The notes beneath the pieces are model-generated. The model did no database searches, was not told the origin of the DNA, and saw nothing but the letters and a program-made list of their open reading frames with translations. This document shows, in pieces, positions 1-64,000 of a DNA stretch of 64,000 bases. Every line of letters begins with the position of its first letter. Within the stretch, counting starts at the first letter, position 1. This DNA comes from Oidiodendron maius Zn (Eukaryota > Ascomycota > Leotiomycetes > Myxotrichaceae). The DNA is taken from positions 868,001-932,000 of the forward strand of contig KN832887.1 of assembly GCA_000827325.1 (NCBI GenBank), written 5' to 3'. Position numbers and translations under genes: made by a program.

Positions 1-1322
1 TACATTCTGTGGATCACTTGCGGGATTTTTGTTGCCGTAGCGTGGTCTCGCAGATGATGTGAACTACACCCCTCAACACCAGTTGTCTTGTGTGAACACG
101 GCTAGTTTGTCTAGACATATCTAGGAGGGAGACAGATCATAAAATACAGATCATCCATACATAACATACATTTCAAAGGAGTGTATTACCAATAGCAAGG
201 TACAAGAACACACCCTGAAGTTCCATGCGGGCTTTTGAATTTTACTATGATATAGTTGTCTATGAATATGACTCAGGCACGGTAGAGGATACTGCATGCT
301 CCCACTTTGGATTCTACTCAATTCCAGTCTATGTGTAGTGGGAAAATATCAAGATTTAGAAAGTCTAGCGTTGTACAAGCTATGAAATCTCAAAATGAAC
401 CGACATCAACTCCACAGAGCGCATGAATTTCCGAAATTCCACTTGCGAACTTCTATTCCATCTCTTTAACAAGATTCGCTCCGCAATCAGCTTATTCATC
501 AAATCCCTCGCAGTTGCGTCATGCTGCCGGATGAAGGATGCATCCTAATCAAATTCTTAAAATCCCTCATCTAGTGCCACCATGTGTTGGTACATCAAGC
601 GACGCTATCAAAAATCCCGCAGACAAAATTGGGCCTGAGAAATTTCGCGGTAACACGTACCATACTTCGAAAACGCGATTCTCGTCTCCCCGCATGTGAT
701 GAACTCTGCAGGTTACATCGCATAATCGGAAGATAAGGGGTGTGCAAACCAGGATGGACGTGGGATCCTCAGATCTGAGGGATTGATCTCCAAGGTCCGT
801 AATTTGTTTTATGATACACCCCCTCTTCATGCTAAGGTCAAAGCCACAGGCAGTTAAGCGTGTGGCGACTGAACAGGTAAGACTTTAATCACAACAACGT
901 CTGGAAAACACAAACACTGTAGCCTAAAGTCACAGAGCAGAAACACCGAACTTCCTTGTCAACAAGAGCAATATATTTTCCTCGGAAGTCGTGAAAATGA
1001 AGGGTACAATCACTCATCTCGCAAAAGCAAGCGCACCAGCACATCATCCACCCGCTCTGTGCAAAAGCACCAAAGCAGACCTCGCGACATGGCACGGTGC
1101 AGCGACAGCGCTCCCAAATTTCATCACAACGTCCTCTATCCCAATAACTTTCTCCAGGCGGAAAATCTACCAAGTTGCGAGCTTAGAATTCTTCCCATTA
1201 TCCACCTTGGCGCGCCGTGAACCAACGCGTAAGGAAACGAGGAGTTGAACAAGCAGACTGCGGCTTCAAGCAACTGGTCTGCGGCATCAACTATCTCCAT
1301 AATACCGGTGTCGCAAATCGCG
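1..1322. other. left-edge region with no supported gene
   Basis: Only short open frames occur here, on both strands. None shows a recognisable domain, and none joins into a spliced gene by eye. The last few hundred bases run into the decayed kinase that follows. An 87-residue frame on the minus strand (567-830) has no family signature and is not called. Confidence 0.5.
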
Positions 1323-1706
1323 TTAATGCCGGAGAATTTGCACCTCACAGCTGACGGTGTCCTAAAAACCACCCGTTTTAGCGCAGCAGAATGGTTTAGG
1401 CAGCCTGCGGAACCGGCAGCGGATGTGAAGGGTAGCATGAAGCGATGTGGCAGCGTAGAATACCTGGCACCAGAGGTTTTCCATGAAAACGAGTTTGACC
1501 CCAGACGGGTAGATATGTGGGCGGCCGGTATTCATATATACATGGAAATGAGGATGGGGAAGAGGCCATGGGGCTTTGCTGCTGAGTGTGCAAATGAGGG
1601 CTACGATCAGAACTTTCGGGAGCGGAAAGGGCTATGGGGTTATCGGCCTATTGAGAATTTGAAGAACGTGAGTTGGACTCAATATCTAGCTGACATAGAG
1701 TATTAA
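1323..1706 (+). pseudogene. decayed HAL/SAT4-type Ser/Thr kinase, C-lobe fragment
   Basis: The frame preserves the order of a fungal HAL4/SAT4-like protein kinase from the catalytic loop to subdomain IX: a PENL-like catalytic loop, a DFG region, the activation segment CGSVEYLAPEV and the helix motif FDPRRVDMWAAGI followed by RMGKRPW. Two key residues are lost. The catalytic-loop lysine before PEN reads methionine, and the DFG aspartate reads arginine (TTRFSAAEWF where TDFGSAE is usual). There is no N-lobe and no ATG in a sensible place; the open frame is entered through a TTG. The frame ends in a stop before the last helices. This is seen directly; that it is a dead relic rather than a short pseudokinase is inferred. 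No intact kinase copy is present in the window. Confidence 0.6.
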
Positions 1707-2935
1707 TGGGAAGCAGAGTCATTGTCGAAGGGTGATGAGTTCGCTGCTGGAAACCTCTCCTGCTGGAAGACTGACGGCTCCTAGGGTGTTGAAATCTCGC
1801 TGGGGTAACGAGATTGAGTTATGTAAAGCTGTGGTGACGGAGCAAACGCTCTTGAGCAGTGAAATAAGTAAGTTAGTAAATAGTATACTGCATTTGAAAT
1901 CAACATCTTGAACAATAAAAGCGCATTAGAGGGAAACCCGTAATTTATACCTAGCTGGCGATTGACGCTATACAAAAGCCTGTTAGGTTTCTTAATATCA
2001 TGTAAGCCATTCCTAGCCTTAAACATGTATCAATAATATACCCAATGCCAACCACCCGTGATCTCCTCCGCACTGACGCGTCCTGAGCTTAGTCACGGCA
2101 GATATACATGCACGGCTTCTTGCAACTCATACATAGGAACTTGTCAATGAAGGCTAAATATGTCGGGGTCGTGGTTTCCACACTTTGTCTACTGGAATAC
2201 CCTCACTAAGGCATCGAAGATTCATTATCTATTCACTTTACTCTTCGATGAAGCTAAGATAAGATATCTGCTTCAGTTGTTCCAACTCCAGCTATTCCAA
2301 TGAAATACACTGGCAATACTGCTAGTCTTTGCTGACGCTTTATTAAGCAATAGCTTCGGGTTACATTTGGAAAGGCAGCTGGCTGAGGCAGTGCACGCAT
2401 TCGCGCCCTAACAGCCACTAGCGATAATTTACTCGCGTTCCCACATAATCCCCGCTCGCACCATGTAGCATGTGACGGCACACTCGTCTTTGACCAGCGA
2501 TCCATCGCCCTTACAGCTCTCATCTATTCCCTAGTCTTCCCAATAGGCCACCGTCTATCCACTTAAAGACTCGTAAGTAGGTCTGTGCGCTCTTGGCTCA
2601 ACGCAGTGCAAACAGCCAGGACCAAGAGTAGTCTCGCGGCCATTTGGTTCTAGATAACTTCTAGATGATTGGTCTATGGCTTCAACGGCGCTTGCTTTAG
2701 TTGAAGGTGGCAGTGAGCTTGGCGCCTTGGCTGAGAACGATGATGTGAGAATGTGATCTAAAGGTGTGGGAGATGTAAGGACGATATATTCCTACCAGTC
2801 TCGGCATCTCCCTTAAACGTATCCACGGATCTCGATATCAACCTCGAACTTCACCCAAAGATATCACCTGCCTACATCAGTCAATTAATATATTACACAG
2901 CGGATTTTGGGCATACAAGGTCTCAATCTACCATC
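1707..2935. other. intergenic, no gene seen
   Basis: No open frame with family features on either strand. The last 150 bases are CT-rich and AT-rich and probably hold the promoter of the small gene that follows. Confidence 0.5.
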
Positions 2936-3484
2936 ATGGAGCAAACCACAAAACAGCCTAGTATCGAAAGCCCGAAGATTCAACTCGATCAACGATGTGG
3001 TATCGATAGGCGTGCGTTCCTTCCCTCGTCCCCTCCCAACTCAACACTCTTAACACACTCATTAGGCTCACCCTCAGTTGCAAGTGAATTGCTCATAGAC
3101 TACGACCCCTCGGAAGACTGGACACGAACGACGGCTGAAAAAGACAGCTGGGCGCACCGCGAACGCCGCCGCTCCTCCATGTGGCAGAAGATCGACTGTT
3201 ACCCCTCCTCCAAACCCGCTCAATCGTCACATTCTGGCCCCCGCCACGGCAGCATCCTAAGTCTTTTCACTCACGGTAAGGACAAAGATGGCCGTGATGT
3301 CCTTCATTCAGGAAACGGTGACCCTGAGGAGCGAAACGCTGAGAACGACGCCCGCATCGAGCCTAACGTACCCAGCGAGGCCCCGGACCGTACCAGACGG
3401 GGGAGTATCCTGGGTATGTGGACGCGAGGCAAGGATAAGGAAGGAAGAGATGTCATCCACTCTAGATATGATGACTCTGCGTGA
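2936..3484 (+). CDS. small fungal protein with duplicated GSIL-GKDK-GRDV motif
   Basis: A 182-residue intronless frame with a good ATG at 2936. Its clear feature is an internal duplication. Residues about 104-125 and 155-176 share the pattern R-x-GSIL-x-(LM)-(FW)-T-x-GKDK-(DE)-GRDV-(LI)-HS. The second copy begins RRGSIL and there is an RRRSS at about 77-81, both matching basophilic (PKA-like) phosphorylation sites. The rest is polar, Pro/Ser rich and probably disordered, with no signal peptide or membrane segment. From general knowledge, short fungal proteins with this kind of motif are common and uncharacterised, so no function is assigned. Codon use and length make it a credible gene. It lies alone, with more than 1 kb of empty sequence on each side. 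Confidence 0.7.
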   Translation: MEQTTKQPSIESPKIQLDQRCGIDRRAFLPSSPPNSTLLTHSLGSPSVASELLIDYDPSEDWTRTTAEKDSWAHRERRRSSMWQKIDCYPSSKPAQSSHSGPRHGSILSLFTHGKDKDGRDVLHSGNGDPEERNAENDARIEPNVPSEAPDRTRRGSILGMWTRGKDKEGRDVIHSRYDDSA

Positions 3485-5687
3485 AAGGGAATGAAATGGG
3501 GGTAATCTCGTCCTTGCTTTGTAAGTGGGGTCTTGGCGTTGTTAAAGTACATCATGTGCATAGAAAATGAGTCTAAAATACAGCCTTGCGCTGTGAATGA
3601 ATCCTTTCAACTGCCATAGGAAAATAAAGGAAAATAAAGGAAAATACAGTGAGTGGCTGATACCCGAAGTCTGAGTATAGTCCCCAATAACCTCGACTTG
3701 CTCCAAAACTCGAAGACCGATTGTAGTCTTCACTGGCAGAGTCCTACAAAATCTCATCCACGCAGGCGGTAGCCTGAAAGGCAGTGAAGTAGGTCTCACG
3801 TCGTATTACATATTCCATAGCCTTATCTCTTGCGTACGACGTAAAACGTTGACTGGATAGTCAGCAAGCTTGAAGACAGAGGTGTCCGGGATCGTGTCCA
3901 ATATCGGGCCATTATATAAAGCTCATGCTGCGGTTCTATTAGGCTATGCTTGTCTTCCATTTCACGAAGTCCGCCATCCGTCCAGGATGTCGGCTCTCCG
4001 TCAGACTATGTTATGATCAAACGTGGCTTGTTGGTGTCGGCAACGAGGATTGGCACCTTATCAGAGTCGATCCTAGGTAGAAATCTGCGGACAATAGCGG
4101 TCTGTTTCTGCATTACACAACAGTATCGACCGCTGTAAACACAACAGCATATACCCGCTCCACTGATAGTCAGCACCTATTTTGGCTACTGAACAAATTA
4201 TAAATGTCACTCATACCCTTAGAGTTGCCTTTCTCTGCATGATGGCATTTTGTATGAACCAAATAAGAGCTGTGGAGAATTCGGCAGTGCGTGCATTGTG
4301 ACCTGGGCCGACCTTTTCCTTTAACCTGCTTCAGTAGTCGGTCTTAGTGAATCGTAAGTGAATGCATAAATGCGACGAGAAGGGTAATAAAGAATACCAC
4401 CGTGATGGCAATTGCTCGCACGATGGCCCCTTATACAGGTCTCACATGCCCACTTCTTGCCATCGATCAACATTGTCGACAATAGCAGGCACTAAGACCA
4501 TTCAAACAAAATTTCAGCGAGTCAGGTATATATGACCTAGAAGTCTACTAGAGTAATCTCTAATGTCTTGAAACCGAGAGAGCATAGTGATCTATAACAT
4601 ACTTCCAGTACGCTCCGCGCGGCATTTACACCTGCTAAATGTCGCAGCATGAAGATAAAAACAATCCAGAAACACGGCAACTTTACAGCCTCAGATGGCT
4701 GATTGGACAAAGTACATGAGCAGGATTCATCCGCGGCCTTCCAATTTTATTCTTTGATTGTTTTAGAGTGAGCGATTTAATTTTACCAGCTCTGGCATGA
4801 GAAAACCCCCTCATACAATACCTCTGGCGGAAAATGCCGGTCCTACAACTTCCGAGTTATTCTCTCAATGCTCATGTTCAAAATCGTCCAAGGCGACAGT
4901 AGTTTTCTAAAATTACCATCATAATAATATTATAATCCACCAACTTTTCGGCCTTTCCACCCAGATCCACCTCGAAATATACAGCTGTCTCTTTATCCGC
5001 TCCATTTTCAATCTCTACCCTACGCCAAACTCTCTAGACTTATGTTCGACCAATACCCATGATCTCCTTATCTGGGCACAAAAATGTGTTTTCCACTGCA
5101 CTATAATTCCCACAGCTTTCCTCCTTGACTGCAAGAAGACCAACGCAGAAGCTAGCTCCGTTCTCTACTCGCACAATGCTTTCGGGTTCCGCGACCCAAA
5201 AGTCCTCCTTCCATTTCTGGTAAAAAAAGGTCGAACAAATACTAGACATGTAAGAAATCTTCATATAGTCGTGCTGGTGGGTTCAAGGAAATAGGTATTT
5301 TAGTCCTCCGAACTGCTTTGTACGCTCTCTTAGAAATCTGTGAAACATCGAGATTATCTTCTAAAGCATCTCAAGGAGCGAGCTCCAAATATGTAGCCTT
5401 GGATCGCACGACAATATTATAAGCTTAGCCGTAGAACGCAGACTAAGTCTTGAGTTCAGTCTAGGGTTAGCGCTCAGGAGGTGGCCGGGATTGGAGAGTA
5501 TTGTAGTTTGGGGGAATTGTAGCGAGGGTTGGTTAGAATGCAATGCCTCCCTTATCGTTTCTGCACTAGGCTAGTTATTATATCATTGCCAACTGCGCCT
5601 TTGTTAATCTCTCTCCCTTTTGATTCCTTCTAGTATCATATTTCCCTCGTCCCCCCCTTGTCTTCAGACTGTAACCGCCTCAGAATT
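3485..5687. other. intergenic stretch, no supported gene
   Basis: About 2.2 kb without a convincing gene. A short three-unit repeat of GGAAAATAAA type lies near 3620-3650. Minus-strand frames at 5040-5264 and 5361-5543 are open but have no recognisable domain. They could be remnants downstream of the HET gene or chance frames. Confidence 0.45.
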
Positions 5688-7530
5688 TTAGCGGATAACG
5701 ACATCAATAACGTCAATAAATGAGCACTTATCATCCAGTGCCATCCTCTCGACCTGGACCAAAACCTCTGGGAATTCTTCCGTGTCCAAGGTCCAGGTAC
5801 ATTCATCCCGTGGGATTGCCATGACGCGATGATCCGTCAAGTTTTCTTCCAAGAGGTTTTCGGCGAAGGCATATTGGTGGAACCATGTGATCCCATCTAT
5901 CTCAACCTTTCTCGGCCTTTTATCATGTATAACGAGACCAAATATGATAGGAATAAAGCGTAGAGAAACCGATCCCAGTGTATTTCTCTTGCCCCGAACT
6001 CGTCCGAATGTAATTCCGAAGCCACGGTGGGGCGGTGGCCCATTTATATTGTTTGAGAAATTGGCCACCATTAGACTCCCGCTGTGGTCCCCATCTATAC
6101 GGAGGATTTGCTCTTCCACGAAGAATTGTCCGGGGGAGTTAGGGGGATCATGGTAAGTAAGCTTCCACCCATGGGGTGGCGGAATGTGTCGGAAGACGAC
6201 GTCGTTCCTCTGCAACGGCATGCGTAGCTGCGGCTCGATGTGTATCGGCCCGGTCAACAAATTGGCCACTGCCATCACGTCCATGTTTTTAACTTCTATC
6301 AGCTCCCGTGTACGCCCCCAAGTTACGTCACCCCAACCCTGTAGCGGCAGGCCAACCAAGGTGCGGATATTATCGCCGCGGTTACAGAATAGATAGAGGA
6401 TCTTGTAGTTGCGTGATTGCGTTATTTGCAGCCTGTTCCAGTGGTAAATGGATCTCGCATAGTAGCCATGGATTATGGGGTTGCTCCAGGGTAATTCGAC
6501 GCGAATTCCCTTCCCGATTATAATGGGAAAGTTCCTAGCCACGGAGCCTTTGTAGAGGTAGCTGGCTTTCATCGAGGGGACCAGGGACGCCGAGGATGCA
6601 AAATCTCGGGGAGATTCGGCAAGCAGACCAAGCAGGTTGCTCTGCGCGTTTTGGCTACTCCAAGGGACACGCTTAACCCCCAAAAGCAATTCAGGATCCG
6701 AAATCAAGATAGACGATTCTTCAACCCACTCGCCCCACGCAAACAATGTATGGTCGTGTGGATATGTATTCATGATCGCTTCTTGAAGCCTAAGGAATGC
6801 CTTTTTACCCTCGCCGTATATCAAGGACATATGGACACCGAAGATGCCAAGGAGACAATACGCCATATCCTCGGTACGAGAAGTTTTTCGATATGCAGCC
6901 CAGGACATTTTCTTTCCTATACTAGCCATATCAAGATTCCTGCCAGATAAGAAGGCTTCTTCGATGCCGGTAATCGATGAAATGAGGGCGCAGAGCTTTG
7001 ACTTTGTCCCTAGTTGGTGCCAATCCTGAGAATAGAAGACGAGATTGGCAGGGGCGATGAGCTCTTGAAGACACCAACCACGAGTAAACCATCGACTCTG
7101 ATGAAGCCTCTGCTCTATAGGTGACTGGGTAACGCTACTTGTGATATCAGAAAGATAAACATAACAGACCACGGCATTCTGATACCAGCGAAACATGGAG
7201 TTGATCGCCTCAGAAAGCTCAGCGCTACTCGTTTTGTCAATACAGCATCTAGAGGTCTATATAAGAACGTACACCTGAACATCTGCCACGGACAGAAACT
7301 TACGTATCAATCCAAACCCATTCGATTCCGTCTCCCCAAGCCTGTTCCAAGCAATACTTTAACTTCTTGAAGCCCTCTTTAGATTCGACCGTTGAAGATG
7401 GAACAGTCTGCCAATCCTGAAAGCAGACTTCGTCTTCGCCCCATGTGTGTGATAGAATAGCATACGGTTCGACAATAACATCCGACATGAATTCCTTTAT
7501 TTCCCACGTGCACGAATTAAGAAGCCTCAT
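5688..7530 (-). CDS. HET-domain protein (HET-E-like N-terminal type)
   Basis: Two exons, 7304-7530 and 5688-7248, joined across a 55-nt intron with GTAAGT donor and TAG acceptor. The join restores the diagnostic run WIDTCCIDKTSSAELSEAIN. The product is 595 residues. The N-terminal HET domain (PF06985) shows the three usual blocks: AILSHTWGEDEV, WIDTCCIDK and SRWFTRGWCLQELIAP, followed by TEDMAYCLLGIFGV and YGEGKKAFLRLQE, as in HET-E/HET-D type proteins. No WD40 or NACHT region follows; the C-terminal 300 residues are unassigned. The start at 7530 (MRLLN) is chosen because HET proteins commonly begin this way. An in-frame ATG at 7626 would add 32 residues that contain a recent 7-residue duplication. 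HET proteins mediate non-self recognition and cell death after hyphal fusion; this member's partner is unknown. Confidence 0.85.
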
Positions 7531-7588
7531 TGTGGGCACGGATGAGTGATCGGTAGACTTGTGAGTTGTTGCCTCGTTAATACATTCA

Positions 7589-7630
7589 TTTGATGTAGGT
7601 CTCACAACTTTTGATGTAGGTCTCACAACT
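7589..7630. repeat. perfect 21-bp tandem duplication
   Basis: Two identical 21-bp units stand head to tail just upstream of HET gene 1. Being a multiple of three, the duplication adds seven in-frame codons (VVRPTS repeated) to the upstream extension of the HET frame. It looks recent because the copies are identical. Confidence 0.85.
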
Positions 7631-8844
7631 AGTAGTAAGTAGAGAATGTTGGACTGGTTGTTGACCCGACAGTTTTCTTAGTTTTCTGGGTGGTGGCCAG
7701 GTCGAATGAATGAATGAGGTCGATTACGCCCGGCTAAGCCTTAAATGGCGGCTCGTATTACATTCGCACCACCCCACATCAATTACCCTTTCAGGCCAAC
7801 TGTGGTGCGAACATTAGTCATCCAGTTACGTTCAGTGCATATTAGTGACAATGCACTAAAGTTCTAGTGAGAGTACACTATAACTTTAGCGATAGAACAC
7901 TATAACCTTGTGCAAGGCCGATTTCCTAGCGGTATACCTTGTCTGCGGCATCATACGACCCGGTGCACAGCAGACTGCATTGAAGATACAGCAGACCGCT
8001 AGCCAATACACCGCACCACCTCGTAGAGAGTTAATCCCGCTCAGCTACTTCAGCAGGTAGACGCCGAGTCCTAGGCTGCGAGCTTGGTCTTAATTGATCT
8101 GTGGCTTTATTGGCCTGGAAATTGTTTCGTTGGCTATCGTCCATGGCAGCAATAGGTTGATACCGCTGGTATTACTTTGCATAAGCATGATTCGTGCACT
8201 GGCACTGGGCATTGACTGATACAACTGGCCGCAGCGCCCAATTTCACCGTTCTATGGGGTGTGGTGCTTAGCCAGCGTTTTTAAAGCGTGTGTAAGGAGT
8301 ACTTATTCACGTTGGAGACAAATCTAGCCGATTTTACAAGCGACTCAGTAACACAATAAGAGTGATATCATAGGTGACAAACTCTAAGACCCATTCATTT
8401 CAAGCGATAAATGTCGAATCTTCCCAAGTTTATAAGTCATCTTTCGGTTTATTAAAGAACGCGTTAGTGGCACATCATACGATGTGCATCGGTTGGTTTA
8501 TATTGCGATGCAAAATTGGTTAAGGCTTCAAGAACAATTAGGAAAAATTTGCAACCTGTTAATCAAGTCCTTGTCTTCGGCTGGCGTTCTCTTGATATTT
8601 CAGGCAGATAGCTCGTGCGTGTAGAACACTGGCTGCGTATGCAACTCTCTTCTCCAATACGTTAAGGTTTAGCCGGCCGTGCCTAATAGAATCCATCTAT
8701 TATAGAGTTACATAGATGACTGAGTGGTAGCATGATACATGATGCAGGTATATACAGAACTAAACACACAAAACATGCGTAGTCACATCCGCTAACCTCT
8801 CAACCTATCTTCTGTCTTAACAACCCTCCCGCATCTCGACGCCT
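7631..8844. other. intergenic, no gene seen
   Basis: No gene recognised. Around 7845-7910 the motif CACTATAAC and related words recur (imperfect short repeats). The remainder carries no open frame of note. Confidence 0.45.
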
Positions 8845-9330
8845 TTAGAAAGGATCTGGGTTAGTCGAATTCGGCGGCAATGACTCTATCACATCCCAAT
8901 GCTCAACGATGCAGGTGCCGTCAAATCGATAGAAATCGGTGACACCTGCAATCGGCAACCCGGTTCCTGGCTTTCCGACGTACCGATTCAACGTCACTGC
9001 CAGTCCCTTCTCTTCATCGACCACTACCAATGAGAAGTTTGGCCCGTCGTAATTGGCCAGAATCGGGCCAACGGCGGCAACCATCGCTGCGCTTCCGTTC
9101 GCAATTTGAGGGTTATGTTGAATAATGTTGGGGGAGAGATATTTCGCTGCGGCTGCAGAATAGTCTCGCTGGTAGACCCATTGCTCGACATATTGACTGA
9201 AAATATCTCGAATCTCCCAACCACTAGCAGGGTAGCTGGGAGAGCAAAAGCTTTGCGGCTGATGTACGGGCGACGCGGACGTTCTTAACGATAGGCATGC
9301 TATAACTGCAGATAGCTTCTTCAAGAGCAT
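8845..9330 (-). CDS. secreted SnoaL/NTF2-like protein
   Basis: A single-exon frame of 161 residues. The first 20 residues are a clear signal peptide: basic MLLKK, a hydrophobic core, then an SAS-type cleavage region. The mature part matches the SnoaL-like/NTF2-like fold used by small polyketide cyclases and related enzymes: an N-terminal helix (IRDIFSQYVEQWVYQRD), the block YLSPNIIQHNPQIANG, a strand with VVDEEKGLAVTLNRYVG, and the closing DGTCIVEHWDVIESLPP. The HWDVI ending is typical of the secreted fungal and bacterial ester-cyclase-like group. Substrate is unknown. It stands alone, next to a nest of inverted-repeat elements, with a second and different NTF2-like gene on the other side of them. 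Confidence 0.8.
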   Translation of the reverse strand: MLLKKLSAVIACLSLRTSASPVHQPQSFCSPSYPASGWEIRDIFSQYVEQWVYQRDYSAAAAKYLSPNIIQHNPQIANGSAAMVAAVGPILANYDGPNFSLVVVDEEKGLAVTLNRYVGKPGTGLPIAGVTDFYRFDGTCIVEHWDVIESLPPNSTNPDPF

Positions 9331-9605
9331 GGTGTGTGAATGGTTATAGGTTGTATGCTTGTGTACGTTTGAAATGAAGTTCGCTACTGAGGGCAGTGCA
9401 ACAAGATGTAGAGCATATAGTCAATAAGTGTGGAAAGAGTCTGGACGTCGGAATCAAGCTCGCACACGCCTTTATAGCAGTCGAACAACACATGTATGGC
9501 TGTGCTACCACTTACAAATAGGTTGCCATCTATATTTCGGGCGTGTCAGCAAACTCCCCGTCTAAGTAAGGTTAAGTTACCACCTGGCAACGTAAATGAT
9601 TACTA

Positions 9606-9799
9606 TCCCCCCCCCCGAATAAATGTCACCTCTCCACTTTGGATCCTTGAAACCGCTTAACTCAGGCAAGTATAAAATGAAGGATTTTTGCCCTGTACAT
9701 CCAACCAGAGCCTACAGAATCCTGCAAGACATACTCTTACCAGTTAAGCAGCGTTAGGGCGAAAACTGGGGAGGTGACATTTATTCAAGGGGGGGGGGG
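9606..9799. mobile_element. short TIR element (MITE) with TA target duplication
   Basis: Terminal inverted repeats of about 28 bp: a run of C, then GAATAAATGTCACCTC at the left, and the reverse complement ending in a run of 11 G at the right. The element is bounded by TA at 9604-9605 and 9800-9801. At 194 bp without coding capacity it is a MITE of Tc1/mariner/pogo style. The right TA is shared with the larger element that follows. Confidence 0.75.
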
Positions 9800-9801
9800 T
9801 A

Positions 9802-10656
9802 ACCGTCGGCTCGCTTCGACGGCCTCCTACGTCACATTCGCTCCTAGTCACTGTAAGCAACTGTATCGCGTAAGCAAAGTGCGTTGCGTTACAAAACCAT
9901 CAAAATGTACCAAATTTTGAATGTAATTTAATACTAGTTACCTTAAATCGATTATATTTTCGGACTTAGAGTTGAATTACAAAATAGGATTTGTTAGAAT
10001 CAGTTGAACTAATATCAGCCTCTATAGGGTTAAGTTGTAAGGGCTGCAATAGATTTCTGCGGTCGACAATGAACCTCTATATTAACAAGGAGGAGAAAAC
10101 TAAAGGGAGAAGAACCCTCTGCTACTCTAGTATAAATACAAATATTTACTTAGTTGCCTAGGCAACGTATCGTACGATAATTCAGAAAGGAAGAAATTGC
10201 AGGTGCCTTAGACACCAAGACATCTCAAGGGTCCACCCTGTAACAATAGTCTAAATAAGACTAAATAAACTATATTAACGCCTTTTTTTAGCTAAAAATT
10301 AGAATATAGTTAGTTCTTCCTTTATAATAACCTTTAGAAGTACTATAAATTAAAGAGTTTAGAGATATTCTAAAGACCTTAAATATCCTTACTATAGTTG
10401 TAATTGACTTGTCTTTATACTTCTAGAGGAAGGCCTTAGCCTACTAGATCCTAGTCTAAAGATTAGTGTATTTATTTAGGGTAACTATAGCTTGTTGACT
10501 GAAAATTAATCAGTAAGAGTTGGATTTGTATATAATTTACCAACAAAATAACGCAATGCAGTTTGCTTACGCAATGCACTTTGCTCACGCAATGCAGTTG
10601 CTTACGCTGATTAGGAGCGAATGCTACGTAGGAGGCCGTCGAAGCGAGCCGATGAT
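9802..10656. mobile_element. non-autonomous TIR element with subterminal tandem repeats
   Basis: The ends are long inverted repeats (9802-9892 and 10551-10656). They share 41 outer bases from TCGGCTCGCTTCGACGG with only two mismatches. Inside them lie tandem units of about 18 bp of the form GTRAGCAAANTGCATTGC: three in the right arm and two diverged ones in the left. TA dinucleotides flank it at 9800-9801 and 10657-10658. The 650-bp interior is AT-rich and has no transposase frame. Long TIRs with repeated subterminal units resemble transposase-binding arrays. A Tc1/mariner/pogo-like TA-inserting element is the likely class, but no coding evidence supports it. Confidence 0.75.
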
Positions 10657-10908
10657 TAGTACAGTAGGTTATTGTCGGGTATCGGCTGACGCTAACTATT
10701 GGCGGCTAATGTCCGTTGGCAAATTGCCCAAAATGTGACGTAGACGGAGATCCACGAATAGTACAAATATGAGCTCGTTCAACTTCAATACCGGGGAAAT
10801 TTTGAAACAAAAACAGAAACAGACACATAGCATATATATTATCCATTGCATTCCAAGTATTACACCTATCTCTCCAGTAAAATTTTTGGGCTATATACAA
10901 ACCTACAA

Positions 10909-11379
10909 ATGCATCTCTCCCCGATTAACGTCGTGCTCCAGCTTCTTGCAAATACTACGAGCTACTCCAACATTCTATCTACGGTGGCAACGAATGCAAC
11001 GTATGTGTCGGTCAGCTTTGGCAACCAAGATCTGGCAGAGATTATCCCGTGGGCGGGCACCCACCTCAACGGTGGCCCTGCGGCTGTATTCTTTGGACTT
11101 AATGGTACTAGCACATATTGGAACATAGATGCTTTCAATATCGAGGAGAGTTTTGCATCCGCCGAGAATGTTGCCGTTTTTGGAAATTTCACCTATACCA
11201 CTGTCGCCGAAAGTAAAACTATTCAGTCACCGTTTTCGATCTGGGCTAAGGTGAACGATGGTTTAATTTCATACATTCGATTTATGGAGGATACATACAC
11301 TACTGCCGGTTCCTTCAGGGTGGGTGGCTCATGGTTAGTGAAGAGTGATCCTGAAAAGGGTGTATTTCGGGTTCCATGA
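10909..11379 (+). CDS. cytosolic SnoaL/ketosteroid-isomerase-like protein
   Basis: A 156-residue intronless protein if the ATG at 10909 (MHLSPINVVLQLL) is used. The frame is open upstream to 10846, but that part looks non-coding. The run ATYVSVSFGNQDLAEIIPWAGTH is typical of the fungal and bacterial NTF2-like family in which YVSL-(N/F) and PWAGTH are conserved. It is followed by a pairing strand (ENVAVFGNFTYTTVAESKT) and the closing FSIWAKVNDGLISYIRFMEDTY. There is no signal peptide. The family includes isomerases, cyclases and limonene-epoxide-hydrolase relatives, so the reaction cannot be told. The gene starts 250 bp beyond the right end of the TIR element, which may therefore influence its promoter. 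Confidence 0.75.
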   Translation: MHLSPINVVLQLLANTTSYSNILSTVATNATYVSVSFGNQDLAEIIPWAGTHLNGGPAAVFFGLNGTSTYWNIDAFNIEESFASAENVAVFGNFTYTTVAESKTIQSPFSIWAKVNDGLISYIRFMEDTYTTAGSFRVGGSWLVKSDPEKGVFRVP

Positions 11380-11659
11380 AGTTCTGGTCGTGGAGACAAA
11401 GGGGGGCCTTTAGCAGATTTGTGTCCCAACAGAATAAGGACGGTAGACTGGAAAGTCATTTAATCGAGAATTTTGGTTTCGTATATAGAGAACTGTTTCA
11501 AGATGAATTTATAATTTATAAACATATATTTGCAACAGTCAAACCTGGATATACGATGTCTTGCTTACCATAATTAAGCGCTCGACAAAATCTGACTAAT
11601 GATCTAAAATCGCATGAGAACCAACACAACAACGCCTCTTTCCCAACGATCTGTTTAGG

Positions 11660-12218
11660 GTGCCATCAACTCATATCTGTCTTATCTTATCTCATATACC
11701 TCGGATCCCGAAGGGTGACGCCGTGCACCACCTCTACATGATTCTTCAAATCAATGACGTGCTTGAGAACCAACCCGGTGGCCTCGCATACTACATGGCG
11801 ACACCTTACTTTCTCGGATCCCGTCTCAGCTACTCCCTGCGTAAGTGAGCCTCAACGTTGTCCATCATATTTGCAAGTCGGCACAAGGTCTTCCTGTTCG
11901 TCATGCTCGTGCAGAAGAAGACGCACTGGGTCTTGCAAATGAGAGGGACGGGTTCTGGTTCTGGAGACGGTCGCCGCAACACGGCTTCCTTCGATCTGTC
12001 CGGATCCCTTACCCCAAAGCTCCCCCCGCTCGCGGCAGCCCGAGGCTTGGGAGGTGGTTCCTCGCGGCAAGAGCAGAGGGCCACCATCAGATGACAACTC
12101 CTATCCTCCATCAGTGCCTTCCTATACACCACCATGGCTGCCACTGCCGTCGCCACAAGTTTTCTACCAAATGTCGCTGCCGCCACCAGTACAACAGATG
12201 TATAACGCACTACACTAG
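11660..12218 (+). pseudogene. possible decayed Pro-rich gene
   Basis: A frame at 11660-11848 ends at a good donor (GTAAGT at 11843). Downstream frames carry low-complexity sequence of Gly/Ser type and then a Pro-rich tail (PPSDDNSYPPSVPSYTPPW in the frame ending at 12218). The Gly/Ser and Pro-rich parts lie in different frames, and no single splice pattern joins all the parts, so at least one frame break is likely. The family is not recognised. This could be a chance composition effect. Confidence 0.25.
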
Positions 12219-12535
12219 TCTTACTTACCAGATTCTGCCTACTCTAACCAAACTCACACAAATTCGTCTCATACCCAGCAGCCGTGAGAGGGGTTTTCTC
12301 GCAATGTGTCCTAAACCAGTAATAATAGGCATTGAGAGCATTGAAATGATAGCGAAAACGTTGTAGTAGTTCAGTAAAACATAAAATTGATATATATCAC
12401 AATGCCATTATTAAGGGTGGTGTAAGAAACGTGAGGTAGTTAAGCTAGTGGTATATAAATGCTTGGTTGTAATGTATGAGATAATTTTCTGCTAGGAGAA
12501 TTGGCCTTTTAGTAATAACAAGCTGCTAGGCCATG
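12219..12535. other. intergenic, no gene seen
   Basis: AT-rich 3' flank between the possible decayed gene and the methyltransferase, which is transcribed toward it. No feature recognised. Confidence 0.5.
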
Positions 12536-13484
12536 CTAAACAGGTTTGCAGACTTTAATTGTAACCCGATTTTTCAACATGCCATATTGTCCACTGAGCA
12601 ATGTTGTTGGCCATTTACGAAAACTATCTTCAGATACAACAAACCCGACGTTGCGAAAAATCTCGGTGAATTCAGATTGATCATACAGTCGAACTGGGAT
12701 GGATGTATCCTTTATGATACCTTTATCAGTCGCGACTATTATTTCCCTTGTCGCAAGCCGCCTCCCATCGTGACTTAGCTCTCTTTGGTAGCATGCGATC
12801 AAATTTTCATCTTGACCGAGCCATCTCCATTTCTCATTAATGAGCTCATAATTCTCTCTGATAAATGTCGCGTCAGTACATTCAAGCAACAAGACTCCTC
12901 CTGGCTGGAGGACACGATACACTTCAGCCAGCATATTGTGATCACCCATCTCTGTGGGGTAGAAGCCGAAAGAGTTACCAAGGATCATAACCATATTATA
13001 AGAATTTCGGTCTGCAGGAACGGAGCAGCTGTCGCCCACAGAGAACCGCACGTTAGACAAGTGAGAACTGCGCGCCCGGGCGAGGTCAATAAGAAATTGA
13101 GATTGGTCGTGACCATGAACCTGAATTGATGACTTTGAATTTGCAATGAGGATACTATGGCGACCTAGTTCGGCGTTAATTTGCAGCATAATCTCGACGA
13201 AGTCTCTCAAAGCGTCTTCGATACCTATACATACCCTGCCCACAGTTGAGGTCAAGAATTTCAACTTTCCGTTCATTTTGCATTTGTCCCTGGGAGTTTT
13301 CATCACCGCGCCGGAGTAATTGTTGTATTTCAGGATATGACGATAACACGTCCCATTCTTTCGACGTGACGATAGCGTCTTCGTAGAACTTTCCCTGCGA
13401 TCGAAGGTAGTATTCATCAAAGTAATCCGTCCACCAGTCGGCCTTAACCCGTGAAAATATGGATCGATTAAGCTGAGAGTCCAT
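12536..13484 (-). CDS. class I SAM-dependent methyltransferase
   Basis: Two exons, 13235-13484 and 12536-13164, with a 70-nt intron (GTATGT donor, TAG acceptor). The join rebuilds motif I, ILDLNCGQGRHSILIA, which neither open frame shows alone. The product is 292 residues. Further class I motifs are VHGHDQSQFL (acidic loop region), RFSVGDSC, YNMVMILGNSFGFY (motif IV region) and EVYRVLQPGGVLLLEC. The N-terminus (KADWWTDYFDEYYLRSQG) resembles bacterial-type small-molecule methyltransferases. The substrate cannot be told. It is transcribed away from the MBL-fold hydrolase upstream, 1.2 kb apart, and could belong to the edge of the aromatic cluster or be independent. Confidence 0.85.
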
Positions 13485-14655
13485 CGTGTCTTATGAATTT
13501 TTATTTGCAAAATCTGGAGAGAAGATTCATTGGTCGAAGGTTCACCTAACGTGTTAAATAACACTGGATTCATATACATAGCACAGAGCCTAATATTGTA
13601 TTCTCAAATAGAGTTACAATCATTAGCTTGTGTAAGCTTCACCGCTTTCCCATGAGTCATGCATCCCTGCCGTCATACGCCAAAATGTGACTGCATTTAG
13701 TGTGCTTGAAAGTTGGAGAGATTGTCAGCATTGGGCGGTTTGAAATTACGTGGAATCGCTGTATATCTCTGCATAAGTATATACCGGATTTAACTATTGC
13801 GTGCAGCTCACATGCAGATGGAGAGTAATCACGATACTTGATTTGTGCGACCTTCAGTTCTTTGTAACAGTGCCATCGGAGATAGTAAAGCTGAATGTCA
13901 TCCGCACGGCTGACGGCATACGAGCAGGCCTCAGCAGCCCTTGTTGTGCTTGGGTGAATAAGCTTTCACCTTGCTTCACAACAAGAGTGCTACATTCGTA
14001 CATTAGAACTCTTCTTCCTCAGGCTCTCGACTGGCATCGCAAGATTTTAAATGTGGGAGCTATGCCTGTGATTTTTCATCATCAGTTTTGTCGCCACTGG
14101 CCGGTTCCGATGATGGCACCCGCTGCACTGCGTCGATTTCGACATAATGTGATACCTATTTGTGTTCCCAAGTATGGTGATGATTTGGTTGATGCAGGCT
14201 ACGGACAAGAATTTGGAGGAGAATGTGAGTACGGTCTTTGGCTCTGTGACGGGCATGGTGCTGGTCTTGGTATGGATATTGGGATGATCGAGCGTTCATA
14301 TGTAGGGTTCTTCTGGTTAGAGATGAGAATGGAAAGCCCGCAGAGCAGAAACAAACAAGCTTATTGATATTGCAACTTAACATGGCCTAGCGCAAATACC
14401 CATGCTTGACGCCACCGTACTCAGCAAACGTACTAGTTTTCTCAACCACTGTTGAGATCTTCATTTCTTTACACGCTCCCCCTTCCCCTGCCGAGTCTTT
14501 ATCATGCTTGGCATACAACTCCCGGTACCACGAGATAAGTTGCCTTGCCTTCGATGATCGCTTTCTGTCCTCGCCTATGTAGCTTCACCAGATCTAAACT
14601 GTTCATTCGAGGAACATGGAGAACATCACTGTTCGAAAACGGTCCAAGTTCATTC
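13485..14655. other. intergenic, no supported gene
   Basis: An open plus-strand frame of 188 codons (13801-14367) has no domain, no splice context and uneven composition. It is not called. Nothing else recognised. Confidence 0.45.
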
Positions 14656-15593
14656 CTATTTCATCCATCCATTTAAATTAAATGGGTACATCGGCACCTT
14701 CCCCTGTAAACTTGCATCATGCGCCAGCACCGTTAACACGTTTCTATATTCCCTCATTATTCTCAATTTGTCAATACTTGACTTAGCTGCCACGGCATCT
14801 TTGTGGAAGCCTGGCTGTCCATTTGGCCCATCTTTGACACTGATACTCCTCGCTTTATCTATCTCAAGCAGATCTTTATGATGACAACAATCTCCTCCCA
14901 TTACAACCCACTCATTTAATCCCGTCCTTGCAAGCCCCATCTGATGGCCCACCATATGCCCAGGGGCGTCAACAAGGTAGAAGCTCCCGTCACCGAAGTA
15001 ATCATATGCTTTCGGAAATGGACCTAGACTTACAAATCCCGGGCCGGAACTAGGCAGTTCACGGAAGTTTGGGTGACTTAGAACGGAGCCGTCGAATGGA
15101 GAGAAGTCGGACGTTGGCCAGCCAGGTGTCGTTGCCGTTGCTGAACCAGCGCCAACAATGATCTCAGATGAAGGGAAGCGTGAGACGTCGCCAGTATGGT
15201 CGAAGTGCAGATGGCTAAGGATGACAGCGTGAATATCACTTGGGTGGACTGGACCGTCCATCAGAAGGTCGTATGCATCTTTGGGAACATGGGGCGTAAT
15301 GATAGGATAATCTTGCCGGATTACGAGAGGGTTGTTCTCCAAGTCCTTCACTAAGTCATAAGTTTGATCGTAGATATTCGGAAGAAGACACTGACTTTAC
15401 GCATTCCGAGATCGAACATCACGTTCTTCCCGCTATGGTGTCGTATTAAAAAGGAGAAATCAGGCGACCAGTGTTTCAATACTGGCTTGCCATCTGAGAA
15501 AATCCATGTGTCCGGGAGATACAGCCAGCCTGTTGGCAGGATCGAAACATCCACAGTTGAGTCGGAGCTGTTAGGGTTATGAAAGTCGGACAT
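14656..15593 (-). CDS. metallo-beta-lactamase-fold hydrolase, lactonase-like
   Basis: Two exons, 15401-15593 and 14656-15350, with a 50-nt intron (GTAAAG donor, TAG acceptor). The join gives VMFDLGMLKDLENNP, as expected in the family. The product is 295 residues. The zinc motif HLHFDHTGD lies at residues 111-119, with later ligands in the DAPGHMVGHQ and GGDCCHH regions and LAHDASL near the end. This layout matches the MBL proteins related to quorum-quenching lactonases (AttM/AiiB type). Such enzymes open lactones or act on related esters; the substrate here is unknown. It sits just outside the aromatic cluster, divergent from the FAH-family gene, and could be its first member. Confidence 0.85.
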
Positions 15594-16378
15594 GTTGGAT
15601 AAACACTGGAACTACGAAGTCGAAATTATTCTGAAACGGAATTTCTAGAAACTTAACAATGAGAATGTAGCGCTTCAAAACAGGGCAGATTTCATAATCG
15701 GAGCAGAAAGTGGAAAAGGTTGGCGCGGTAAAATGGGATTTAACTCAACTACTTTGCGAGTCTACTGAGTTGGCCCATAGGGGAACGGGGGTAGAACTCA
15801 ATAATCCTAACTCCGCGCAAACGCCCTACGAAATTAACCGCCTCCCCTGTCGATTGGAGGAGAGATATTGGGAGGGGAGTAATCTGCTGCGGAGACTAGA
15901 AGAGTTCGCGCAAAAACATCTTGACGGCCTGAAAACATCTCGAAATACTTTGACATTCGGCATGGCTCGCCATGAGGCATAATAGTGCAATACATTCCAA
16001 CTATAAGGAGATAAGACCAAGAGAAATCAAATCGCGGTATTCCCTCTATCTGCGTTCCCGGTCGCCTGGTGATAGATTTCCCTTCACGGTCCAGTCTTGA
16101 ACACTAACGGCTAATAAAAGCTAGACTACTTTGAAAATACGGGTTTTCTTAAATGTCCCTGAAGATCTAAGTTGCCGCTCTCGAAAGAATGTAATCTGAC
16201 CAAGGAAGTCGGAAGCTTTACCCGTGTGCCACCTTGAGATCCCGATGACTCCCCGGATTCTACATCTCATGTGAAGCTAGCCCACAACTACAATGTAATA
16301 TGTAGGTCGGCGAAGCGGCTAATTTATGGTCTATTTTTTAATTCAGAGATCCTCATTCATTTGTCAATCATCTATAAA
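15594..16378. other. divergent intergenic region of MBL hydrolase and FAH-family gene
   Basis: A 785-bp gap between divergently transcribed genes. A 90-codon frame at 15710-15982 has no recognisable feature and is treated as chance. Confidence 0.5.
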
Positions 16379-17374
16379 ATGGTTGTATGGGAGCGCTTAA
16401 TCCGATTCGTTGCGACCGATGGCCGCGTGCTTCGCGGAGAACCGATCCTTCCATCACCCGACTTTGATCTAGGCAATACGGCAATGGAGACCAAACTTCA
16501 AGCTAGATTGATTGTTGGAGATGACCCGTATGATACAGGTGGAAAGACTAAAGTCTCAGATGAGATAGTCACAGTAAAACATTTACTGGGCCCCTTGGCT
16601 CAAGATGATGTCCCGATCTTAAGATGCGTTGGGTTGAATTACGCAAAGCATAGTAAGCTACCGTCAACTTTATATTTAAGTCATATACTTATGATAATTT
16701 AGTCAGAGAAGCTGGACGTTCACCGCCTCCATTCCCATTTATATTTTTTAAGCCCGCAACTTGTATAACGGATCACAATGCCGACGTCACAATCCCTAAA
16801 ATATGCCAAGATGATCAAGCAGACTATGAGGGTGAACTGGTACTTCATTTTTACTCTCCGTATTAAAATAAAATTTTTCTGACCTTAATTATAGTGCATT
16901 ATACTAGGTCGCGACTGTAAAGACGTGTCAGAGGCTGATGCGCTATCATATGTTGCCGCATATACTTGTGGCAATGACATATCTTCCCGAAAGCTGCAAA
17001 GAGATCCAGCCTTCGCTGGCCGCATTCCTCAGTGGGGATTCAGTAAAGGATTTGACACGTTCGCACCGCTGGGCCCTTGCTTAGTAAACTCGAAACTGAT
17101 TGAAGACCCTTCGAAGTTGAGTTTAAAGACGGCCATAAATGGGGAGATAAGGCAAGAGGAAAGCGTGGCGGATTTGCTCTTCGGGTGTGCGTATCTTATT
17201 TCTTACTTGAGTAGTGGTACAACGCTTCAGAAAGGAAGCGTGATAATGACTGGAACGCCGGGAGGTGTTGGGGCAGGTATGAACCCTCCACAATATCTGG
17301 TTCCGGGTACAATGATGGAAGTGCAGATATCACAAATTGGAACATTGAGGAATGGAGTCAAATTTGTGAAATGA
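16379..17374 (+). CDS. fumarylacetoacetate hydrolase family enzyme (fumarylpyruvate hydrolase-like)
   Basis: Three exons: 16379-16652, 16703-16839 and 16895-17374. The introns are 50 and 55 nt, one with an atypical GTACTT donor. The product is 296 residues. The joins give CVGLNYAKHIREAGRSPPPF and DYEGELCIILGRDCKDV, both standard for the FAH fold. YEGEL carries the ExE metal ligands and GFDTFAPLGPCL the next block, with VIMTGTPGGVGAGMNPP near the end. In gentisate catabolism an enzyme of this family cleaves fumarylpyruvate (or maleylpyruvate) to pyruvate plus fumarate or maleate. The neighbouring gentisate dioxygenase makes that role the best guess. An acylpyruvase or a 2-oxo-acid isomerase is the alternative. 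Confidence 0.9.
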
Positions 17375-17591
17375 GATTAACTGAGTATATCAGACCATTT
17401 TACTTATGATTAAAGTTCTGCTGTTATACGCACAAACATTGATTGGTCAGGTTTAGAGATTATTATTGGTTCCGGGATAATAATTTGCTTTTGTGCTAAT
17501 AGAACACCTAACCCCCGGAGTAAATCTATCATGCTCCTATACAAGCTACTATTCTCTATAAAATCAGCCTCGTGCGTGGTTGCCGTCTAGT

Positions 17592-19207
17592 TCAGAAAGC
17601 TTCGCCATGATGAGTCTCTTTTGCATCATCATATTTTCCAGCAGTCCAGGCCCTGATTGCCTTCCCTTTCCACCACAATACCGCCATTAGCATATGGGCA
17701 ACCCCGATAATAGCAGCAAGCACACCAAACGGTACTGCATAGCCTGCATTTCCATTCCATGGAATAATTGCATAAGAGATACCAAATGCAGCGACATTTT
17801 TGAAGCCATTGACGACAACTAGAGTGGCATCGCCACGTGCGAGGTACACGTCGATCAGGTATGCGAAAGTAAGGCTGTTGGCACAGACAAATCCAAACAT
17901 ATTTCCGAAAGTTCCAATAAGTGGGACAAACCAGTGGCATTGTCTTTCGGTGCAGGTTCCAAAGAGAATTGTTCCCGCTATTCCGGCAACGCAGGATATG
18001 ATCAGGAAAGGGAGCCGTTGCTCCGGTTGGTAAGTACTGGATTTTGCCGCGCGAGCAAGGTACATATCTTGGAAGCTACAATATGTCATCGCAGCTAATA
18101 CGCCTAGCAGTGGTGCAAAGAAAGTCAATGCTGTTGCACCGTCTGAGAATTTGTAGACAGTAGCATATGAGATGGATTGAGTTGTCTGCAATCACAGTCA
18201 GCGTGTTTGGCTTGCATAACATAAAGGAAGGTGTAGCTACGAGGATATAACTGGTAACAAGTAGATACAACGAAAAGTAGACTGTTACAAGCACCACAAC
18301 AGGGTGCCGAAGATACCGGAATGGATATAGGAATGCCACCGTGAAACTTGTGAATTATTAGTATAAAATATCATTAGAAGATGAAATCTTACCGATGGAC
18401 TTTTGCACGCCCGCCCCCTGACACTCGAGTGAACTTAAATTCTTGGGTCAAGCTCCTTCTCTTGACTGCATGGTTGAGGTCTGAGGTATACTGCGTCTCT
18501 GGAAAGATGCAGAAGATAACTACTGCGATACTAAAGGCTAGGATCGTCATGACCCATTCTGTCCACCGCCAGCCGAGATCTCTGACAATGAACCCCCCTG
18601 CAAGGGGTCCTATAGCGAACCCAGATGCTTGCATGGCACTGATGAATGCTATGCATTTTGCTCGATCCTTCAGGAAGAATACATCTGCAGCAACCTGGGG
18701 ACCAAGAGTCTCAGGTGAAGCAAATGCAATAGAAGCAAGTGTCCTGGCTGCCACAAGCTGGCCGAATGTGGTTGCTTTGGCGCTCCAGATCGAAAAGCAT
18801 CCAGCCACAACGGAACTAAGAAAGAAACAAAGTCTGACTCCAAATCGATTGCCAGCCGCTACCCAGAACAGAGATGAAACACCATATGACAGCAGAGGTC
18901 CCCCCACAAGGTATGTGGTAAGAGTGAAGTCGTTATGAAACTCTGCGGTGATCTGAAAGAAAGCTGACCCAATAATTATCATATTGAATGTTCCAAGGAA
19001 GATCCAGGCTGCGACGGTGATGATGATAGTTACTTTTCGAGTGGTAGACCAGTTGAGTGGGTCGTTAGCGTCGTCCATTGGCTGAGGTATTAGAAGACGG
19101 CCACGCCTGTCGTACATTTGACTGCCCGGTGCGGCGACACAATCTTCAAGACTAGTCTCGACCTGACTTGCTGACATCGCCTCAGTCTTGGAATATGATT
19201 CTGGCAT
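17592..19207 (-). CDS. MFS transporter (DHA1-like)
   Basis: Three exons: 18393-19207, 18241-18346 and 17592-18185, with introns of 46 and 55 nt. The product is 504 residues. A cytosolic N-terminus ends in NDPLNWSTTRK, the entry signature of fungal drug:H+ antiporter-like MFS proteins. About 12 hydrophobic segments follow, with a charged central loop near the exon 1/2 border (KRRSLTQEFKFTRV). The MFS loop 2-3 region reads WVAAGNRFGVR. The middle exon is short and would be missed by frame-only annotation, but it restores a continuous membrane segment (VTVYFSLYLLVTSYILTTQS). Placed between catabolic genes, it most likely imports the aromatic acid or exports toxic intermediates. Direction and substrate are inference. 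Confidence 0.9.
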
Positions 19208-19676
19208 CTTGAATGTTGAAGAGGGGATTTCTTGTCTGGAAAATTATACAATTTCAGGATGAACCAGATGCCGCTCCATATACATATGTTCAGTGTTACC
19301 AGTACCCTTGTATGTCTGAGGCATATTAGGAGAGGTTTGTTAGTACCCTAACCGACGTTAGTTGGAACTTGGGGAATGATATCCGGCAACATTATGTCCC
19401 CGCGACACTAAAAATAAGAATGCGGGAAAACATGGAAAGGCGGGTTGCATCACCCATGATAATCTTAGTCACAGGGTTTGAAATGCATTTTAGTGCAGAC
19501 TTCAGGGGATGGGACGGCTGATTGTTGGGCCAAGTATCGTATTCCACAGTTCACAAGTCCATTGCCATACATCTCCGGAACTTACAATCATATCATGGCA
19601 TAGAAGCGTACGCGGCATATGTTGCATGCGTATTCAGAGGGATGAAATTAATCATTCGTAGATAAAAGATTTTTCG
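19208..19676. other. intergenic between MFS and amidohydrolase genes
   Basis: Promoter region of the MFS gene and 3' flank of the amidohydrolase. No clear regulatory element was picked out by eye. Confidence 0.5.
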
Positions 19677-20660
19677 TCATATGAACAGTCTTTCTGCATT
19701 TCCTGCATAGACGCCTTTAATCTCATCCTCGGTCCATAGCTCTTTGGCCTCCATATCCATAATCCCCGCCTGATATTCAATCCCTTCTGCAGGGGTGTAT
19801 GGATAATCACTCCCATATAATAACTGGCTAGGTCCTGTCCACCGAAGCAGACCGTGTATCTGGTTCCCCATCGAGAAACCGGCCAGGTCATAGTAAAACC
19901 GGTTCCGAAAAATATTGTGAATATCTTCAGTGGTGACCTTTGTATTGGAATCTGATTGTAAGACTTTGCTATTAAAGAAGCTGAAGCGGTCGATAAGGGG
20001 TGGAAGCACACCTCCACAGTGTGGGATTAGAAAGGTTATATCCGGGTTCATAGTGACTGTGCCAGACATGATAAGGTTCACTACTGCGCGGGCAGCATCG
20101 AAGAAGAATTCCATTACTGGAGATGGAAAGTCGAGGGGTGTAAAATGTTGAGGCATGCCATATAGACATTGGCAGCCTGTGGTAGGATGGATAAAGACCT
20201 TTGCCTTCCGTCTATTAAGTTCTTTAAATAACGAGTCAAATGCCTTGTCACCGAGGTAGACGCCCTGGTAGTTAGTGAGCAGAGTGAACCCATCAGCATT
20301 CAGCTCATCTGAGGCGAATTTCACTTCCTCTAGAGCAGCCGCGACGTCTGGTAGAGGAAGACTTGCGAAAGATCCAAATCGCCCAAGATATCGTTTACCA
20401 AGATCTGCCGCGTGTTCGTTGACCTTCCTAGCGAGAATTTTTGCTTTAGTGATATCTCCGAAATTCACCCCTGGAGTGCTGATGCTGAGATAAGATTTAC
20501 TTATTCCAGCAGAGCTCATAAACTCAAGGTGTTTTTTTTCATCCCAAGGCGGGATGGTGGGCATGCCATCTGGCTTTGTAATTCCTGCCTCAACCAGAGC
20601 ATTGCGGTAGAAATGCGGAAGAAAGTGCGCATGAGTGTCTATCCGATTAAGGGTCACCAT
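19677..20660 (-). CDS. amidohydrolase-2 family decarboxylase (6-methylsalicylate decarboxylase-like)
   Basis: A single exon of 327 residues. It starts MVTLNRIDTHAHFLP, giving the HxH metal pair of the ACMSD/amidohydrolase_2 family. IHPTTGCQCLYG supplies the next His, FLIPHCGGVLPP another, and LLYGSDYPYTP the conserved Asp. The opening (DTHAHFLPHFY then KPDGMPTIPPW) resembles the fungal 6-methylsalicylate decarboxylases of the patulin and yanuthone pathways more than the salicylate or gamma-resorcylate decarboxylases that start KVSLEEAF. The reaction would be non-oxidative decarboxylation of an ortho-hydroxybenzoate, for example 6-methylsalicylate to m-cresol. The substrate is inferred from resemblance. 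No polyketide synthase is present in the window. Confidence 0.85.
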   Translation of the reverse strand: MVTLNRIDTHAHFLPHFYRNALVEAGITKPDGMPTIPPWDEKKHLEFMSSAGISKSYLSISTPGVNFGDITKAKILARKVNEHAADLGKRYLGRFGSFASLPLPDVAAALEEVKFASDELNADGFTLLTNYQGVYLGDKAFDSLFKELNRRKAKVFIHPTTGCQCLYGMPQHFTPLDFPSPVMEFFFDAARAVVNLIMSGTVTMNPDITFLIPHCGGVLPPLIDRFSFFNSKVLQSDSNTKVTTEDIHNIFRNRFYYDLAGFSMGNQIHGLLRWTGPSQLLYGSDYPYTPAEGIEYQAGIMDMEAKELWTEDEIKGVYAGNAERLFI

Positions 20661-21237
20661 GATGCTTTCGGCTCCGATGAGACTCTTTGTTAACTTCCCA
20701 GAATGTTAAATTAATGAACAATCGCACGGCTGTGGATAAATCTTCGAGACTCTTTCTACGTCTGTGTTATATTCTAACTAGGTTCAAATCCGCATACCTA
20801 ACGCAAGCGCAGCTCCAAATTTAGTTCCGCTCACTCCCCGAGAGCCATTATTAACAGGTCTCATCTGATTTCGTTCTGTTTTCAAGGTGCTAAGCAAATA
20901 CGACTTGATTGAATACCGCTGAATTTACTGGTTTGATTACTTGCGACTACCTCTGTACGGCTTATATAGGCACTCGGCGGTGAAGAGACTGGAATGATGA
21001 CGGGGTGCTTGGAATGGCAACCTTCGTGTTGGTCTCACTAAACCGGCCATGTGTACCCGCAATGTGGATACCAGAGGCCGAAGTAGCAATCCCATTGTCG
21101 AAATACTAGATGAGAATAAATAGTCCCATATGGTCAGATCTGATCAGACTAAGATTATAGCCCACCACATTCTGAGTTGTTGGAGCATGACTCTAAAAAA
21201 GTACTTAATTTACACGCTTTCTAATTTCATGTCCAGA
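20661..21237. other. intergenic between two minus-strand cluster genes
   Basis: Promoter of the decarboxylase gene, 577 bp. No long repeat or gene seen. Confidence 0.5.
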
Positions 21238-22783
21238 CTAGGTCCTTCTATATTGTCCACGCTTTCTCTGTCTCGTCCAAGCTTTCTCTATCTCACTTTC
21301 TGCGTCATACCCATACGCCCACCACTGGGTCACAGGGTCGCTCCATTGGTTTGCGCTCCAACTGAAACTCCTACCCTCTATCTCTGGTAGCATAGATTCA
21401 TCTCTCAGTCTCTGCTCAGGTCCGTCAGGAAAATGCCATAGCTTGCCATTCAGCAAGCTAGCATCCCGCATCTGCCCTGTACGCTTTATCCTCTCTGTCT
21501 CAAAGACCCCGAGAGCCGCTGGGATCTCTGTTGGGTCACTGATGAGTGAGAGAACCGTAGCTAGTGCTCCGCCGTCTTCAACAGCCATAGCTGCTCCCTG
21601 CGACATATAGGGGACCATTGCATGTGCGGCGTCACCGACGATCATGACTTTCTTGCTTGGCGCAATCCAGGTCCCTAAAGTAGAACCGCTCAATAAGGGC
21701 CACTTGAGAGTTTTATCGATCATGTTTATAATTTTGACTAGTCTCGGGTCCCAACCCAGGAACTCCCTTTGCATTTCGCTAAGGGCGTTTTGTTGTTTCC
21801 AAGTCGCGGGATCTGTGGTATCAACGTGAGAAAGCACCATATTGAAAGACTGTCCTGCTGCAATTGTGTACGTCATGACATGGCGTCCCTCTCCAATCCA
21901 GACATTTAAGGATGGCTTCTCTAGCAGCCAAGCAACATCTTGGTCTGCTTTGATTTTATTGACATCAACTGTAGCCCTATATGCAGCGAAGCCTGTCGCC
22001 ATGGGAGGAGTATCGAAACCTCCAAGAACTAATTTTCTGGCAATTGATTTTATACCTGAGTACTTAGCGATTGAATTAACATGCAAGATAATGTGTCTTA
22101 CCATCAGCAGCCACAACTAGATCCGCAAGAAATACTTCTCCTGTCTCTACTTTCACACTAGGAGCCTCCAAATCATACTCTACAACACGACTCGCAACTC
22201 TCACATCCACACCTAACTCCAGAGCTCTTCGGTGCAGAGCCGCATGGAAGTGAGCTCGATGTACTACGTAATATGGAGCTTTAAAGTTCTCTCGGAAGTC
22301 CGGCACTAACTTCGTGTAACCTATAACATTCCCACTTTCCCATCTACGGAACGTTATTCCGTTTGGTTCTACAACATGAGGATCTAGGAATGGCCCAAGA
22401 CCCCACGATTGTAGAAGACGTGCTGAGTTAGAGGGTATCTGTATTCCGGCGCCCACCTGGAAGTAATCAGAATAATTTTTGATGAGAAATATAGAATATA
22501 AACGTACTTCGCTTAGTTCTACAGCTTGCTCCAAGACAACAACTTGGTGGCCCCGTCGAGCCAGAGCAATTGCGCACGCCAAACCGCCCAAACCAGCACC
22601 AACGATAATAATTCGAAGCTTAACCAGAGCTTGTAAAGGGGGTGCTGCGGTGCTTTCCTGTGTAATATTCAGTTTCTCCAGAAACTGCAAAGACCGCGTT
22701 GGGTGTGTGGACACAATCTGTCCTTTTGTAGAAGTATCTGTATGGCGACTGACACTTGATACTGCATCTAAACTTGGTGCCAT
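21238..22783 (-). CDS. class A FAD monooxygenase (salicylate / 3-hydroxybenzoate hydroxylase type)
   Basis: Three exons: 22509-22783 plus base 22508, 22102-22456 and 21238-22055. The introns are 51 and 46 nt. The product is 482 residues. The FAD Rossmann motif VGAGLGGLACAIALARRG is at about 61-78. VVAADG is the DG-type motif and GDAAHAMVPYMSQGAAMAVED is the GD motif. This is the standard layout of single-component aromatic hydroxylases such as salicylate 1-hydroxylase and 3-hydroxybenzoate 6-hydroxylase. With a gentisate dioxygenase next door and no catechol dioxygenase in view, hydroxylation to gentisate fits best, with 3-hydroxybenzoate as substrate or salicylate as an alternative. It is divergent from the dioxygenase gene across 440 bp, suggesting shared control. 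Confidence 0.9.
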
Positions 22784-23223
22784 TGAATTCTAGATGTTTG
22801 GGTATGAGATAAGAATTGGCACCACGAAATCTCCTGATCAAACCATCGAAATTTTGGTTCCAATTCTTGATAATGACTCGAAATTTGGTGCAGCCAAACT
22901 CCGAGTCAAGAATCCCGGGGAAACTTCGGTTACTAGTTCCTCCAGATTGCGAATACGAATACGCCCATCACATCAAGTTAGGTTGTCAACTTTTCCGCTA
23001 TATCCCCGAGGCTGTTTGATCCGTCCTAAACCCTCGTTCAGCCCAAGGAAAACGTCATCTTTTGACTGAGGATTATTGCTATGTCACGAAATTAATTTTT
23101 GAGTCGAAATAATCACGAATCTTAGCCATGCATATATCTGCAGAACGTCCCAATTTCTAGTGTCGCTACATATCATTTGAATATATCACTTTAGGCACAC
23201 GTCATCACCCATTCCGATAATAA
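22784..23223. promoter_or_regulatory. divergent promoter of monooxygenase and gentisate dioxygenase
   Basis: A 440-bp intergenic region between head-to-head genes for consecutive reactions. It contains a CCG-N12-CGG spaced inverted triplet near 22902-22919, the kind of site Zn2Cys6 regulators bind. Such triplets are frequent by chance, so this is only a candidate. Confidence 0.45.
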
Positions 23224-24335
23224 ATGGCATCGCAAGCCAAAGCAATCACTTCTATCCTCGCAAACTCAGAAAATGGCGGCACCAAATCTCCCAATGCCGC
23301 AAACACTTTGCTCGCCAATTTGGAATCTCACCACACCAAGCCACTCTGGACGCAGATGACCAAACTCAACCCACCTCTTCCAAACCCCACAGCGGTAACC
23401 CATATTTGGAAATACGATGATATCAGACCGCACCTGCTACAGGCTGGGGAGTTGATTACTGAGAAACAAGCTGAGAGGAGAGTTGCCATGTTGGTTAATC
23501 CTGCGCGAAGTATGTGGCACTGTGTGTTACAGTTCGACAAATCGAAAACGATGAACATTATTACTAGGTAACGTTTGCTGACGTGTCTATAGCCGCGCCA
23601 TATACGACGGATACACTCTATGCCGGCCTCCAACTCGTTATGCCCAATGAAACCGCCCCCGCACATCGCCATACAGCCTTTGCTATGCGTTTTATCATTG
23701 AAGGCTCCGGTGGCTTCACAGCAGTACACGGTCGACGAATTTGCATGACTCGTGGTGATGTGATTTTGACACCGACGTGGAATTGGCACGACCATGGGAA
23801 GGATGGATCAGGGCCGATGATTTGGCTCGATGGGCTAGATTTACCCGCCTTTGTGCATTTCCCAGTGCATTTTGTGGAGCATTATCAGCATAGCAGGTAT
23901 CCTGCCAAGGATGTAGATACGAACTCTAGCCCCATCGTATTTCCATGGGCGAAGATGAAAGCCGCGCTTGACGCTGAAGAGAGTGGATGGGCCATGAAGA
24001 GGTATTTGAGAGCAGATGGGAGTGAGGTTTCCAAAACATTGGGTGGATGCGCCGAACGTTTGATGGCTGGAAAGAACTCCCCTGCTATTCAGGAGACGGG
24101 GTCTTCTGTGTATCATGTGATCGAAGGGTCTGGGCACAGCGTCATCAATGGCGAGACGATATCGTGGAAGAAAGGGGACACATTCTGTGTGCCTTCATGG
24201 CACGAATATCAACACTTTGCGGACAGCACGAGGATAGTGTACTTGTACCGCTTTGATGATAAGCCTATGTTGAAGGCTTTGGGCTTTTACAGGACTAAGG
24301 ATATGGACATTGAAAGTTTAGCTACAGCCCACTAA
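23224..24335 (+). CDS. gentisate 1,2-dioxygenase (bicupin)
   Basis: Two exons, 23224-23509 and 23593-24335, with an 83-nt intron (GTATGT...TAG). The product is 342 residues, the normal length for the family. The first cupin holds the iron ligands: HRH at residues 120-122 (PAHRHTAFAMRFIIEG) and a His in the WNWHDHG block at about 161. The second cupin is visible as SSVYHVIEGSGHSVING and KKGDTFCVPSWHEYQHF. The N-terminal LWTQMTKLNPPLPNP and IWKYDDIRPHLLQAGELI are typical gentisate/salicylate dioxygenase family blocks. It opens gentisate between C1 and C2 to maleylpyruvate. A broader-specificity salicylate or 1-hydroxy-2-naphthoate dioxygenase is the alternative. Confidence 0.92.
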
Positions 24336-24861
24336 GGAGCTGCTTTAGGTTACTGTAGTCAAGAGTAGATAATTAGGTTTACTTACACGTATCATAGCAG
24401 TAAGGAGTATGATGTGAAATAGACTAATTTTAAGTATAGTAAGATGCGAAACCAGTTTAAGTCCAAAATTATCTCCGATTTAAACCCGACTAGAACTATT
24501 ACCAGTAAGGCCGGTGGTAGGTAGCCTGACCGAACGTTTACTTTGGCTTCAAACGCAAATCAGAGAGAGTTTGGACTGAAGCTAGCTTCGTATCCTATTG
24601 TAAAAGGGAAAGGCATAAAATAACTGACAAGGAGTCTAGAAGTTAATTTAAAGACTAAAATACTTTATTTGTTAATACTTAAGATTGTTCTTATTTATAT
24701 GTACTACCAAACAAATATGCTTGAATTTGGACACTTGGTCCTTTGAGCTTACATTAAGTCACTCAATTGCAAGTCGTTCATCACTGGTAATCATGATTAA
24801 ATAAGCGGGAATCAGTGTAATAGTGTAAAGATGTAAATTTACCTCTTGAAGACATGTCCCA
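24336..24861. other. convergent intergenic region
   Basis: 3' flanks of the dioxygenase and alcohol dehydrogenase genes, AT-rich, no gene. The word ATTATCTCCGATT at 24468-24480 also occurs in the alcohol/aldehyde dehydrogenase promoter at 26453-26465. Confidence 0.5.
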
Positions 24862-26311
24862 TCAGACGGGGAGTGTCACCACAGCCCTTCCACTAATCTC
24901 ATTTTTCTGTAGCCTCTGCAATACCTCATCTAAGTCACTAAAGTCAAATACCTCTATTATAGGTTTGATATCGCCCCTAGCAGCCATGTCTAGCAATTCA
25001 TCCATCTCCTTCTCGGTACCAACGGACGACCCAATAACATTAATTCCACGGATGATTAGTTGAAACGGACTGATAGGCAAATCATCCATCCCAAGCCCTA
25101 CGCAAACAAGAGTTCCGAGGTTGCGAACAAGGGAAAGCGCTTGCGCATATCCGGCCTGGCTGTTGGCTAAGCAAATTGCGCCATGGACGCCATATTCTTT
25201 GGTTAATTTCTTAACAGAGACGACTATATCATCCGTTTTATAATCCAGGAAACAAGTCGCACCAAGATCAATACATAATTTCCGTTTGGGCTCGCCTGTG
25301 TCGATAGCAATCACCTTTATCCCTAATCTGTGGGCGATTTGTATACCACTGTTTATGCCAGAAGTTAAATGTGATGTTTAACAGGAGTATACTGATGACA
25401 AGGGAAGACTCACAGGTGTCCAAGGCCACCGCCAGCGCCTGGTAGCAAAAGCCACTCTCCGGCCCTTAGACGTAATTTAGCTATGGCGGAATATATGGTT
25501 ATTCCCGCTGAGCCTCGATTAGAAAGTATTGTGAATCAAAATCTGTCGACATTACTTACCACAGAGCAAAGGAGCCGCTAGTCGGGAATCAAGAGCATCC
25601 GGGATGAAAGTCAGTGGCTTGACTGAAGAGACAATGTATTCTGTAGAAGTAAATTAATGATTTTCTGATAATGACTAGTAATGCCAAATCACTCACGTTG
25701 GAATGTTCCTGCTACATTCTGTACTATTTTCTTAGCATATGTCCTAGGTTAGGCTAACAAGTCGGGAACCTTACTCTACCTGGATTCGTTTGATTTGGAC
25801 AGTATGTGACGTTTTTCGAGCATATTTCGCAGTCACCACAGTAATTATACAGCCATCTATACTTTAATTACACTTTGTTATCGTACAAAGTCCCATGTGC
25901 ACTTACTTAACTCCTACCCGTCTACCGAGCAGATATGGGGATACATTTGAACCAGCTTAAGCATAAACAAGGTCAGATTCATTGTTCGTGAGTCATATTT
26001 AGACCGAACTAGAGAACGTACTTTCAATAATCTGTCCAATTCCTTCATGACCAGCTATATGAGTTGTCATTCGTGTTTGTCCCAGGATGCCATAAACATC
26101 AGAGTGGCTGCGGGCGCCCTTAGCAAATGCCGTGGACGCGACGGAGTCTTTCGTCTCGAAAGACTTACCAGACTCCAGTGCATTCAAGCTTTATTAGCAC
26201 TTCTCCTGATGATGGTGAAGGGATTGGAAGATCATCTCGAATCGTAATGTGAGCTTGGGGACCAGGTGTTTCCACCCATGCCCCTATCTGGGATTTTGTG
26301 GCGGTGGCCAT
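24862..26311 (-). CDS. zinc alcohol dehydrogenase (MDR family), eight exons
   Basis: Exons: 26169-26311, 26022-26107, 25907-25955, 25780-25856, 25697-25723, 25560-25640, 25414-25507 and 24862-25348. The sum is 1044 nt, giving 347 residues in one frame. All seven introns are 50-66 nt with GT-AG ends. The fourth (25724-25779) has alternative acceptors and was chosen by family length. Catalytic zinc ligands appear in LECTGVCHSD (Cys48) and AGHEGIG (His68-Glu69). The structural zinc loop is CGDCEICSKNVTYC. The nucleotide-binding motif is GAGGGLGHLGIQIA, followed by the family blocks GITIYSAIAK and GLGMDDLPIS. This is the yeast ADH-like group. In context it would oxidise a benzylic alcohol such as 3-hydroxybenzyl alcohol to the aldehyde. 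The exon density is the highest in the window. Confidence 0.88.
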
Positions 26312-26759
26312 GAGGTTTGCGATACTAGCACGTGAGAAAGGTGTGAAACAATTTAGATGTCTCTCATTGCACTAAGCTTCCTGATTGTAATTTTGTGCTC
26401 AGTTTTCAACCACAGCGGGGATGGGTCGGAAGTAAACTATTAAGGAGATTACATTATCTCCGATTCTAGCGCCACATGGCATTACCAAGCTGTGTGGAAA
26501 GACGTGGCTACAATTAACAGAGTAGAGCCAGATAGACCAACTCCAGAGATGGCTAACGTCCAAAATAATACCTATAGAAATGATGGATTAAAGGCTTCCG
26601 CTTGATTCCGGTGTGCTCCTCATATCACTGCCAAGGAACGCCGATTAATATCAGACGCTTACTTGCTTTCCGACATTCTTACCTGAATCCAATACTTGTA
26701 GTGGAGAGTTTCTTGTGAAGTATAACTTATCACGCCAGCTACCTCTCAATTTCTTTGCA
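26312..26759. promoter_or_regulatory. divergent promoter of alcohol and aldehyde dehydrogenase genes
   Basis: A 448-bp gap between head-to-head genes for sequential oxidations. It holds an inverted repeat GGAGAT-N6-ATCTCC at 26444-26461, directly followed by GATT. This is a plausible regulator site, unproven. Confidence 0.45.
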
Positions 26760-28272
26760 ATGCTATCCCGACAGATCTCGGTACCTTTAATTATCGACGG
26801 TAACGACGTGTTTCTCTCAAGCGAGGAACATTCCTTCGCCCTAGAGAGCGTTGTTATTAACTCGAAGTTAAAAGTAATTGCTCAGAGCGCAGATATTGCC
26901 AGCTGTCATGCAGCAGTGGATTCTTGTGCCAGAGCATTCGAGTCTTGGAGTCAAACATCCACAACTCACCGAAGACGTCTTTTTCTCCATTTGGCACATC
27001 TTCTAAGGAACCGAGGTGAAGAAATACGATGCATAATGGAAGAGGAAATCCACGCCACACGAGTATGGTCATCCATCAATCTCGAGGACAGCATTCTTAT
27101 GATCGAGGAAGCAGCCTCCCTCGTCACGTCGCCAGTTCTCTCTGGAACCCTTCCACCAGTGCAGAACCCCGAATCACAAGTTCTAGTCTTCACAGAACCC
27201 TTGGGAGTCATTTTAGGCATTGCGCCATGGAACTCCCCACTAATTTTGGGTTTCCGGAGTGTTGTCGCCGCGATTGCAGCGGGCAACACAGCCATTTTAA
27301 AAGGCAGTGAACATTCACCTCGTACCCACTATTTCATTGCATCATTGTTTCGAGATGCCGGCTTCCCACATGGAGTTTGCAATTTCTTGCTTCATAGAGA
27401 AGAAGATGCAGCTCAAGTGTTCGAAACCATCATTGAAAGATTTGAAATTAGAAAATGCAACTTCACGGGAAGCACACAAGTAGGGAGATCAATTTCAAGT
27501 AGAGCAGGGAGGGCTTTGAAGCCATGTCTGATGGAGCTTGGAGGGAAGAATTTTGTCATTGTTTTGGAGGATGCAGATGTGGACAAAGCGGCGAGAATGG
27601 TTGCAGAGGGAGCTTTTCTGAATGTAAGATGTTGCATAAAATGGTATATGGATTAACTAACGTGTCCCTTAGAATGGTCAAATCTGCATGTCAACGGATA
27701 TGGTATTAGTGGCCTCTCAAGTTTATTCAACTTTTCGGCAAGCTCTGCTTTCCATCGTTCAAAACACGACCTCGATACACGTTACTCAGATGATAACGAC
27801 GAAATCTGCGGCACGTATTCGAGGTTTAATATCAGACGCGCATCTAAAAGGTGCGATAATCCATACAGCTTTACAGGATGACGATACGGTAATGAATGCT
27901 AGAGGGACTCATAATACGGACATCCCAGCTACTATTATCGAAGGCATCACACCCGAGATGAAACTTTACACGGAAGAGTCGTTCGGGCCTCTCGTAGCAA
28001 TATTGCGCTTTGGGTCGGTTGATGAAGCTGTCGGCATTATTGGCAAATGCCGGTATGGCTTGTCAGCTGGAATTCACTCGAGAGATTATTATAAAGCGCT
28101 ATTCCTGGCTAAAAAGTTGAAGATTGGGGCAATTCATATCAACGGAACGACGGTGCATGACGAGAGCACAATACCCCACGGCGGATATGGTGATAGTGGC
28201 TGGGGGAGATTTGGGGCAGGATGGGGCCTGTCTGAATTTGTGCAGACGAAGACGATAGCAATAAATAAATAA
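26760..28272 (+). CDS. aldehyde dehydrogenase (salicylaldehyde dehydrogenase type)
   Basis: Two exons, 26760-27623 and 27673-28272, with a 49-nt intron. The product is 487 residues. The start is the ATG at 26760 (MLSRQISVPLIIDG); the open frame further upstream begins at a GTG and is not used. The catalytic Glu259 lies in MELGGKN and the catalytic Cys293 in NGQICMST, right after the splice. Cofactor-site blocks are GIAPWNSPLILG and FTGSTQVGR, with YTEESFGPLVAI near the C-terminal end. Length and the VPLIIDG opening match the NahF/salicylaldehyde and vanillin dehydrogenase group. The likely reaction is an aromatic aldehyde to the acid, for example 3-hydroxybenzaldehyde to 3-hydroxybenzoate. 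It is divergent from the alcohol dehydrogenase that would supply its substrate. Confidence 0.9.
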
Positions 28273-28787
28273 GTTTCGCAAGTTTAGCAAATTAATGGAT
28301 AGAGCCCAATTCAGGAATTATTCATCATTGAAACACCATCTCGTAATGCCGTATGCATCAAACACCAAGCCGCGCAGAGCTAAATCCTAATGTAAGTACG
28401 AGCGCCATTGGTTTCCTCAAGCCGCGCATAGTCACGACTTGGGAAATATCCCGCCTGTGGTCGTAGTAGTTAGACGCTAATCTGGTCAGGTGTTGAGCTA
28501 GAATTAGAATTAGATAGCAGCTCGTTCGTTCGTTACGTCACTTAGTTTATTTGTTTATTTCCGCGGACGTAAGATACAATCCCGATATATACGCGACACC
28601 CTACGAGGTCATTTGCTCAACGACAGGTACATACCTTTTCTCCCCACGCGATCCATATTCTCTGGTTCTCCCCGGAATTATTTGATTTGCATCCTGCGCG
28701 CAGCACGCCGCTTCCACCCAGCTCTCGGAAGGATCCGAACCGGCTGGTTCGGAACATCTGCTCGGAAACATCTCCTGCAGGCTGGCG
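28273..28787. other. intergenic between aldehyde dehydrogenase and regulator gene
   Basis: Contains an imperfect 13-bp direct repeat (CAAGCCGCGCA then G or T, then AG) near 28365 and 28420 with CG-rich cores. Otherwise featureless; presumably the promoter of the regulator. Confidence 0.45.
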
Positions 28788-31697
28788 ATGGAGACCTCGC
28801 GTGTCAAACGGCGAAGAATTTCACTTGCTTGCAGTGCATGTAGGGCGAGGAAATCACGCGTAAGTGAAGAGTAGATCTCCCAAGTCTCAGTTCCTGGTCT
28901 GCCAAGGCCCAACAAACGTTAGGTCACGTTTGTCCCCGGGATCTATAAGCTAGTTGTATTTCGTGAATGGCGAGATCTTGATTTGCCTGTCGTTTTTTAG
29001 AGCGCCATCTTCTCCGATCTACCTCGGATAAGAATGGTATAGAGGTGAACTCTCGCTAACGAGAGGTAGTGTGATGGGGCTAGGCCAAAATGCTCCGCCT
29101 GTGAAGAGTTAAGTTTTGAGTGCCTCTATATGCAGTCGGCTTCAAGCTCAAATGTCATTGTCGGCAAAGAATATCTCACTACTATAGAAGAGCGGCTTAA
29201 AATTGCGGAGGAGAATATATCAGATCTGCAGGCATGTCAAAGACGATCACGGAGGCAGTTGAGATTCGATGATGAGGACGTGACAGAGACAATTAATAGC
29301 GGAGCCACTTGCGAAGCCCCAAGTATCCAAGAAAATGGAGTCCTGAATGATGGTAGTGCTGAAGCACAGAACCTAGTCACTCTTGAAGACGAGACAGATG
29401 ATATAGGAGGGGTTATTTTTAGCGTTGAGGAGGACAGTGGCTTTTTTGGTGACTGGGGCCTGCTATAAACTATTTCATAACTAACATTTGCCAGGCCCCT
29501 CATCCAATATCGCCTTTAACCGTCATGTATCCCGTGCCGTGGCTCATATTTCTCAAATCCACCAGTATTGGCCTGACTCCAACGATAACAGCAGACTGCA
29601 ATCAGAGATTGGTGTCATGACTGTCTCAAGACCGCCATCTCCATCAGGTCACCGATCAGTTGGACAGACGAATTGGGGCAAGAATGAAGATCCAGTCAAT
29701 ATATATGCTCTTCCGCCTGAAGACAGGACTCATGAGCTCGTGGCACGATACTTTGGAGATACTGGACTTTTATTCCCATACATCCACGAAGGATCATTCT
29801 GGGAGACTTATAATGAGATGAGAAGTAGCAACTTCACACGGGTTAGGAGATCGTGGCTGGGATTACTCAACGTTGTTATGGCTCTAGCAACAAGCACAAC
29901 TATTGATACCGAATCAAGCGCTGAGAAGCGTGCTCAGGAATCAGATGTATACTATCGGCGAGCTGTGGGATTGTGTGAAAAGCAAGTAATGCGAGGTACA
30001 AGCCTCGAAATTGGTCAGTTGTCTCAAGCTCTTCATTGCCTACGATGAACTTACTATTATAGTGCAATTCCTTCTCGTCATGGGCCAATACCTTCAAGGT
30101 ACTCAGAGATCTGTAGAGACATGGACAATCCATGGCCTTGCTGTTAAAGCTGCTTTGCAACTTGGGTTGCATTCTCCTAAAGTATCGGAACGCTTTTCAC
30201 CTTTGGCACAAGAGTACAGAAAGCGAACATGGTACGGTTGTGTGATACTCGATCGGACACTCAGCATGAGTTTTGGTAGACCAGCAGCTATTCCAGATGA
30301 TTATGTCATTCTCGACCTTCCATGTCATGTTAATATAGGTGATCTTATGGAGTCAATAGACCCGCGGAGAGAAATCAGTTTAAATTTCTTCAACGCCACT
30401 ATGTTAGTCTGCCTTATAAAGTCCTGCTTGCTAAGTGACCACTAACACCGCTAGAACCCTCTATAGGATTATGTGGAATGTCATAAACACCTCATATGGT
30501 GGTAACATCGGTGCTGATATCCAATTAAGCGTTGTTGACACCATATCCCGTACTCTTCAGATGGAACAGCAGCTCGTTGAATGGGAGCTTAAACTCCCAC
30601 CTGACCTAACCTTGCGACATGCGACTGAAGTCCCGCCTTCGCCAGCCAATGTTGATCCTAATGGATCGTCAATAGAAAAGTTCCGCATCATCCTGACCTT
30701 GCGTCACCACAACTTACGCGTTCTCTTGCACCGACCAATATTAGTGAGCTTCTTAGACCTCGCTGGTAGTGAGTCCTTAGATGCAGACCCCCGGACTTCA
30801 ACCCTTCTGCATCAAATAGGTAGTAATAGTATGCAGTAAGTGCTATAAGATTCTTCCTTGCTCCCCTCTGTATCAACAACAAACGAAATATCAAATTTGT
30901 AATCCACGACAGTCAATACCAATCCCCTTTTATATCTTCCTCCACCCGTTTTGGCAACTAATATAAGTTAACTCCATGATGTTTACAGAATTTGTGTGCA
31001 ATCTTCTATAGAGATAATATCTCTCATCAATACTATTGTTACATCAACCGGTGAAAGACGAACGTGGCTAGGTGCCTGGTGGTTCAGCCTGTACTACACT
31101 TTTAATGCTGCACTTGTGCTATTTGCTGCAATTCTGGTGGCCCAGCATATAACTAATACTGAATCTTCTATCCTTCCACTCTCTATATCTCCTGCCGATA
31201 TGCAGAGGTCCTTGATCGACGCAGGAGCCTCGTTACGGCGGCTTGACACTGAGAATAGAATGATTGATAGATGTGCGGGATATGTCGAGAAGCTCGTAGG
31301 TGTATTGAAAACATTGGGTGGGTCATAATTTATTCATAATTACTCACTTCTATGACCGTAATAACAGCTCACTAAAGATGTGCTGACTCTGTTGATAGCT
31401 GCATCCCAACTTTCTATAACATCCCTAATTCCAACTCCAAATATTGCTTCGAATCCCCAGAAACCACTTAACAATGAAGATGATCAATTTAACAGTGATA
31501 TTTTTCAGGCTTTTCTGAATCCTAATTTATCACATACTTCACCATTGGGCATGGACCTTGGAGAATTCTTGTTAGAAGGAGACCTCGAATTTTTAAATCA
31601 GCTTGTCAGCATGGGAGCAGCAATAGGAATAAGACCAGGCCTCGAGACCAGCCAAAACCCAACTGCTGGTGATGATGAAGCCGTTATTGCTGCTTAA
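28788..31697 (+). CDS. Zn2Cys6 transcription factor with fungal_trans domain
   Basis: Seven exons: 28788-28859, 29070-29448, 29495-30013, 30063-30402, 30455-30835, 30989-31318 and 31379-31697. The total is 2340 nt, giving 779 residues. Exon 1 is only 24 codons and supplies METSRVKRRRISLACSACRA and the first three zinc Cys. A 210-nt intron separates it from the rest of the cluster (CDGARPKCSAC). The six Cys are at 15, 18, 25, 32, 35 and 42. A short coiled coil (EYLTTIEERLKIAEENI) follows. The fungal-specific factor domain is evident in the GPSSNIAFNRHVS, YFGDTGLLFPYIHEGSFW, VETWTIHGLAVKAALQLGLH and RKRTWYGCVILDRTLSMSFG blocks. Position at the end of the catabolic cluster makes it the likely pathway regulator. 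Exons 4-7 boundaries are less certain than 1-3. Confidence 0.85.
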
Positions 31698-33002
31698 GAT
31701 GACTAAATTTTACCCAAAAAATTCATCTGTACGCGTCATCAAAATATTACAAAAAGCTTTGATAGGAGCTTTTTAAAGGACTTCTTTAGAAATCCTTGCT
31801 CTACTACATATTGCCCAACTCAAGTGCTCGCTTTAGTAATGAATACTGTATACTGTATAGGTGGTCTAAAAATGTGCTTCGTAGGGGGGCAGAAGTTGCG
31901 GGCTCAAATCGTAGGAGTACACTGCAATTGTTGAAGACAGACACACGGCATATGCAGGCTGAGTAGCTTAACACACAAGGTCGCACAATTGGTATAAGGA
32001 TTTTGAAATCAATGAATATTGTTACATCATATAGTCTCCGAGGCCCTCAATCCAAAAGGCAGAACCTTGGCCGAAACCTTGAATGTTGGGAGTTTGTGTA
32101 ATCACGTTTACTACAGGCTCTTCACTAGTCGCGGGGCAAGGGTGTCCGAGAAATATCAAGCAGCACTAATCGTAGTGTCAACACCAATGTTGGACTAAAG
32201 GGTATACCCACCACCTGTCCCCAAAGTCGCATTCAAGCCAGCATTGACCCTATCGTCTCGCATTTGCCGAAATTTTGCATGCTAGAGATCCTTAAGCACA
32301 CTACCAAGTAGCAGTTAGGCCAGCTCGTACCATGCTTACTGCCCTCAAGCTAGATCGCCGGAAACCCATCACATACGAGTCGGGTTTTTCATGAGCTCTT
32401 TCGAAATATCTTTCGATGCAGGTGTCTCTAGACAACATACCGCGTTCTTGGTCGAACGTATTACTAATATCTTGCCTCTCTCCTTGGTATAGACTCGCAG
32501 CTCTGCCACAAGAGCGGCCGCGCCAGTGAAGCCTTTGCAGAGAGCTTTCTGCCACGAGAGCCTCGAACATACGACGCCATATCAAAACGTAGGAATGTCC
32601 CTCTCTCTACCTCCATCATCGTGTCAGAAGAAGCTGCAGATCCAGTTCTGCCTCACGACATTATCTCACCAATCAGCTTTGCCTCGCCGAATGAAATCCT
32701 TCCGTGAGCCCGAGGCGCCCGAGATTCCCCATTCGAAAACAACGCGGCAATTCTTTAGGCATGTCTCGAAACTGTTTAATATGGCACGGGAATTATACGC
32801 TGGATATTAAGATGAAGCTGCTTGGTACCCATTGATTCACATGGTTCTCATCGGTTCATCTGGTACAGCTGTGTGTGAAATCGGTGTCCCACATCAAACG
32901 CTTGAGAAATAATTTGCACGCACCAGCTAGCGGTGCTGCGGGTTACCTTTTATGCTCACATGGATGAAATTCAAGAGGCTCCAACGAATGAGTCGCTATA
33001 CT
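31698..33002. other. intergenic, no supported gene
   Basis: About 1.3 kb. A 94-codon frame occurs on each strand around 32301-32810, neither with a known domain. Nothing further recognised. Confidence 0.45.
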
Positions 33003-34883
33003 TTACTGAATCCATATTTCAGTGCACTTTGCGCCATCAAATGCCTCTCCGTGCATAATCCCATGCACGTAGCTGTCTCCAATCAATGTCCACCTAGATT
33101 TGATCTTTTCCACTTTTCTCAACACTAAAGGCACCATCCCCCCCTTGAAAAGGAAGACAAAGTCCCCTTTTCGTGCATGCTCAGGCGCCAGTCCTATTAG
33201 ACCTTCCTTCGTCCTGATCATTCTTCGTTGTGTTGCTACTGTCATCTTTGAACGAAAGTTCATAATCTCTTTTGTGGACTTTGTTGATGTAGCCATTGCT
33301 ATTCCTGTACCTACCATGACTGGTAGGGACAGGAAACTGTGGGTCCATTTCAACCATTTGGCTGTTGGCACAAATCTGGAGGGTGTGCGGACACATCTGT
33401 CCCAGGCTTCGTATTCCTCATTTGCGGCATGGAATCCCTGCGGCTTCTGTCCCGCTGACAATGTCTGCCAGAATGCGGCGAGAATATCTTCTTCTGTTCG
33501 CGGGTATTTGCCGCCTGATCGAGCTTTGGATATTTTCTCCCAGCCATTTAGAACACTCTGCTCTCCAGCAATCCGACCAATTCTTTGAAGAAAAGTCAAT
33601 TCGCCTTCGGCCTGATGGCTATGCACCTCTCCAGCTTCTTCGATTTCATCCACTATATGACCCTCGAGAACGAGGACAGATTTGTCCTCACAGAATTTTG
33701 GCTTAGACTTACACCCTCCCGGAGACGCTTCGAAGTCAAACGCGTATTTCTTAGAATGCATCATGAATCGGAAGGAATGAGCGAAGTCTGAGACACTCCA
33801 GTCAGCAACCCAAGACGGGAGATGGTTGAAGCCTGATGCGTTGGAAACGCGAGGAACGCTCAGAATATCTAATACCTTGCTCTGCTGAAGAATAGATATT
33901 GTGAAGTTTCGGTAAACCTCACTGGCTTCAGTGGTGTAGTCAGGGCGAATCAGAAGTGCATCCATTCCGGACTCTTGTGCTACGCCAAGGAGCGAATATA
34001 TCTTGTCTCTCATGTCTGTAGCATTGAAATTCCGATATAAACTGACGAGAGACAAGAGTGATTGCTCATACTTCATTGATACAGAAGCTCGTGCAGCCAC
34101 AAGTTGGAAGATGCGCTGGCAGTTCGTTGTATTGGCCCAGATTCCTGGGATGATGATGGTTGTCGCATAGTCTATAGATGATACGAAATCGTCCCACGAG
34201 ATTGACCAATGCCCACATTCGAGGGCAACTCGTTTCGAGACAGCAACTTCTTGAATGATCCATACCCTACTGAACCATTCACGTCCCAACAGCGCTGAGA
34301 ATGCCTTGAACGACGGATCTAGAGGGTAAGGCAGCCCATACTCCGACTGCCCATTGACGCCCATCTCGTAGTAAAATCGAGTGTCCTTCTTCGCGTCTTG
34401 AGCACTCTTCGCGGATACGAGCTTCCGCATAAGAGAAAACGCCTTCCAAGTGTTTTCATCTTCTGGTCCAAGCCAAATTCTGGTCTTCTTAGCTCCCTCA
34501 TATATTTGCCGCATGAGTAGAACCTGATTGCTGCGTTCTTCTTCATCTGATTGATTAATACAGAGTGCATCTACCCACAGATATATCGACGATTCGGAGT
34601 CACGGAATTGACGTAGGGCAGCGAAGAGATTTGCTCCTACACTTGAGCTGAAGTCGGTACCGGTTGGATGTTTAATGATAACTGGCTCCTGAACCGTGTC
34701 CTTGCCCCAGCAATATGAGAGAGCTTCATATGCTGGATTGTCACTAAGGGCGGTCTCGATAAGGGCACACACAATCTGCTTGTCTCCAGACCCAGGCAAA
34801 AGTTCGAGGAGGCGAATTTTGTCAGGTTTGGTCACAGCAGAAAGTGGTTTATAGCGGTAAAGTTGGAGCATATTCTTGGACAT
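33003..34883 (-). CDS. HET-domain protein, intronless
   Basis: A single exon of 626 residues. The HET domain (PF06985) starts near residue 51 with YEALSYCWGKD, continues with NLFAALRQFRD and LWVDALCINQSDEEERSNQV (about 102-120), then RIWLGPEDENT and WFSRVWIIQEVAVSK. The second half (DKIYSLLGVAQESG, IRPDYTTEASEVY) matches the usual extension of the stand-alone HET proteins of about 600-700 residues. The C-terminal third is a beta-rich unassigned region with GDFVFLFKGGMVPLVLR, which is common in this subgroup. Expected role: allorecognition or programmed cell death after fusion. The gene looks intact. It is isolated between two gene-poor stretches. Confidence 0.9.
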   Translation of the reverse strand: MSKNMLQLYRYKPLSAVTKPDKIRLLELLPGSGDKQIVCALIETALSDNPAYEALSYCWGKDTVQEPVIIKHPTGTDFSSSVGANLFAALRQFRDSESSIYLWVDALCINQSDEEERSNQVLLMRQIYEGAKKTRIWLGPEDENTWKAFSLMRKLVSAKSAQDAKKDTRFYYEMGVNGQSEYGLPYPLDPSFKAFSALLGREWFSRVWIIQEVAVSKRVALECGHWSISWDDFVSSIDYATTIIIPGIWANTTNCQRIFQLVAARASVSMKYEQSLLSLVSLYRNFNATDMRDKIYSLLGVAQESGMDALLIRPDYTTEASEVYRNFTISILQQSKVLDILSVPRVSNASGFNHLPSWVADWSVSDFAHSFRFMMHSKKYAFDFEASPGGCKSKPKFCEDKSVLVLEGHIVDEIEEAGEVHSHQAEGELTFLQRIGRIAGEQSVLNGWEKISKARSGGKYPRTEEDILAAFWQTLSAGQKPQGFHAANEEYEAWDRCVRTPSRFVPTAKWLKWTHSFLSLPVMVGTGIAMATSTKSTKEIMNFRSKMTVATQRRMIRTKEGLIGLAPEHARKGDFVFLFKGGMVPLVLRKVEKIKSRWTLIGDSYVHGIMHGEAFDGAKCTEIWIQ

Positions 34884-36010
34884 TCTGATTCAGTTCTCGA
34901 AGTATCTCGTTGGTAGAAAAATATGCAAATTGCACGTCGTCTCGAAATGCTGATGCGGGTTATAGGATATGCGAAGGACACACGTTAATATCATTAATTT
35001 GATTGAAGGGGGACGAAGTGGTGGTGAGGAAAAAGATCAGACCTTCCGCGGCTAACTTACTACGTTAATGGGATGAGGGGCATGGGGAAGGATTAAGTGG
35101 CAGCTGAACACAGCACAGAACGAAAGCGGTCACATGGCCTATTCATGGAAATAGAAGAACGCCCACACTTTCTGTGAATACGGTAATGTACTACTAGGAT
35201 GAAATCAGCTCGCTTCGTTCGCTGTGGCATGCGTGGGAGCGAGATTCGGAGCTATTGTTTAGCATATGGGGTGCTGTAAGTACGGATGGGATAAAAAGGC
35301 AGTTGTAATAATGGCGACGAAGAACTTCTCAAGGCTTAAGCACTTGATGGGCTAAGGTAAGTAAGGGTGATGAAGCGAGGGTCGGAAGCGGGCGAGCAGT
35401 GGCGAGTAATAGCAACGAAGTGAGCATGGGCGTGTAAGTTGCTATTTTAGTACCCAAGGGGGGGGGCTCGTCGTAGCTCCCTTACAACCAGGTTACACTC
35501 TCCCTATCTCTATACAGAGGTCCCACTTTACCTCCCTTACGACATTTATATAAGCGCAATAACGGCCTTAGTCTTATCATTCTATAGGGTCTCCTTAACA
35601 TTTATAAGGCACCTATAAAGGCAATTTTTTCATATGAATTTTAGTGACACTGACTTCATGCGGCCCGAGTCGTGACAACGCTTAGTTCCGACAACCACGG
35701 GGTAGACCCTGTACATTTGTGTGGGCCTGCGCCCACCGATCGAAAAAAGTCGGGTGCTCGATTCCGCTAGTGCTTTTAGATTTCTCAAAAACAAAGTTCT
35801 ACAATGGTTGGGTGGCGGGAAAAGCCAAGTAGTGTCGTCTGGACCGGCCAGGATGAGAATAGCGCTTTCCCCTATCCCATGGTGCGGCTGAGGAAGCGGG
35901 GAAGGGGCCACAACGACGGGACGAAGGCTTTGATGGACGGACATATAACCACCAGCCCATCACCAACCCGTCGCAGATTGCCATGGAGCCTTGGTGCGGC
36001 ATAGGGCATC
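34884..36010. other. gene-free stretch with short CG-rich inverted words
   Basis: About 1.1 kb with no gene. Between about 35190 and 35470 recur words related to GCTCGCTTCG / CGAAGCGAG and a run of nine G. This may be an old TIR element, but no clean terminal repeat pair or TA duplication could be set. Frames at 35630-36183 are all without domains. Confidence 0.4.
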
Positions 36011-37596
36011 ATGGAGATTTCGTCTCTTCCATCGCCTTTTCGGCGGCGTCGCAGAGTATTTCGCCCCGTGCAGTCTGCCGTCCTCGCAGCAGCCTTGTTC
36101 TGCATCCAAGCCCAAGGTCGAATGAGAGCGCAATTTTGGGAGCGCGATCAAACAACAGTATCTCTTCCTGCATGTTCGGTTAGTACAGTAGCTACTCAGT
36201 CCGTTCCTTTGCTGAGATACTTACTTTATGTCGGTTGGGTAGCTAAGTTGCATCGAAACGATCGTTCCCCAAATCTGCGGCTCCCTCACGAATACCACCT
36301 GTATCTGCACCGACACCCAACTTCCTGTGACGCTCGAACCGTGCATTGTGTCAGCCTGCAACGTTACCGATGAACTTCAACTGCAAAGATATTCGGCACA
36401 GACTTGTGGCCGCGCGAACGACAAGTCTCGGCAGCTGGGGCAACTCCGAGTGACCTACGTGCTTCCTGCTCTCGCGGCTCTTTTCGTTCTCGCGCGGCTT
36501 TATGTAAGGATCAAATTGACAATTGGTCTTGGGGCTGATGACTGGACGATGTTGGCGGCGCTTTGTGCATACCTCGCTATGGTTGGTACCGGAATAAGTA
36601 TGGCTCTCCAGGGGTTTGGCCAACATACCTTCTGGCTTTCTATCGATGAGATCACTAGGGCATTAATGGTGAGCGTTCCGCAGCCGGTCTATCCATAACA
36701 CAAACTTATTTCTAGTTCTTTTATCTAAGCGAAATTTGCTATTTACCTGCGATTACCCTGACGAAAATATCACTCCTGTTATTCTTCGCCAGAGTCTTTC
36801 CCCATCCAAGGTTTCGCATGGGAATCTGGGCCATGTTGGGCTTTGTTTTTCTATCCAACTTCTCTATCATAATGGTGATCATATTTCAATGCGTAAGTTT
36901 TACTTTTGACATGAGTCTCCTGGTTGGTAGTAACGGAGAGTAGGTCCCGGTCCATGCCAATTGGACAAACTGGACATACAAAGTTCCGCCAGTAAAGTGC
37001 ATCAACCGATTTATCGCCGCATATGCTGCAGCTGGAATGAGCATCCTTCACGATGTAATCATCCTCCTGATGCCAATTCCGATACTGGCTCGTCTGAATC
37101 TTCCTTGGCATAAGAAATTGAATGTCTTGGTAATGTTTTTAGTCGGCTCGTTTGTGATCATCTGCAGTATATTCCGCCTCCCAACCCTCATGAAATTAAA
37201 GGGATCAACGGATCCGTCCTGTGAGTTGACTATGTATTGGGATATATATGCCGTCTAATGAATAACTTAGATGACCAAGCGCCTATTGCAATATGGACAG
37301 ACCTGGAGGTCGGAGTAGGTATTATTTGCGGCTGTCTACCGTCGTTTAGATCTCTTATAGGATACATGTTCCCAAGCCTCAAGATGAGCCTTGTACCTTC
37401 ATATGAAGGGAACACTCTAGTCCACTGGGCCGGATCAAGGTCGAAGAATAAACAGAATTCAGCGGGGTTGAATACAGGAGTGGCATCATTTATGGAGTTG
37501 GAGGACCTGTATGGGAGTCGGCATAACTTGAACCAAACAAAAAATGAACAACGTAGTGCCATAACTCGGGGTTCTGGGGCATCTATTACAGAGTAG
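36011..37596 (+). CDS. CFEM-domain seven-transmembrane (PTH11-like) receptor
   Basis: Five exons: 36011-36178, 36243-36668, 36716-36892, 36944-37220 and 37271-37596. The introns are 47-64 nt. The product is 457 residues. After an N-terminal hydrophobic segment (SAVLAAALFCIQAQG), the first splice builds a CFEM domain with eight Cys: LPACSLSC, PQICGS, TTCICTDTQL, EPCIVSACNV and QTCG. Seven hydrophobic segments follow, of the fungal rhodopsin-like (DUF3112/PTH11) type, including LGADDWTMLAA, LTKISLLLFFARVF, HDVIILLMPIPILARL and a WTDLEVGVGIICGCLPSFR block. The tail is polar. PTH11-class receptors sense surfaces or hosts at the plasma membrane; the ligand is unknown. The exon ends were chosen by frame continuity and agree with the family. 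Confidence 0.88.
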
Positions 37597-38032
37597 GTAT
37601 CATTAACTGGAAAAGGCTAGGCGAATCGAGCCGATGGAGTTCTGAGGATGCGAATACCCGGGAAATGGGACGTGGGCGTCTTGAGCGTATCATGATTCTG
37701 ATTGTTACCAGTTAATATGGCAGCCTTGAAATTTGAATCTGGCTATGTATGTATTGTACTGTATAAACTCTTGATAGACATCTACTACAACATATTGACG
37801 GTTTAAACACCCTCTCTGGTCCGAGATTGAAATCTTCTGCCAAACCTCTAATATTCAGGTAGACTTGCGCAGGTGCACGCATCCACACCTGGCATTGTGG
37901 TATAGGTAAGACCTTCCGTCATACGCTAAGAGAGAAGAAGGCAGAGCAATCTCTCTAACCATCCATTAACGCCGCTTGCGGCCCACCGCATCTATCTCTA
38001 AGAATAACTATCTTGGCCAAGATGTCGTTGAC
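37597..38032. other. intergenic, no gene seen
   Basis: 3' flank of the receptor gene. No feature recognised. Confidence 0.5.
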
Positions 38033-38336
38033 CTACGTCATCTGCTCCAGTGTCAACTCAAGAGCCTGCATGTTCTCCTCAAACCTTTTGTCGGTCGTTG
38101 CGCCCGGGATGGGGATGATAACCGGTCGGCCATTTTCGTCCACTCAGACCCCTTGACCATGCGAGCGCTATCGGAGCAGGAGTAGTACCAAAATTCTTCG
38201 CCAGCTCTTGAAGTTCCTTCACAAGTTTTATGCTCTCGTTAAAGGTCTCGGGCTCGGACCGAGGCTTGTATCGGCGGAAATCCGATTGGGAGAGGTTCTG
38301 TTGTGTCGCGATATCACGCCAGGCGTGCACCGCCAC
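38033..38336 (-). pseudogene. aldo-keto reductase, C-terminal fragment with a frame break
   Basis: The minus strand encodes typical AKR C-terminal sequence: QSDFRRYKPRSEPETFNES, then LVKELQELAKNFGTTPAPIALAW. About 75 bases later, in another frame, comes VIIPIPGATTDKRFEENMQA. The change of frame lies near 38110. The N-terminal two-thirds, with the barrel and catalytic Tyr/Lys/His, are absent, and the reading stops soon after ALELTLEQMT. It is a truncated, frameshifted relic. It lies tail to tail with the truncated serine hydrolase that follows, so both may be remains of one lost locus. Confidence 0.7.
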
Positions 38337-38550
38337 TAAGTGTCTGGAAATGGACTCCTCTAAGATAATGAACTAAAGCCCCAGTGACGCCTAATTCGCC
38401 TTCTACTGTAGCTTCTTCCATTCTAATTCCCTAATTTTAGTGCTATGCCGGTTTTCTGACCAGAGATAGCCCTTATATAAACTTATCTCATTATTTAGTC
38501 TGGCAACGGATTAAATGTTCCTTACAGGAGGCTAAGCTGATTAAATACGT

Positions 38551-39514
38551 GCAGCTGGGTTTGGATACACCTTTTTTAACTCTGAGATTAGGACGTTTGG
38601 ATACCCGATTGGCATTGATGAGTTTTCTGGCCGCGTTGAAGATCTCTACGCCCAACCCTTGCTCTTTGAACCTGGAACGAACATCAACTACGGGGTAAGT
38701 AGACTCACCCATTTCCATCTAAGGCAGTAACACTAATTCCTTGAAGACCAATATTGACTGCGTTGGCATTATTGTTGAAAAAGCAACTGGCATGTCGCTT
38801 GAGGGCTACATCCGGAAGTTCATATTTGCGCCCCTTAACATGAAAAACGCAACATTCTTTCCCACTGAAGAGCAGAAATCAAGACTCGTGCACATGAGCC
38901 AACGCGCCCCAGATGGCAGTATCACTGATGGCAGCATCACTGGGCGTGAACATGTGTTCCGTTTGCCACTGGTTGTCAATTCGGAAGAACAAGAAAACAT
39001 CTTTTATTCAGGTGGATGTGGTTGCTACGGGGAACCCAAAGAATTTACTAACATTATCTCCATGCTCCTTAGTAGCGGTTCGAGCCCTATCACCGGTGCT
39101 CAACTTCTGCAGCCTGAGACCGTGGACCAGATGTTCACGAATCAGATACCTCAATGGACAAACTTTGGACGAACACCAATTATTACGGGAAGGCCGGAAT
39201 ATGCGAATTCTGTTGCGGAGCTGTATCCACAGCCACATGATCAACCGCAGGGATTCGGCTTAACAATATTCCTAACAATTAAGGATAGGGCAACTGGCAG
39301 AGGTAAGAACACTGGTTTCTGGGGAGGACCGCCAAATTTGTTCTGGTGGGTTGACAGAGAACGTGGAGTTAGCAGCATTGTTGGTGGTCAGCTTGTTCCA
39401 TTTGTTGGTAAGTTCGGCCTGAGTTCGTTGTGAGATAATTATTCTGATTTTAATACAGACTCTCATGTTATTGCAACTTGGGCCAAGGTTGAGACTCTTC
39501 TTTATCAAGGTTGA
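38551..39514 (+). pseudogene. 5'-truncated serine hydrolase (class C beta-lactamase family)
   Basis: Coding from GFGYTFFNSEIRTFGYPIG onward, in three exons (38551-38694, 38747-39407, 39459-39514) with normal 52- and 51-nt introns. Family blocks include FEPGTNINYG then NIDCVGIIVEKATGMSLEGY, APLNMKNATFF, YSGGCGCYGEPKEFTNII, GLTIFL and the C-terminal FWGGPPNLFWWVDRERGV, ending DSHVIATWAKVETLLYQG. The first half with the catalytic SxxK is missing; upstream sequence is stopped in this frame and no ATG precedes it. These enzymes include esterases and transpeptidase-like acyltransferases of fungal secondary metabolism. The well-kept introns suggest recent loss of the 5' part. Confidence 0.7.
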
Positions 39515-40293
39515 GTGTGCCAAGTGTGCGTTAGGCATAGATGTTAAGAAACTTTGAGTTAGAATATTATGCCGACTTAAAGGGAACGTAAAGATATTTG
39601 AATATCATCTGAAATAAAATGGAATCAAGACTTCAATTAGTCGGAAGCGAAAAGTGCACAGCTCCGTAACTCTTACTTTCAAGTTGCAACAAAGCTTCAC
39701 GCTCTCAGAGAGGGTATAAGCCCAGAGTTATAATAGCCATATCCCGTGACCTTACATTAATACCCTGAGGAGTTGTCTTTCTAACTAGTAAATCATATAT
39801 AATTTTTTTGTTATACATTCATGTGAAATTTATGTAAGCAGTAGTTTATGCTTAACTGTAGGTTATATAACTAGTTGAGTTATGCACTACTCCTAAGGAA
39901 CCCTATTTCTACCTGAATAGCCTCTCTCTTTATAGTAATAGAAGTAGTAAATTATATATTGAAATAAATTAAGATATCTTCACTCCCATTGGAGTAGAAG
40001 AAGAGAAGAATGAAGAGAATGAGGTACATACTATTTCAAACAGCTTGGAAGCGAAATTGGATAAATGTGTGACACATAGGACTATATCCGATAAGAGCTG
40101 ACTAGGATTTTTGTCTCGCTACCCATCACCCGGTACATTACCTTAGTACTAAGGAGAGGACAGGAGAACCCTGCCTGGCTCTGGATTTTACAATCTTTCT
40201 TGTCAAATAAGCTCAGGATACCAATTCCATTCTAAAGAAAAAATTGTCAGTCTTCTCACACTACTCAAAAACATATCAAAAATCTCTCCTCGA
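39515..40293. other. AT-rich intergenic stretch
   Basis: About 780 bp, strongly AT-rich around 39780-40000, with no gene. It separates the broken loci from the orphan-family gene. Confidence 0.5.
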
Positions 40294-42517
40294 CTACAAG
40301 GAAGAGGACTCACCTTCTGGTATCTCCCTCATAGCAACACGTAGGTCGTCCTCCGCCTTCGGGGCATTCCTTAGGAAATTACTCAAAATAGCATAAGCTT
40401 CATCATGATCCAGGACAGACAGCCACTCTAGGCCAGGACCTAGCCGAGCTTGCTGTGGAATGCCAGCCAGATACTCCCTAGCTTCCTCTAATCTTCGGTC
40501 CACAAGTGTTGAGTCCACTTCCGGTGCCGTAGCGTTTAGAAACTCTTTAAGTCCTCCTACTTCCAACTCTTCCGGCCCTAAATGCTCCGGTAGATTATAG
40601 ATTTCGATAGTTAAACGTGGTCTGATAAAGGCGTATTTTATGTATCGAGCCTCCACAGGTTGATAATCAAACATACGTCGATTATGCGCTGCTATTTCTT
40701 GATCTATATATAATTCTTGCAATACAAGGACGGTCCAGCTTCCAGGGACCAGATCTCGAATTTTGGGCCAGCATTCTATTTGAAGGCTTTTCCTGTTATC
40801 ACTTGTGGCTGGATAGGTAGGGATAGTAAAGTTCTCGGCTGGAATAGGGCTGATCTCGGCACGAGACATGTCTTCTAGAGTCGGTGGGCCTCCTGCAAAG
40901 GCAAATAGGAACCAATCTTGCCACCGGAGCCAACTCAGAAACCCGGCAGCGAAGGCTTCGGCTCGAAGCAGCCCGTCACCGAGATAGTAATGCTTTTTCG
41001 TGAACATGGAGCTTGGTAATGGACCAGACTGTTGGCGGATGAACATGTGCTGGATGGGGAAGATCTCGAAGGGCGGCTGGTAGTTAATCGTTGGGAGCCA
41101 GAAACTCTTATTCAAGGGTGCTGAATATGCAACTGCGACTGTTACTTTCCCACGGAACAAGTGCTGTCTTGTTGAGAGTGCCAAAAAGAGCTCCGTACCC
41201 ACCTGATCGCTTGTTCGAGTTGGCTCTTGACAAAAATACAGGTCACAGGGTAAGGATGATCGAGACAGTGCATCCAGAATTTGACCTACTGGGCTCTGGA
41301 CAGTGTCAATACAAAGACTAATGGATTTCATATCCTTCAACTCTTCTGTCTCAAGAGCAGCCCTAATAGCTTCAGCGGAAAGTCCTTTGAACCTCACCAG
41401 GTCAAGGTGTCTCTTTCCATCAAATGCAAGACATATCAGCTGTTTTGCGGAACGCAAATGCCCAATGTATTTTGACCGGTCTTGCAACAGCTGCTGGAGA
41501 AGATTCTGGAAATTAGGAATGGTCCGGTGTTCATCAAATATGGACACGTCGAAGCTATCTGTCTCTATTGTATGGTCAATTGAAGCTGCAATTGCTTCTC
41601 TATGACGAGATCTCAGGGTCCGATTTGCTGGTATAGAATAGGTGGCATTGAAATCCGCAATATCAGATTGCACCCAGATAACTTTGATCATTGTTAGCAG
41701 GTAGGGGCTTTCAAAGATAGAGATAAGTACAGTCAGACTTACGATCCATAGCAGAGACGTCAATTAATGGTATGTGTTCAAGCTGTGAGACTACATCGTC
41801 GGTATATTTATAGCCAAATTTGGCCATATAATCAATGGCCGAAAGGTGCTTGCGCGGCCGGTCGTCCTCCGCCATTCGCGCATGGGGTCCTACCGGCCCG
41901 TTATCAAGCCATTCTTTATCAGTTACGATCCACACCATGTTTCGGATCATAAAGCCGACAATGCCGTAACGTGGGCTATCCAGGTTTGTAATATCGATGA
42001 CAACCATGCCATACTCGACGTTATTATCGCGGTATACTATTCCTAAGGGCCATGGCTTTGTATCACAACTGCCGCCGAATTGCGAGCCAAAGCTAGCGCC
42101 TAGTAACAGACATGTTGATATAAACGGAAATTTCGTCATACCCCATTCTATGGATGGCTTAAGAGATTGAAGGTATGCAGTGGTAGCCGGATATGGGGGA
42201 GTTCTCTCTGGCAGCTCGACACATGGCAAAGGTCTATTCTCAGGATCACGGTAGAAGTCAGTGGCAAGGGCTACTTCCGACTCAATGGCGACACGATTGC
42301 TCAGGTCAGAGAAGATGCCGACAGTGCGCAAGCATGACGCGACAAGGTCGCAACCTTGTAGGGCAGTCATACTGATATAGCTGGCATCGCGATGCACCAC
42401 GCCAAGAGGACAGTGTCGTCCGTCAATCTGGGCAACGACAAAGAACACCCAAGATTTTGGACCGTGGGGCGGCATCAGCGGGCGTTCCACCCAGTGCGGC
42501 TTGAAATCTGTTGCCAT
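40294..42517 (-). CDS. large conserved-looking protein of unknown function (720 aa)
   Basis: Two exons, 41743-42517 and 40294-41681, with a 61-nt intron (GTAAGT donor, AAG acceptor). The join reads DVSAMDLIWVQSDIADFNATYS. The product is 720 residues. No named domain is recognised. The N-terminal half has short cores such as WVFFVVAQIDGRHCPLGVV and WGMTKFPFISTCLLLGASFG. The middle has YIGHLRSAKQLICLAFDG and the repeated long helix-like segments continue to the end. There is no signal peptide or convincing membrane helix. Length, composition and a clean splice make it a real gene. It resembles, from memory, a paralogous family of uncharacterised filamentous-fungal proteins, a recollection that needs a search. 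The last codons (ESSSL) sit over a possible GT-AG pair, so the C-terminus could be slightly different. Confidence 0.7.
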
Positions 42518-43117
42518 AATGCACGCATTGCTCTGGCGCCATCCGTCCTGTGTGGTAGATTAGGAAGGGAGTATCCAAATCAGAGGGGGAGGGGCTGTGT
42601 TGAATGCGGGATATTTATGTATGCCCAAGGCTGCAACTGAGGGGTAGTCTCACTTAGGAAGGGGAAGATATTTTTAGACCTAGAAAGGGTCACGACGAGC
42701 CAGCAGTAAAGTGGTTACCAGAAGCAAGATCGCGAGATCGTGCAGCGCGCTTCTCGGTAGAAAATCGGGCTACAAATGTAAATGCCGCTATCACTGGTTA
42801 ATTGCCACTGCAAACATCGCGATCTTCTGAGACGCCATCAAACTTATCATCTGATCACCATTTGCAGACTGAACTACGTAGACACCCCTCCCAGCTGCAC
42901 TGAGATCCAATTACACACCAACGATATCGCAACGTGCATACTGCAGGTGCCCGAAACTGTATTGCTAAGGGAGAGCCAACCGGGAGACCTGAGTGTGATT
43001 CCAGACCTCCATTAACACGGCAGGAACAGGTTTCCGTGCATTTAATTGCAGGAAACTGGGCTGTACGTTGAGTATGTACGAGTGCTCGGACGTCTCCGGT
43101 TCGGCGTGGGCCAGAAC
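42518..43117. other. intergenic, no supported gene
   Basis: Promoter side of the 720-aa gene and upstream flank of the kinase fragment. A 77-codon frame (42782-43015) lacks features. Confidence 0.45.
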
Positions 43118-43588
43118 ATGGGAGCAACTAAACTCTCAGATTTTGGATTATCGAGCCAAAATAAACCATTGATGGCGGAATGTGGGACGGAAACTTACTC
43201 GGTACCTGAGTTTACAAGCTCCCAGCACAACAACAAGATAGGCATATATTCACTAGGCGTTCTTACACTCGAACTCATTGAGGGGCTACCAAAGAGTTCT
43301 CCACTAGGGAGTAGCTGGAGCTCTGCCATTGCAAATGAGAGTCGGCACCAGAGCCGGATTCCGTTGTTGAGAGAGATACTCCAGCTTGATCCAGCGCCGA
43401 GGCCGTATGTTAGGAACTGCTTAGACCGACTCTATTCTGACCATCGTGAGTTGGACTGCCCAAAATCGTCCACCATTGAATTTATCGAACCCGTGAGCCA
43501 CGATCACGACAAAATTAAGATTCAGAAAGGTCACCCCACAGAGCCCGAAACTGTAAAATTAGTGCTGCGGACTATTTGGAGCAGATAA
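43118..43588 (+). pseudogene. protein kinase C-lobe fragment
   Basis: The frame begins around an ATG at 43118 with GATKLSDFGLSS (an intact DFG), then CGTETYSVPEF (APE position reads VPE) and KIGIYSLGVLTLELIEGLP. In the last, the invariant Asp of the D-x-(W/Y)-S-x-G motif has become Gly. The C-lobe closes with LLREILQLDPAPRPYVRNCL, matching the helix with the conserved Arg, then runs on for 60 residues to a stop. No glycine loop, VAIK lysine or HRD loop is found upstream in any frame. It is therefore a truncated kinase: either a relic or the terminal exon of a gene whose 5' part is lost. It differs from the kinase relic at the left edge in family. Confidence 0.6.
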
Positions 43589-43959
43589 ATAAAAGGGGGA
43601 TGTACAGGTCAGCTTGAACAACAACACTTGATTCGCTTATATGTATACTGTAGCACCCATTCCTATCGCCAAGTGAAATTGGCTGGTATAGTTTTATATT
43701 TAGCTACTGCAATGCAAGAAGATGGTTTGATATAAGGAGTCTGCTCATTTCAAAGTAAGATAATGAAGCCAGTAAACTAAAAACGAACTGGCCCATTCAC
43801 CATTGATTCACCTGAGGGAGTCAGACTAGAGGAACTAAGTTAGCTGGCGAGCATAATCTTTGTATTGCGTATGATAGTCAACCGTCAACTACTTTATATC
43901 AAGCCGCAATCCATGCGACCCGGCCAGTCATCCCTTAGAGGGAAGACTCATCTGAGATA
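43589..43959. other. intergenic, no gene seen
   Basis: Convergent 3' flanks of the kinase fragment and the SDR gene. Nothing recognised. Confidence 0.5.
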
Positions 43960-45129
43960 TCACCACTCGTTTAATGGCACAAACCCACACTTGGCAAGAT
44001 ACCGAGCCACTTCCTTCGTAGTAGTATCCCAAAATGCACCAACCTGCTCCTTATCTTTCGACACTACATGCGGCTCCTTAGCTTCCTTCGAGTCGAGATA
44101 CTTTCCTTTGTACAAATCCGGTCTCATAGAAACGTCCCTGGCCGTTGCGGCAAAGAGGGAAGTGTGTGAGCCTTTGTTCGGACTCACCATCATTTTACGT
44201 ATAGTAGGTTGCATCTCGGGAGAGAAGAAGCCGACCGACCCCTCGGTTTCCACCATCCCGGGATTCACTGAGGTCGAGATCATAGGCAAGCCGAAGTGGT
44301 CAAGACGAGACTGTAGCTCCTGTGCAAATAGGACGTTCGCTAGCTTAGCCATGCAATAGTGCAGAACATCGGCACTAAACATCTGCTTCTGGCTGACATA
44401 CTCCTCTGGCTCGTACGGAAGCTTCCCGTAGAGGAAACCTGGGTCCGTGAAGTCAAATGGGTAGTCTGCCGGCAGGAACTTGGAGTGGACATCTGAGCTT
44501 AGGGTGACAATACGCACGTCTGCGTTCTCATCGGAGGCAGCGTTCTTTAACAGGGGCAAAAGGCGGTTAGTGAGAACAAAGTGGCCAATATGGCTGTGGA
44601 CATATCAGCATGCAACATGAGAGTCTGATATCGAGACAAGTACCAGACCCCCATAGTCATTTCCCACCCAGCGGCAGCTATCTCTGTCTCTTTTGTTGCC
44701 ATTCCCGCATTATTGACTAGTATCTATTGTGAGTAAACATTTATTAACAGTACGATGTTACTAGTAAGTACCTAGTATATCCAGCTTTTGCTCTTTCTTT
44801 GCTAGCTCCTCTGCTGCTTGGATAATGCTGTTAAGGTCACTGAGGTCTAGCCGCAGCCATACAAGCTTGTCTGCAGAAAGTCCGTGATTATCGGACAAGA
44901 GCGATTCTTTCGCCTTCGTAGCTTTTGCCTCAGATCTCGCGGTGAAGTATACTTTCGCACCGTGGAGCGCCAGATGCTTGACTGTACTAAGTCCTATTCC
45001 AGCGCTGGGTCTTCCAGTGAGCAGGATTGCAGAGACAAGGGTCATAGCTTCCACTTACTTGCCACCTGTGACGAGTGCGACTTTCCCAATCAAGTCCGGA
45101 ATTTGCTGAGGATCCCAATTTGCCGACAT
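43960..45129 (-). CDS. short-chain dehydrogenase/reductase (retinol dehydrogenase-like)
   Basis: Four exons: 45059-45129, 44772-45004, 44644-44716 and 43960-44593. The introns are 50-55 nt. The product is 336 residues. The first splice makes the cofactor motif VTGGNAGIGLSTVKHLA. The second makes LDILVNNAGMA (NNAG motif) and the third MTMGVCHIGHFVLTNRLLPLL. The catalytic block is VTLSSDVHSKF with Ser, then YCMAKLA with the YxxxK pair. The Arg in TARSEAK after strand 2 points to NADP(H). This layout fits the large fungal group of RDH/WWOX-like SDRs. Substrate unknown. It is isolated, with no pathway neighbour. Confidence 0.88.
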
Positions 45130-48100
45130 AGTTATTAATTGGCCGTGGTTGCGGTTGGATGAATGATATGATGTCTAGTTTATGTTGATACGTTTAGTAT
45201 GGGCTTGGGTTCGGCAAGAACTATATATAGCATTCAGTTGGTTGACAAATCTACAACGGTCAGCAATATTCGGAGCAACTGCACAGTAGTTATATAGTAA
45301 TTATTAATTGCTGGCGTCGCTTTCCCTGACCGCGTAATTGCGGTAAGGCCCTGGTGCTGGATCTTCGCCAAAGAGTATCCTGTGGTTACGATTTAAGGTG
45401 TCTTACTAATTACGAGAGGATAGGCCTATACTTCTAGCTCTCCCTTTTACACCATGGCTCAAAGGTTAGTAGCATCAGTGGGTCTAGTTTACGATCGTAA
45501 CTGCATGACCATTTCCTACTTTTGTGCACTTGCAGCAATAACGCTTACATATCGTTTTGTATTTGTAAGTTGCCAGCTGATGATGCTGCCTCCCTACCCT
45601 GCCCTGTAGGATTATATCCCTTGGATCAAATGGATGGTGTAGATCGTTCTCAGGCGTCTATAGTGGTGAGACATTGAGGTCGTGAACTGCAGCGCCACTC
45701 CGAAGATGCCGGCCGCGGCATTATGCAATGCACCAGCAAGGCGGCGCGAATCCACATACAGTGGGTGCATGGGTGACGGCCACTACACGAAATGACTCGA
45801 TGTGTCACAAGCCAAGCGAAACCGGAATTGGCGGACTTTGTTAGACTTATTGATATTTAAGAGTTTTCATTGCTAGTTCAACAAAGCAGCATGTTAACGG
45901 TCTAGAGCGGTTATTTCCTGTACCCCTAATGCGAATAGATTATTTATTTAGTATTAACTTTGACTTTAATATGATAGCAATATTCAAGATCCATTCGACC
46001 CAGTGAAACAAAGCAACCACGTAAGCCAGCTTAAAATGACAGATGCACAACATATCTTCAGGTGTGATGAGTACCAATTCGTCCACTAGTAGTTATAGGC
46101 TCCAAAGATTTATATCTGGAGCGAACGAAGTCTATTATCTATTTATTAATAACCGTTAGAGCCAAAGGCCCAAAGATCCTTTCTGGGCTCAACTCGTCAT
46201 AAAAAAGTCATCACAGATCGAGAGCAATGTTTACTTGAGGAATGGTGGGAGAAACGTAGATTACTTCCCCTTCGGTCTTCGAGCTTCAAACTTATTGCAG
46301 AATTAGTCAAGAGCACAACAGTGCGCGTGGCTCTTAAGCACTGAACTTCAATTGTTCCCCGCGCCAAGGAAACTCGACACGAAGACGCTTTGACCATTAG
46401 CAACAACGAGGAAAGACGACACGAGAGCTAAGGACGACAAGATTATCAGCTTTCCATAGCTATCCGGTGTCTTTCACATCGGCCAAAGTCCTTAACTGGC
46501 ACCCCCTAATGCCCCATTCCTATTACTCCTTTATCTACTGCAGTTCCCCCAATTCACCTCGTCACTATCTTCCGCTGCATTCACGCTTTTCTGCTAAAAT
46601 ATTTCTCATTAGGCGTGGTCGTTCTCCAAATTCCTTATAGTCATCGAACCTACTTATGTTCATGCGACAGACAATGGATCGTCATACTAAGTCCTCTATT
46701 CGTCGCCACTTAATTTGTAGCAACTACTGGTGCCATCTATATGTTCTCCCGGTCGGCTCACTGTACCCTTTAAGCTCCAAAAACGCACGTACCTTCTCCT
46801 ATATTCCAGGGGAGAACAGTGCTTCGCAATTCAACCCGTAGACCCGATCATTCTTCGAAATAAATTAAAATTAAAATAAATGGGGGTTCATTTTCGCAGT
46901 ACTTTTTTCTTTTTCATGCGCCATCTTTTAAAGTGGAGCGAATATTGTATGCCCTTTAGCCTGTCGGCTGTAATTGCCTTACAATATTCATTGTTACACG
47001 AGCCTGTGGCTACTGCTGATAAAGATACTAGAAATGCACCAGCAGTGAGATCCAGTCCGATCGCCTCCTGGCATCTCGACTTCTTCTAGTTTCATCACAG
47101 CCGCAATTATTGATGCCAGCTTCGAATCCTAGATACCATCTCTCCGCGGCCCTGTCTTAAGGAGCGAAATTACAATACGGCGAATAATGCAACGAATCCC
47201 AACCTAATAGAGTACCTCACAAAGCGATAGTAAAACCGAAAATAGAGAGATAGCATGTCTAACTTATAGTGTTGCGTGTTCGTCACGTAAGTAATTGTTC
47301 TGCCAGAGCGACAATGCGCTCGAATTTTGATTGGTATTGGTCATAAGTTAATCGACCTTCGCATTACTGAGATCAACACACAGAAACACGTTGATATCTA
47401 TAACTAAGGTGCATACTAGCAACAACTCTTCTGTGTCAGCGTACTGAAAATTATACGACTGTTGTTTGATGGACCACCAAAGGCTAGATATGTATTCTGC
47501 TGGGGGGGATTTCTTTGAAGCTCTACTAGGCTTTGATATTACACATTGACGACTTTTAGAACATGACGCTACATAGGGTGATAAAGTTGTAGCAATTGCG
47601 GATACAATAATAGTGCGCCGGAGTCCACGGTGAGGGAATAACAGGGAGGGTTGAGAAAAGGAGGCGGGGGGAGAAGATACAGATGTGATGGGAGGCGGTC
47701 GTGTCATTTCCAATTTTTCTGCGTCCTTGCAGTATGATTGATGCTTTCAGCCTCCATTCCCAACACATGTGTGCTTCGTGAGTTCGGATCATAGATTGTA
47801 TGCCAGTCAGTGTTGCTAGGATTATCCTCATATTCCTGTGTGATACGTTGGAAGGGTACAGGGGCAGAGATAGCCTCATGGCGAGGAGTTGAGACTAGAG
47901 TTGGCAAGAGCGTTGGATGTGCGGCTTCCTGAAAGGCTGTCACGACCACATGAGAAGCAGTTGGTTATCTTGGTAGCACTGGATTGTGCCACCAGCACAA
48001 CCACCAGAAAATTCGGAAGTAAAGAGGGATGAGCAGGAGGGACAGTACACACCCCAAGGTGGGTCTACTAATGTAATGTGCGTACCGTAAACTATGACTA

Positions 48101-48392
48101 TGGCATCATGATGTACGTGAGCGGTTGTCCAGTCGTGAGTCTAACAAGGACTTTTCATACCCACTCCAGCAGATCCTTCTAGCGCAATGTGTTTCGCGTG
48201 GAGAATAATAAAATAGAGACCCACTCCCCACCCCCTTTCTCTTTCTTTTCTGTTTCAGCCCCTATTATATATCGCTTGCCATCCTTACTCGTCGTGATTT
48301 CCGGTGGCGTCTGGGCTCTCTTCCAGCTTGGATATATTCAAACGGCTTGCTCTAGAGTCCACTGGCCTACCAATCTGGTTGCCCAACTCTCC
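45130..48392. other. 3.3-kb gene-poor stretch
   Basis: No gene could be supported. There is a TATATATAG word near 45223 upstream of the SDR gene. A possible small spliced start at 45454 leads only to a short frame. Minus-strand frames at 47348-47713 and 47704-47949 are open but one starts at a GTG and no splice joins them convincingly. AT-rich patches lie near 45930-45980 and 46855-46885. Confidence 0.4.
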
Positions 48393-49274
48393 ATGTCCTC
48401 GCTCGCGCAACTTAGCTTCTGGCTCGCGACTTTTGCTGGCGTGTCTGCGACAGGCTCTTTCATCCAGCCTCCCCAACCCGGGCCCACTGGGGATTTCAGC
48501 AATGACCCGACCTATAAGATAGGGTCAATCATGAGTGTAGAATGGGAGTCAAACCTCACCTCTATGGACCTCCGTCTGTTCCAGCAGTATCCATTACCGG
48601 ATGGCGTATGGACATATACAGATCTGGAACGTAAGCAACGCCCCTGACTCTTTCCAATTCACAATTTCAATTTTGTTGTGAATGAAGCTAACTGAGATAT
48701 AGTCGCCATACAGGACGAGAGGGCTAACTGGACTGTGAGCCTCGACGGCCTTATTTCTGATATCCCAAACGGCCAAGATGCGGTCTTATTTTTTGTAGTT
48801 TCGAAGGCCGGATCGCCTAATTGGGATTCGGACTCCCACTACTTCAATGTCAGCGTACCTCAGACTACGACAACAATACCAGCGAGCGAAACGACGACCA
48901 TGATGTCGAGCACCTCGAGTCCGCTTAAGACATCTGCAACGCAACAATCCACACCCACATCCACATCAAGTCCAGCAGCGACGTCGGCACCGCATGTGGC
49001 ATCCCACGGGCTATCTAATGGAGCAATTGCTGGCATAGCTGTTGCGGTGACAATCGTTAGCATCTTGGTGATTGGCGGGTTGGTATTCCTAGCTTGGAAG
49101 CATTTCCAGAAAAATAGAGACCAAAAGGAACCAGGAGCCGAATTGCCAGGCACAAAAATGGATAAGATAGATACGGTGCCTGCAGAAGGGCTTTACGAGG
49201 TACCTGCAGAGAATCAACATTGTACTCACGAGATGCCTACACAACCTCAAGAAAGGATCCACGAGGCACCTTGA
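48393..49274 (+). CDS. secreted/single-pass membrane protein with Ser/Thr-rich stalk
   Basis: Two exons, 48393-48630 and 48703-49274, with a 72-nt intron. The join gives TYTDLELAIQDERANWTVSL. The product is 269 residues. The start at 48393 (MSSLAQLSFWLATFAGVSAT) gives a signal peptide. A lumenal domain of about 110 residues follows, with sugar-site motifs NLT, NWT and NVS. Next comes a Ser/Thr-rich stretch (from about QTTTTIPASETTTMMSS to TSAP), a single hydrophobic span (GAIAGIAVAVTIVSILVIGGLVFLAW) written here in parts, and a charged cytosolic tail KHFQKNRDQK. This is the architecture of fungal cell-wall stress-sensor-like and related unknown membrane proteins. No WSC Cys pattern is present. 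Function unknown. Confidence 0.75.
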
Positions 49275-49926
49275 ACAGAGCCAGGACGGATCCGAGGAGT
49301 CCAGGGACGGCCAAGATGAAGTAGGAGTGAGAATTCATGGACTTATTTTTCGTGTATTATAACTGAAACCACCGTTCCGCATCGTGGTGAAAACTCCCGA
49401 GACAATCGAATTAACTCCAATAACCTCTCCCTCCTCTCCTGTTGTTCAAATCGATTGTCCGAGGCCATACACAAGGTTTCACTGATACGGTGCATATTAC
49501 TCAACCGCACTTCTGCCCGCTTCATCCTCTCCGACACCGCATTGATGTGCTTCCATCTTGCTGCTTAAGTCTTTGCGGCGAAGGTCTACTCCGAGTCATT
49601 ACACCGACTAGCTACAACATCTCGCGAGGCCCCACTCATGGTAATTCTGCGTTGACAGATATTCCATATGATTATGCTCATTCGGTTCAGGTCTCGACTG
49701 GGGCTACAAATAATTTTGAATCCAAGTCTGCTACACTTCAACGTTATCATGTCTATCGGTGTATGCAATATCTGTTTGAATGCAGCTTCACTCGTGGCCG
49801 AGAGCAACGAAATATATTACCAAGAGAAATCAACAGTGCCAATTTCACTCTACAGAACGGTCTGTGACTCTCAACAGAACGTGTGTGAACAGACGACAAC
49901 GCGACCTACGTAACTGTCAAGGTACC

Positions 49927-49947
49927 AACCTGATCAATGATCAGGTT
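49927..49947. repeat. perfect 10-bp-arm hairpin
   Basis: AACCTGATCA and TGATCAGGTT are exact inverted copies separated by a single A. It is a strong palindrome in a gene-free area. Purpose unknown; it could be a regulatory site, a cruciform or a footprint of an excised element. Confidence 0.8.
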
Positions 49948-50064
49948 GCAATATAATGCAAATTGTATAGATAATACGTATGCGCATATGATTCTGTGCA
50001 CATCCACCATGCTACAATAATTGTCTCAAAACTGATATCTAATTCATACAAGATCCATCATTAT

Positions 50065-50090
50065 TAGTAATGTCAGTAATGTCAGTAATG
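50065..50090. repeat. short tandem repeat, three AGTAATG units
   Basis: Three near-identical 9-bp units (AGTAATGTC, AGTAATGTC, AGTAATGA). A related arrangement with CATCATTA upstream and CAGTAATGAAG recurs at 60538-60568 near the acetolactate synthase gene. Confidence 0.6.
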
Positions 50091-52368
50091 AAGGAGTCCG
50101 TTACCTAATTCTAACCATACTAATGGGTAGAGTTACTTTTCATTATCTCTTTAGTAGCATAACGACTCTTATCGTGCACGGAATACGAGAAATATACAAC
50201 GATGAATACCGGATTACTCAGAAATGTGACTGAACATAAGAACAGTGCTTTAAGTGGGCTTCTCGAAGGCGATAAAATTCTATCTTCATTGATGGAGTCG
50301 CTTCAATTCTTGAAGCTAACCTGAAGCTGACTCTGATTGAAGCTGAAGAGTGGGTATTGGTATGTTAAGTCAAATATCTAGCTGATTGAGTAGTTTGTCG
50401 ACATGTCGACCGAAACTGCCATGTACTTAGCAGTGACGAAGATGTCGGTCTTAATAGTGCTAGCAGCAGAGACACCATCTTGATAAGAGTTGTGGGACGC
50501 TATAAGAGCGTGAGCACGAGTGGTCAGAAGCACGCAACTGACACTCTCCAATATTAATATCTGATACAACATCCACGCTATCTGGAACAGTCAATATAAC
50601 ACCACAAAATGTCTGCTAGTTGCCCTACGTACTAAAGGCGATGAAGTGTGAGACATTGAGGACGCTTTTAGTCACCTGATAGAGGGGACAAGCTTTGGCA
50701 ATCTACACCTCCCGGGAGGGAAATGGGGACAAATATTACAGCCGTGATGTCCGAAGGCGTGATAGATGTCATATCTGTGCCAAAACCAAGCCAGCATTGA
50801 GGAATAAAAGGAGCATCCGAGCCAGACCTGTTGGACCAGAGTTTGAAGTGCTAGGCATAAGGGGGCTTTCGCAGCAAAATCTGTTTTGGTGGTGTTACCT
50901 TTCGATGAAAATTGATATATGTTGGGGGTTGTATATAGGACGCATTCTTCAGATGGTAAGAATGGGCCTGCTATCAATACGGTCTCTATACACTTTGGAT
51001 TCGGAGAATCGAGGTGCTTCCTGCTCAGTTCCTCAGCATCTGTGGAGACGACTGGCCGAGCTACCCGTCGCTTTCTATCAGCCACCATATGAGCAAAGTC
51101 GTGAAGGAGAAGGTGATCGTTTCGTAATAATTTAGTGCCATTACAAAGAGAGCCATCAATGGAGGACGCGGACCGGGGTTATTCCTTTGTGCTACGGGTC
51201 ACCGGACGACTTGTCTCTAGTTCGCAGCTGAGAGCAGACAAATCGACTGCGAGCCAGGTCCGAGGCCTGCGACCATTAGCAGCCCCATTATAGCGATATG
51301 ACCATTAATAGGAGGTTTCATGGCTCATGGTCTTCTGCTACGAGTGGAAGGCAATAAGACTAGACATTTGATATCAGGAAATGTTTATTACATTCTACTC
51401 TACATGGGGTAGTTTATAGAGGCATACTGAATATTGAATATCTTGACTAGTATATCGACCTTACTATACGAGAGTACGCCACATGTCTGAGCTGAATTTA
51501 CAGAGTATAGACAGGGTCTATTATCCGGTGAGATATATATTAAGTTAAGCAATTAGTAACAGACTTGGTAAGCGACCTTCGCATGCAAGTAAGACGCCCA
51601 CCTGACGTTACCGTACAATTTACTCGGTTAGCCCTGTGTTGGTGGCTGGCTGCAGGCGCTAAAAGAGTAAGGAATAAATCAATCAATCAATCATAGTGGC
51701 TGGCTGGCTGAGACCCTCCGTTGTACCACCCTGCATATAGTTTAGCGAAGTTTGCCTGCACGGCCGTTGAACTGTAGCATCAACTTATAATAGACGCAAC
51801 GTAGCTTCATAAGTGTAATTAATGAAGAAGCTCTTACGAGAAAGGGGAGCTGAGTCGCGCTGACATTGGCTCTCTCGGGGTTCCAGATACCTAGAAAATT
51901 ACGCCACTATATGCCTACATGCGATTCGAGCGTCCGAAGCCCAAGCTGCACAGCAGTGATTATTGGCTCTAAGCGCCAAATCTCCGCATCCCACAGGTTA
52001 AAGCTACGCAGGCGGAGTTGTTTTACATGGGTCGTTCTGTCCTGCCAGCTGGAGTCAGTAGCAATGGCTTGCTGATATTAATTGATGTTTGTGCTCAGAC
52101 TCCAATATCCACGAATCACTATATAGCTCAGTCATACTCAATATCACATGCCTGGCCAGGTTGTGCAGCGCCCAGTCATATAGGAGTGAAGTGGCGTGGG
52201 CGAAGGATTATAATTATCACTTTTATATTTTTGGAGGCTTATCAGCTGCAGCTGAACAGCAGTTGATATACTGCAGATATAATACATGGTATATTATATT
52301 CTTACGCTATCACTGATTTAGCTGCTCCCCAGCTGTACTTTTACGTCTTCTGAACTGACCTTTCTCGA

Positions 52369-52376
52369 TATAAATA
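52369..52376 (+). promoter_or_regulatory. TATA box of the crystallin/aerolysin-like gene
   Basis: TATAAATA followed by a CT-rich leader (CACTCCCTTTCCTTCTGAC) before the ATG at 52488, a typical strong fungal core promoter. Confidence 0.5.
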
Positions 52377-52487
52377 TGTAGCTCTTCACTCCCTTTCCTT
52401 CTGACTATAGTTTTTTCAAATCAGTCTTCTTTCTCGAAAGCGCCACGAAACATCCCTTCTGTCTTACCAGTCAAAGAATATTTCAAA

Positions 52488-53777
52488 ATGACGAATATTA
52501 CTCCTGCTACCCAAGTCAACCTCCTCACCAAGCTGCCCGCGCCCTCCGGTGCAATCCCGCAGCTCTCCAGCGGCATTGTATCACTGTTTCAAGATGAAAA
52601 CTGGACTAGTCAGAGACTCGACCTTAATATCAATGATTACGCGCCCAACCAGCGCCAGACGATCCCAAATTTCATGACCGATCAAGCCACTTACATTGCT
52701 TTTAACCTGCCAATCGGCACGGTGATGACTTTGATGGATAATATAGTACCGGTCCCTTCCGGAGGGAACGTAGCCGACCTTAGTGGTTGCGGTCGCTCCG
52801 TAGACCTAGTTGGCACTGGCCAGACGGAGGCAGTCAACCTAATGGCTGACAACGAAAACGACTGCATCTCTTCTTTCTTTTGGCGAACAGTCGACCTCGA
52901 CATCGGCGCCATCGAGGTATTCGGTGATATAAACTTCGGCGGTAATCGTTCGACAATTTTCCTAAGCGAGTGGAATTCCGGAACAATCTATTCGATTACC
53001 AGCTGGTGGCTACAGGACCAGATCTCCTCGATCCGCTGGAGGACACTGAATGATCGACAGACAGCTGTGATGTTCGACAACCAAGACGGAACAGGTAACC
53101 AATACAATAATATCAAGGGCTGGGGCAGCACCAAGGAAATCTCTAACCTGGCTGATATCAGCTTCAATGACGCGATATCTGCATTCCGCTGGGAGAGCAT
53201 CGTCCCTGTTAAGGAAATCATCGCACCGTTCAACATTATCGCAAGCAGCGGTACAGGCTCGTCCGGCCTCTCCTCCGTGGTAAATGGTACCAATAATAGC
53301 TCGGTGGAGCAGCCTGTTACCGTGAGTATCAATAACGAGACTGCACAGACAGTGACTCTTGAGACCATGGACCAAACTGTAACAGGCTTCACTTACACAG
53401 TAACCGCGGAGGAGACTGTAGGCATTGACGGCGACGAGGAAAAGACAACATGGTCAGTGGGACTCAACTTTACCTATACGCAGAGCACCACCAAGACAAC
53501 CAGCGAGACGCAGACAATCGCGCTAAATATCTCGCAAACTATCAACGCACCGCCCATGACCAACTACACGGCGACGTTGCTGGTGAGCATCGGGCAGCTC
53601 CCCCCCACGGTATATAGTACCTCCGCGCAACGCTGGTACACGGACCCCGTGGCCGGCTCTCAGCAGGATCCCACAAATAACAATTGGTATAAGCGTATCG
53701 AGCCTGTAACGGTCAGTATGAGTGGCAGCCTCGCAAGTAACGCGACGGTGAATATCAACGCGACGCCGCTTTCGTAG
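52488..53777 (+). CDS. beta/gamma-crystallin plus aerolysin-like (ETX/MTX2 type) protein
   Basis: A single exon of 429 residues, apparently whole, with ATG at 52488. The N-terminal 240 residues contain Greek-key motifs of crystallin type: GIVSLFQDENWTSQRLDL near 29-46, AIEVFGDINFGGNRSTIFL at about 141-159 ending SWWLQDQISSIRW, and AVMFDNQDGTGNQYNNIKGW at about 193-212 ending NDAISAFRW. After a Gly/Ser/Asn-rich linker (about 250-272), residues 275-429 are Thr/Ser-rich alternating strands (QPVTVSINNETAQTVTLE, TWSVGLNFTYTQSTT, QTIALNISQTINAPP), as in the pore-forming half of aerolysin-fold proteins. No signal peptide is seen, so it is cytosolic or exported unconventionally. Such proteins act in defence or stress in several eukaryotes. 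This assignment rests on strand pattern and needs structure prediction. Confidence 0.75.
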   Translation: MTNITPATQVNLLTKLPAPSGAIPQLSSGIVSLFQDENWTSQRLDLNINDYAPNQRQTIPNFMTDQATYIAFNLPIGTVMTLMDNIVPVPSGGNVADLSGCGRSVDLVGTGQTEAVNLMADNENDCISSFFWRTVDLDIGAIEVFGDINFGGNRSTIFLSEWNSGTIYSITSWWLQDQISSIRWRTLNDRQTAVMFDNQDGTGNQYNNIKGWGSTKEISNLADISFNDAISAFRWESIVPVKEIIAPFNIIASSGTGSSGLSSVVNGTNNSSVEQPVTVSINNETAQTVTLETMDQTVTGFTYTVTAEETVGIDGDEEKTTWSVGLNFTYTQSTTKTTSETQTIALNISQTINAPPMTNYTATLLVSIGQLPPTVYSTSAQRWYTDPVAGSQQDPTNNNWYKRIEPVTVSMSGSLASNATVNINATPLS

Positions 53778-54106
53778 CACTGGGCTAGCTTAATTGCCGT
53801 GCGGTCAGGCGGGCTATATTAAGTCTATATGATGAATTAAGATCTATTATGAGAAAGATAGTTTTCAATTGCAATTCCATAAATATAATGATTCGTAATT
53901 TATATGTCATTAGAAGGAGGGCTTAATTATAACATCAGCAGACGTACAGTACTTGACCATAATAATACGCGATTTCAGCGCACTACACAAAATGCCCCTA
54001 TATATAACGATATATATTTATATGTAACTACTTAACTACATCCATGATTTAAATGGAACCGTGGAAATCACCCTATTAGATATATATAAAATGGTCCCCT
54101 AAATTA
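53778..54106. other. AT-rich gap before the large TIR element
   Basis: 3' flank of the crystallin/aerolysin-like gene, strongly AT-rich, ending at the TA target duplication of the element. Confidence 0.5.
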
Positions 54107-54840
54107 ACGTCCATCCTTCCGTAGCGAGAAACCCTCCGTGCCGAGAAAAATAATAGGTACTTTGACTTCAAGCAATTCGAACTTTGCACGCACATCGTTA
54201 CCTGTAATTAATTTATATTAGTCGTGTTTCGTAGCTACTCCTAAACACTCCAAACCACTTATACAAGAAAATTGCGTTTGTATCGTCGCGTTTACGTTTG
54301 ATTTGCAGGACGTCTATCTTTATAGTAAGACAAGGATTATTTACTACAGTTCCATTATCAAGCTCTTATTACTCCTAATACTTCTAGGAAGGTCTTCATC
54401 AAGCTGCTAAGGCCTCACACCTATATAGGAAATTGTTATTAGCCTTGTGGCTGCAGTGGCGCGCAAATTCATACATGATCGCCACGCGGATCTATACCTC
54501 GGATGAAGGTGAGTGACGATTTTAGTTAGTGCGAAACAACCCCGCAATATTTACAGCGTAATTTCAATTATGAAGCCTTAGGCATTAAGGGCAACTGTGG
54601 CTGGAGAATACTGTTTGGTGCCTGGTGCGCCACATCCAGCTTAGTAATAACTTCAATTCCTGCTAACTTAGTGCTGGCGCAGTTGGTCCAGGCACAAAAA
54701 TCGCAAACACTATCCCCTGCCGATGCTCTTCCCGCGCCTTGCGACACAAATAAGCGCTGTTCATGTTCAGCACTTAGAATGGTTGAAGAACCATCTGGAA
54801 TTAGCGTATCCGTCGCTCGTCAACGCATCAAAAATCATAC

Positions 54841-55176
54841 ATGCTCAGGGTCTTCCTCCCCCGGGACGAGGATGAGGAAGAGGAGGCCGAGACCCCAAGT
54901 GCTCATCAAACGCCGCCCGATTCGGAGAAGAGTACCATCAGCATCTACGAGGAAGGTTCAGGTCCAGACTCGGAGAATCCAAAATTTTCCAAAGAGATAC
55001 TGGAGGTTGCGCGCAAAGTTTACGACGAGAACCGAATGTACGTCTCAGTAGGGCAGGGAATGAAGAATAACTGCCGTCGCAATGGACTACTCCTCAAGAA
55101 GTTCGCCGACGAAAGTGGCAGAGTCCGTATGCACGGCTCCAGGAATTACTATCGAGAGTACGATATCCCCCCCTAA
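54841..55176 (+). CDS. small acidic/basic protein overlapping the HET start
   Basis: A 111-residue frame with an acidic opening (LPRDEDEEEEAE) and a helical second half (FSKEILEVARKVYDENRM, then NGLLLKKFADESG). It overlaps the first 95 bases of HET gene 3 in another frame. Amino acid composition looks coding in its middle part. It could be an upstream ORF, a separate small gene, or an earlier 5' exon region of the HET gene. Family unknown. Confidence 0.35.
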   Translation: MLRVFLPRDEDEEEEAETPSAHQTPPDSEKSTISIYEEGSGPDSENPKFSKEILEVARKVYDENRMYVSVGQGMKNNCRRNGLLLKKFADESGRVRMHGSRNYYREYDIPP

Positions 55177-57377
55177 CAATGCTAGTAGCCACGACTGTAT
55201 TGACGTTGCAAGTGAGCGTTCAACGACACCCAATGGCTCGCGGATCATTCATCGCGACGATCCCGATCCCAGTCCCAAGCCGTGTCCCGCGTTCATTCAT
55301 CCATTGTACGGGTCGACCGTCGAGTATCGCAACGAAAAGAAGCGTGAGTATTCTGTGACTGTCCGGCTTTCGGGCCTTAGGGACGCCGCCGCCAATTGCG
55401 GATTCTGCCATGTGCTTTACACCGGTGTCCAGTCCTGGCGGGAAAGCTGGATTCACCAATGGGCAACGTTCAGCTGGATAAAAGAGCACCAACCGATTAC
55501 GACGGATGAGCTATGGGACCAACTCTGGGAGCAACAGCCATGGTTAATCCAGTTCCGCGATGAGATAGAGAACAGAACGCCAGTGGACGAGGATCAGATA
55601 CACCTTGATATTACGTTTGCGAGGGGACATACTTCTTTCACTGTGGATTTGCAGCTGCTGTTACGAGCCGATTGTAACGATCCACTGCCGTCGATTGCGA
55701 AGCTTGAGTTTTATACTGCACCTGGTTTGTCAACCCTTCTCATCGTGTACCTTGGTTGGCTAGTATATGTTGACATGTTGTATCGGCGATTCATGCATGC
55801 TGATATAGTTTTTAGGGGCACAAAGTCCCTGGGCCGCTTTCGGACCTTCGACACACGTTTACAGCAATGTTGGTGACCCAAGATGCCTTGACCATATCCG
55901 GACGTGGGTCGCAGACTGTCGAGACAATCATCCTTCCTGTGGACTGGTATCGCAATCGGGCACACCAAGAAGACTCCTGCGGATCGACTTATTAGACGCT
56001 CCGGAGGTTCTTGGAGGCGTGCCAAAGCTGGGCATCCATCTTGAGGATACCGATGCAGAAACGACCTATGACTATGTTGCTGTCAGCCACTGTTGGGCCA
56101 TCTCCAAACCTGTTCAAACCACAAAAGACAATATCGCCGTCCACCGAGATGCGGTACCGTGGAATGAACTGTCAGAGAGCTTGCAGGATTCAGTCCTAAT
56201 GGCCTTCTCCATCGGGTTCGATTTTATTTGGATCGATTCACTGTGCATAATACAGCATGACCACGCTGACTGGGCATCCGAGGCCCCGCGTATGGGCTTG
56301 ATGTACCGTAATGCGGCTCTTGTCTTTGCGCTGCTCGGCGAGACTCTGGCACTCGGCAAGAGCTCAAAGAAAAGTATGCAAGATCCGGTCCATCCGACAG
56401 ACCCTTTGATCTATTGTCGATACAAGATGAACCATCTGGCGTTCTCGTCTTCCCCTGGTGATGGAGACTCCTGGTTTGGTCGGGCATGGTGTATGCAGGA
56501 GCGAATCAATGCCTCAAGGATATTGTACTTCGGCGGCACTCATGAAGAGCTTATTTTCGAGTGTAATGAATCCATTGCTTGCGAATGTGGCCGTCTCGAC
56601 AAGAAAGAGCAGGAAACGCCGAAATTGGGGCTTAATAAAGCTCTTGCTCAGGCAATGGATCACGATGGGGCTGTGTCGAGAACTGCTCTGTGGAGCGTAT
56701 ATATCGAGCTCTGCGAGAATTACACAGCAAGAAGTCTCACTGTTGCCACTGACAAGTTGCCGGCCATATCGAGCTTCATGCGCTTTTTCGCGCCATATTT
56801 CGACAAGTATTATGCTGGAATATGGAGGTTCAATCTCATCTGTGGACTACAATGGGAGACCCTCGATACCTCAAAGTGTTCTCGACCAGCAACCTACGTT
56901 GCACCGTCCTTCTCCTGGGCCTCTCTGTCTGGACCTGTGATCTGGTATATAGACTCGAATAAGATGCCTTCAGATGACACACACGACTTCTGTATCGTTA
57001 TGGGTATTTCTTGTACTCCAGAGTCGGACGGCATGGGCATGGTCATCGATGGATACATGAAGCTGAAGGGTTGGATCACGACCGCACAAGTAAAAGATAA
57101 AACGTGGCATCGCCCCGACGGCCGATTGGAGATGTGTCAAGCTGGGGCATCCAAATTCTACATGGCGGTGGACACAATACAAGATTGGGAAATCTTGCAG
57201 GCTGGGTCTAGCGTCACCTGCTTCGACCTTATGAGAGACAAAGATGCCGAGTACGTCTCTGGCTTGATGCTGTTGCCTCTCGAGGGAAGGGATGGGCATT
57301 ATCGGCGGATCGGTTTCTCAGCCATGAGGAAGAACAATTTTGCGCAAGCTACCAAGAGAGAGATTGTGATTCTCTAG
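55082..57377 (+). CDS. HET-domain protein inside the TIR element
   Basis: Two exons, 55082-55724 and 55816-57377, with a 91-nt intron (GTTTGT donor, TTTTTAG acceptor). The join reads EFYTAPGGAQSPWAAFGPST. The product is 734 residues. The N-terminal 210 residues include a CGFCHVLY-like zinc or disulphide pair. Before the HET domain comes IRTWVADCRDNHPSCG and RLLRIDLLDAPEVLGGVPKL, the standard lead-in of large HET proteins. The HET domain spans about 296-450: YDYVAVSHCWA, DFIWIDSLCIIQHDHADWA, and GRAWCMQERINASRILYFG. The C-terminal part (SFSWASLSGPVIWY, LKGWITT, VSGLMLLPLEGRDGHYRRIG) is also typical. It appears intact. Being enclosed by inverted repeats with TA flanks, it may have been moved as cargo. 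Confidence 0.85.
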
Positions 57378-58106
57378 TGTCGAAGCGCATAGGTTAACTT
57401 CTGGCGTCACTTCATTTGGCACGATGCGCACGGGTGAATGGCCGAATGATCATTTGACATACAAGTAGCAAAGATAATCGTGGTGAAAGGGACAATTACG
57501 GCTCTATCTCGCCTTCTTAACAAGTATGCTTCTGCGAATGAAAAATGGTATATACATTATCATATGCAAGGCAAGTTTTTATTACCAAACTTGACACTGA
57601 GAGGAGATTTAGAATCTCTTTCTCTTCGGAGCCTATCCAAATTGCGCTCGAGGATCTCATGCCAGTATGCCCTAGGTGCCAGCATCAAATCTTGCTCTGT
57701 ACCATTGGAAATCTTTTTGTTGTTCACGAGCACCTTCCATTCTATCGAGTAATGAAGACAGCTTGGCTCATCCTCATCATAGCTATTCTGTTCATCCCAT
57801 TCGTCCAGGCTAAGGAATTGAAGCTTTGGCCGTAGCGGTGGCTGATGGGAAGGGCTTTCGGTGGAGAGGGCTCGCTTTATTCATCGTGGAACGCTGGCGG
57901 GCGATACTCAAGGCTAGTGAAGGCAGGAACTTAAATTCGCACAGGATTTCCGAAGTCAAACATTACTTTCAAGAACATTTCAAGGGCTTTCTCTTCCGAT
58001 TGCTCACAGCGAGAACAGCAAGTGCAGCTACGTGGCTGTGCATAGAAATAAATTTCTGGAAGAACGCCACACTCACCTAATTAGGTATAGTATATAATAT
58101 ACCGTT
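57378..58106. other. element interior downstream of HET gene 3
   Basis: Short frames (57480-57752, 57545-57835, 57826-58080) have no recognised domain and no transposase signature. Treated as non-coding or decayed. Confidence 0.4.
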
Positions 58107-58713
58107 TTACGAGTCTCGTGACAATCAATACAACATATATAAACGCGGTAAGTCTTATACGCTTATTAAGACGCTTGGCATTTTGTGTACCTCCTCCTTT
58201 TTGTCCGGATAAACTCGACATGTAGGTTTCCTTTTACTCTATGTCTTCAAAGCCTAAAGCTATATTCTCTCTTGACAGGGCCTTCGTATAATAATCCCGA
58301 GATCTAGAAACAAGCCGATAGTTGTAATAGAACAGGGGGGGACAACTAAAGATGGTTTTGATGTCGTCGACAGGATAATCGATAGCATAACCACAACTAT
58401 AATATTTTCTCACTATAATCTGAATTCTTATAGAGAAATAGCCAAAGAATAATTGCACGCTACCTATAACTTTATATACTTGTAAGAGAGAAATTTAAAA
58501 GCCCTAAACAATGAAGTCTTCTCGGCACGGGGGGTTTCTCGCTACGCCGGGACGGACGTTATAGCACTACACGATTATCTAGTACTTCGTATGCCATCCA
58601 GTAGCTACAATCACTGCTGCTACCCTATCTAGCATACTATTTAAGCATAATTGAAATATCTTACTAGGTATAGCTACCTAAGCCTTAATAAGTGCTTGCT
58701 CTAGAGCCCAGCT

Positions 58714-59930
58714 GTGAGTGGTGGATTCTGCTCGTTTGATGGAGCCGCGACGTTGAAGTGTTGTGTCTTTGGAGATAAAACATTTGAGGCGCACTTAGGG
58801 AAAGAGGAAGTGGATCGGCGGCAGGCATCATCCCTGGCAAGGCTGTCTGTGTCTACTAGCACAACAATGCCTCTGACAGACTTTCCTATAGGATTGCCTG
58901 CGGTTATAAATGAGCTGGTGCTCACCGAAGCCTTTGCCCGCAAGTATGCTCCGATCCAGATGCTGAACGTAGACGAAGTTTTACTTGCACTCTACCATCG
59001 ACGGCTTCCTTCCACACATGATTGTGAAAACGGTTGATAGCCAGAACCCTCATCCATTCTATATAGGGCCTCTGGACCGCCAAGTGCTTGGTATGCAAGC
59101 CATAGCTCTTGGCGATCGAAACACTAATCAAACAGCCCGCTTACGCACCAGCGCCGACCTCAATCGTCCGAGTGATACTCAAGATTGGATGCCAGGTACC
59201 AGAGCAGCTCCTAACGGCCTGACTTCCTATGCTGTGGTTGCAAAAGGGGGAAATGGTTATCTAGATATCACTTACTGGTGGCTGTTCAGCTATAACCAGG
59301 GCAAGACATTTGCAGAAACCAGCTGAGGAAACCACGTGGCGGTATGTTACCCGGCAAACCCGGTGACCAGCATGTAGCTAATATATCCCCAGGACTAGGA
59401 GCACCTTCGCGTTAGTCTCAGTGGAGTAGATTTCAGTGGCCCAAGTTCAGAGCAGATTTCCAAGATCATGATATCCGCTCACTATGACACTCCCGTCTCC
59501 CCTCCCAATCAGTGCGAGCTCTATGGGAGCCAGGTCCTAGTCAGTGCTGCCCCATCTCTCTCTCTTTCCATACTTCTCACCTCTAACACAACCTTATAGG
59601 CCCATCTCGCCAGCGCCGATCATGAGATTCATCCGCACGCTGTCACCTACGACCGTCCGCAAGGCACGCACGATTATTGTAAAACCAACCCCTACGAGTT
59701 CGACCAGTGCCTAGGAATCATCGAAATCTATCAGTGGGACGAAAAAACGCAGAATTTCGTGAACCCTTTTCCGAGGCCCCTCCTACGTACACGGATCCCA
59801 GCTGGGCGCTCTATCGAGGACACTGGGGCAATTGGCAGAGAGGTAGTCTCCTTGGGATGGTTGCGAAGTTGGAAAGCGGGCCTGAGGGCATTTTTAAGTC
59901 TTTTGAGTATCCTACTGCTGCCTCGTAGGA
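58714..59930 (+). pseudogene. broken Vps62/DUF946-like gene
   Basis: Fragments in more than one frame follow the order of the Vps62/DUF946 family: VLTEAFARKYAPIQMLN, then FLPHMIVKTVDSQNP, LDITYWWLFSYNQGKTF, GNHVAD then EHLRVSLSGVDF, KIMISAHYDTPV, the hallmark YDRPQGTHDY, and PSWALYRGHWGNWQRG. At least two reading-frame changes and two in-frame stops interrupt it. One stop replaces the conserved Trp of the DWEH motif, and both stops are explained by G:C to A:T change. Two introns of normal size still fit between the blocks. It is therefore a recently disabled gene. It abuts the right end of the TIR element. Confidence 0.65.
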
Positions 59931-60577
59931 GGATAGCGAATGTTAACGGCAGATTTGGGGAGATAGTCGAGATATGGAGGTCTTGAGGGGAAGAATTGGA
60001 TTACTGCATGCCAACCCCAAGCCAGCTCACCCGACGAGGCCTCCTAGCCCTGTTGGTGGGTGATTAGGTTATCTTAGCTTAAGACGTTTCAAAAAAGGCA
60101 TCCTTTCCAGAAATCGCTCTGATTGATGACAATAACATTGGAGCGAGTCTTATATGAATGCATTTAAGTATGACGAAGTCCGGGGCAATAAAATGGTTAA
60201 TGAGAAAGTCCAATGACGGTGAAAATGGGACGCAAGCGTGATCATGTGACAGAACGGAGGGTCGAAGTAGTACCCTAGTTCTTACATGGCTCGAGTCAAG
60301 GGTTATCTACGTATAATAGCGAGCTATTTATGTATATTAAGGGCTGGGCTCCTTTTCAGGGAAGGGTAGCATTTAGTTTTCTTATTTCCCGGGCAAAATA
60401 TACCATGTTACTTGCACCTCGCCCTTCCACCCTCCAACCCCCTGCTGTCAAAAGTTGACTGCCAACCGTTTCAATTTGTAAGGTTAGGCCCCTGATGCTA
60501 CAGTTGCCTTGAATTTGACCTCTAATTCAGGCCAGCTCCATCATTACCGATAATGATCAGTAATGAAGCACTTCTCA
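59931..60577. other. intergenic, no gene seen
   Basis: 3' flank between the broken gene and the acetolactate synthase. It holds the CATCATTA...CAGTAATGAAG arrangement at 60538-60568, also seen near 50055-50092. Confidence 0.5.
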
Positions 60578-62269
60578 TTACCTAAAATCATTCGGAATGA
60601 CATTCTTCATCAAGTCGATACTGTGACTATAGTCAATTCGGATGTCCACAATAGACACACCGTCCGTCAGTAAAGCAGTCTTCATAACTGCCTCTAGGTC
60701 ACTAGCATCGTTCACCCGGAAGCCGGTAGCTCCAAATGCCTCGGCAAACTTAACGAAGTCCACACCCCCTAGGCTGATGCCTGAACTACGGCCGTATTTA
60801 GCCTCTTCTTGAAACTCCACCATGTTGTAGGCGGAGTCGTTCCAGATGAAATGGGTAATCTTGCAACCTTTCTGCACTGCCGTTGACAACTCCTGCGAGG
60901 TAAACATAAAACCGCCGTCCCCACTGATACTGACGACCTTGCGCGAACACGGGGGATCTTGGACCAGGTTGGCGGCAATTGCCCATGGAAGCCCGACTCC
61001 CAGTGTTTGTTGACCATTGGAACAGAGGAGGTGGTGCGGGAGGTATGTGTAGAAATACCGCATCATGTAGATATAGACCGTCCCAACATCGACCGATACG
61101 ACCGTCTCTCGCGGGAGAAGCTTTCGCAGCAGATATACAAAATGAATGGGCTGTACTGGCCCATCACACGCCGCTTGCTGTGCAACTGCTTGCCAGCTGT
61201 ACAATTCCTGCCGAACCTCTTCTAGTTTGATCTCGTGGCTTGCCCAGAAATCCGGTGCGTTCTTATGGAGATTTCTCCTAAGGCTGTCCACAACCGCGGC
61301 TGGGCCGCCAACCAGCTCTACTTGAGGATTGTAATGAGCCGAAACATTCGCTTCCGTATAGTCAATATGAATGATGGTATTATTTGTCGGATTGACATTC
61401 CACAGTTCAGCATCATACTCATAAGGGTCGTACCCAACGGTCAAGATGAGATCTGCGCGGGCGAGTACCTTGTCTCCCGGCTGATTGCGGAACAGGCCAA
61501 CTCGGCCATAGAAACGATGCAGCAGGTTTTCACTGATTGCACCGGCTGCCTGGAAAGTCTCCACGACCGGAAAGTTGAAGTCTGTGGTGAGTTGTTGCAC
61601 GGCCGCTACGATTGCTTCGTTGGAGGATCTCATACCGAGCAGAATCACAGGCCGCTTTGAAGACAATAGCTTCTCGAGGGCGAGTCCCTGCAGGCCGGTA
61701 TCACTTGTCCCATAGCTGGGAACATCGAAATTATTTCTTGGAAAGGGCGGAGTCCCAATCAGAGTACTCTGGATCAGATCCATGGGTATTGCCACTGCTG
61801 TTGCACCCTGGGGGAATATGCGGGCGGTCCGAAAAGCGTTGGCGATTGCCTCACTGACTTGGTCCTCCACAACCACCTGCACCACGGACTTGCAGACCCC
61901 GTCCAAAACCTTCATAACATCTAAACTCTGATGCGTATGTCTGGCCGCCTGCCGACGGGAAACCGTGCCAGTCAATGCCAACACACAATCGCCCTCCGAG
62001 GTCGCCGTGGCCAACCCGGTGACCAGATTGCCGGTGCCAGGCCCGGATGTAACGAGACACACGCCTGGAATGCCGGTCAAGCGACCGACTGCTGCTGCCA
62101 TGAAGGCGGCGTTTTGCTCGTGTCGGCAAACAATCAATCGGATGGTTGGATGATCCATCAATGCATCGAAGACGCCGTCCACTTTGGCGCCCGGAATGCC
62201 AAAGACGAGCTTGACGCCTGCATTATTTAGACTATCCACAATCACATTTGCTATATTTCGGGTCGCCAT
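60578..62269 (-). CDS. alsS: catabolic-type acetolactate synthase (AlsS-like, TPP enzyme)
   Basis: A single exon of 563 residues. The N-terminal TPP/Pyr domain opens VFGIPGAKVDGVFDAL with the catalytic Glu in CRHEQNAAFMAAAVGRLTG and the glycine-rich VTSGPGTGNLVTGLATATSEGD (given in parts). The C-terminal PP domain has the thiamine motif GDGGF...N (ISGDGGFMFTSQEL to IWNDSAYNMV). The sequence follows bacterial FAD-independent AlsS/BudB enzymes rather than the mitochondrial anabolic Ilv2. There is no organelle presequence and no FAD signature. Reaction: two pyruvate to 2-acetolactate plus CO2 in the cytosol. It is intronless and divergent from an acetolactate decarboxylase 0.9 kb away, so the pair would make acetoin. 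A bacterial origin by transfer is likely but untested. Confidence 0.88.
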   Translation of the reverse strand: MATRNIANVIVDSLNNAGVKLVFGIPGAKVDGVFDALMDHPTIRLIVCRHEQNAAFMAAAVGRLTGIPGVCLVTSGPGTGNLVTGLATATSEGDCVLALTGTVSRRQAARHTHQSLDVMKVLDGVCKSVVQVVVEDQVSEAIANAFRTARIFPQGATAVAIPMDLIQSTLIGTPPFPRNNFDVPSYGTSDTGLQGLALEKLLSSKRPVILLGMRSSNEAIVAAVQQLTTDFNFPVVETFQAAGAISENLLHRFYGRVGLFRNQPGDKVLARADLILTVGYDPYEYDAELWNVNPTNNTIIHIDYTEANVSAHYNPQVELVGGPAAVVDSLRRNLHKNAPDFWASHEIKLEEVRQELYSWQAVAQQAACDGPVQPIHFVYLLRKLLPRETVVSVDVGTVYIYMMRYFYTYLPHHLLCSNGQQTLGVGLPWAIAANLVQDPPCSRKVVSISGDGGFMFTSQELSTAVQKGCKITHFIWNDSAYNMVEFQEEAKYGRSSGISLGGVDFVKFAEAFGATGFRVNDASDLEAVMKTALLTDGVSIVDIRIDYSHSIDLMKNVIPNDFR

Positions 62270-63172
62270 AGCGATCTCTCTAAGACTCTGTTATGTTGTT
62301 GGTACTGACGAAACTAGAAAGGAAGGAAAATAAAACTGGCTGGCAGGAACGTCATCAATCATCGTGTGTTCTCCACCCGAATGTAAAGTCAATAAATGGC
62401 ACATTGATTCGTTGATTGCTATGCACGCTGATTACTTAACCGCGAGCACTTAGTTCTGTCGGGTCTCTGCTTCCTTGGGCCCACCAAGGTCTCGTAGACG
62501 AGTGTGTTAATTGTCCGCCCACAAATGCAGAGATTTGGAAACCTTCATCCCACGGTTGTAAGATTACGGAGATCGCGCAATCTAATAAACCGTGCTACTA
62601 AGCCGCCCGCGACATGGCAGCGCTGCCATTAGCTCATCGGATAGATATCTAACTAATGATATACAATAGGACGATATCCTCTATATGTAAAACCAGGTGA
62701 CACTGCCCGCTACGCTCCAAAAAACCCCTATTGTATTATTACTGCTTCGCTTTGGCGAGGGGTGTTGGCAAATTAAATTCGGGAGAGAGCCCCGACACTC
62801 CTTTCCTTTAATTATTCTATTGGATGGGATTTTTATCCAGGAAGTGACCCTCCTAACCCCCACCCTTTCCTACTATATCTCGTACTATATAATATTCCGC
62901 CCGGTAAAATACGCTCACATGAAAGTATTTCTTGGTCGGTAAAACTTCGGACGCGATGTTCTCGTTTCTGTTATCAGATCTGTTATAAGATGACTTACCT
63001 CCGTTTCAATTCGCCTCGCTCTTCCCATGCCAGTGACCTCATGAGTGTATTGTGGAACGTATGACGACTGATGACAACAATAGCAAAAATTAAATCGGCA
63101 AAGAATCATATGCTCCGCCCCTACAGCTGTGCTTCTATACTACCTCATTCCCCCTTTGCCTAGTTTAATCAA
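62270..63172. promoter_or_regulatory. divergent promoter of the acetoin gene pair
   Basis: A 903-bp gap between head-to-head genes for consecutive reactions. It is AT-rich with several TATA-like words (near 62873-62895) and a CT-rich leader just before the decarboxylase ATG. No specific operator recognised. Confidence 0.45.
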
Positions 63173-63895
63173 ATGGCGCCTGATCGACTCTACCAATATT
63201 CGACGGCCTCTGCCCTCATGGCGGGCGTTGCATCGCGAGGGATACAACTCTCGGATCTGCTGTCGCACGGCTCACATGGTCTGGGAACAATGACAAGTAT
63301 CAATGGGGAGGTGGTCATTCTGCAAGGCACCGCATATCATCTCCAGTCGTCGGGAGAAGTTCGTGTGGTCGGAGTGGCAGAGCAACTTCCGTTCGCTATG
63401 GTGACCGCCTTCGAAAACGCAACGACGAGAACGTATGCTACATTCCCCGGTCTGCGCAACAAACAGTCCTTGTTTCACTGTCTTCAGACGCTGTTCCTAG
63501 GCGCGGGGAATCGTTTTGTCTTTTTTGTTATAGAGAAAGCCCACTGCGACCAGATAACGGTGCGGGTTGTACGGGGTCAGCAGTATCCCCGCCAGCCATT
63601 GTCAGAATTGGGAGATACACAGAAAGTCAACAGCTACCAGAGCGTGACTGGTAGTATCGTGGGATTCTGGTCGCCTGAATATATGGATGGCGTCTCGGTC
63701 AGCGGTCTACACATGCACTTCCTGTCGGAAGATCGTACGTATGGCGGCCACGTGCTCGACTTGGAAGTGAAGCAAGAGATTGCCATGGAAGCAGCCGTTC
63801 TGAATGGTTTCGACCTGGAGCTTCCCGAGAACGAGGAGTTTGATCAGGCGACGCTTGGGGTTGGAGGTGAAGCATTGCGTAAAGTAGAGGGCTAG
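63173..63895 (+). CDS. alsD: alpha-acetolactate decarboxylase (AlsD/BudA-like)
   Basis: A single exon of 240 residues, the usual length. It starts near LYQYSTASALMAGV, the family's signature opening, then LLSHGSHGLGTMTSINGEVVI with the conserved Glu46. The zinc site is SGLHMHFLSEDRTYGGHVLDL, placing His180, His182 and His193. YMDGVSVSG precedes it, as in the bacterial enzymes. No signal peptide. Reaction: 2-acetolactate to (R)-acetoin plus CO2. It is intronless and divergent from the acetolactate synthase. Fungi normally lack this enzyme, although sporadic copies are known, so transfer from bacteria is the likely source. The frame is complete; the window ends 105 bp downstream. Confidence 0.9.
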   Translation: MAPDRLYQYSTASALMAGVASRGIQLSDLLSHGSHGLGTMTSINGEVVILQGTAYHLQSSGEVRVVGVAEQLPFAMVTAFENATTRTYATFPGLRNKQSLFHCLQTLFLGAGNRFVFFVIEKAHCDQITVRVVRGQQYPRQPLSELGDTQKVNSYQSVTGSIVGFWSPEYMDGVSVSGLHMHFLSEDRTYGGHVLDLEVKQEIAMEAAVLNGFDLELPENEEFDQATLGVGGEALRKVEG

Positions 63896-64000
63896 CTAAA
63901 CAATAAATGGTTCAGGCATGCGATCCTATTATTATTTTGCCCCTATTTTGTTTTGCTGGCCAACCATTTGACTTGGTTGTGGATTTTGCTGCCGATTAAA

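Follow-up and report, generated by a model that had tools for sequence, protein, structure and literature searches.

An apparent variant of the fungal gentisate cluster with an added amidohydrolase and alcohol dehydrogenase in Oidiodendron maius Zn

Gene content and the closest described clusters

Fungal gentisate and gentisate-like gene clusters are common, mostly with no settled natural substrate. In the GC cluster (Greene et al., 2014; PMC3914699), the passages on composition give a fully conserved set, fphG, ctfG, gdoG and sahG, and variable members: an aldehyde dehydrogenase (adhG), a stilbene dioxygenase (sdoG) and a sugar-type MFS transporter (mfsG). Paralogous GC clusters within one genome are described in the same part of that paper. 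The gentisate-like cluster ATEG_06711-06714 of Aspergillus terreus is assigned 'a yet unknown role' in the pertinent section of PMC7842363.

Our window, the whole stretch of 64,000 nucleotides analysed, carries eight genes between positions 16379 and 31697. The first encodes an FAH-family hydrolase, a candidate fumarylpyruvate/maleylpyruvate hydrolase (16379..17374, plus strand; 296 aa, 3 exons; PF01557, 7e-62). It is followed by an MFS transporter (17592..19207, minus; 504 aa, 3 exons; Pfam MFS_1), an amidohydrolase (AMH) of the Amidohydro_2 type that is a candidate decarboxylase (19677..20660, minus; 327 aa, intronless), and a class A flavin monooxygenase, or flavin hydroxylase (FMO), a candidate 3-hydroxybenzoate 6-hydroxylase (21238..22783, minus; 482 aa, 3 exons). 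The remainder are a bicupin gentisate 1,2-dioxygenase (GDO; 23224..24335, plus; 342 aa, 2 exons), a Zn-dependent alcohol dehydrogenase (ADH; 24862..26311, minus; 347 aa, 8 exons), an aromatic aldehyde dehydrogenase (ALDH; 26760..28272, plus; 487 aa, 2 exons) and a Zn2Cys6 transcription factor (28788..31697, plus; 779 aa, 7 exons). Gene models were drawn up manually, with GT-AG introns 46-210 bases long; for the last intron of the factor gene, one of two frame-keeping splicings was picked. All eight are intact and open, and Pfam agrees on each class, which bears out an earlier note that had described them as intact and contiguous. The only repeats at the locus are short families with two copies each, 72-78% identical.

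FAH, the factor, GDO and FMO match the four conserved GC gene types and are likewise clustered, a correspondence of gene type and not of orthology to the A. fumigatus genes in the portion of PMC3914699 that defines the set. On this gene content, the locus therefore appears to be a GC variant to which AMH and ADH have been added. The variable adhG-type ALDH is present. The non-defining sdoG type was not found: neither the eight cluster genes nor 30 of the 79 other ORFs in the window gave a match to an RPE65 stilbene dioxygenase. Whereas mfsG is a sugar-type transporter, the MFS protein here is MFS_1 only, with no sugar-transporter match; its best NCBIfam matches are of multidrug/Bcr-CflA, drug-efflux type, all under their cut-offs. 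AMH and ADH are extra, and 'amidohydrolase', 'decarboxylase' and 'alcohol dehydrogenase' occur 0 times in the main text of PMC3914699. In the literature searched, we recognised no paper describing the combination of AMH and ADH with GC genes. It may already be in print in Gluck-Thaler 2018 or PMC7842363, since a passage of PMC8929692 cites both on amidohydrolase genes within the clusters by which fungi degrade phenolics.

A promoter word common to the cluster

The 64-kb window holds exactly five copies of the motif CGGGGA-N5-CGG, all of them in cluster promoter regions. One (16242..16255, minus strand) has the FAH start 123 bp downstream, and another (20827..20840, minus) the AMH start 166 bp downstream. 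Two share the divergent FMO/GDO promoter (22916..22929, plus; 22995..23008, minus), and the fifth lies in the divergent ADH/ALDH promoter (26416..26429, plus). A one-mismatch site (A for the first C; 19504..19517, plus) has the MFS start 296 bp downstream and is weak alone, with 12 one-mismatch matches in the window against 7.1 expected. The factor's own gene lacks the motif. Genome-wide there are 203 copies in 45.9 Mb, so that about 0.014 would be expected in the 3213 promoter bases; the cluster is thus no mere accidental run of genes. The word recurs at a paralogous locus on contig C10.

The motif case rests mostly on these two observations, the count across the genome and the independent sites on C10. 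The restriction to GC-rich words was introduced after the word had been seen, and without it a word common to at least four regions also arose in 9 of 200 shuffled and 28 of 200 random-window sets. The initial dyad test gave the observed value again in 2 of 60 shuffles and in none of 60 random-window sets.

The eight genes look like one regulon, in which the Zn2Cys6 factor would activate the set by way of CGGGGA-N5-CGG, a motif with CGG as a direct repeat. A Gtf1p-type regulon was considered and rejected: GGAN7TCC, which Gtf1p of Candida parapsilosis binds according to the relevant section of PMC8929692, occurs 0 times in six promoter regions here. Because the cluster shares a promoter word, GDO and FAH are present, and no polyketide synthase or ketosynthase was found among the eight cluster genes and 30 of 79 other window ORFs scanned, our data support the earlier note's view that this is a degradative gentisate cluster and not one that builds a product. 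A decarboxylase, an ADH and an ALDH under one promoter word indicate a definite substrate class, and the motif gives a handle on the regulon.

An intact, lactonase-like hydrolase of the metallo-beta-lactamase fold (MBL; 14656..15593, minus; 295 aa, 2 exons) is transcribed away from FAH, with 785 bases between the two. The solved structures nearest to it are N-acylhomoserine lactonases and 4-pyridoxolactonase, in weak matches of 44 bits at best. Its membership in the cluster is uncertain, because the motif site between the two genes adjoins FAH and is 649 bp from MBL.

Candidate pathway and alternatives

We put at about even the chance that this is a GC variant whose added metal-dependent ortho-hydroxybenzoate decarboxylase and Zn-ADH would let it take 6-substituted salicylates or 3-hydroxybenzyl compounds through gentisate to ring cleavage. 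We infer the following order as the most likely. AMH would decarboxylate a 6-substituted salicylate (6-methyl-, 6-hydroxymethyl- or 6-carboxy-salicylate) to a 3-substituted phenol; ADH and then ALDH would oxidise 3-hydroxybenzyl alcohol to 3-hydroxybenzoate; FMO would convert this to gentisate; GDO would open the ring to maleylpyruvate; and the FAH hydrolase would release pyruvate and maleate or fumarate. The added decarboxylase and ADH probably widen the range of phenolics eaten.

AMH keeps the features of its family. Across 24 aligned rows H158, H214 and D285 are invariant and H10 and H12 nearly so; we take this HxH, H, H, D pattern to be the amidohydrolase metal ligands. The family is broad, and many fungal members carry the apparently automatic name '6-methylsalicylate decarboxylase'. 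It also occurs in the anaerobes Clostridium and Sporomusa, and in Pelosinus under that same name, so the substrate is not readable from the name. The earlier description of AMH as 6-methylsalicylate (6-MSA)-decarboxylase-like thus stands for the broad family and its kept ligands, and does not extend to the substrate. The closest named relatives among the matches listed are from Xylogone (69%) and Scytalidium (67%); none of the 120 listed, whose names are cut short or, in many rows, missing, is named as a P. expansum or A. niger protein. Among solved structures, 2f6k scores 161 bits, against 23 for salicylate decarboxylases, 35 for 2,3-dihydroxybenzoate decarboxylase and 38 for gamma-resorcylate decarboxylase.

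An association of AMH with GDO in bacteria was rejected: GDO was found at 0 of 73 bacterial AMH loci, where the partners are instead FAH, adjoining in 17 of 73, and extradiol dioxygenases, in 16 of 73 (follow-up with three queries, all from L046, one of these loci). The AMH tree, from which 10 of 120 listed proteins (<300 aa) and 21 of the 73 bacterial loci (matched piece <280 aa or E >1e-20) were left out, places the Cladophialophora AMHs that adjoin an ADH in a different fungal clade from ours. The ADH tree left out 4 of 120 listed proteins (<310 aa).

For FMO, the best of 93 NCBIfam families matched is 3-hydroxybenzoate 6-monooxygenase PRK08163, at 229.6 bits and below the cut-off of 459; the salicylate 1-monooxygenase model gives 128.3 bits, also below its cut-off. 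His213 and Tyr217 of the Rhodococcus 3-hydroxybenzoate 6-hydroxylase are kept, yet they are kept equally in 8gsm (named 4-hydroxybenzoate decarboxylase) and 8x38 (named decarboxylative vanillate 1-hydroxylase), the best solved relatives of FMO. Because these are the closest structures, and because FMO shares with them a Pro (VPY) where the 3-hydroxybenzoate 6-hydroxylase 4bjy has Gln (LQY), its 6-hydroxylation of 3-hydroxybenzoate is not certain. GDO scores 268 bits against TIGR02272, below the cut-off of 442 and still the better of two matched families, and is 77-81% identical to fungal homologues among the matches listed, some named gentisate dioxygenase. It has two Cupin_2 stretches, and its HRH and WHDH align with 2d40; HxH...H is presumably the iron site. 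In a genome-wide search for maiA, none was listed on the window's contig (C18) and three on other contigs were above cut-off.

The m-cresol route requires a P450. Were 6-MSA the substrate, the methyl group of m-cresol would first be hydroxylated by a P450 coded elsewhere, and the cluster would show fungal dismantling of a common polyketide building block. No P450 was found among the eight cluster genes and 30 of 79 other window ORFs scanned, and none is listed on the window's contig in a genome-wide search that scored 92 of 301 candidates, its lists being lower bounds. A P450 in the same regulon was sought and rejected: read by eye, none of the 19 extended-motif sites that fall outside the cluster has a listed P450 match at 3 kb or closer. 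For the plain motif, 1 of 100 listed sites (of 203) lies near one, at about 1.3 kb on contig C5, also by eye and no more than chance by rough reckoning. The earlier proposal of 6-MSA or m-cresol as substrate is possible; within the scope of these scans, the P450 that it calls for was found neither in the window nor near the extended-motif sites. Elsewhere in the genome, a locus on contig C24 groups an RPE65-type dioxygenase, a P450, an amidohydrolase and an FAH protein.

Conserved synteny had been set in the earlier note as a test that could refute its reading, and the outcome was divided. Synteny was judged for AMH, ADH and GDO, among the 120 matches listed per gene, by locus tags and the lengths of contigs. 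Parts are neighbours in black yeasts, with locus tags two apart in three pairs, two in Cladophialophora (AMH with ADH) and one in Rhinocladiella (GDO with ADH), whose AMH is elsewhere. For Xylogone and Scytalidium, the closest named relatives, the top listed matches to AMH, ADH and GDO fall on contigs that differ in length, three lengths in each. Among the matches listed, no named species showed all three together, and they lie apart in Xylogone, Scytalidium, Thozetella, Exophiala sideris, Fonsecaea erecta, Penicillium lagena and others. In Talaromyces proteolyticus, AMH and GDO are on a contig of equal length and may share it.

Against the preferred reading we count the bacterial AMH loci, the separate contigs in Xylogone and Scytalidium, the P450 not found in the window, the FMO relatives and Pro, the Cladophialophora AMH clade, and the weaker unrestricted motif statistics.

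A narrower proposal is tentative, and we rather doubt it: a dedicated single-regulon pathway, made of the GC core with the decarboxylase and ADH, that would mineralise 6-MSA-class polyketides (6-MSA, 6-hydroxymethylsalicylate and their lactones) as a mirror of early patulin-type biosynthesis, to detoxify or eat competitors' products.

It is unlikely that the cluster serves catabolism of salicyl compounds, with ADH and ALDH making salicylate out of salicyl alcohol and salicylaldehyde (plant salicin being one possible source), FMO 5-hydroxylating this to gentisate, GDO and FAH finishing, and AMH as a side entry. The best solved relative of ALDH is indeed a salicylaldehyde dehydrogenase, ahead of vanillin dehydrogenases, and the GC-cluster FMO was named sahG, salicylate hydroxylase, in the passages of PMC3914699 on that gene. 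However, the sub-cut-off FMO scores favour 3-hydroxybenzoate, AMH bears just a distant resemblance to the solved salicylate decarboxylases and is left with no clear job, and the fungal salicylate 5-hydroxylase ChNagG, as presented in part of PMC12130555, has a Rieske domain and is of another class.

Also improbable is a general-purpose GC cluster for hydroxybenzaldehydes and benzyl alcohols that come from lignin or stilbenes, in which AMH would act on another ortho-hydroxybenzoate of the same diet (e.g. 2,3- or 2,6-dihydroxybenzoate). GC clusters in general, as portrayed in sections of PMC3914699, are consistent with it, as are the lignin induction of the Scedosporium cluster (in the passage of PMC8283699 on expression) and the grouping at C24; AMH's own copy of the promoter word fits this and the preferred reading equally. 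AMH is, however, clearly separate from the solved 2,3-dihydroxybenzoate and gamma-resorcylate decarboxylases, which excludes no substrate.

Finally, MBL could open a phthalide, e.g. 7-hydroxyphthalide to 6-hydroxymethylsalicylate, which AMH would convert directly to 3-hydroxybenzyl alcohol, therefore with no need of a P450; despite its lactonase relatives and divergent placement, its weak matches, its distance from the motif site and its want of synteny support make this highly improbable.

Comparison with other systems

PatG and YanB, the 6-MSA decarboxylases of the amidohydrolase superfamily, work in biosynthesis with a polyketide synthase and a P450. Going by the names given in the sources, they would fall in the same broad family as AMH. 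The 6-MSA synthase and P450 of patulin- or yanuthone-type clusters were neither of them found among the eight cluster genes and the 30 of 79 other window ORFs scanned.

Like our locus, the A. terreus cluster ATEG_06711-06714, as laid out in the pertinent section of PMC7842363, has GDO and FMO without a maleylpyruvate isomerase gene; unlike it, that cluster has no AMH, ADH or ALDH in the same account. The GP cluster of C. parapsilosis, in the portions of PMC8929692 that define it, shares a Zn2Cys6 activator, GDO, FMO, FPH and a transporter with ours, and its activator gene likewise lacks its own motif. An amidohydrolase there responds to Gtf1p, yet, according to the same portions, it lies outside the six GP cluster genes, has a bacterial origin and is split over two ORFs in the annotation. 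The Scedosporium gentisic acid cluster shares MFS, GDO, an FMO of the decarboxylating-hydroxylase type, FAH and Zn2Cys6; it includes a P450, and its six-gene definition in the excerpted part of PMC8283699 has neither amidohydrolase nor ADH. In the O. maius cluster, ALDH, FMO, GDO, FAH and the factor are the usual GC contents, and AMH and ADH are the unusual part.

Gene content and core enzymes

The eight intact genes that the earlier note described in this window (C18:868001-932000, in a genome of 45.9 Mb on 58 contigs) were all located, and each splices to an open frame in hand-built gene models. Their Pfam classes are FAA_hydrolase (FAH), MFS_1 (the transporter), Amidohydro_2 (the amidohydrolase, AMH), FAD_binding_3 (the flavin hydroxylase, FMO), two Cupin_2 stretches (the gentisate dioxygenase, GDO), ADH_N/ADH_zinc_N (ADH), Aldedh (ALDH) and Zn_clus/Fungal_trans (the Zn2Cys6 factor). 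A ninth gene, at 14656-15593 on the minus strand, encodes a metallo-beta-lactamase-fold hydrolase of 295 aa and is divergent from FAH.

Beyond these nine genes the flanks include, among others, kinase-like ORFs and, around the cluster, three ORFs with a HET (heterokaryon incompatibility) domain, at 5691-7256 (HET match below cut-off, 21.5 vs 22.5 bits), 33006-34889 and 55809-57374. A thiamine-diphosphate enzyme at 60581-62290 (minus strand), acetolactate-synthase-like and with all three TPP domains, adjoins an alpha-acetolactate decarboxylase (PF03306, 2e-69) at 63164-63892 (plus strand); the two could form a fungal pair for making acetoin.

Profile and structure comparisons place the core enzymes as follows. 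The best solved relatives of GDO are gentisate dioxygenases, and its top NCBIfam model is gentisate_1_2 (268 bits, below the cut-off of 442). The top model for FMO is 3-hydroxybenzoate 6-monooxygenase (229.6, cut-off 459), with salicylate 1-monooxygenase behind (128.3). Among solved proteins, by contrast, FMO is closest to 8gsm, which is named 4-hydroxybenzoate decarboxylase (356 bits), then to the decarboxylative vanillate 1-hydroxylase 8x38 (334) and 8r2t (325), against 157 bits for 4bjy, the 3-hydroxybenzoate 6-hydroxylase (3HB6H) of Rhodococcus. FMO, 8gsm and 8x38 all retain His213 and Tyr217 of 3HB6H, and all three have Pro in place of the Gln of its 'LQY'. Kinship to decarboxylating hydroxylases is perhaps a common feature of fungal gentisate clusters, because the FMO of the Scedosporium gentisate cluster has also been reported to be akin to decarboxylating 4-hydroxybenzoate 1-hydroxylases (PMC8283699). 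ALDH is closest, among solved enzymes, to salicylaldehyde and vanillin dehydrogenases; the relatives of ADH are ordinary Zn-ADHs, and those of FAH are several FAH-family hydrolases with no decisive one.

A shared promoter word and paralogous loci

We screened six upstream regions (3213 bases) for common gapped words. GGG-N6-CGG is present in all six, a result equalled, by the measure used, in 2 of 60 shuffled sets and in none of 60 random-window sets. The longer word CGGGGA-N5-CGG, an extension of it, has exactly five copies in the window, each in a cluster upstream region: at FAH, at AMH, twice at FMO and GDO, and at ADH/ALDH. The transporter has a single-mismatch copy, which is weak alone (12 one-mismatch-or-better copies in the window vs 7.1 expected), and the factor's own promoter is without a site. 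Genome-wide there are 203 exact copies (102 + 101), compared with 342 copies of the reversed control. From this count 0.014 sites are expected in the cluster upstream regions; the Poisson tail for five is 4e-12, or ~6e-6 after correction for all 6+gap+3 words. In an exhaustive scan this was the sole 6+gap+3 word common to four of the six regions. For words with at least seven G/C, none of 200 shuffled sets reached four regions, 4 reached three and 196 reached two; without the G/C restriction, at least four regions were reached in 9 of 200 shuffled and 28 of 200 random-window sets.

A second gentisate locus in this genome (G000 C10:892637-901628; L030, L031) holds an FMO, an argininosuccinate-lyase-family gene, an FAH and a paralogous Zn2Cys6 factor. 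An exact CGGGGA-N5-CGG lies there between the FAH paralogue and the closest paralogue of the window's factor (44-48%), and a one-mismatch site lies upstream of the FMO paralogue. These sites give independent support, from a second locus, for shared regulation. We consider it very probable that the window holds a degradative cluster of the published gentisate (GC) type under one regulator.

No working dioxygenase was found at the C10 locus. A related GDO copy ~55 kb off (C10:952128-952588, L021) is matched over residues 45-181 only; no second half turned up in the following 10 kb, and stop codons interrupt the frame past the match. Judging by its sequence, this copy is truncated and decayed. 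A third GDO (48%) lies on C1 with an FAH and a factor.

Two further loci hold amidohydrolases. C24:390001-408000 (L033, L034) encodes an RPE65-type (stilbene/carotenoid) dioxygenase, a P450, an amidohydrolase (31% to AMH), an FAH, a TPP-enzyme fragment and an aromatic-ring hydroxylase; it resembles a degradative cluster of the stilbene-dioxygenase type, with an amidohydrolase in addition. At C18:373166-384010 (L038, L027), on the window's own contig and 500 kb off, paralogues of the amidohydrolase (45-48%) and of FAH (43-46%) are neighbours, and an ALDH-like sequence lies ~7 kb from the pair.

The amidohydrolase and the proposed pathway

The metal ligands of AMH are conserved. The solved protein closest to it is 2f6k, described as a 'metal-dependent hydrolase' (161 bits), ahead of 5-carboxyvanillate decarboxylase (69), gamma-resorcylate decarboxylase (38), ACMSD (28) and salicylate decarboxylase (23). 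Many of the matches listed are named '6-methylsalicylate decarboxylase'; one is from Pelosinus, and the name is therefore no test of substrate. Among these matches the nearest 25 rows share 58-93% identity, with Xylogone and Scytalidium the only named species, after which identity drops to ~50% save for one partial match at 64%. AMH falls in a 26-row clade (SH-aLRT 96), with other fungal rows as sisters, in a 163-row tree that omits 10 short proteins and 21 bacterial loci and has no row named PatG or YanB, the decarboxylases of 6-methylsalicylate (6-MSA).

Fungal synteny was read from locus tags in three lists (best 120 each). Among the matches listed, AMH and ADH homologues are two tag numbers apart in two Cladophialophora species, as are ADH and GDO in Rhinocladiella mackenziei, where AMH lies elsewhere. 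In the trees, the Cladophialophora AMHs belong to another clade than the window's, and the Cladophialophora and Rhinocladiella ADHs form one clade distinct from that of the window's ADH. The best AMH, ADH and GDO matches listed for Xylogone and Scytalidium, the two that have the nearest named AMH relatives, lie on contigs that differ in length, which is evidence against an old whole-cluster synteny.

An FAH hydrolase is present in 17 of the 73 bacterial AMH loci fetched (L056 and L075 among them overlap, apparently with one gene in common), an extradiol dioxygenase in 16 and both in 14, 7 with an FMO too; none has a GDO. The Chryseobacterium locus comprises AMH, FAD_binding_3, a Glyoxalase-type dioxygenase, FAH and LysR. 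Across the 0.95 Mb that the loci span, 1.7 FAH matches are expected (from 173 matches in 97.1 Mb, 14 of the genomes); as these genomes were picked for a dioxygenase-FAH pair, the rate is no underestimate, and the control covers FAH only. Amidohydrolases of this family thus do occur beside ring-cleavage pathways, though ones in which an enzyme other than GDO opens the ring. Five loci from Variovorax and Cupriavidus (L042, L050, L051, L052, L054) keep together an amidohydrolase, a beta-keto acid cleavage enzyme, an extradiol dioxygenase and an FAH hydrolase, apparently a bacterial aromatic pathway.

AMH is probably a decarboxylase that feeds the GC-type cluster. Established chemistry stands behind the pathway logic as well as its first step, in which loss of a carboxyl ortho to a hydroxyl turns a 6-substituted salicylate into a 3-substituted phenol. 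AMH would carry out this step, ADH and then ALDH would take 3-hydroxybenzyl alcohol to 3-hydroxybenzoate, FMO would convert the latter to gentisate, and GDO and FAH would complete the final steps. The earlier note proposed degradation of 6-MSA or related phenolics, as a counterpart of the early patulin pathway. As substrate, 6-MSA would require a P450; neither P450 nor ketosynthase was matched in the 30 of 79 listed window ORFs outside the cluster that were scanned, and a genome-wide search, with 92 of 301 candidates scored, listed no P450 on C18. Use of 6-hydroxymethylsalicylate, its lactone or 3-hydroxyphthalate would require none. We tentatively suggest 6-substituted salicylates, at slightly less than even chances, as the natural substrates.

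Relation to known gentisate clusters

In C. parapsilosis, an amidohydrolase of bacterial descent, outside the six cluster genes, is described as dependent on the gentisate activator Gtf1p (PMC8929692). As in the window, this account ties an amidohydrolase to gentisate regulation and reports the activator's own gene to be without the motif; the Gtf1p motif given there is unlike the window's word.

The genome-wide search listed no maiA (isomerase) gene on C18, the three above cut-off lying elsewhere, and the cluster is therefore 'gentisate-like' in the sense of PMC7842363. In the fungal GC cluster, fphG, ctfG, gdoG and sahG are described as fully conserved and adhG, mfsG and sdoG as variable (Greene et al. 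2014, PMC3914699). The window has all four conserved gene types and the adhG type. It differs from that description in having no sdoG among the ORFs scanned, a transporter of another kind, and an added amidohydrolase and Zn-ADH. On this basis we class it as a new form of the GC cluster, a placement by gene types rather than by orthology of the single genes to those of A. fumigatus; variants of the GC cluster are described as likely to add one or two steps ahead of ring cleavage (PMC3914699).
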